Source: a virus. From it: a DNA stretch of 27,399 nucleotides. The DNA is taken from the IMG/VR virus record IMGVR_UViG_3300050821_018514, positions 1 through 27,399 of that record; one strand, written 5' to 3'. The position numbers and the translations under genes are program-made. Under the pieces are notes generated by a model. That model worked only from the letters and a program-made list of their open reading frames with translations, did no database searches and was not told the DNA's origin. Of the stretch, positions 1 through 27,399 are shown one piece after another; the first letter of the stretch is position 1; every line of letters starts with the position of its first letter.

Positions 1-1
1 A

Positions 2-541
2 GAGTACTGCGCCCATTTGCTACCTCGAGCAGAGGAGCTCAACATCAAGGTCAGCGAGGATGTTCGGCACTACGGGGGCGACGACTTCGGTACTCCCGAC
101 ATGCTCAAGGTCGCCCACGACCTCCGGGCGAACAACCTCGAGGACCCCAAGCAGCTCGCCATTCTCGCTTCCCTGTTTGAGAAGGCGGCTGAGCTTGGTG
201 CGGAGCTCTTCGTCGAAACGCTCTCCGAGTTCGACAAGCTGGCAGGTCTCGACTTCCTGTACGACCGGGATATTCCGGACCCGTACTATTCTGTCCTCTA
301 CAAGGCGGCCGAAGAGGAGTACTCCTTCATCGATGGGGCTGATGTGATCATGGAGAAGGACCTTCGGGCTCTTGCCCATGTCGGCTCCCGCGCCATCAAG
401 ACAACCTTTGGGGAAGAGTTCATGGTGGAGTTCCAGAAGGACCCGATCGGGATCTTCAAGTCTCTCCCCAAGGACCAGAAGCACATGATCATGAACATGG
501 CGAATGACAACTCCGCCCCGGGCATCGCTCTCCGAGCGTAG
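2..541 (+). CDS. Unrecognised phage protein, 5' end cut by the window edge
   Basis: The frame is open from the first bases of the window to a TAG at 539-541. A TTG at 17 is the first possible start inside the window, but codons before it read through (EYCAH), so the gene probably begins upstream. The visible part is soluble and charged, with no signal peptide, membrane segment or motif I recognise. It is mostly helix-like and has an acidic centre (SFIDGADVIMEKDLRAL). It is followed 10 bases later by another plus-strand gene and lies three genes before the portal, so a virion or head-assembly role is possible by context only. Function unknown. Confidence 0.75.
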   Translation, partial: EYCAHLLPRAEELNIKVSEDVRHYGGDDFGTPDMLKVAHDLRANNLEDPKQLAILASLFEKAAELGAELFVETLSEFDKLAGLDFLYDRDIPDPYYSVLYKAAEEEYSFIDGADVIMEKDLRALAHVGSRAIKTTFGEEFMVEFQKDPIGIFKSLPKDQKHMIMNMANDNSAPGIALRA

Positions 542-551
542 CGGATAGTAC

Positions 552-1331
552 ATGCCGGGAACGGATCACGAGCGAGTGCTCTTCGATACGCTCCGTGGCA
601 TCGGGACGAACGGAGCTACGAAGGTTGCCGCCCCCGATGAAACGGCCGTCGTAGAGGACGTAGAGCATGACCAGGAGAAGACCCATGATGGAGGTCCTTC
701 TCCTCTTGGTCTTGTGACGGCTGCGAATCTCTTCCGTCATCCCGAGGCGCACCCCATCGCCCTCGACATGGTGCTGATCCGGAAGTACGGGTCTGATTGG
801 CTAGACTGGGAACCAGAGACACTAGAGGTCGCCATCCCACACGACTTTGGGACGGCCTCTATCTCTGATGTGAACCTCCAGAAGATCAACGCTTGTAAGG
901 CACTCCATCTGGTGGACTCCTTCTGGGAGCGCTGGGAGGTCTTTGGTTGGTGCACGATGGGACTGAACGGGATCTTCCCAGACATCCAGATCATGCAGGT
1001 GCCAACCGTTGCCCAATGCGCTGTCTCCGTCGACATCGCGAACAGGATTCGGGAGGACGTGGCCTGGTCTGATGAGGTCCAGCAGTACCTTGTGGCTGTC
1101 TTCAAGCACGACAACATCCTTGTCCCAATGGCGCCGTTAGAGTTCGTTCCACTAGATGGGTTGCATGTAGCCATCGACAGGGAGTGGGACGCAGTTCGAG
1201 CAAGTGGGCGTGCACCAAAGGGGGACACGCTGGCTGATGAGCAGCTCCGGCGTATGCTCGAGGTGAACAGGTTCCTCGAGGAGAGTCGTACTCGCCTTCG
1301 GCAGCAGATGGAGCTCGTCCCTCATGTGTAG
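552..1331 (+). CDS. Unrecognised phage protein (259 residues)
   Basis: The frame starts at ATG 552, 10 bases after the preceding stop, and ends in TAG. No clear Shine-Dalgarno sequence precedes the ATG, so the start is provisional. The N-terminal 55 residues are acidic and probably disordered. Residues 60-200 look folded and rich in Trp and hydrophobic residues (KYGSDWLDWEPETLEVAIP; FWERWEVFGWCTMGLNGIFP). The C-terminus is a charged helix with RRMLEVNRFLEESRTRLRQQ. I recognise no catalytic motif. It overlaps the next gene by 8 bases (ATG at 1324, TAG at 1329), which suggests translational coupling in the portal operon. Confidence 0.8.
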   Translation: MPGTDHERVLFDTLRGIGTNGATKVAAPDETAVVEDVEHDQEKTHDGGPSPLGLVTAANLFRHPEAHPIALDMVLIRKYGSDWLDWEPETLEVAIPHDFGTASISDVNLQKINACKALHLVDSFWERWEVFGWCTMGLNGIFPDIQIMQVPTVAQCAVSVDIANRIREDVAWSDEVQQYLVAVFKHDNILVPMAPLEFVPLDGLHVAIDREWDAVRASGRAPKGDTLADEQLRRMLEVNRFLEESRTRLRQQMELVPHV

Positions 1332-2031
1332 TATTCCCGAAGCTCAGGTCGCCGCGTTTCGAGACGAGCTCCAGAAGGAGGCCTCGAATTGGTATCAAGG
1401 TGCGGGGCAAGTCCTCTCCCGTTTCGGCAAGCGACAGGCGCACTCTCTCACTGGGTGGAAGCCAAAGGAGGGCCTCGAGGCCATCGGTCTTGGTGCTTCT
1501 CGTGGGGGGAATGCTGCCTCAATAGCAGCGAATAAGAGAGCCGCGGAACTTGGATTGACCTCCCTTCCTGGATTCGCCAAGGCACTCTTCAATCCCAAGA
1601 CTCGGGGACAAGTCATCCCGGCGGCTATAGATCAGCAGCTAAAAGGAACCAAGACTTGGGAGAAGGCAGTGACTCTTGGCCTTCCAGCAGCCGATCTGGC
1701 ACTCGAAGCTGCGACCCCTGAAGATCCGAACAACCTCACCAAGGGGCAGAACCTCGGTCGCTCCATTGCAGGAACGGCGGCAGGGATGGCAACAGGAAGT
1801 CTCCCCATGGCGGGGAGTCTCGTTGTGGGTCTAGGCGCGAGCGCTCTTGGAGGTGCCGTGGGTAAGGGGGTCGACAAGGTTAGGGCCCGCATGAAGCGCC
1901 CACACACGGAGGATCTCCACGTGCAGCCTCCTCCGAATCCTGAAGATTCTCGTGGGCAATCCGGCCCTCCCATTGAGCGAAACATGTCCCCGTCTGCTGC
2001 TGGGCAGGCGCCTGATTGGGGTGGCGCATGA
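1324..2031 (+). CDS. Unrecognised phage protein with Gly/Ala-rich hydrophobic segment, upstream of portal
   Basis: The ATG lies inside the end of the previous gene and has a GGAG about 11 bases upstream. The stop TGA overlaps the portal start as ATGA. The 235-residue product has a basic helical N-terminus and a Gly/Ala-rich hydrophobic stretch around residues 146-182 (TAAGMATGSLPMAGSLVVGL) that could insert in a membrane or pack in a multimer. A Pro-rich hydrophilic tail follows. Stretches like this occur in phage internal-virion and minor structural proteins, but I recognise no family. Position next to the portal supports a head or ejection-related role only weakly. Confidence 0.78.
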   Translation: MCSIPEAQVAAFRDELQKEASNWYQGAGQVLSRFGKRQAHSLTGWKPKEGLEAIGLGASRGGNAASIAANKRAAELGLTSLPGFAKALFNPKTRGQVIPAAIDQQLKGTKTWEKAVTLGLPAADLALEAATPEDPNNLTKGQNLGRSIAGTAAGMATGSLPMAGSLVVGLGASALGGAVGKGVDKVRARMKRPHTEDLHVQPPPNPEDSRGQSGPPIERNMSPSAAGQAPDWGGA

Positions 2032-4121
2032 GCTTCATCGGCAGCGGTGGTTTCGGGGCAGCAACAGGTCCCGCCGGCGGGATGCGGTTCGCCCAAACTC
2101 GTGGGCGTATCCAGGGGTCGAGTTCTGCGGGGGTCAACTATCCCTCTCCGTTCTTCGACATCGCCCACACGTACCTGCCGGTCACCATCAAGAACCTCTT
2201 GAAGTGGTGCCGCTACTACTTCCTCGTCAACCCCCTCATCAATGCGACCTGCTTTAAGCTCTCCGAGTACCCGGTGACGGACATCGTCATTGAGCACCCG
2301 AACGAGGGGACGAAGAGGCAGTGGGACGAGTATCTGCAGGACCACCTCCGTTATCGCCCGTTCCAGGTTGAGGTAGGCCTCGACTTCCATGCCTACGGCA
2401 ACGCCTTCCTCTCAATTGGGTATCCGTTCAAGAAGTACATCTATTGCCGCACCTGTGGATTCCGGGACAAGGCGGAGAAGATTCGGGCGTACTGGGTGTT
2501 CACCAACTTCCAGTTCCGCCTCACATGCCCGAAGTGCCAGAACACTGGGGACGCCCTCGCGAAGGACTTCTACTTCAAGAACGCGAGTGGCATCAAACTC
2601 ATTCGCTGGAACCCGGAGGACATCGAGATCACGTACAACGATGTGACCGGGGATTACACATACTTCTACACGATTCCCGCCACAGTTCGGAATGACATCG
2701 TCGTAGGAAGGAAGGACATCGTTGAGGGCATTCCTCAGGTGTTTATCCAGGCGTTGCGTGAACAGAAGGGTGTCATCTTCTCGAAGGACAACTTCTTTCA
2801 CATGCGCCGGCCCACGCTGGCGAACCAGGATCGAGGGTGGGGTATCCCTCTTCTCCTACCTGTCCTCAAGGACACGTTCTATTTGCAGATCATGAAGAAG
2901 GCGCAGGAGGCCATCCTCCTCGAGCACATCGTGCCTCTGCGAATCCTCTTTCCTCAGGCTGGCTCCGGAGCCAGTGATCCGTACACCTCAATCAACCTCG
3001 TCGATTGGCGTGATCACGTCGCTGCCGAGATTGCGCGGTGGCGTTATGACAACAACTACATTCCAATCCTTCCTCTACCCATTGGCAATCAGACCATAGG
3101 TGGTGAGGGGAAGGCTTTGCTCATGACGGCGGAGATCCAGGAGTGGTCGAAGCAGATCATGACGGGGATGACGGTGCCTCAGGAGTTCCTCCTCGGAGGC
3201 ATGTCTTACGCCGGCACGAATGTCTCGATGCGCATGCTCGAGAATCAGTTCATCGGCTACATCCTTCGACACAAGCAGCTCCTGCGTTGGGTCATCAAGA
3301 ACGTCGCTGCGTTCATGGGTTGGCCGGAGGTGAAGAGCCGCTTCAAGCCCTTCAAGATGGCGGATGATCTTCAGCGGAAGGCGCTGCTGTTCCAGTACAA
3401 TCAAGCGCAGAAGATCAGCGACACAACTCTTCTCTCCGACTCCGACCTTGATGCATCTGAGGAGAACAAGTTGATTCTCGGCGAGGTCGATGGGCGTATG
3501 GAGGCGTTGAAGAAGCAGCAGCTCGGTGTTGCTTCTATTCAAGGTGAAGCTCAGCTGGTGATGTCGAAGTTCCAGGTGAAGTCTCAGCAGGCCATGCAGC
3601 AAGCGATGGTTGCTCCGCCGGCGCCAGGAGAAGCTGGGGCGCAGGACTCTGCTGGGGGAGGAACTCCCGGTGGACAACCTGCGGAAGATGGCGCTGGAGC
3701 TATCCCCGGAGCTCCCTCGGTTCCTGGTGTTCAAGGGCAGCCCACCGTCCCTCCTCCACAGGGGTTCATGGACAGTGTCTCGAGCCAGCTCGGCCAAGGA
3801 CAGAAGCTTCCTACCGATGAAAATGGTGCTCCCGCGGGGATGAACATCGACCTCCCCTCTCTTGCGATGGCGCAAGCTCAACAGATCTCGATGATGCCCC
3901 CCATGGCCCAGAAGGCTGCTGTGGACAACCTCAAGGCTCAGTCACCAGAGTTCGGAGATCTGGTCCTACAGATGCTCACCAGCTTGAAGGCGAACCCTGG
4001 AGGAATGATGGGCGGGCAAGATCCAACGAACAACGGTTCGGGTACTCCGGCTACAGGACAAGTGGACACCCGGCCGCAGCCCCAGCAGCGTTCTCCCCGT
4101 CGTGCGACGGCTGCTGTATGA
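2028..4121 (+). CDS. Portal protein with inserted zinc ribbon
   Basis: This is the probable portal, the dodecameric ring at the head vertex through which DNA is packaged and ejected. The 697-residue length, the position near terminase and spike genes, and the core architecture fit large myovirus-type portals: an N-terminal wing, an ANQDRGWGIPLLLPVL-like stem region, then MTAEIQEWSKQIMTGMTVP and FLLGGMSYAGTNVSMRMLE, typical of the portal clip/stem. An unusual insertion at residues 140-170 has CRTC and CPKC, a probable zinc ribbon. The last about 190 residues are Gly/Pro/Gln-rich and low in complexity, with a basic end (PRRATAAV). I chose ATG 2028 because it forms ATGA with the upstream stop; an in-frame TTG at 2016 is less likely. 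I identified it from sequence patterns, without a search. Confidence 0.82.
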   Translation: MSFIGSGGFGAATGPAGGMRFAQTRGRIQGSSSAGVNYPSPFFDIAHTYLPVTIKNLLKWCRYYFLVNPLINATCFKLSEYPVTDIVIEHPNEGTKRQWDEYLQDHLRYRPFQVEVGLDFHAYGNAFLSIGYPFKKYIYCRTCGFRDKAEKIRAYWVFTNFQFRLTCPKCQNTGDALAKDFYFKNASGIKLIRWNPEDIEITYNDVTGDYTYFYTIPATVRNDIVVGRKDIVEGIPQVFIQALREQKGVIFSKDNFFHMRRPTLANQDRGWGIPLLLPVLKDTFYLQIMKKAQEAILLEHIVPLRILFPQAGSGASDPYTSINLVDWRDHVAAEIARWRYDNNYIPILPLPIGNQTIGGEGKALLMTAEIQEWSKQIMTGMTVPQEFLLGGMSYAGTNVSMRMLENQFIGYILRHKQLLRWVIKNVAAFMGWPEVKSRFKPFKMADDLQRKALLFQYNQAQKISDTTLLSDSDLDASEENKLILGEVDGRMEALKKQQLGVASIQGEAQLVMSKFQVKSQQAMQQAMVAPPAPGEAGAQDSAGGGTPGGQPAEDGAGAIPGAPSVPGVQGQPTVPPPQGFMDSVSSQLGQGQKLPTDENGAPAGMNIDLPSLAMAQAQQISMMPPMAQKAAVDNLKAQSPEFGDLVLQMLTSLKANPGGMMGGQDPTNNGSGTPATGQVDTRPQPQQRSPRRATAAV

Positions 4122-4399
4122 ATTTCTTCTTGACTCCTTGACTCGGTTCTCTTCGCGTCGTAGGGTCGACATGTCGATCATGAAGCTCTGGTCCGCCATA
4201 CCCGTCGAAACAAGGTTGCATCAAGCGACCATGTCGGGGTGCGCCATTTCCAAGCAGAGCGATCGCCTTCTGACGCGTGGTTATCCCACTTTTGGAAGCG
4301 AGCGCAATCCGGAGGTGGGTACGTAAAGGGCGGACTGATTCAGCACACTGAGTGCATGAGAAGGCCGCCCGGGAAACCAGGTGGCCTTTCTTCGTTTCT
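4122..4399 (+). other. Non-coding gap between portal and tRNA array
   Basis: This stretch has no convincing gene. A short frame from ATG 4171 to TAA 4326 (MSIMKLWSAIP...) lacks a ribosome-binding site and coding character. It contains a GCGATCGC palindrome near 4259 and inverted TTCCAA/TTGGAA arms around 4249-4297. A terminator sits at 4361-4395. The promoter for the tRNA array may lie here, but I could not pick convincing -35/-10 boxes. Confidence 0.5.
4361..4395 (+). terminator. Intrinsic terminator after the portal operon
   Basis: The arms AAGGCCGCCCGG and CCAGGTGGCCTT pair with one G-U and one C-A mismatch around a GAAA tetraloop. A T-rich tail (TTTCTTCGTTT) follows. It would end portal-operon transcription just before the first tRNA at 4400. 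Confidence 0.75.
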
Positions 4400-4481
4400 G
4401 GGTTCGGGGATCGTCTCCGGGAAGCGACTGACGCTGTAAACGTCGGGCCTAGGCTAGGTGGTTCAACTCCACACGGACCCA
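4400..4481 (+). tRNA. tRNA-Tyr(GTA)
   Basis: The acceptor GGGTTCG pairs with CGGACCC and A73 follows. The anticodon loop is CTGTAAA. A variable arm of about 11 bases (CCT...AGG) is right for bacterial class II tRNA-Tyr. The D-stem is only 3 pairs (TCG/CGA). It shares a 21-base 3' block with the odd tRNA at 6953-7030. It is the first gene of the array, right after the terminator. Confidence 0.88.
4452..4472 (+). repeat. 21-base repeat, copy 1 (in tRNA-Tyr)
   Basis: This block, from the end of the variable arm through most of the T-arm, is identical to 7001-7021 inside the tRNA at 6953-7030. No other pair of tRNAs in the array shares such a block as far as I saw, so it points to duplication or recombination. 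Confidence 0.85.
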
Positions 4482-4520
4482 CGAGGGCAAGATGAAACAG
4501 GGACCAAAGCAGGAAAGTGA

Positions 4521-4592
4521 GGGACGTTAGCTCCAAGGTGGAGCGGGAGCCTTTTAAGCTTCAAGAGGTGGGTTCGATTCCCATGCGTCCCA
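4521..4592 (+). tRNA. tRNA-Lys(TTT)
   Basis: The acceptor GGGACGT pairs with GCGTCCC. The D-stem is GCTC/GAGC, the anticodon loop CTTTTAA and the T-loop TTCGATT, with A73. It is a clean class I cloverleaf. Confidence 0.93.
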
Positions 4593-4593
4593 C

Positions 4594-4665
4594 GGGAGGT
4601 TGGCATCCAGGTGACGCAGCGCCCTCTTAAGGCGACAGAGGCGGGTTCGAGTCCCGTGCCTCCCA
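4594..4665 (+). tRNA. tRNA-Lys(CTT)
   Basis: The acceptor GGGAGGT pairs with GCCTCCC. The anticodon loop is CTCTTAA on a GCGCC/GGCGA stem whose first pair is G-A. The T-loop is TTCGAGT, with A73. It starts one base after the preceding tRNA ends. With Lys(TTT) it reads both lysine codons. Confidence 0.9.
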
Positions 4666-4673
4666 CAAATCAT

Positions 4674-4744
4674 TCCGGTCTCGCCTAGTGGTAAGGCAGC
4701 GGTCTCTGAAGCCGCCTAGCAGAGTTCGATTCTCTGGACCGGGA
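4674..4744 (+). tRNA. tRNA-Gln(CTG)
   Basis: The acceptor TCCGGTC pairs with GACCGGG through a weak T1-G72 pair; a weak first pair is a glutamine identity feature. The anticodon loop is CTCTGAA and the T-loop TTCGATT, with A73. Confidence 0.9.
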
Positions 4745-4772
4745 CGAAGGAACTGCAGTTCTTGTGTTCATT

Positions 4773-4860
4773 GAAAACCTGACGAGACCTTGGAGGCATG
4801 TGGCTCCTCTCTCGAGATCCATTCTGGGGGCCTTCGTATGGAGGAGGTCCCCAGGTTTCA
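4773..4860 (+). ncRNA. Non-tRNA structured element A (predicted three-way junction)
   Basis: This about 88-base gap between tRNA-Gln and tRNA-Asn folds well by eye. The closing stem is AAACCT (4775-4780) with AGGTTT (4853-4858), extended by TG/CA around one bulged A. Arm 1 is CGAGA/TCTCG with inner GGAG/CTCC (4783-4814). Arm 2 is an 8-pair GGGGGCCT/AGGTCCCC stem (4826-4852). No T-loop or anticodon arm is present. It could be a processing spacer, a decayed gene or a small RNA. Confidence 0.45.
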
Positions 4861-4861
4861 T

Positions 4862-4933
4862 TCCTGGGTAGCCAAGTGGCAAGGCAGCGAGCTGTTAACT
4901 CGCCTACCGGGGGTTCGACTCCCTCTCCAGGAG
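4862..4933 (+). tRNA. tRNA-Asn(GTT)
   Basis: The acceptor TCCTGGG pairs with TCCAGGA and G73 follows, as usual for Asn. The anticodon loop is CTGTTAA on a perfect GCGAG/CTCGC stem. The T-loop is TTCGACT. Confidence 0.93.
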
Positions 4934-4937
4934 CAGT

Positions 4938-5006
4938 GCCGGATAGTGTCTGGGACCAGCAGGCCCTCGTAGCGCTTGCAGGCGAGTTCGATTCTCGCAT
5001 CCGGCT
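4938..5006 (+). tRNA. tRNA-Thr(CGT), reduced D-arm
   Basis: The acceptor GCCGGAT pairs perfectly with ATCCGGC, and the T-arm GCGAG/CTCGC has loop TTCGATT. The D-arm looks reduced to GTC-TGG-GAC. The anticodon loop is CTCGTAG if a C-C mismatch at 31-39 is accepted; the stem is extended outward by GC/GC pairs. U73 matches the other two tRNA-Thr genes here. Confidence 0.72.
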
Positions 5007-5022
5007 CCGGGTTGCCCCCCTT

Positions 5023-5093
5023 TCAAACCTCAGGTGGACTCTGACTTCATCGGTTTGCTTGTGAGCTCGGGCTTCCCCCCAGCCAATGTTTGA
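5023..5093 (+). ncRNA. Cloverleaf-like segment B (possible decayed tRNA)
   Basis: This 71-base segment has a 6-pair closing stem TCAAAC/GTTTGA. Inside are TCAG/CTGA around a 7-base loop, TTCAT/GTGAG around a 10-base loop, and GGCT/AGCC around the 7-base loop TCCCCCC. The arm order mimics a tRNA, but no T-loop consensus or anticodon is recognisable. Short stems like these can arise by chance. Confidence 0.25.
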
Positions 5094-5094
5094 T

Positions 5095-5167
5095 GTCCCC
5101 TTCTTCTAGTGGCCCAGGAACGCCGACTCTCCATCGGTGAACGAGGGTTCGATTCCCTCAGGGGACG
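5095..5167 (+). tRNA. tRNA-Glu(CTC)
   Basis: The acceptor GTCCCCT pairs perfectly with AGGGGAC, with G73 as usual for Glu. The anticodon loop is CTCTCCA on GCCGA/TCGGT. The T-loop is TTCGATT. Confidence 0.92.
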
Positions 5168-5171
5168 CCAT

Positions 5172-5243
5172 GGCCCGTACTCCTCTGGTGAGGTAGCCCG
5201 GCTTTCAATCGGGCCTGGAAGGGTTCAAATCCCTCACGGGTCA
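5172..5243 (+). tRNA. tRNA-Glu(TTC)
   Basis: The acceptor GGCCCGT pairs with ACGGGTC. The anticodon loop is CTTTCAA and the T-loop TTCAAAT, with A73. It is a clean class I cloverleaf, and with Glu(CTC) it reads both codons. Confidence 0.92.
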
Positions 5244-5251
5244 CTGTTTCA

Positions 5252-5326
5252 TGCACAGAGAGCAAGTCTGGTGATTGCGCCGAGCTGAAGCCTCGGACAA
5301 CTCGGTTCGATTCCGGGTCTGTGCAC
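5252..5326 (+). tRNA. tRNA-Phe(GAA)
   Basis: The acceptor TGCACAG pairs perfectly with CTGTGCA. The anticodon loop is CTGAAGC on CCGAG/CTCGG and the T-loop TTCGATT. The discriminator is C, where A is usual for Phe. The next tRNA begins at the very next base. Confidence 0.88.
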
Positions 5327-5398
5327 CAGGGTGAAGTGTCATAGGCTGCACACGACTTTCGGGTAGTCGTAGAGCGCGTTCGAGTCGCGCCACCCTGA
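5327..5398 (+). tRNA. tRNA-Pro(CGG)
   Basis: The acceptor CAGGGTG pairs with CACCCTG, with the C1-G72 pair typical of Pro. The anticodon loop is TTCGGGT on CGACT/AGTCG and the T-loop TTCGAGT, with A73. It abuts tRNA-Phe with no spacer. Confidence 0.93.
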
Positions 5399-5399
5399 C

Positions 5400-5470
5400 C
5401 AGGCCATAGCGTAGTGGTTGCGCACTCCCTTGGGGTGGGAGTAGGGGCAGTTCGATTCTGCCTGGCCTGA
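5400..5470 (+). tRNA. tRNA-Pro(GGG)
   Basis: The acceptor CAGGCCA pairs with TGGCCTG. The anticodon loop is TTGGGGT on CTCCC/GGGAG and the T-loop TTCGATT, with A73. It is the second of three consecutive proline tRNAs and is one base from its neighbour. Confidence 0.93.
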
Positions 5471-5471
5471 C

Positions 5472-5544
5472 CGGGGTGAAGCATAACTGGTGATGCGCGT
5501 GCTTTGGGTGCACGTCCTGGCGAGTTCGATTCTCGCCACCCCGA
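5472..5544 (+). tRNA. tRNA-Pro(TGG)
   Basis: The acceptor CGGGGTG pairs with CACCCCG. The anticodon loop is TTTGGGT on CGTGC/GCACG and the T-loop TTCGATT, with A73. The three proline tRNAs (CGG, GGG, TGG) read the whole CCN box. Confidence 0.93.
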
Positions 5545-5546
5545 CT

Positions 5547-5618
5547 GTGGCCGTAGTGTATTGGTTTGCACGGCTGGTTGTGGCCCAGCAAGTATGAGTT
5601 CAATTCTCATCGGTCACC
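5547..5618 (+). tRNA. tRNA-His(GTG)
   Basis: The acceptor GTGGCCG pairs with CGGTCAC and C73 follows. The anticodon loop is TTGTGGC on GCTGG/CCAGC and the T-loop TTCAATT. The base before G1 is T, so the extra G at position -1 expected with C73 is not encoded. Confidence 0.9.
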
Positions 5619-5622
5619 CCAT

Positions 5623-5693
5623 CTCCCGGTCTGAGCGGACCTCAGCTCACGTTTCCTAAACGTGGTGTGCGGGTTCGACTCCCGCCTGGGAGA
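5623..5693 (+). tRNA. tRNA-Arg(CCT)
   Basis: The acceptor CTCCCGG pairs with CTGGGAG and the D-stem is TGAG/CTCA. The anticodon loop is TTCCTAA on CACGT/ACGTG and the T-loop TTCGACT, with A73. Confidence 0.92.
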
Positions 5694-5698
5694 CTGTT

Positions 5699-5770
5699 GC
5701 CTCGTGAAGCTGCTGGTGTGGCTAGCCCGCTGTCGACGGGTCGAGATCGGTTCAATTCCGTTACGAGGCG
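5699..5770 (+). tRNA. tRNA-Asp(GTC)
   Basis: The acceptor GCCTCGT pairs perfectly with ACGAGGC, with G73 as usual for Asp. The anticodon loop is CTGTCGA on GCCCG/CGGGT and the T-loop TTCAATT. Confidence 0.92.
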
Positions 5771-5772
5771 CT

Positions 5773-5835
5773 GGGACGAACGCTTGTGGGAGTACATCTC
5801 GAAAATGTGTCCCTCTCACGAAAACTTGTCGTCCC
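5773..5835 (+). ncRNA. tRNA-like hairpin C with Ser(CGA)-type loop and no D- or T-arm
   Basis: A perfect 7-pair acceptor-like stem GGGACGA (5773-5779)/TCGTCCC (5829-5835) encloses GTGGGAG/CTCTCAC. That in turn encloses TACAT/ATGTG around a 7-base loop CTCGAAA, with T at position 33 and anticodon CGA (Ser). No T-loop or D-arm is present. At 63 bases it is shorter than a tRNA. It could be an armless tRNA mimic, a remnant, or a regulatory hairpin. Confidence 0.45.
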
Positions 5836-5842
5836 TATTCAT

Positions 5843-5910
5843 AGGTCCGAGCGAAGGTCGCAACGCGGATTCCAACACCGCGGATGAGGGTTCAATTCCT
5901 TCCGGGCCTG
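5843..5910 (+). tRNA. tRNA-Trp(CCA)
   Basis: The acceptor AGGTCCG pairs with CGGGCCT. A1 and G73 match bacterial tRNA-Trp. The anticodon loop is TTCCAAC, with an A-A mismatch closing the stem GCGGA/ACCGC. The T-loop is TTCAATT. The D-arm is short. Confidence 0.85.
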
Positions 5911-5911
5911 C

Positions 5912-5982
5912 GGGGTCATCGTCCAACGGGAAGATGCTACATTCGCACTGTAGAGATTCGGGTTCGATTCCCGGTGACTCCA
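5912..5982 (+). tRNA. tRNA-Ala(CGC)
   Basis: The acceptor GGGGTCA pairs with TGACTCC and includes G3-U70, the main alanine identity element. The anticodon loop is TTCGCAC on CTACA/TGTAG and the T-loop TTCGATT, with A73. Confidence 0.93.
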
Positions 5983-5991
5983 CCCGGCCAT

Positions 5992-6059
5992 CTAGGAGGT
6001 CGTAGGTCTACCACGCAAGTGGTCGTTCGCCGTAGGGCGACTTGGTAAGGGACTCCTAG
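5992..6059 (+). ncRNA. tRNA-sized structured element D (two hairpins on a 7-pair stem)
   Basis: A perfect 7-pair closing stem CTAGGAG/CTCCTAG spans 68 bases between tRNA-Ala(CGC) and tRNA-Ala(TGC). Inside are ACCAC-GCAA-GTGGT (6010-6023), with a GNRA loop, and TCGCC-GTAG-GGCGA (6027-6040). It lacks a T-loop or anticodon arm, so it is not an ordinary tRNA. Confidence 0.45.
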
Positions 6060-6063
6060 GCAT

Positions 6064-6134
6064 GGGGATGTCGTTCAACGGGAGGACACTCGGTTTGCAC
6101 CCGAGCAATGAGAGTTCGATTCTCTTCATCTCCA
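6064..6134 (+). tRNA. tRNA-Ala(TGC)
   Basis: The acceptor GGGGATG pairs with CATCTCC and carries G3-U70, the alanine identity pair. The anticodon loop is TTTGCAC on CTCGG/CCGAG and the T-loop TTCGATT, with A73. No Ala(GGC) gene is present, so GCU and GCC would depend on modified U34 or on the host. Confidence 0.93.
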
Positions 6135-6138
6135 CCAT

Positions 6139-6207
6139 GCTGGTTTCTTCCGGGAAGCACCGCCGTTGGTATCGGCGTTGAGACGGGTTCAACTCCCGTA
6201 GCCAGCT
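6139..6207 (+). tRNA. tRNA-Thr(GGT)
   Basis: The acceptor GCTGGTT pairs with AGCCAGC. The anticodon loop is TTGGTAT on a perfect CGCCG/CGGCG stem and the T-loop TTCAACT. The discriminator is U, where A is usual in bacterial tRNA-Thr. Confidence 0.9.
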
Positions 6208-6211
6208 CCGC

Positions 6212-6279
6212 GCCACTGACCCTCGGAGGGAGCGGGGTTTTGTAAACCTCTCGTGCGAGTTCGATTCTCGACAGTGGCT
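6212..6279 (+). tRNA. tRNA-Thr(TGT)
   Basis: The acceptor GCCACTG pairs perfectly with CAGTGGC. The anticodon loop is TTTGTAA on GGGGT/ACCTC and the T-loop TTCGATT, with U73. It completes the ACN box with Thr(CGT) and Thr(GGT). Confidence 0.88.
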
Positions 6280-6283
6280 CTAT

Positions 6284-6354
6284 GCGGGTGCCGTCTGATG
6301 GTCAGACCTTGGGCTTCCAACCCAATGATGGGTGTTCGATTCACCTCGCCCGCT
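6284..6354 (+). tRNA. tRNA-Gly(TCC)
   Basis: The acceptor GCGGGTG pairs with CGCCCGC, with U73 as typical of bacterial Gly. The anticodon loop is CTTCCAA on TTGGG/CCCAA and the T-loop TTCGATT. Confidence 0.93.
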
Positions 6355-6358
6355 CCAT

Positions 6359-6430
6359 GCAGAAGAGGCCGACTGGTAAGGCATCACGTTGCCAACGTGA
6401 ATCATGCGAGTTCGATTCTCGTCTTCTGCT
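6359..6430 (+). tRNA. tRNA-Gly(GCC)
   Basis: The acceptor GCAGAAG pairs perfectly with CTTCTGC, with U73. The anticodon loop is TTGCCAA on TCACG/CGTGA and the T-loop TTCGATT. With Gly(TCC) it reads all glycine codons. Confidence 0.93.
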
Positions 6431-6434
6431 CTAT

Positions 6435-6503
6435 GTCGTGGACTGAGAGCTCAGGACATCGGCTGCAACCCGATGGAAGAGGGCGCGACTCCCTCCCACG
6501 ACT
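6435..6503 (+). tRNA. tRNA-Cys(GCA), altered T-loop
   Basis: The acceptor GTCGTGG pairs with CCACGAC, with U73 as required for Cys. The anticodon loop is CTGCAAC on ATCGG/CCGAT. The T-stem GAGGG/CCCTC holds the loop CGCGACT, in which the nearly universal T54-T55 is C-G. Confidence 0.88.
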
Positions 6504-6507
6504 CCAT

Positions 6508-6579
6508 GCGCTCGTCCGAGCGGACCTCGGCAGCCGCCTTCTAAGCGGCCTCGTCTCGGTTCGACTCCGAGCGGGCGCA
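6508..6579 (+). tRNA. tRNA-Arg(TCT)
   Basis: The acceptor GCGCTCG pairs with CGGGCGC. The anticodon loop is CTTCTAA on GCCGC/GCGGC and the T-loop TTCGACT, with A73. It reads the AGA codon. Confidence 0.92.
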
Positions 6580-6583
6580 CCAT

Positions 6584-6653
6584 CTCCTCGCAAGCGGACC
6601 TTGCGCTGACCCTCCGAAGGTTGGTTGCGGCGGTTCAACTCCGCCCGAGGAGA
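6584..6653 (+). tRNA. tRNA-Arg(CCG)
   Basis: The acceptor CTCCTCG pairs perfectly with CGAGGAG. The anticodon loop is CTCCGAA on TGACC/GGTTG and the T-loop TTCAACT, with A73. Confidence 0.91.
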
Positions 6654-6662
6654 CTGTTACTT

Positions 6663-6732
6663 CTCCCGGCTGGTGGACCCAGCGCCGAGGCTACGAACCT
6701 TGGTTGCGGCAGTTCGATTCTGTCTCGGGAGA
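6663..6732 (+). tRNA. tRNA-Arg(ACG)
   Basis: The acceptor CTCCCGG pairs with TCGGGAG and the D-stem is CTGG/CCAG. The anticodon loop is CTACGAA on CGAGG/CCTTG and the T-loop TTCGATT, with A73. A34 must be converted to inosine by TadA, presumably the host's, to read CGU, CGC and CGA. Confidence 0.91.
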
Positions 6733-6733
6733 C

Positions 6734-6807
6734 CGCGGGGATGGAGCAACGGCGGCTCACGAGCCTCATAAGCTCGGAATCGGTGGGTTCAATTCCCTCC
6801 CCCGCAT
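6734..6807 (+). tRNA. Initiator-like tRNA-Met(CAT)
   Basis: The acceptor CGCGGGG pairs with CCCCGCA, leaving C1 and A72 unpaired as in bacterial initiators. The D-stem GAGC/GCTC gives A11-U24, also an initiator mark. The anticodon loop is CTCATAA. The anticodon stem CGAGC/GCTCG lacks the three G-C pairs of canonical initiators. The T-loop is TTCAATT, with U73. Confidence 0.85.
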
Positions 6808-6812
6808 CCAAC

Positions 6813-6879
6813 CGCAGCGCTCTCGGAGAGATCTGGCTTTCATAAGGCCGGTGAACGAGTTCAACTCTCGTAGCTGCGA
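6813..6879 (+). tRNA. tRNA with CAT anticodon (elongator Met or Ile2)
   Basis: The acceptor CGCAGCG pairs with AGCTGCG except for a G-A at 7-66. The anticodon loop is TTCATAA and the T-loop TTCAACT, with A73. The D-arm is short (CTC/GAG). Elongator Met and lysidine-modified Ile2 cannot be told apart by eye. Confidence 0.75.
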
Positions 6880-6883
6880 CTGC

Positions 6884-6951
6884 GCCTCTGTACGCTGGGC
6901 GTGGGTGAGCCCTACAAGCTTGTCTGGTCGGTTCGATCCCGAACAGAGGTA
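6884..6951 (+). tRNA. Probable tRNA-Val(TAC) with C33
   Basis: The acceptor GCCTCTG pairs with CAGAGGT through a G1-U72 pair. The T-arm is GTCGG/CCGAA with loop TTCGATC. The best anticodon arm is TGAGC-CCTACAA-GCTTG, giving TAC with C rather than U at position 33. The D-arm appears reduced to CGC-TGG-GCG. A competing GTGGG/CCTAC hairpin exists, so the isotype is less certain. Confidence 0.62.
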
Positions 6952-6952
6952 C

Positions 6953-7030
6953 CGGACGACGCCGATCGGGCGGTCCCCGAAGGGAAACTTATAGGTCCTG
7001 GGCTAGGTGGTTCAACTCCACGTCGTCCGA
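6953..7030 (+). tRNA. tRNA of unresolved isotype, Tyr-like 3' half, possible TTA anticodon
   Basis: The acceptor CGGACGA pairs perfectly with TCGTCCG, and the T-loop is TTCAACT with A73. The 3' half shares 21 bases with tRNA-Tyr, including its CCT...AGG variable arm. The anticodon arm is poor: AGGG/TCCT pairs around an 11-base region AAACTTATAGG, giving TTA if centred or TAT (Ile) if shifted by one. It may be degenerate, or a Tyr-derived ochre suppressor. Confidence 0.5.
7001..7021 (+). repeat. 21-base repeat, copy 2
   Basis: This block is identical to 4452-4472 in tRNA-Tyr, covering the end of the variable arm and most of the T-arm. Outside it the two tRNAs differ, including their acceptor stems. 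Confidence 0.85.
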
Positions 7031-7034
7031 CAAC

Positions 7035-7106
7035 GCGGGGCTCGTTCTCTGGGAGAGCACTGGCTCGACAAGCCAGATCAGGTGAGTTCGATCCTCACGC
7101 CCCGCA
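7035..7106 (+). tRNA. tRNA-Val(GAC) with C33
   Basis: The acceptor GCGGGGC pairs perfectly with GCCCCGC. The D-arm is normal for Val. The anticodon stem CTGGC/GCCAG holds the loop TCGACAA, so position 33 is C instead of the nearly universal U. The T-loop is TTCGATC, with A73. Confidence 0.88.
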
Positions 7107-7107
7107 C

Positions 7108-7180
7108 CGAGGTGGACGGGCTGGTCGCCCTAGAACGTCTGATACACGATCTGCGAAGAGTTCGATTCTCTTCACCTCGA
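7108..7180 (+). tRNA. tRNA-Ile(GAT)
   Basis: The acceptor CGAGGTG pairs perfectly with CACCTCG. The anticodon loop is CTGATAC on AACGT/ACGAT with one A-A mismatch. The T-loop is TTCGATT, with A73. It is the last tRNA before the HNH gene. Confidence 0.87.
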
Positions 7181-7208
7181 CCCAGGTTCTGCTACAAGGA
7201 GAAGAACA

Positions 7209-7232
7209 ATGTTGAGGCAAAGGTATAGGTGA
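7209..7232 (+). CDS. Possible 7-codon leader peptide before the HNH gene
   Basis: ATG 7209 is preceded by a strong AAGGAG at good spacing. The frame encodes MLRQRYR and ends in TGA at 7230-7232, which overlaps an in-frame GTG (7229) of the HNH gene as GTGA. It may couple translation into the HNH gene, or be the remnant of a gene start interrupted by insertion. Confidence 0.3.
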   Translation: MLRQRYR

Positions 7233-7237
7233 ACGTC

Positions 7238-7768
7238 ATGACCACGGACTGTTTGGTGCTCACACCCTGGATGCAACCCCACCAGATTGTTTCGTGGGAA
7301 GAGTCGGTCACTCTCGTGTACCTGAAGAAGGGTGAGGCGATCGAGAAGTACGACGCCGTCGTATCCTCGCCTTCCATCAGCTTCCACATCCCTGCCGTTC
7401 TCCGTCTCAAGAAGATGCTGGCCCGCATCAAGTCCGACGTGAAGTTCTCCCGCATCAACGTCTACACGCGGGATGGTTTCCGGTGCCAGTACTGCGGCAA
7501 GAAGAGGGTCATGAAGAGCCTCAACTACGATCACGTGGTCCCACGGTCTCGTGGTGGCCTCACGATCTGGGAGAACATCGTGACCTGCTGCATTCCCTGC
7601 AACCTCGGGAAGGACAACAAGACTCCGGAGGAGGCAGGAATGAAGCTCATTAAGAGGCCGGTGAAGCCGAAGTCCCTCCCTTTATCGGGAACCTTCCTCT
7701 TGCCGGTAAAAGTCCCAGAGCTCTGGAAGCCGTACGTTCAGCAGGAATCTCTGGATGATGTTGGGTGA
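7238..7768 (+). CDS. HNH endonuclease inside the tRNA array
   Basis: The protein belongs to the HNH nuclease group whose members begin with a LVLN-like strand and a VVSWQRA-like helix; here it reads LVLTPWMQPHQIVSWEESV. It continues with FSRINVYTRDGFRCQYCG. Zinc ligands are C83 and C86 (CQYC) and C118 and C121 (CIPC). The catalytic H99 lies in NYDHVVP and the last HNH residue is N122. At 176 residues it is near full length. I chose ATG 7238; GTG 7229 is possible and would be coupled to the upstream micro-ORF. Such free-standing nucleases often act as homing endonucleases that spread at intergenic sites in phages. Its place between tRNA-Ile and the Ser/Leu tRNA block suggests insertion into the array. 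It could instead serve in DNA metabolism. Confidence 0.9.
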   Translation: MTTDCLVLTPWMQPHQIVSWEESVTLVYLKKGEAIEKYDAVVSSPSISFHIPAVLRLKKMLARIKSDVKFSRINVYTRDGFRCQYCGKKRVMKSLNYDHVVPRSRGGLTIWENIVTCCIPCNLGKDNKTPEEAGMKLIKRPVKPKSLPLSGTFLLPVKVPELWKPYVQQESLDDVG

Positions 7769-7774
7769 ATCGAT

Positions 7775-7863
7775 GGAGAGTGATCTGGTCCGGTTGACCA
7801 GGGCTGCTTGGAAAGCAGATCGGGCGGCGAAAGCTGCCAGGTGTTCGACTCATCCTCTCTCCG
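7775..7863 (+). tRNA. tRNA-Ser(GGA)
   Basis: The acceptor GGAGAGT pairs with TCTCTCC except at 7-66, with G73 as usual for Ser. The anticodon loop is TTGGAAA. A long variable arm (GGGCGGCGAAAGCTGCC) marks class II. The T-loop is TTCGACT. It is the first of four serine tRNAs. Confidence 0.9.
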
Positions 7864-7864
7864 C

Positions 7865-7945
7865 GGAGTGTAGCGACATGGCGTCGAACGGGCCTTGAAA
7901 GCCCGGCCTGGGGCAACCCAGATCGTTCGATTCGATTACGCTCCG
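7865..7945 (+). tRNA. tRNA-Ser(TGA)
   Basis: The acceptor GGAGTGT pairs with ACGCTCC, with G73. The anticodon loop is CTTGAAA on CGGGC/GCCCG. The variable arm CTGGGGCAACCCAG is long, and the T-loop is TTCGATT. Confidence 0.91.
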
Positions 7946-7949
7946 CCAT

Positions 7950-8032
7950 GGAAGACGAACCGAGCAGGGCTCGGCGCTGTTTCGAAAACAGATGGGATCG
8001 AAAGGTCTGAGGTTCGAGTCCTCCGTTTTCCT
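7950..8032 (+). tRNA. tRNA-Ser(CGA)
   Basis: The acceptor GGAAGAC pairs with GTTTTCC. The anticodon loop is TTCGAAA on GCTGT/ACAGA. A long variable arm and the T-loop TTCGAGT are present. The discriminator is U, not the G found in the other three serine tRNAs. Confidence 0.87.
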
Positions 8033-8037
8033 CTGAT

Positions 8038-8123
8038 GGAAGTTGAATCGACCAGGGCGTCGAGCCTCCCTGCTAAGGAGTGCGGGTCCGTAAGGGCTTG
8101 AGTTTCGAGTACTCCAACTTCCG
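8038..8123 (+). tRNA. tRNA-Ser(GCT)
   Basis: The acceptor GGAAGTT pairs perfectly with AACTTCC, with G73. The anticodon loop is CTGCTAA on CCTCC/GGAGT. It has a long variable arm. The T-stem is closed by T53-A61 instead of G-C, and the T-loop is TTCGAGT. Confidence 0.88.
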
Positions 8124-8129
8124 CTATTT

Positions 8130-8213
8130 GCTCGGGTGGTGGAATGGTAGACGCGGCAAGCTCAAACCTTGTTGGCCCTTGTGGTCGTGCGGGTTCGATT
8201 CCCGCCCCGAGCA
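8130..8213 (+). tRNA. tRNA-Leu(CAA), class II
   Basis: The acceptor GCTCGGG pairs perfectly with CCCGAGC. The anticodon loop is CTCAAAC on GCAAG/CTTGT. It has a normal Leu D-arm (TGGTGGAATGGTAGACGC), a long variable arm, T-loop TTCGATT and A73. Confidence 0.93.
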
Positions 8214-8222
8214 CGAAGATAT

Positions 8223-8293
8223 TCCGGGATCGTCCAGTGGCAGGACGTTGGACTTTGAATCCAACTGCGAGAGTTCGATTCTCTCTCCCGGGA
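8223..8293 (+). tRNA. tRNA-Gln(TTG)
   Basis: The acceptor TCCGGGA pairs with TCCCGGG, again through the weak U1-G72 pair seen in Gln(CTG). The anticodon loop is CTTTGAA on TTGGA/TCCAA and the T-loop TTCGATT, with A73. Confidence 0.92.
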
Positions 8294-8297
8294 CTGT

Positions 8298-8381
8298 GGG
8301 GACGTGGTGGAATAGTAGACACGACAGGCTGAGGACCTGTTCAACGTAAGTTGAGTGAGGGTGCGATTCCCTCCGTCCCTA
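8298..8381 (+). tRNA. tRNA-Leu(GAG), class II, altered T-loop
   Basis: The acceptor GGGGACG pairs with CGTCCCT. The anticodon loop is CTGAGGA on ACAGG/CCTGT. The variable arm is long and the Leu D-arm motif normal. The T-loop is TGCGATT, with G in place of the usual T55. A73. Confidence 0.9.
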
Positions 8382-8385
8382 CCAT

Positions 8386-8458
8386 CGGTGCGTAGCTAAT
8401 TGGCAAAGCGGCCGGTTTAAGCCCGGCGTCGATGGGAGTTCGAATCTCCTCGCACCGA
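8386..8458 (+). tRNA. tRNA with Leu(TAA) anticodon on a class I, Pro-like body
   Basis: The acceptor CGGTGCG pairs perfectly with CGCACCG (C1-G72, A73). A perfect GCCGG/CCGGC stem holds the loop TTTAAGC, so the anticodon is TAA. The variable loop is short, unlike leucine tRNAs. The acceptor start and discriminator resemble proline tRNA. The amino acid actually attached is uncertain. Confidence 0.8.
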
Positions 8459-8463
8459 CTCAT

Positions 8464-8539
8464 GCCAACGTAGACCAATTAGGAAGGAGTCGCCTCGTTC
8501 AGACCGAGGACAGTGTGGGTTCGAATCCCTCCGTTGGCA
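8464..8539 (+). tRNA. tRNA with Leu(CAG) anticodon on a class I body
   Basis: The acceptor GCCAACG pairs perfectly with CGTTGGC. A perfect CCTCG/CGAGG stem holds TTCAGAC, so the anticodon is CAG. The variable loop ACAGT has five bases, where bacterial tRNA-Leu has a long arm. The T-loop is TTCGAAT, with A73. It is the last tRNA of the array. Confidence 0.82.
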
Positions 8540-8556
8540 CTGAAGAGGATCTCGAG

Positions 8557-8574
8557 ATGTTCCACGTGGAACAT
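8557..8574. promoter_or_regulatory. Perfect parS-like ParB-binding palindrome
   Basis: The 18-base sequence ATGTTCCACGTGGAACAT is a perfect inverted repeat. Its inner 16 bases match the bacterial chromosomal parS consensus (TGTTNCACGTGNAACA), the clamp-loading site of the CTPase ParB. It lies between the last tRNA and the shared terminator, outside any gene. No ParA or ParB gene is visible in the window, so the partner would be the host's or encoded elsewhere. I saw no second copy here. Confidence 0.75.
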
Positions 8575-8583
8575 GGGGGTAAA

Positions 8584-8615
8584 AGAAAGGGGCCTTGTCA
8601 GCCTGACCCCTTTCT
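8584..8615. terminator. Terminator shared by the tRNA array and the minus-strand operon
   Basis: AGAAAGGGG (8584-8592) and CCCCTTTCT (8607-8615) form a perfect 9-pair stem, with an inner TCA/TGA pairing in the loop. On the minus strand it is followed by TTTTA, a proper U-run. On the plus strand the tail is weaker. It separates converging transcription from the tRNAs and from the VWA gene, and a smaller GCTCC/GGAGC hairpin follows at 8632-8644. Confidence 0.75.
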
Positions 8616-8682
8616 ACTGTCAACACGCGCACGCTCCAGAGGAGCTTACATAGTTTTTATCCCTGTAATTTCCAGGCTTTTG

Positions 8683-10050
8683 CTAGAAGTCGTACTCGTC
8701 AGGTGGTGGACTGTTCGGGCCGTCGTCGACGAAGATGGTGTGCCCCCAGGTGGCGGGCGCCTTGTTGTAGTAGCTGCGGACGACCACCCAAATGACGTCC
8801 ACTCCTTTGGGCGCAGTGGTTGGAGCATTCCCGTCGCCATCTGTGAAGTACATGATGAGCTTCGGCCTTGGGCGGAGCTTTAGCACAGCCGAGAGAGCTG
8901 GTCCGAAGTCCGTTCCTCCACGTCCTGTGATGGGGAGTCTCGGGATGTCCCGTACGCGGACTTTCTTCACTGCCCCTACAGCAGCATCTGCGTCGAGGAA
9001 CCACACGGAATCTAGGCCGAGAGCTTTCATTACACCCACGGATTCATTCTGTGCGTCTTGAAGTTGCTTCGCTCCCATAGAGCCGGAGGTATCCCGGATG
9101 AACGCTACCTCTGGGTGTCTCTTGATGAGCCCAGGGACGATGACTCCTCGGCAGTAGCTCCTCTTTGAGGGGCGAGCCATCGAGTAGTCAGAGCCGCCGG
9201 AAACGAGTCGTCCCGTGCACCGGCGGATGACACGTCGAAGACTTGATCGCCATTTTATCTTGGGTGGCTTCAAGGCGAACTTCGCATGTTCGATCATGTG
9301 AGCGGGGATGTGCCCACGACCATGTTGAGCGACATGCTCGAGGAGGTCTCGTGCCGCTCGTTTCACCACGGCCTGCACTTCCGCAGGACTCTTGGTGCAG
9401 CCTGGCGATGCCTGTTCGGCCGCGGCGTTGATCTTGTCCTCCGTACTTGGATCGCCGTGTCCAGCTACGCCTCCGCACTTGCCTGTACACACCCCTGTTC
9501 CTTGGAGTTGGCTAGTTCCTCCTTGGCTTGGTGTGCCTCCGTCGGCTGGGGCTCCGCTCCCACCTTTGCGACCGCCTTTAGCCTTCTGCTTCTTCGGTTG
9601 TGGGTCTCCTTGCAGGAGATCGTGGTACTCCTCGAAGGAGAGGTCTTCGGGCAGTCCAAAGTCCGTGGGGTAGAGAGATCCCTTAGGGAGTGTGTATCCC
9701 ACGTGCTTCGCCCCGCAGTTGATGGCGAGGTCCATGCAGATGTTTGCCTTCTCCTTGTCTGGGTATTCCGCTCCGCGCTCGAAGTGTTCCCCCAGTATGT
9801 GTTGAGTTTCATGCCATAGGCAGGCGGCTGCCTCTTCGTCTGTGAGAGAAACGAGCCACGCGGGGTCGAACCCCATGGCGAGGCGTTCCGTGGTCATGAT
9901 GGTCTGAAGCCCAGGAATCGCGATCGGCACGAGGTTGTACGCCGTGCTTGAGTAGTAGGGTGTCTTGAGCTTCAGGAGATGGCGCGCGATGCCGACCTTC
10001 TCGTAGCCGGCATTATCGATGGCTCTTTGGGCTTTCTCTTCGTCGGTCAT
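8683..10050 (-). CDS. HExxH metallopeptidase / VWA-domain protein (MoxR partner)
   Basis: This 455-residue protein has the layout of DUF2201-type proteins. An N-terminal zinc-peptidase-like domain carries H80-E-T-Q-H84 (HExxH). A Gly/Pro/Lys-rich linker spans about residues 150-220. A C-terminal von Willebrand factor A domain has the MIDAS start D320-T-S-G-S324 and later GGTDFGPAL and MYFTDGDG. Its ATG overlaps the stop of the upstream AAA+ gene as ATGA, so the two are translated together. In known pairs (CobS/CobT, NorQ/NorD, RavA/ViaA) a MoxR ATPase and a VWA protein form a chaperone that inserts metals or remodels a target. By analogy this pair may act on a phage or host complex; the target is unknown. 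It ends in TAG just before the terminator at 8584-8615. Confidence 0.85.
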   Translation of the reverse strand: MTDEEKAQRAIDNAGYEKVGIARHLLKLKTPYYSSTAYNLVPIAIPGLQTIMTTERLAMGFDPAWLVSLTDEEAAACLWHETQHILGEHFERGAEYPDKEKANICMDLAINCGAKHVGYTLPKGSLYPTDFGLPEDLSFEEYHDLLQGDPQPKKQKAKGGRKGGSGAPADGGTPSQGGTSQLQGTGVCTGKCGGVAGHGDPSTEDKINAAAEQASPGCTKSPAEVQAVVKRAARDLLEHVAQHGRGHIPAHMIEHAKFALKPPKIKWRSSLRRVIRRCTGRLVSGGSDYSMARPSKRSYCRGVIVPGLIKRHPEVAFIRDTSGSMGAKQLQDAQNESVGVMKALGLDSVWFLDADAAVGAVKKVRVRDIPRLPITGRGGTDFGPALSAVLKLRPRPKLIMYFTDGDGNAPTTAPKGVDVIWVVVRSYYNKAPATWGHTIFVDDGPNSPPPDEYDF

Positions 10051-11243
10051 GGGCTCTTCGTCATTCGCCCGATGGGGCTGCGGGTTAGGTGCCGGATGAC
10101 GGGCTTGGCTGCATCCAGGATCTTGTCATCGGCCTGCTCGTCGGCGAGTCCTTCCTCGACGAGCTTTTGAGTAGATGCCATGGCGATGTCGGTGAGACCC
10201 ATCTTGCAGGCTGTATCGAGGATGTTCCACGCTGCTACAGCGACGGACTTCTTCTCTTGGGTTGTTTGCATCTCGACGATGTAGGACGTCATCGAGGTGT
10301 AGGCGGCGACAGCGATGTCCGGACGCTGACGGCTCGGCGCCCACCCATTAGCGAGCATATCCTTTGGGTCGGGAAGGTCGGCCTTCTCGACCCACTCGAG
10401 GAACTCTACCGTGGCTCCTTGCCCTACGGCTCCCTCCACGAAGTCCGGGATGTGCCTCGGCTTGTCGAGGCAGAGGCATGTCGCTGCGGCTCGGCCTGCC
10501 ATCCACCAGGTGCGGGGCGAGGGCCATGCGCGGTTTCGTGCGGGGTCCCCCTCACTAGGGAGATTGTGGAGGAAGTCTTTCCCTCGGGCCTGCATGAACC
10601 CAGCAACTTGCCCCTTGATCTTCGGGTACTTGGTGCCCCAGTTCTTTACGACCTTGCTCCAGAGAGACTCGATGTCGTTGACGTTGCTGTCCCCCTCCTG
10701 GGTGTACCAGTTGATCCAATCGCTTACTCGTGGGCACTTCACGTCGAAGTGGAAGAAGCGGTTGGCTTGCGGGGGCTCGAGGTCCCAGCCACCTGCAGCT
10801 TCATCGGGAGGGTTTGCAGCGGCCAGGATCCGAATCCCAGGGGGAAGTTGGTTGTCGGCCACGTAGCGCTCGAGAACCAGGGAGAGGCAAGCACCTTGGA
10901 CCGCCGGCGGGGCGCAGGAGACCTCGTCGAGGAAGAGGACCCCCTCCGTCATCTGCATGAGGCGCCGGATAGGGGCTAGGGAGCAGACGGCGTTGGCCCC
11001 GCCCTTCATGTCGGAGACCAGCACGCTCGAGAAGTCCTCGGGCTGCTTCGTTCCTGCGTAGAGGACCTCGAGGGGGAGGAGGCACCTTCTTGCCGCCGCT
11101 CGCAGGATGCCGGACTTCCCGATGCCGGGGGAGCCCCAGTACAGGGCGTTCGCCCCTTTCTGGCACAACGAATCGTTCGGGTCCCCGAGGGGCATCAGCA
11201 GGGAGATGATGATGTTCTCTTCGAGGTTCTTGATGACGGCCAT
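10047..11243 (-). CDS. MoxR-type AAA+ ATPase
   Basis: This is an AAA+ ATPase of the MoxR/CobS type, 398 residues. It shows Walker A G37-SPGIGKS44, Walker B GVLFLDEV (D106, E107), the MoxR-like PPAVQGACLSLVLE helix after Walker B, and sensor 1 in ILAAANPPD (N144). The C-terminal part is helical and contains no VWA domain. I chose ATG 11243 with an AAGAAAG upstream; an in-frame TTG at 11270 is less likely. The gene runs into the VWA gene with an ATGA overlap. Such ATPases hydrolyse ATP in hexameric rings to remodel partners presented by a VWA protein. The phage target is unknown. Confidence 0.88.
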   Translation of the reverse strand: MAVIKNLEENIIISLLMPLGDPNDSLCQKGANALYWGSPGIGKSGILRAAARRCLLPLEVLYAGTKQPEDFSSVLVSDMKGGANAVCSLAPIRRLMQMTEGVLFLDEVSCAPPAVQGACLSLVLERYVADNQLPPGIRILAAANPPDEAAGGWDLEPPQANRFFHFDVKCPRVSDWINWYTQEGDSNVNDIESLWSKVVKNWGTKYPKIKGQVAGFMQARGKDFLHNLPSEGDPARNRAWPSPRTWWMAGRAAATCLCLDKPRHIPDFVEGAVGQGATVEFLEWVEKADLPDPKDMLANGWAPSRQRPDIAVAAYTSMTSYIVEMQTTQEKKSVAVAAWNILDTACKMGLTDIAMASTQKLVEEGLADEQADDKILDAAKPVIRHLTRSPIGRMTKSP

Positions 11244-11326
11244 GAGTTTGCTTTCTTGGAGATAGAACAAGACGTGCGTGAGGCACGTGATGTTCTGGTT
11301 AGTGAACCACCGGTTCGCTTATCCCG

Positions 11327-11986
11327 CTACGTCGTCGTTTCTTGATGGCACAGGCATCTGCACTGACCCCATCGCCAGCAACGGGCGTGGGTGCACTCCT
11401 GGCACTCTCCGACTTGATTCAGATCCTCCGGTTCCCAGAGTTCAATCACGTGGTCGTTGATCAGTAGCAGGCAGCCGAGGCAAACGGCGAATGGATCTTT
11501 GGAGCTGGTGACGAACTCCTCGGTTGGTACCCCGTTCGGCATGCGAGGTGAGACGTGGAGCTCGCCCAGGTATCCGGTTCCGAAGATCTCCCATTCGCAG
11601 ATACCGCTTCCGCAGTAGTCGCAGTTGAGGAGGCTGTCCTGATGTCGCATCGGCGGTGAGTCCACCACCATCTCGTTCAGCTCTTTTACCATTCCTTCCC
11701 AGCAGGAGAACTCGAAGAAGTGTGGTGGGTAGACGTAGTCCCCTTCCTCGTCCGGAAGGAAGTTGATGATCACCTCCGAGCCATTGTGGTAGGCGTGGGA
11801 GACGGAGAAGTGCACAACTTCCTCGGTGTAATGGATGGGCTCGTCATCGTAGCTGCACTTCTTGCTACTTCTTGTAATCTCCTGAGCAAGTCGTTGCTCC
11901 TCGTACTCTCTCTCCTCTTGCTCATAGTCGCGCCTGGAAGTCTCGTCCATCTTTCGGAGGCGCAGACTCAACGAAGGTAGTTCCAT
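11327..11986 (-). CDS. Unrecognised protein with Cys-rich, probably zinc-binding C-terminal half
   Basis: The product is about 219 residues. The N-terminal region is a charged helix (SRRDYEQEEREYEEQRLAQE). The C-terminal half is Cys-rich: CDYC, CLGC, CQEC, then CRCLCH, which suggests one or two zinc sites. I chose ATG 11986, preceded by GGAGAGG; it overlaps the upstream gene by 19 bases. ATG 12016 or ATG 11950 are alternatives. It sits inside the minus-strand operon upstream of the MoxR gene, with an 83-base gap that may hold a ribosome-binding region only. Function unknown; a protein- or nucleic-acid-binding adaptor is one guess. Confidence 0.72.
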   Translation of the reverse strand: MELPSLSLRLRKMDETSRRDYEQEEREYEEQRLAQEITRSSKKCSYDDEPIHYTEEVVHFSVSHAYHNGSEVIINFLPDEEGDYVYPPHFFEFSCWEGMVKELNEMVVDSPPMRHQDSLLNCDYCGSGICEWEIFGTGYLGELHVSPRMPNGVPTEEFVTSSKDPFAVCLGCLLLINDHVIELWEPEDLNQVGECQECTHARCWRWGQCRCLCHQETTT

Positions 11987-12558
11987 TGGTGCCGCGTCCT
12001 CTCCACGCGCTTCCATCGGCGATCGACTGTTTCAAGCCGTAGGTCAGGTGATATCCCGGTCTCTGGGTCTGCATCCCAGAGCAGGATGAAGTATTCTTCG
12101 GCGTCGAAGCTCTCGTCTAGATGCACCCGTCTGTTGATTTCTCCTTCCATGAGGAACTCCGTGGGTGAGTTCAACCGGAGTAGCATCTCTCGGTCGTGCA
12201 GATCGTCCTCGAGGTCATCCTCATCCATCGCAAAGCCGTACCAGTCACGTGAGTCGGGCGGCACATAGTCCTGCCTTGCCCACTGGCACCATGTTCCTGG
12301 CTCTACCATTCCTAGGAGGACCTCGAGGTCTCTCTGGTTTATGAAGGTGACGAATCCTTTCTGGTCCGTGAGTCGGGCGCGGATACCCCCAAGCATTCTT
12401 CCGCGGATGGGTGAGTAGAATGCCTGGAGTGTCCACATTCTGTTCGGAGTGGAGGTGTCGAGGATCCGAGCCCCGACAAGGCCGAACCTTTCCTGGATGA
12501 GGCGGGTTCCCAGGTAGGTCGCCATCCGCTCCTTGTCGAGAAAAGGATCAACGATCAT
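11968..12558 (-). CDS. Unrecognised acidic protein (196 residues)
   Basis: ATG 12558 has an excellent upstream TAGGAGAAG, which also holds the stop of the preceding micro-gene, so translation is probably coupled. The product is soluble. Its middle (residues 105-130) is strongly acidic (MDEDDLEDDLHDREML) and its C-terminus basic (RRWKRVERTRHQW). No signal, membrane segment or motif is recognisable. Its operon partners suggest a role with the MoxR/VWA pair, but this is context only. Confidence 0.78.
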   Translation of the reverse strand: MIVDPFLDKERMATYLGTRLIQERFGLVGARILDTSTPNRMWTLQAFYSPIRGRMLGGIRARLTDQKGFVTFINQRDLEVLLGMVEPGTWCQWARQDYVPPDSRDWYGFAMDEDDLEDDLHDREMLLRLNSPTEFLMEGEINRRVHLDESFDAEEYFILLWDADPETGISPDLRLETVDRRWKRVERTRHQWNYLR

Positions 12559-12570
12559 GCTGGTCTTCTC

Positions 12571-12675
12571 CTAGCGTGCCCGGGCTTCTTGCAGCCTCTC
12601 CATTCTCTGGAGGCGGTTCTTGATCCAGATCAACAGCCCGTTGAACAGACCGGCGACAAATGCCCAGAAGAACAT
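12571..12675 (-). CDS. Small membrane protein (34 residues)
   Basis: The reading frame MFFWAFVAGLFNGLLIWI followed by KNRLQRMERLQEARAR gives one hydrophobic helix at the N-terminus and a basic, helical cytoplasmic tail, consistent with an N-out or N-in single-pass peptide. The ATG directly abuts the TGA of the upstream micro-gene, and GAGGAGG precedes it. Its TAG lies within the ribosome-binding region of the next gene. Tight packing on both sides supports a real gene. Function unknown. Confidence 0.65.
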   Translation of the reverse strand: MFFWAFVAGLFNGLLIWIKNRLQRMERLQEARAR

Positions 12676-12801
12676 TCAGTCCTCCTCGTCGGCTTCTGCG
12701 ACGTCCATCTCGCTCAAGCTGTCGTCCTCATCGACATCGAACAACCGCTCGATGTCTTTCTCGAAGTCACCACCATCGTTACGATTCTTTGGATCGCTCA
12801 T
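12676..12801 (-). CDS. Small acidic protein (41 residues), first gene of the minus-strand operon
   Basis: The frame begins MSDPKNRNDGGDFEKDIERL and is rich in Asp and Glu, ending EADEED. A GGGAAG lies upstream of ATG 12801. Its TGA is immediately followed by the ATG of the 34-residue membrane protein. It is highly acidic and probably disordered. Such proteins can mimic DNA or act as binding tails, but there is no direct evidence here. Confidence 0.6.
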   Translation of the reverse strand: MSDPKNRNDGGDFEKDIERLFDVDEDDSLSEMDVAEADEED

Positions 12802-13036
12802 GTTCTTCCCATCTGGGGTGAGTACTGCGCCACTCCTGTTATTCCCTGAGGATCACTTTATTTTCGTGGTACCGCGCTAGGTTGCTGGTGTTCGCAGCAC
12901 GGGCCGAGATCTGGTCGTGCCTCAGGAACAGGGCCCTTCTTGTTGACCTTCCTCCAAAAACGATCGGGTAGCTGCAGTAGTAGAAGTTTCACACTGCTTT
13001 TATGCCCGGAACTGCCGTAGTATCGTCAGCAACTAC
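12802..13036. other. Divergent intergenic region between the MoxR operon and the RNA polymerase gene
   Basis: This 235-base region must hold promoters for two divergent units. It contains a hairpin TGCTG-GTGTTCG-CAGCA near 12883-12899, a GGGCCC site near 12931, a plus-strand TTGACC at 12943-12948 without a good -10 at the expected distance, and an AT-rich minus-strand AAAATAAAG near 12855-12865. I found no convincing gene in it. Confidence 0.45.
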
Positions 13037-16000
13037 ATGCCGCATCTCGATCCCCAAGATGCCTTCGAGCACTTCCAAGGTCGTGTGATTGAAGGTATCC
13101 GTCAGCACTTCCCCCTTACTGGGAAATTGCAGACACTCAGCCTCGAGCACATTGAGGCGAAGGACGAGCTGGACCCGGATGACATTCGTTCGCAGCACCA
13201 TGCGAAGATGACGGGGGAGTCCTGGACGGTTCCCGTCTATGCGACCTTGAAGCTCACTGACAATGCGACAGGCAAGACTGTCGACATGAAGAAGATTCGG
13301 GTCGCCGAGATCCCGAAGATGACGAAGAGGTACTCGTACATCGTCGACGGGCAGGAGTACCAGGTCGACAACCAGTGGCAGCTCAAGCCCGGTGTGTACG
13401 TACGCCGGCGCCAGAACGGTGAGCTCGAGAGCCGCTTCAACGTCTCCGGTCGTCAGGCGTTCGACATTGTTTTCGAGCCCAAGACGAACCGCTTTTTGAT
13501 GGACTACGGCAAGAGCAAGCTCCCGCTCTACCCCATCCTCAAGACGATGGGTGTAGACGACGACACACTGGAGAAGGCCTGGGGAAAGAAGATCCTCGAG
13601 GACAATAAGACGGCTCGTGGTGTAGCAGGCACCGTCGAGCGGTTCTACAAGGCGGATAAGAAGGTGGCCGCTCCCTCCGCCGAGGAAGCGAAGCAACACC
13701 TCTACGATGCTCTCACCAACTCCAAGATGCGGCCGGAGGCTGTGGCCCTAACGCTTGGAAAGCCCGTCGATCATGTCACCGGGGAGGTCATGCGCCTGGC
13801 CACGGAGAAGATGCTTCATGTCCAAGGTGGAGCAAAAGAGGACGATCGTGACAGCTTGGTGTTCAAGGACCTGCGTACGATCGGCGATTTCGCCTACGAC
13901 AAGTTGAAGCAGTCAGGCTCGAACATCCGGCAGAAGGTCTCGAGGAAGATGAACAGCGCGAAGTCTGTTCGAGACATCGTGAAGTTCGGGCTATTCAATG
14001 AGCCGGTGAAGCAGATCTTCCACAAGAACCCTGCCTCTCGTGTAGCCTCCCAGGTGAACCCAGTGGAAATGGTGAGCTCGTCTCAGCAGACGACCATCAT
14101 GGGCCCTGGTGGTATCCAGAGTGAGCAGTCAGTCACGGATGAAGCTAAGTTCGTAAACCCCTCTCACCTGGGATTCCTCGATCCCATCCACACACCGGAA
14201 GGAGAGAAGACGGGCATTACATTGCGCCTGCCCCTAGGTGTGTCGAAGGTGGGTAATGAGCCGAAGATCCATCTCTACAATCTGAAGACTAGTAGAATGG
14301 AAATGCTCTCCCCTGGTGACATCCAGAACACACGGGTAGTTCTTCCTGACCAGGTGAAGTGGGAGAACGGTAAGCCTACGCCCCTTTCGGCGAAGGTGAA
14401 GATGAACATGCACGGGATGGAGATTCGGGAGGAGAAGTTTTCTGAGGCAACCCATGCCCTTCGCCACCCATCCCAGCTTTTCAACATCACCTCGAACCTA
14501 ATCCCCTTCCTGGGGAATACAAACGGCAACCGTGCCTCGATGGCTACTCGCCACATCGAGCAAGCCATTTCGCTTGCGGATCGAGAGAAGCCTCTCGTGC
14601 AGGTCGCCACAGGTGTGAGTGTTCAGGGAATCGATACGTTCGAGAACCTCATCGGCAAGCAGGCCTCCCATCACTCTCCTGTCGAGGGCACTGTTACTGA
14701 GGTGAAGAAGGATGGCATTGTCATCAAGTCGAGGGACGGTAAGAAGCATGAGGTGCAGCTCTATCACTACTACCCGTTGAATGACGCGAAGAGCGTGATG
14801 CACTCGACTCCTCTTGTGCAGGTTGGGGCTCATGTTCGTGCAGGGCAGACAGTGGCTGATACCAACTTCTCCAAGGGCGGAACTCTTGCACTCGGTACGA
14901 ACCTCCGCGTCGGCTATCTTCCATACAAGGGGTACAACTTCGAGGACGGTATCGTCATCTCACAGAGCGCGGCGGAGAAGCTGTCCAGCGAGCATCTCCA
15001 GAAGCACTCCCTAGCCATTGATGCGGAGACTGTGTTCGACACGAAGAAGTTCCGCGTCGAGCACGCTGGAACCTTCCGGGATGAGCAGCTCAAGAAGATT
15101 GGCGATGATGGGGTGGTCAAGATTGGTACGAAGGTGATGCCCGGAGATCCCCTTGTCATTGCGATGAAGCCCTTCAAGCTGAAGGACCGTACGGGTGTGG
15201 CTGCGATCCGCCGCTCACTTGCGGGAGCTCATACTGATAAGAGCTTGCGGTGGGATTCGGACTTCGAGGGCACTGTCGTCGACACCCACAAGAGTGGGAA
15301 GGAGATCGTTGTCCATGTGAAGACAACGGAGCCGATGCAGATCGGTGACAAGATGGCGGGTCGCTATGGCAACAAGGGCATCGTCACAATGATCCTGCCG
15401 AACAACCAGATGCCTCACACCAAGGACGGTAAACACATAGAGGTGGCCCTCAATCCGAGCGGTGTCCCAGGTCGAATGAATATCGGACAGGTGCTCGAGA
15501 CGGCAGCGGGGAAGATCGCGCAGAAGACGGGGAAGACCTACATCGTCAAGAACTTCGAGCCCCACACCGATCAACTAGAGAAGGTGAAGCGTGAGCTTGT
15601 AGAGCACGGGTTGCACGACACTGAGGAAGTCTTCGATCCCGAGACGGGTCACACCATAGGTCAGGTCCTCGTGGGCCCACAGCACATGCTGAAGCTCGTG
15701 CACCAGGTCGACAAGAAGCTCTCGGTGCGTAGTGGCATGGCCTCTCCTGGAACTGGGGAGCACTACGACTTCAACCTGCAACCCACCTCCGGTTCTGGTA
15801 CGGGCGGACAATCTATGGGTGTCCTCGGTATGTACGCCATGCTCGCGCATGGAGCGAAGGCGAACATCCGGGAGATGCAGACCTGGAAGAGTGAGGGGCA
15901 GGATCCGCAGACTCACCCTGCGAAGCAGTGGCAGAGCCAGCACAATCAGGTGTGGACGGCCATTCAAACGGGTCTCCCACTCCCAGTGCCCACATCTACG

Positions 16001-19000
16001 TTCGCCTTCCAGAAGTTCACTGACATGCTGCGCGCCGCCGGCGTGAATGTGGAGAAGAAGGGGCACGCCTTTGTCCTCACTCCTCTTACGGACAAGCAAG
16101 TCCTGAAGATGAGCGCCGGTGCCTTGTCGAAGGCTACCGATACCATCGACGCAAAGTTCAAGGACGGTGAGCCCAAGCCCAAGGTAGGTGGCATCTTCGA
16201 TGAAAAGATCACGGGTGGGTTGGGCGGTAGGAAGTGGTCACACATCAACCTGGCGGAGCCCATTCCCAACCCCGTCTTCGAGAAGCCTATTCAGCGACTC
16301 GTGGGTCTCTCGAAGAAGGAGTATTACGATGTCGTTACAGGTTCTCGTGGAGTTACTCCTACGGGGAATCTTACGGATGTCGACGCCGGCATTACGGGCG
16401 GTGCAGCCATCAAAATGCTGCTTGATCGCATCGATGTGAAGAAGGAGCTCGCCTCCTCGAAGCGGGCTCTCACCCTCGCGAAGGGGGCGAAGATCGATCC
16501 TGCCCTAAAGAAGGTGAAGTACCTGAAGGCGCTCGACGAGCTAGGGCTCAAGCCTAGTGAGGCTTACATCCTTCATCACCTGCCTGTTATTCCCCCAGTG
16601 ATGCGGCCAGTGTCTGTTCTGCCGAGTGGTGATCTGAAGCTGGCTGATTTGAACGGCCTCTACTCTGAGTTTGCTCAGGTCAACGACAGTTTGAAGGATC
16701 CGTTCCTCAACAAGAACTACACGGATGCCTCGAAGAAGAGTTTGCGCGCCGACTTTTACGATGGGGTGAAGACCATTGCCGGTCTCGGGATTCCTTACGA
16801 AGATCAGAAGGCCAAGCAGAAGGGTGTCATCCAACAGATCTCCGGTGTTTCCCCTAAGGAGGGGTACTTCCAGAAGACGCTGATGAATCGTCGGCAGGAC
16901 TTGACGATGCGCTCAACGATTGTTCCAGAGCCCGCTCTTGGCCTCGATGAGATTGGGCTGCCTAAGGATGCGGCCCTGACTCTCTTCAAGCCCTTCGTGG
17001 TGAAGAAGCTCAAGGATATGGGGCACGCTCCCACAGCGATCGAGGCGCAGAAGATCATTGGTGAGAAGACCCCTGCTGTATGGAAAGCACTCGAGAGCGT
17101 GGTGCAGGAGAGGCCCGTGCTCCTCAAACGAGATCCGGCGCTGCACAAGTACAGCGTTCAAGCGTTCAAACCCAAGCTCGTCAATGGGTCGGCTATTCAG
17201 ATCCATCCGCTTGTGACGGGTGGGTACAACGCCGACTTCGACGGGGACACCATGAGTGTGTTCGTGCCCATCTCCCCGGAGGCGGTGGCTGAGGCACACA
17301 AGATGATGCCTTCGAATAACTTGTTCAGCGAGGCAACCGGCCACGTGATGTATCAGCCGACGCTCGAGGCAGCGCTCGGCCTCTACAAGTTGTCCCTCAC
17401 CGGGAAGGACACCGGAAAGAAGTTCGAACATGAGGGGGCGGTACTCGATTCGATTCGGAAGGGCGATATCTCAGTACACGACATCGTCGAAGTTGGGTCG
17501 CACCGTACGACGGGTGGGCGAATTCTTCTCGCTTCTGCGCTTCCTGAACCGATGCAGAAAGGAGTCCTTCACGATCTGGAGATGAGGATCGACAGGCATG
17601 GCCTGAAGCACCTGTTCACAGAGGTGGCTCAGAAGCACGAGAAGGACTTCGGGGATGTAGCGAATCGACTCAAGGATCTTGGTAACGGGGCAGCCTTCGG
17701 TATGGTCGCCATACCGGCGCCTTCAGACTCTGGCCACCACTTCCAGTTCCACGACAAGATGAACATCGCGGACAAGAAGAAGCCCATCTACATCCCGATG
17801 GGGACACACACCCTCAGCCTCAAGGACTTCACACCGGATAAGAAGGTGCGCGAGGCAGTCCTTGGTGAGACTCGGAAGAAGGTCCAGGAGATCTATGACA
17901 GCACGACCATCCCTCACGCGGATAAAGACCGGCGTGCCATCATCCTTTGGGATGAGGCGGGTAAGGAGATGCAGAAGCAGCACGAGGCCAACGAGAAGAA
18001 GGCCCCCTCGAACCTCTTTATGATGTATCAGGCAGGCGTGAAGCCTGGGTGGGATCAGTACAAGCAGATGGTCCTGGCGCCTATGCTCTTTAGCGACAGT
18101 GCCAACAAGACTCTCCCTACTCCCGTTACCAGGTCCTACGCCGAGGGCCTAGACGTAGGTGGGTACTGGAACCAGATGCCTGGAGCTCGCCGTGGCTCTG
18201 TCATGAAGGTGCAGGAGGTTCAGCAGCCTGGCTACATGTCCAAGCTCCTCATGAACAATACGATGCATGTCATCGTCGACAGTCATGACTGTGGGACGAA
18301 GAGGGGGATTGCGCTCGACATTCATGAGCCGGACGTCCACGATCGCTACCTCGCCGAAGACTTCAACGTCGGTCACATGAAGATCCCCGCGGGCACACTC
18401 TTGAGTCCTGATATCGTGGGGCAGATCAAGGCTGCCAAGAAGGATGCTCGAGTCGTCGTCCGCTCCCCGCTCAAGTGCGAGAGCGAGAAGGGGCTCTGCC
18501 AGAAGTGTGTTGGGCTCGATGCAGATGGGCATGTCCACGACAAGGGCACCGCCATTGGGGTGCTGGCTTCTCACACGCTCGGTGAGCGTGCGGTCCAGCT
18601 CACCCTGAAGGAGTTCCACACGGGTGGTGTGAAGGGCTCCGGAGGTGGTAAGTTGCTGAACAACTTCGCCAGATTCCAGCAGCTCACAATGCTGCCCCAG
18701 AAGATCCCCAACGCTGCCAGTCTTGCAATGACGAGCGGAAAGATCGAGAAGATCGAGCACCACCGTGGTGGGGCCGACGTCTACATCAATGGGGTGAAGC
18801 ACTTTGTCGGTCTCGATGTCACGGGCATGCCTCTGCACGAGAACCTCCCGCATGAGTCGAAGAGGGAGGGCTTCATGGCCTGGGATCCTCCCAAGGTGGG
18901 AGAGCATGTCGAGGCTGGGGATTACCTCTCTGACCCGAACCGAACCTTCGTAAACCCCCACGACCTGTACAAGGCCACGGGGAACATTGAGAAGGTCCAG

Positions 19001-19459
19001 AACCACATGGCCTCGGAGATCTATGAGCTCTATAAGAAGGAGGGTATCCGTCGGCGTGCCGTAGAGACCGTGGTGAAGGCGATGAGCAACCTCACAAAGG
19101 TCACTGATCCTGGGGATGACCCCGACACTCTACGTGGAGAGTTCCGCCCGCTGTCGGTCATCCGCAAGATGAACGCCGACCTCGTGAAGGCAGGGAAGAA
19201 TCCTATTGAACACAAGCCTGTCCTCAAGGGCGTCGACATGATGCCTCTCTCGCTGCAAGAGGATTGGATGGCGAAGCTCCAGCATCAGCGCCTGAAGGAG
19301 AGCATCGTAGATGCGGCCGCAAACAATGGAGTCTCCCTCATCCACGGGGAACACCCTGTCCCTGGTATGGCTTTCGGAGCGGAGTTTGGGTTGACCAAGG
19401 CTGACTCCAAGAAGCCAGGTCTCAAGCACCTCGAGACAGTCCAAGAGTTCCATTACTGA
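13037..19459 (+). CDS. Single-chain RNA polymerase: beta-beta' fusion (2140 residues)
   Basis: The two largest subunits of a bacterial-type multisubunit RNA polymerase are fused. The beta half holds PSHLGFLDPIHTPEGEKTG (375-393), GYLPYKGYNFEDGIVIS, GDKMAGRYGNKG (770-781) and GVPGRMNIGQ. The beta' half begins near residue 1040 (GGIFDEKITGGL...HINLAEPI). It has the catalytic NADFDGD (1398-1404, three Mg-binding Asp), the second zinc site C1752, C1814, C1821 and C1824, and the bridge-helix/trigger-loop region from 1840 (IGVLASHTLGERAVQLTLKE). The first beta' zinc finger is missing: IFDEKITGG runs straight to HINL. The chain is shorter than typical separate beta plus beta' (about 2500 residues). 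Its ATG has no clear Shine-Dalgarno. The TGA overlaps the spike gene as TGATG. It probably transcribes phage genes; position among virion genes allows packaging in the particle. No alpha, omega or sigma gene is visible nearby. Confidence 0.95.
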   Translation: MPHLDPQDAFEHFQGRVIEGIRQHFPLTGKLQTLSLEHIEAKDELDPDDIRSQHHAKMTGESWTVPVYATLKLTDNATGKTVDMKKIRVAEIPKMTKRYSYIVDGQEYQVDNQWQLKPGVYVRRRQNGELESRFNVSGRQAFDIVFEPKTNRFLMDYGKSKLPLYPILKTMGVDDDTLEKAWGKKILEDNKTARGVAGTVERFYKADKKVAAPSAEEAKQHLYDALTNSKMRPEAVALTLGKPVDHVTGEVMRLATEKMLHVQGGAKEDDRDSLVFKDLRTIGDFAYDKLKQSGSNIRQKVSRKMNSAKSVRDIVKFGLFNEPVKQIFHKNPASRVASQVNPVEMVSSSQQTTIMGPGGIQSEQSVTDEAKFVNPSHLGFLDPIHTPEGEKTGITLRLPLGVSKVGNEPKIHLYNLKTSRMEMLSPGDIQNTRVVLPDQVKWENGKPTPLSAKVKMNMHGMEIREEKFSEATHALRHPSQLFNITSNLIPFLGNTNGNRASMATRHIEQAISLADREKPLVQVATGVSVQGIDTFENLIGKQASHHSPVEGTVTEVKKDGIVIKSRDGKKHEVQLYHYYPLNDAKSVMHSTPLVQVGAHVRAGQTVADTNFSKGGTLALGTNLRVGYLPYKGYNFEDGIVISQSAAEKLSSEHLQKHSLAIDAETVFDTKKFRVEHAGTFRDEQLKKIGDDGVVKIGTKVMPGDPLVIAMKPFKLKDRTGVAAIRRSLAGAHTDKSLRWDSDFEGTVVDTHKSGKEIVVHVKTTEPMQIGDKMAGRYGNKGIVTMILPNNQMPHTKDGKHIEVALNPSGVPGRMNIGQVLETAAGKIAQKTGKTYIVKNFEPHTDQLEKVKRELVEHGLHDTEEVFDPETGHTIGQVLVGPQHMLKLVHQVDKKLSVRSGMASPGTGEHYDFNLQPTSGSGTGGQSMGVLGMYAMLAHGAKANIREMQTWKSEGQDPQTHPAKQWQSQHNQVWTAIQTGLPLPVPTSTFAFQKFTDMLRAAGVNVEKKGHAFVLTPLTDKQVLKMSAGALSKATDTIDAKFKDGEPKPKVGGIFDEKITGGLGGRKWSHINLAEPIPNPVFEKPIQRLVGLSKKEYYDVVTGSRGVTPTGNLTDVDAGITGGAAIKMLLDRIDVKKELASSKRALTLAKGAKIDPALKKVKYLKALDELGLKPSEAYILHHLPVIPPVMRPVSVLPSGDLKLADLNGLYSEFAQVNDSLKDPFLNKNYTDASKKSLRADFYDGVKTIAGLGIPYEDQKAKQKGVIQQISGVSPKEGYFQKTLMNRRQDLTMRSTIVPEPALGLDEIGLPKDAALTLFKPFVVKKLKDMGHAPTAIEAQKIIGEKTPAVWKALESVVQERPVLLKRDPALHKYSVQAFKPKLVNGSAIQIHPLVTGGYNADFDGDTMSVFVPISPEAVAEAHKMMPSNNLFSEATGHVMYQPTLEAALGLYKLSLTGKDTGKKFEHEGAVLDSIRKGDISVHDIVEVGSHRTTGGRILLASALPEPMQKGVLHDLEMRIDRHGLKHLFTEVAQKHEKDFGDVANRLKDLGNGAAFGMVAIPAPSDSGHHFQFHDKMNIADKKKPIYIPMGTHTLSLKDFTPDKKVREAVLGETRKKVQEIYDSTTIPHADKDRRAIILWDEAGKEMQKQHEANEKKAPSNLFMMYQAGVKPGWDQYKQMVLAPMLFSDSANKTLPTPVTRSYAEGLDVGGYWNQMPGARRGSVMKVQEVQQPGYMSKLLMNNTMHVIVDSHDCGTKRGIALDIHEPDVHDRYLAEDFNVGHMKIPAGTLLSPDIVGQIKAAKKDARVVVRSPLKCESEKGLCQKCVGLDADGHVHDKGTAIGVLASHTLGERAVQLTLKEFHTGGVKGSGGGKLLNNFARFQQLTMLPQKIPNAASLAMTSGKIEKIEHHRGGADVYINGVKHFVGLDVTGMPLHENLPHESKREGFMAWDPPKVGEHVEAGDYLSDPNRTFVNPHDLYKATGNIEKVQNHMASEIYELYKKEGIRRRAVETVVKAMSNLTKVTDPGDDPDTLRGEFRPLSVIRKMNADLVKAGKNPIEHKPVLKGVDMMPLSLQEDWMAKLQHQRLKESIVDAAANNGVSLIHGEHPVPGMAFGAEFGLTKADSKKPGLKHLETVQEFHY

Positions 19460-20712
19460 TGCCTGCTCCCGACTCAATCAACAGGACGGGTCAACGAGAG
19501 CCCCGAGAGTCCACTTTCCGGAACTCTGCGACCTCGAGGGAAGGCCATGTCCCAGGACGGATTGTTCAGGGGAAGATCGTCAACGTCAACATGAAGAACT
19601 GGACGGTCGATGTGCTGGGTGCACACGATCGTAAGCGCTGGTTCAACATTCAGATTGGTTCTCCTTACCAGAACACCTTTGCCGGCGAGGGGTTCTTCGT
19701 TGTTCCAGAGGTGGGCTCGGTGTGCATGGTCGCCCTGACCTCTGATAGCTCGGCGCCGTTCCTGCTGACGTTCATCATGCCGCCGGAGAAGATTACGGAC
19801 ACCTCGGCGTCGGACGCTCCAACAGGTACCCGCTCGCATGGTAACAACCCCCAGTACCCCACGGATGTGACCTATGCCGGCGGGCGCCCAAACTACACCC
19901 CTGGTACTCTTGGGATGACGGGGAGAGACGGGCAGTTCGTTCTCCTTCATCGTGGTGGTGTACTTCAGCTGGGCGCAAGTCCTCTCGCTCAGCGCATCTA
20001 CATTCCTCTCACCAACTTGGTGATGGATGTCAGTCAGCGTTACGCTCATCACAACATTGGTGGGGCTATCCTGTGGGGGATGCAGGAGGGTCAGGGGCAG
20101 ACGAACTTCCCCACGACTCAGGTACAGACCTTCCGTGTGATGGCGAACGATCAGTACGCCACCGTTCGAATTCAGCGCGGCAATGTCACGAGTCCACTAT
20201 CCGATAGCTCAGGTGTGATCAAAGACACGGTGGTGTACGAAGTGTCCGTCATTCCCCTTGGCTTCAACGCCGATGCCGGAGATGTGGCCAGTGCATCAGC
20301 AGCAGGTGCGGTTAACTACAGGTACACGATCGATAAGAGCGGAAACGTTTCGGTCGTTGTAGCTGGTGACGTTTTTCAGACCTACGCGAAGACTCTCACT
20401 ATGAACGTGACTGGGACATTCTCGGTCAACGGGCAGGCAGATGGCGCGATGACTTTTCAGAAGGGGTTCACTCTTCAGGGAGGAGACTTCGCCAATATCC
20501 AGGGGAAGATTGTGAGGCTGGGCGCTGGAACTACAGGTGTTGCTAGAAAGGGAGATCTGATCACTATCCCAGCGAATTTTCCGAAAGGCGTCCCGCTGCA
20601 GTGCATGATTACGTTTCCTTCTACGCCAGCTACCTCTGGTCCATGCACTATTCAGTGGCTCACAGCGATAGGCGGGGCAATTAGCACTGCGAACGATGCG
20701 GTGAAGGCATGA
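19459..20712 (+). CDS. Baseplate spike, gpV/gp5-like OB-fold protein
   Basis: The 417-residue product has an N-terminal region, GRIVQGKIVNVNMKNWTVDV, then GFFVVPEVGSVCMVALTSD and FLLTFIMPP. This matches the OB-fold start of phage baseplate assembly protein V and gp5-type spikes. The centre contains GRDGQFVLLHRGGVLQLGAS, typical of the link into the spike. The C-terminal part is beta-rich and repetitive (DKSGNVSVVVAGDVFQTYA), as expected for a trimeric beta-helix tip. Its ATG overlaps the polymerase stop (TGATG), so synthesis is likely coupled. The next gene overlaps by four bases. This points to a contractile-tailed phage. Assignment is by pattern, without a search. Confidence 0.75.
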   Translation: MPAPDSINRTGQREPRESTFRNSATSREGHVPGRIVQGKIVNVNMKNWTVDVLGAHDRKRWFNIQIGSPYQNTFAGEGFFVVPEVGSVCMVALTSDSSAPFLLTFIMPPEKITDTSASDAPTGTRSHGNNPQYPTDVTYAGGRPNYTPGTLGMTGRDGQFVLLHRGGVLQLGASPLAQRIYIPLTNLVMDVSQRYAHHNIGGAILWGMQEGQGQTNFPTTQVQTFRVMANDQYATVRIQRGNVTSPLSDSSGVIKDTVVYEVSVIPLGFNADAGDVASASAAGAVNYRYTIDKSGNVSVVVAGDVFQTYAKTLTMNVTGTFSVNGQADGAMTFQKGFTLQGGDFANIQGKIVRLGAGTTGVARKGDLITIPANFPKGVPLQCMITFPSTPATSGPCTIQWLTAIGGAISTANDAVKA

Positions 20713-21344
20713 CAATATCCATCCTCGGGGCTCTCCCCGTTGGGGGGATCAACATTGCAGCCGCTGGTTCCGTTGGGCTTGCGACGGGGTTGATCTCCCA
20801 GCTCGACCTCGCCCTGTTCGGTTCCTTTGGCCTAGGAGGTGCAAGTGCAGACCTCTCCCTCCAGTTCTCTGCCGCCCTCGACGCTGAGGTTCAGATTGGT
20901 GTTCAGATCTCCGATCCAACGCAGACTCTTCTTGCCCTGGCTAATCTTCTTGCTGGCCTCAGCATTGGTCTGCCTACCGTCAACCTTCAAGCAAATGCCG
21001 CGCTTTCTGCGAACATTGCCTCAGCAGCAGCTATCAGTGCGCAGCTTGGGGGAATTAGTGCTCTCATTGAAGCGGCGCTTGCGGTAAAGGTTCCTGCGGT
21101 GAACTTCTTTACCCAGATTGCCGCGGCCATAAGCGCAGGCCCTCTTTTCCTGATCAACTTCTCCGATACATCCATTGCAGGAGGACTAGCAGAGGCAGGG
21201 CTTGAGATTGGGACCCTCTTCAGTGAAGGTCTTGTATCTGGGTCGGATGCTATCGCCCCCTTCGACCCTGTCTACGGTGTCGTCATCGTAACCAAAGACC
21301 CGGCAGCCTTCGCTGCGCTCGGCGCAGTTCTCAAAATAGTGTAG
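20709..21344 (+). CDS. Unrecognised Ala/Leu/Gly-rich hydrophobic protein, probable tail-associated
   Basis: The ATG overlaps the spike stop as ATGA. The 211-residue product is almost free of charge and is rich in Ala, Leu, Gly and Ser. It has repeated amphipathic or hydrophobic segments (ANLLAGLSIGLPTVNLQANA; ISAQLGGISALIEAALAVKV) and a C-terminal VYGVVIVTKDPAAFAALGAV. Composition suggests a helical bundle, membrane-active peptide or tail component. No family is recognised. A small tail-tip or ejection protein is possible from context. Confidence 0.75.
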   Translation: MTISILGALPVGGINIAAAGSVGLATGLISQLDLALFGSFGLGGASADLSLQFSAALDAEVQIGVQISDPTQTLLALANLLAGLSIGLPTVNLQANAALSANIASAAAISAQLGGISALIEAALAVKVPAVNFFTQIAAAISAGPLFLINFSDTSIAGGLAEAGLEIGTLFSEGLVSGSDAIAPFDPVYGVVIVTKDPAAFAALGAVLKIV

Positions 21345-21379
21345 GGCAAGTAGACTCTTCGAGTGAGGAGAACTTCCAG

Positions 21380-23584
21380 ATGACCGATCTCTACATCGAC
21401 CCGACGTTGGACTTCGAGAAGACGGGGTCAGAGGTCGCACTACCTGAGGACCCGAATGCGTGGCCGAATGAAATCCTGCAAGAGCTTTTTAAGCAGGTGC
21501 CATACATCAGTGATTTTGAACCTCATGTTGTGATGGATCGTGTCGATGCTGAGCGCGGCTATGCCTTCGGCCACGTCGAGGTGATGAATAAAACCGAGAT
21601 CCAGCGTGGCACTGATGAGCAGTCCATGGCTGCCGCCGGCGTGAAGCAGGTCCGGATTCCCATCGTCGTGAACAACCGGAAGCTCCAGCCCTTTGACGTG
21701 CTGGTCACCGAGAACTCTAAGGTCATACCACTCACCGAGATGCGGCTCCGCTCGGCGGTGTTCCGCCCGCAGGCGTTCGACGTCACATCGATGACGCCGG
21801 GTGACACGTCGATGATTGGGCAGCTCTACCCGCCGTACCGGCAGAACTATGGCTTCGGTGGTGGTGGAGCCACGATGTCCGTCGGCATGGGCAAGCAGGG
21901 TGAGGCTACGAAGGAAGCTCTTGGTCCGATGCTCGCCGGCGCTGTGAAGAAGTCCACCGACCCGGCTCAGCTCGCAAACATCTCTCGGCTCACAACGTCT
22001 ATCGCGGCCAAGAAACTCCCTCAAGGTGGAGCGACGGCGGAGGCTGGGAAGAAGTATATGACCGTGGGGAACTTCGCAGCCAACAAGGCAACGAAGTTGA
22101 GCCACGTCTCTATCCTCGCCGACATCCTCCCCACCATCGAGCCGGAGACATACACGGCATTCTTTTCCCGTCTCGGGGATGACAGGCTTCAGGCAGCCTT
22201 CGTGAAGAATGCGGCGGGTACGCACGAGGCTCTTTCCATTCTCTCGAAGTACGAACCGATCGATGACGTGAAGGTGGCTGCGGAGATGCTCGGCAACATG
22301 CCGGCGACCGTGGCGCAGGTCACCAAGCTCGCGACGGGCTACCTCGTGAAGTCGGCCAACCACCACTTCTGGACTCCCACGATCCACCACTATGATCGCG
22401 GCCAGGTGGTGAAGTCCTTTGGCGTGAAGGTCGCCATGGATGCTGATACAAACGGTTCCGTCACCATGGCAGAAGGTGCTCAGTCCGAAGCAGACATGCC
22501 CGAGGAGGACAAGCCGGAGATCATCAAGGACTTCGGCATGTACAAGGTCCAGGACGACAAGGGCCGAGAGCTTGTGGGGTACGTCTTCCCGAACCTCATC
22601 GACATCGACGGCAAAGCCATGCCGATCTCCCTCTTCACCAACGGTTCACAGTCTGCTGTCCAGGGGGAGATCGTGGGTGTCCGCGCTGGCGAAGGAAACT
22701 CCATTCCAGAGGGTGAGCCCCAGGGCCATGGGTGCTTCTTCCAGGTGCTCCCGAACGGCAAGGCTCAAGCTACCATTCCCATGACCATTACTTCCCACCT
22801 CGACAGCGGGGATGGGAATGGCGCGGCCATTCAGGCGGAGACCTTTGATGGGCGGGCGGTCTCGGTCAGCATCCAGCCGAACATCATGGCCCCAGTCGCA
22901 GGCGATAGCGGGGACTTCATTGTGCCCGAGACGATGCGCTGGCTCCCCCTCGAGGCTTCGGATGAGGTTGTCCTCACCGGAGATGCAGAGACCGCTGAGA
23001 AGACGGCTCACCCCTCGAGGCCGCTCGTCACTGTGACCATACGTTCCGGAGGGGAGGATAGCTACTCCATGAGTGGGCACGCCCTGGAGAAGCTCGGCTA
23101 CGACGAGAAGAGCTTCCTCAACTTCGATGACACTGTCTTCCTCCTCGCTGGCTTGGGTGTCGCCCCAGAGTACGCGATGAAGAAGATGGCGCAGGCATGG
23201 GGCCATTCAGTGCCTACCGAGGTCCGCATCTGCCGTGCCATCACCCCTGCGAGCGAGCAGATCCAGGGAGCTGAGAAGAAAGCCAGTGGTCTGCGTGAGC
23301 TGGTCCATGAGCTCCGAGTCGACCTACTCAAGGAGGCTGCGGCAGTTCCGGACCCGGTGGCCGTCGACACCATCCTCTCCCTCGGGTTCATCAACCCAGA
23401 GAACCTGGGTACCTTCGTCGGTTATATTCCGCTGATCGACGAAGCACAGAGCCGGATGTGCGAGCTTCTGGTAGCCTCACGTCTTGGACTCCGTGACATT
23501 CCGACGTCGGCGCTCGAGAAGGCGATCCGTTCGACGGAAGAGGTCCTCGAGGGCCTTAAAACCCTCGCTTTCACAAAAAACTAG
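21380..23584 (+). CDS. Large probable virion protein (734 residues), unrecognised
   Basis: A GAGGAG nine bases before ATG 21380 supports the start. The product is soluble and mixed alpha/beta. N-terminal residues 1-150 include DFEPHVVMDRVDAERGYAFG and RKLQPFDVLVTENSKVIPLT. A glycine patch (YGFGGGGATM) follows. The second half is mostly beta (YKVQDDKGRELVGYVFPNLI; GNSIPEGEPQGHGCFFQVLP), and the C-terminus is helical. I recognise no enzyme motif. The size, its place after the spike, and the strong terminator behind it suggest an abundant structural protein of the tail or baseplate. Confidence 0.78.
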   Translation: MTDLYIDPTLDFEKTGSEVALPEDPNAWPNEILQELFKQVPYISDFEPHVVMDRVDAERGYAFGHVEVMNKTEIQRGTDEQSMAAAGVKQVRIPIVVNNRKLQPFDVLVTENSKVIPLTEMRLRSAVFRPQAFDVTSMTPGDTSMIGQLYPPYRQNYGFGGGGATMSVGMGKQGEATKEALGPMLAGAVKKSTDPAQLANISRLTTSIAAKKLPQGGATAEAGKKYMTVGNFAANKATKLSHVSILADILPTIEPETYTAFFSRLGDDRLQAAFVKNAAGTHEALSILSKYEPIDDVKVAAEMLGNMPATVAQVTKLATGYLVKSANHHFWTPTIHHYDRGQVVKSFGVKVAMDADTNGSVTMAEGAQSEADMPEEDKPEIIKDFGMYKVQDDKGRELVGYVFPNLIDIDGKAMPISLFTNGSQSAVQGEIVGVRAGEGNSIPEGEPQGHGCFFQVLPNGKAQATIPMTITSHLDSGDGNGAAIQAETFDGRAVSVSIQPNIMAPVAGDSGDFIVPETMRWLPLEASDEVVLTGDAETAEKTAHPSRPLVTVTIRSGGEDSYSMSGHALEKLGYDEKSFLNFDDTVFLLAGLGVAPEYAMKKMAQAWGHSVPTEVRICRAITPASEQIQGAEKKASGLRELVHELRVDLLKEAAAVPDPVAVDTILSLGFINPENLGTFVGYIPLIDEAQSRMCELLVASRLGLRDIPTSALEKAIRSTEEVLEGLKTLAFTKN

Positions 23585-23591
23585 GGCTAGG

Positions 23592-23617
23592 AGAAAGACC
23601 TCCTAGGTCTTTCTTTT
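23592..23617 (+). terminator. Strong intrinsic terminator
   Basis: AGAAAGACCT and AGGTCTTTCT are a perfect 10-base inverted repeat around CCT, followed by TTT. It ends the unit running from the RNA polymerase gene through the 734-residue protein. A CAACT/AGTTG inverted repeat (23621-23638) follows and may be an operator or promoter part for the next gene. Confidence 0.85.
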
Positions 23618-23649
23618 CGGCAACTAGAACTACAGTTGTTGCTTCTCTG

Positions 23650-24681
23650 ATGATTCGCCACAGCCCCTGCGAATTCTACCTGAAGTTTTTGATAACCCAT
23701 CCCGATGGGTTTTCGAACGACGCCATCAAGGAGCGTCTGTTCGAGCTCGGGCTCGATGACCTTGGGGGTTACTACATAGAGAAGCTACGGAAGAAGAGCC
23801 GTCCACCAACGCCGTTCTACCCGGAGGATAGGTACCACTCCAAGTCCCAGCGCTTCCTCATAAAGGAGGGAATCCAGGACTTGTTCTTCCCGGACAATGA
23901 CACCGATATTGCCTTTCGGATGCTCGACAAGCCGAGGATCAAAGAGTTCGTCGAGTCGATGTTGATTGCGTACGCCCCTGATGCAGCCATCGCCTACTCC
24001 CTCACCACCTACCGACGGTTCACTGCCACCCCTCGTGCGATAGAAATCTACAAGAAGTACTTCTGGAACATCGACCTGCTCGATAGCGTTCAGGTGCGAG
24101 CGTTGATCCAGTTGCGCGCGGCTTCCGCAGGTCTACATGCGGATGACGACATCAAGAGGCAGGCTGAGCCGCTCAAGCGGGCATCCTGGAACGACCCTCG
24201 TAGGTCGGCGGCCGAGCTCCCACACTCACCGCTTTCCGCCGTGATGGCACAGATGCGGATGGGCATCATGCCGCAGCAGATGGAGTTCCCCAAAGTTCTC
24301 ATGGCGGCCCGTGACATGGCGATGATGACCGTGTACGAAGCCCTGTGCATGAACGGGATGCAAGATCATTTGAAGGTTCGGAACTTGTCCGATAGCGTGC
24401 GCAGTATGAATGAGGTCCTTGAATCGGTTATCCGACCGGACATGGACATGAGGGAGCAGCTCTCGAAGATCGCGCTCAGAACGAACTCCGAGAAGGTGCC
24501 CCACATTCATAAGCTGAGCCAGGGCAGGCACACCGTAGACCTTCAGCCGAAAGTAGAGGATACAGATGTCGCAGATGAGCCAGCGGGACCTGAAGGACGA
24601 GCAGACGGCGATCCAGCTTCTGGGGAGCGAGATGGACTACCAGATGGGGGAACTCCCCCTGAAGTTCCGCACGGTAAGTGA
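23650..24681 (+). CDS. Unrecognised protein upstream of terminase (343 residues)
   Basis: ATG 23650 lies 33 bases after the terminator, with no clear Shine-Dalgarno. Residues 1-290 are helical and folded. The N-terminus reads HSPCEFYLKFLITHPDGFSN, and the middle has MRMGIMPQQMEFPKVLMAAR. The last 50 residues are disordered and rich in Gly, Asp and Pro. That tail is encoded by the same DNA as the start of the next gene, in another frame. The position two genes before the terminase large subunit would suit a small terminase or packaging factor, but no DNA-binding motif is evident. Confidence 0.75.
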   Translation: MIRHSPCEFYLKFLITHPDGFSNDAIKERLFELGLDDLGGYYIEKLRKKSRPPTPFYPEDRYHSKSQRFLIKEGIQDLFFPDNDTDIAFRMLDKPRIKEFVESMLIAYAPDAAIAYSLTTYRRFTATPRAIEIYKKYFWNIDLLDSVQVRALIQLRAASAGLHADDDIKRQAEPLKRASWNDPRRSAAELPHSPLSAVMAQMRMGIMPQQMEFPKVLMAARDMAMMTVYEALCMNGMQDHLKVRNLSDSVRSMNEVLESVIRPDMDMREQLSKIALRTNSEKVPHIHKLSQGRHTVDLQPKVEDTDVADEPAGPEGRADGDPASGERDGLPDGGTPPEVPHGK

Positions 24682-25033
24682 GTACACGACCTTCTTTTGT
24701 GAGTACACATTCAAGGACGGGGACATCCACTTCCACTTCTTCTTGACGCCGGAGACGGAGAAGCTCGGGGCGCAGTTCTGGAAGCTCTTGTTCGCGCAGG
24801 TCCTCGACACCACTGCGCGTAACCACTTCGAGGCGGACTACCCGAGGCTCCAGGCAAGCTTCGTCGAGAAGGTTCTTCGCCACGGCACCAGGCTCGACCC
24901 TGAGAGAGATCAGTCGGAGGATTCTTGGTGGCTCATCGCCCAGGAGTTCGAAGGTGTGCCCGACCCGGTAGCCCTGGTGACTTCCTTCCTCGCGAAGCTG
25001 GATCAGGCTCTCGACAGTGTGATCCGTACCTGA
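24566..25033 (+). CDS. Unrecognised small protein, long overlap with upstream gene
   Basis: ATG 24566 is preceded by GAGG at good distance. It overlaps the preceding gene by 116 bases in a different frame. Later starts at 24575, 24632 or 24644 would shorten the overlap but lack such a site. The 155-residue product has an aromatic-rich centre (EYTTFFCEYTFKDGDIHFHF) and an acidic tail. No family recognised. It is probably cotranscribed with the 343-residue gene. Confidence 0.75.
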   Translation: MSQMSQRDLKDEQTAIQLLGSEMDYQMGELPLKFRTVSEYTTFFCEYTFKDGDIHFHFFLTPETEKLGAQFWKLLFAQVLDTTARNHFEADYPRLQASFVEKVLRHGTRLDPERDQSEDSWWLIAQEFEGVPDPVALVTSFLAKLDQALDSVIRT

Positions 25034-25278
25034 GAAGTACTTACCTTAGCGCTGGCTTTCCACCCCAGCTCTCGTAGGTACTCCTTGATGTATTCGGCGA
25101 CGGCTTTTCGGGCGTCCGGGGGGATGGCAGCGCGAAGTGTGGCGATGGCCTCATACCCCTTACCTTTGGGGTTGAGTTCCCCGCCTGGTACCCAGTGATC
25201 ACCCGCTCTTTGAAGTGAGTCGAAGAGCTGGGTGAGGACGGCCTCTGCTTCCATTGTGGCCTTGGGGTCGCTTGCCAT
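25003..25278 (-). CDS. Small unrecognised minus-strand protein (91 residues)
   Basis: The frame MASDPKATMEAEAVLTQLFD continues into a compact helical protein ending in a basic strand (KASAKVSTSQVRITLSRA). It has a natural amino-acid composition. It fills the gap between the 155-residue gene and the terminase almost exactly. It overlaps the preceding plus-strand gene tail to tail by 31 bases and starts 14 bases from the terminase ATG, divergently. No motif recognised. It is less certain than its neighbours. Confidence 0.6.
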   Translation of the reverse strand: MASDPKATMEAEAVLTQLFDSLQRAGDHWVPGGELNPKGKGYEAIATLRAAIPPDARKAVAEYIKEYLRELGWKASAKVSTSQVRITLSRA

Positions 25279-25292
25279 GTAGTATCACCTCA

Positions 25293-27107
25293 ATGAGTGC
25301 GACTGCTCATGCTGCTGACCCGGTAATAGATGTACCGGATGAAGAGTTCGAGGAAGAGGAGCTAGTCGAAGACTACGCGACTTGGTGCCCTGAGCCTGCC
25401 GTTATCTACGACCTGGATGCTTTCCGCCGGCGTAAGAAGCTCATCAACATTCCCTCGGTTCTGCCTTCGCAGTTCACCGAGTTCGCTTTTCGGATGCCGA
25501 ACCCGGAGTCCGGGTCCCCGAATGAGCCCCAGTACATACCATTCTCCTTCGATGGGCGTCGGCATATGCGGCAGCCCTACGACACCCCTGCTCGCCGTAT
25601 CCTGCTCTTCTGTGCTCGGCAGGTAGAGAAGTCTACCCTCCTCGGCAACAAGGCCATCACCTACTCCTGCTTGGTGGATGGCTACCGTACGCTCTACGTT
25701 TCCCCCTCGGCGACGCAGACCAAGACCTTCAGCCACGACCGTATCAAGGAGCCGCTCGAGACCAGCACCATCTTGAAGGCGTTCACCACAACGGCCCTTC
25801 AGCAGAACGTCTTCGAGAAACAGTTCGTCAACCGTTCGAAGATCACGCTGCGCTACGCCTTTCTCAACGCCGATCGAACTCGAGGTATCCCGGCGTGGGG
25901 TCTCATGGTCGACGAGCTTCAGGACATCCTTGGAGACAATGTCCCGATCATCGAACAGTGCCTCAGCCACGCACCGGAGAAGTGGAAGAGGTACATCTAC
26001 TCGGGCACACCCAAGTCACTCGACAATGTTCTCGAGTACTACCGCGGCCACTTGTCGACGCAGGGGGAGTGGGTAGTTCCCTGCGATGCGCATGCTGGAG
26101 ATGGAGGTCGGTACTGGAACGTCCTCGCTGAGAAGAACATTGGGCTTAAGAGCCTGATCTGCGAGAAGTGTGGGAAGGAGATCAACCCTCAACATCCGGA
26201 CGCCCAATGGGCGAACATGGTGAGGGAGGCTGACTTCGAGAGCTATCGCATCCCGCAGCTCATGGTCCCGTGGAGGTCGTGGAAGGAAATTCTCCTCGAC
26301 TACAAGCGCTACCCACGTGACAAGTTTTACAATGAGGTCCTTGGGATCTCTTTCGACTCTGGCCTTCGGCCGCTCACCACCGCTCAGCTCCAGGAGTGCT
26401 GCCACCCAAAGGTGACGATGCATCCGGACATGCTGGCGAAGTACCGCGCTTTAGCCTATGGGCAGCCGGTCTATGCGGGTCTCGACTGGGGTACAGGAGA
26501 GCACTCTTTCACGATGCTCTCTCTTGGGATGTACGTTGGCTTGAAGTTCCGCATCTTCTACATCCACCGCTTCGAGGGTGAAGAAACAGATCCCGTCGTG
26601 CAGCTCGACAAGATCTGCGCAATGCTTCGCGAGTACAACGTGAAGATCATAGGGGCTGATTATGGTGGAGGCTTCCACTCGAACGATCGCCTCATTCGAG
26701 AGTTCGGTACTCAGCGCGTGCAGAAGTATCAGTACATGGCGCGCTGCAAGAAGAAGGTCGAGTGGGAGCCTCGTCTCCGTCGGTGGAAGGTGTTCCGCAC
26801 TGAGGTGATGAGCGACGTCTTCAATGCCATCAAGCGGAATCAGGTCGAGTTCCCCCGTTGGGAGGAATTCCGAGAGCCCTTTGCTCAGGACATGTTGAAC
26901 ATCTTCAGTGAGTACAACCAGACGCTCCGCATGATCCAATACAGCCACGGAGTGGACAAGCCGGATGATGCTCTCCACTCAGTGCTCTACTGCCTGCTCG
27001 CCTCGATGATAATCCAGCCTCGGCCGGACATCATCAGCCCGAACCGAGAGGAGCCGAACCGTGGCCCGCTGTGGTCCAGTTATTCTGGCCCCACATATCA
27101 GGGCTAG
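25293..27107 (+). CDS. Terminase large subunit
   Basis: The terminase large subunit is the ATPase and nuclease that packages DNA through the portal. The 604-residue product shows, in order: a Walker A-like ARQVEKST (residues 108-115), Walker B LMVDE (D207, E208), the coupling motif S237-G-T, a CEKC zinc half-site, and an RNase H-like nuclease with D398 (GLDWGTG), D456 (GADYGGG) and D558-D559 (KPDDALH). The Walker A Gly before Lys is Glu. ATG 25293 was chosen because upstream codons overlap the divergent small gene; no strong Shine-Dalgarno is visible. Its TAG shares CTAG with the convergent gene behind it. Confidence 0.93.
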   Translation: MSATAHAADPVIDVPDEEFEEEELVEDYATWCPEPAVIYDLDAFRRRKKLINIPSVLPSQFTEFAFRMPNPESGSPNEPQYIPFSFDGRRHMRQPYDTPARRILLFCARQVEKSTLLGNKAITYSCLVDGYRTLYVSPSATQTKTFSHDRIKEPLETSTILKAFTTTALQQNVFEKQFVNRSKITLRYAFLNADRTRGIPAWGLMVDELQDILGDNVPIIEQCLSHAPEKWKRYIYSGTPKSLDNVLEYYRGHLSTQGEWVVPCDAHAGDGGRYWNVLAEKNIGLKSLICEKCGKEINPQHPDAQWANMVREADFESYRIPQLMVPWRSWKEILLDYKRYPRDKFYNEVLGISFDSGLRPLTTAQLQECCHPKVTMHPDMLAKYRALAYGQPVYAGLDWGTGEHSFTMLSLGMYVGLKFRIFYIHRFEGEETDPVVQLDKICAMLREYNVKIIGADYGGGFHSNDRLIREFGTQRVQKYQYMARCKKKVEWEPRLRRWKVFRTEVMSDVFNAIKRNQVEFPRWEEFREPFAQDMLNIFSEYNQTLRMIQYSHGVDKPDDALHSVLYCLLASMIIQPRPDIISPNREEPNRGPLWSSYSGPTYQG

Positions 27108-27399
27108 TGCGGGAATAGAACGTTGATGATGTCATCGGTGACGTGCCTGCCGATGAACGCCCTGTTCGCTTCTTCCTTGCCGTACTTTAGACGCGCTTGG
27201 AAGTAAGCGACGGGGCGTAGATGTCGTAGTGCCGCCGTTACATAGCCGTAGGCTGCTGCCAGTTCCCGGTCATGGAGGAAATACCTACTCGGGGCATTCT
27301 TTACGAGGAGGTTGGCGAGTTGAAGATACCTATCCCAAGGCTCATCATCACAAGTGAATCTCTCAACGAGGTCGAGGTATTCCTCGGTGATCCCATGTA
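27104..27399 (-). CDS. Unrecognised protein, start lies beyond the right edge
   Basis: The minus strand is open from the window edge to TAG at 27106-27104, giving 97 residues without a visible start. The sequence is protein-like: HGITEEYLDLVERF, PWDRYLQLANLLVKNAPSRY, and VTDDIINVLFPH at the end. It is helical and charged. No family recognised. Its stop codon and the terminase stop share the palindrome CTAG, so the genes converge with no spacer. Confidence 0.7.
   Translation of the reverse strand, partial: HGITEEYLDLVERFTCDDEPWDRYLQLANLLVKNAPSRYFLHDRELAAAYGYVTAALRHLRPVAYFQARLKYGKEEANRAFIGRHVTDDIINVLFPH

Follow-up and report, generated by a model that had tools for sequence, protein, structure and literature searches.

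The window analysed here is the whole of a 27,399-base virus record, which is probably a fragment, and it carries a large RNA polymerase gene within a phage structural cluster, as had been predicted. A portal protein homologue (2016–4121, plus strand), of the same family as the Gp204 portal of Salmonella phage Arash, lies upstream of the polymerase gene, as the portal gene does throughout the clade. Also upstream are a single array of 30 tRNA genes (4400–8540), within which lies an HNH endonuclease frame (7229–7768), and a minus-strand operon (8683–12558). At 8683–11270 (minus strand) a DUF2201 metallopeptidase/VWA protein adjoins a MoxR-type AAA ATPase, and this pair is kept beside the polymerase across the window's clade. 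The polymerase frame (13037–19459, plus strand) is coupled to the next gene by the predicted TGATG overlap (19457–19461, plus strand), in which the stop codon occupies 19457–19459 and the ATG 19459–19461. The product of that next gene (19459–20712, plus strand; 417 residues) had been labelled a spike, and the label holds at the family level, the protein being a gp5/VgrG-type central spike. A helicase was also considered for this frame because the same one-base overlap occurs at gp216/gp217 of Arash, and was dropped, the protein belonging to a different family. Three unassigned genes lie 3′ of the spike gene, followed by the large terminase subunit (25254–27107, plus strand; profile match, PF05876), and portal, spike and terminase together place Caudovirales hallmark genes on the contig.

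The polymerase gene runs from ATG to TGA as one uninterrupted frame of 2140 codons with no internal stop, and along the chain Pfam places Rpb2 domains 3 and 6 followed by Rpb1 domains 1, 2 and 5, the match to Rpb1 domain 1 being under the cut-off. The motifs on which the original prediction relied were all located, intact, in the sequence or by alignment, and all of the features given here lie on the plus strand. In the beta half, the flap tip region (15143–15253), the platform for sigma region 4, is shorter than that of Salmonella RpoB, and is followed by GDKMAGRYGNKG (residues 770–781; 15344–15379), which contains the catalytic lysines and begins with GDKMAGR (residues 770–776). Relative to Salmonella RpoB and RpoC, the beta part extends to where beta normally ends, and beta′ starts at most about 10 residues on, giving a junction with almost no linker at about residues 1006–1017 (16052–16087). 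Missing from the chain, as from all aligned phage forms, is the first beta′ zinc ribbon (deletion site at 16202–16237). The clamp helices (16595–16786), the platform for sigma region 2, are kept, and like the flap tip they have diverged from the bacterial sequence. There follow the NADFDGD active site (residues 1398–1404; 17228–17248), the bridge helix region (18143–18286), the second beta′ zinc site (Cys 1752, 1814, 1821 and 1824; 18290–18508) and the trigger loop (18578–18628).

The structural comparison that had been proposed was carried out by running AlphaFold on two overlapping halves of the chain (mean pLDDT 84.5 and 86.4), and both halves match bacterial subunits, with TM scores of 0.79/0.78 for RpoC and about 0.72–0.78 for RpoB; many of the bacterial structures matched are sigma complexes. 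Nonsynonymous and synonymous distances between the window polymerase and that of a relative, L002, are about 0.19 and 1.32, with synonymous sites near saturation, which shows strong purifying selection and excludes a chance frame. The beta and beta′ catalytic motifs, bridge helix, trigger loop and overall fold are those of a bacterial-type multisubunit polymerase of the two-barrel (DPBB) class. The product of 13037–19459 is the catalytic core of a bacterial-type RNA polymerase owned by the phage, with complete beta and beta′ cores in one chain. Catalytic inactivity had been raised as an objection; given that the catalytic residues are invariant and that the gene is under purifying selection, we set it aside and predict an active enzyme.

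The polymerase was originally presented as an isolated case, a view which has to be abandoned, as the published mReC lineage (PMC7481178), or a clade adjoining it, includes about 100 fused enzymes of which this is one. Two scans of viral contigs returned 97 distinct fused beta-beta′ proteins, 26–74% identical, and wherever their loci were examined they adjoin portal, spike and terminase genes. In nine further relatives a break following the catalytic domain of beta′ divides the enzyme into beta-beta′N and beta′C, the arrangement of the isolates Arash and D69. Arash and the Vibrio phages D69, D148 and D181 carry a homologous polymerase (31–34% identity over most of its length) with a portal gene just upstream and a sigma of the family described below, and Arash and D69 share the ATAAG element considered further on; these isolates differ from the window in their separate beta′C gene, in an AADYDGD active site and in an additional RpoS-like sigma, a second sigma gene being seen in D69 (L067) and Arash (L068). 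Large insertions occur in 14 relatives, those tested containing LAGLIDADG or intein domains (L032, L036, L045, L065, L177 and L188), several of them within the beta and beta′ catalytic motifs, and the 960-residue terminase frame of L042 may also hold an insertion. One fused member, L156, has a degenerate beta catalytic motif (ADKLSNLSAGKG) and is possibly altered or inactive. In L170, beta and beta′ occupy three short adjacent frames, representing either a real split or frameshifts.

No alpha, omega or sigma gene had been noticed nearby, and this is correct within the window, the phage's own sigma being absent from the 27-kb fragment; in the genomes of relatives, however, a sigma is encoded elsewhere. 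The search for sigma- and alpha-like genes, run on relatives' records, divided accordingly: a sigma-70-family protein of about 255 residues is encoded, once in nearly every case, by 39 of the 42 records that are 118 kb or longer (none was found in the long relatives G001, G012 and G052), while alpha gave zero matches above cut-off in 28 records. Omega gave zero matches in 24 records, and a single polymerase locus per genome was seen in 24 of 24. Of 28 records, just 7 pass the cut-off of the Pfam model for sigma region 2 and 6 that for region 4 when these models are used alone, and a family-specific profile was needed; it was weak Pfam matches that led to the conserved protein. Within the family, region 3 lies above the Pfam cut-off, regions 2 and 4 are weak singly, and the family profile matches regions 2–4 of SigA/RpoD, the complement expected of a sigma-70-family member. 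The gene is far from that of the polymerase and in most contigs stands among tail and lysin genes. Across 50,697 phage records the family occurs only in four polymerase-bearing isolates, and a scan of viral contigs by sigma alone, with close family members as the query, produced six new contigs, the polymerase being present on five and the remaining one being a fragment. Promoter recognition, originally posed as an open puzzle, thus acquires a candidate answer in this dedicated sigma-70-family protein, whose gene lies far from that of the polymerase. In Cobetia phage Carin-5, a distant phage with a split polymerase, an annotated sigma adjoins the polymerase, and sigma use may therefore be wider.

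Seven of the eight genomes compared have a promoter-like element, [T]GG[GT]ATAAG[AT]A, ahead of genes on the non-structural strand, and the ATAAG motif is absent in G058. Upstream of such genes ATAAG ranks 3–29 among the 1024 five-mers in seven of eight genomes, and on the structural strand 138–852, ranks which are approximate since the background was a mononucleotide shuffle and the ORFs were called mechanically. At 14 of the 28 loci scanned in the window's clade the element points towards the divergent operon and lies 49–74 bases from where the polymerase gene begins; where relatives carry GGGGATAAG, comparison of the loci finds a degenerate copy in the window (GGGAATAAC; 12838–12846, minus strand). 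Upstream of the AAA ATPase gene, a motif search gave a candidate early-promoter element, CGGGATAAG (11318–11326, minus strand), which is weak and not significant alone, a match being present also in 23 of 100 shuffles. Copies of KATAAGWA, searched for across the window, occur inside the polymerase gene only. Bacterial −10 boxes end in T, whereas the ATAAG element ends in G and is common to phages of different hosts, and we infer that the enzyme reading it is the phage polymerase.

Taken with the virion data discussed below, we consider it likely that the polymerase is a virion-carried, alpha-free, single-chain core which, with a dedicated sigma, transcribes early genes. Bacteria use alpha as a scaffold for assembly of their polymerase; with beta and beta′ end to end and almost no linker between them, the two halves would not need to find each other, which may make such a scaffold dispensable. 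The sigma, presumably present in the window's phage and encoded elsewhere in its genome, would join the core via the clamp helices and flap. Core and sigma would be made alongside the late structural proteins and packed into the virion, as shown for the Arash homologue, and would enter the cell together with the DNA. Transcription would then begin, probably once the DNA is injected, at the ATAAG promoters before the early, non-structural-strand genes, one polymerase serving the phage. We also favour, somewhat less firmly, the broader proposition that a widespread phage lineage injects a complete bacterial-style holoenzyme composed of a one-chain core free of alpha and omega and its own sigma-70-family factor, acting at lineage-specific early promoters. 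If true, no earlier phage virion polymerase in the literature searched would be known to use a sigma, and the system would supply a minimal bacterial-type polymerase encoded by one gene, together with its cognate sigma and a promoter prediction, which could be tested in vitro at once. Such an enzyme is relevant to the alpha-free assembly of cellular polymerases, to promoter recognition by phage virion polymerases and to a deeply branching part of the polymerase family.

Packaging had been suggested from the TGATG overlap, which is not the strong evidence; that evidence comes from the virion proteome of Arash (PMC10585845), measured in this phage only, whose polymerase is about 34% identical to that of the window and has beta′ in two chains. 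There, Gp206 (beta-beta′N) gave 3516 spectra, the highest of all proteins and above capsid, tail and portal, with 128 unique peptides; Gp216 (beta′C) gave 1210 spectra and Gp10, a member of the same sigma family as that of the relatives, 467, and the second sigma, Gp196, is missing from the virion protein table (PMC10585845). By our own arithmetic this amounts to about 2.3 spectra per residue for Gp206, 2.0 for Gp216 and 2.0 for Gp10, the portal having 1.5 and the capsid protein 4.3, values that are compatible with an equimolar holoenzyme, spectra per residue being a crude measure. It may be argued that the polymerase is instead made during infection for late genes, that its presence in particles is carry-over and that the host polymerase reads the early genes. 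The authors of the Arash study themselves suggest either early transcription or carry-over for Gp206, which they name 'subunit beta', and caution that abundant infection proteins may contaminate particles in their list of 116 proteins (PMC10585845). The polymerase gene does sit in the late structural cluster, and a separate motif, CTAAAATA(TA), a candidate late promoter, stands before genes of the structural strand in D69 and Arash, that for Arash beta′C among them; it does not extend to G015 or G020. (A further late-promoter candidate, TATAAATA, was dropped, having a single Arash match that is not intergenic.) Carry-over is nonetheless difficult to reconcile with the abundance of Gp206 when DNA primase and similar proteins are represented by 2 unique peptides (PMC10585845), or with a sigma present at similar spectra per residue, and the terminal G of an early element common to phages of different hosts argues against its being read by host polymerases. 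We regard the late-gene explanation as unlikely, and prefer early transcription by a packaged holoenzyme.

Even with packaging granted, the phage sigma could serve the host core, leaving the fused polymerase to find promoters alone or with another factor. Phage sigmas do usually redirect the host core, and the jumbo phages that bear RNA polymerases are, according to reviews, without a sigma (PMC7598289, PMC7824862). The sigma family is, however, found only together with this polymerase, both proteins are in the Arash virion, and the fused core retains the clamp helices and flap. We consider such a division of labour improbable, more so than late transcription, and retain the pairing of the dedicated sigma with the phage core.

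The phylogeny of both halves, which had been called for, was examined with quick maximum-likelihood trees from a joint alignment and from beta and beta′ alone, with Bacteria, and neither Archaea nor Eukarya, representing cells. In all three the phage enzymes fall outside Bacteria, separated from them by a branch with support of 100. Cellular RpoBC fusions, which exist in several bacterial groups (L201, L202, L205, L206, L207, L209–L211, L213, L215 and L223; at least two origins in the tree), nest within Bacteria at two places, so the phage fusion is independent of theirs; the cut forms nest within the fused phage enzymes, from which we conclude that the beta′ cut came later. A captured cellular fusion or an assembly or binning error, the former conceivable given that cellular fusions are known from several phyla, is refuted by this fully supported branch and by 97 distinct fused sequences, beside phage genes where examined, and we assign it a negligible probability.

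Among described systems, the closest likeness is to mReC, which has alignable bacterial-like beta and beta′ with NADFDGD on Caudovirales contigs, branches outside cells and is surrounded by phage hallmark genes (PMC7481178). The main text of that paper describes beta and beta′ subunits with no fusion, sigma, virion location or promoter, and mentions fusion only for crAssphage (PMC7481178). A position apart from cellular polymerases is seen in our trees, with Bacteria as the only cells. The mReC terminases with Pfam hits are PF03237 (PMC7481178), a common marker rather than a definition of the group, whereas the window's is PF05876. The window polymerase belongs to, or lies very near, the mReC lineage; we term it 'mReC-like' because the named mReC sequences were unmatched by name and the terminase family differs. 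A literature search, with supplements and subscription papers outside it, returned no report of fused beta-beta′ in this lineage. What is new is the dedicated sigma, the lack of alpha and omega matches with one polymerase per genome, the tie to the Arash virion data and the ATAAG element, and a largely uncultivated lineage is now connected with an isolate whose virion proteome has been measured.

The phiKZ/AR9-type jumbo phage polymerases are likewise of the DPBB type, lack alpha and omega, and exist in a virion form, but they comprise four or five chains in virion and non-virion sets, without a sigma (PMC7598289, PMC7824862), whereas the fused phages have one chain and one enzyme per genome, with a sigma. 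Single-chain phage polymerases are also known from crAss-like phages and from P23-45, where virion location was shown for that phage's own enzyme (PMC10770324); the crAss enzyme cannot be recognised by sequence as a homologue of COG0085/0086 (PMC7481178) and that of P23-45 is joined to a tape measure protein, while most of the bacterial domains are retained in the window polymerase. Cellular RpoBC fusions share the beta-then-beta′ order in one chain, but are independent, lie within Bacteria and are longer, at about 2500–2800 residues. The metagenome number of L156 (3300017989) is that of two named mReC contigs, which proves nothing as to identity. Last, three polymerase-bearing phage-like contigs (L196, L197 and L199) are binned in Deltaproteobacteria/Myxococcota, Thermoguttaceae and Bacillus MAGs, and offer weak hints as to hosts.
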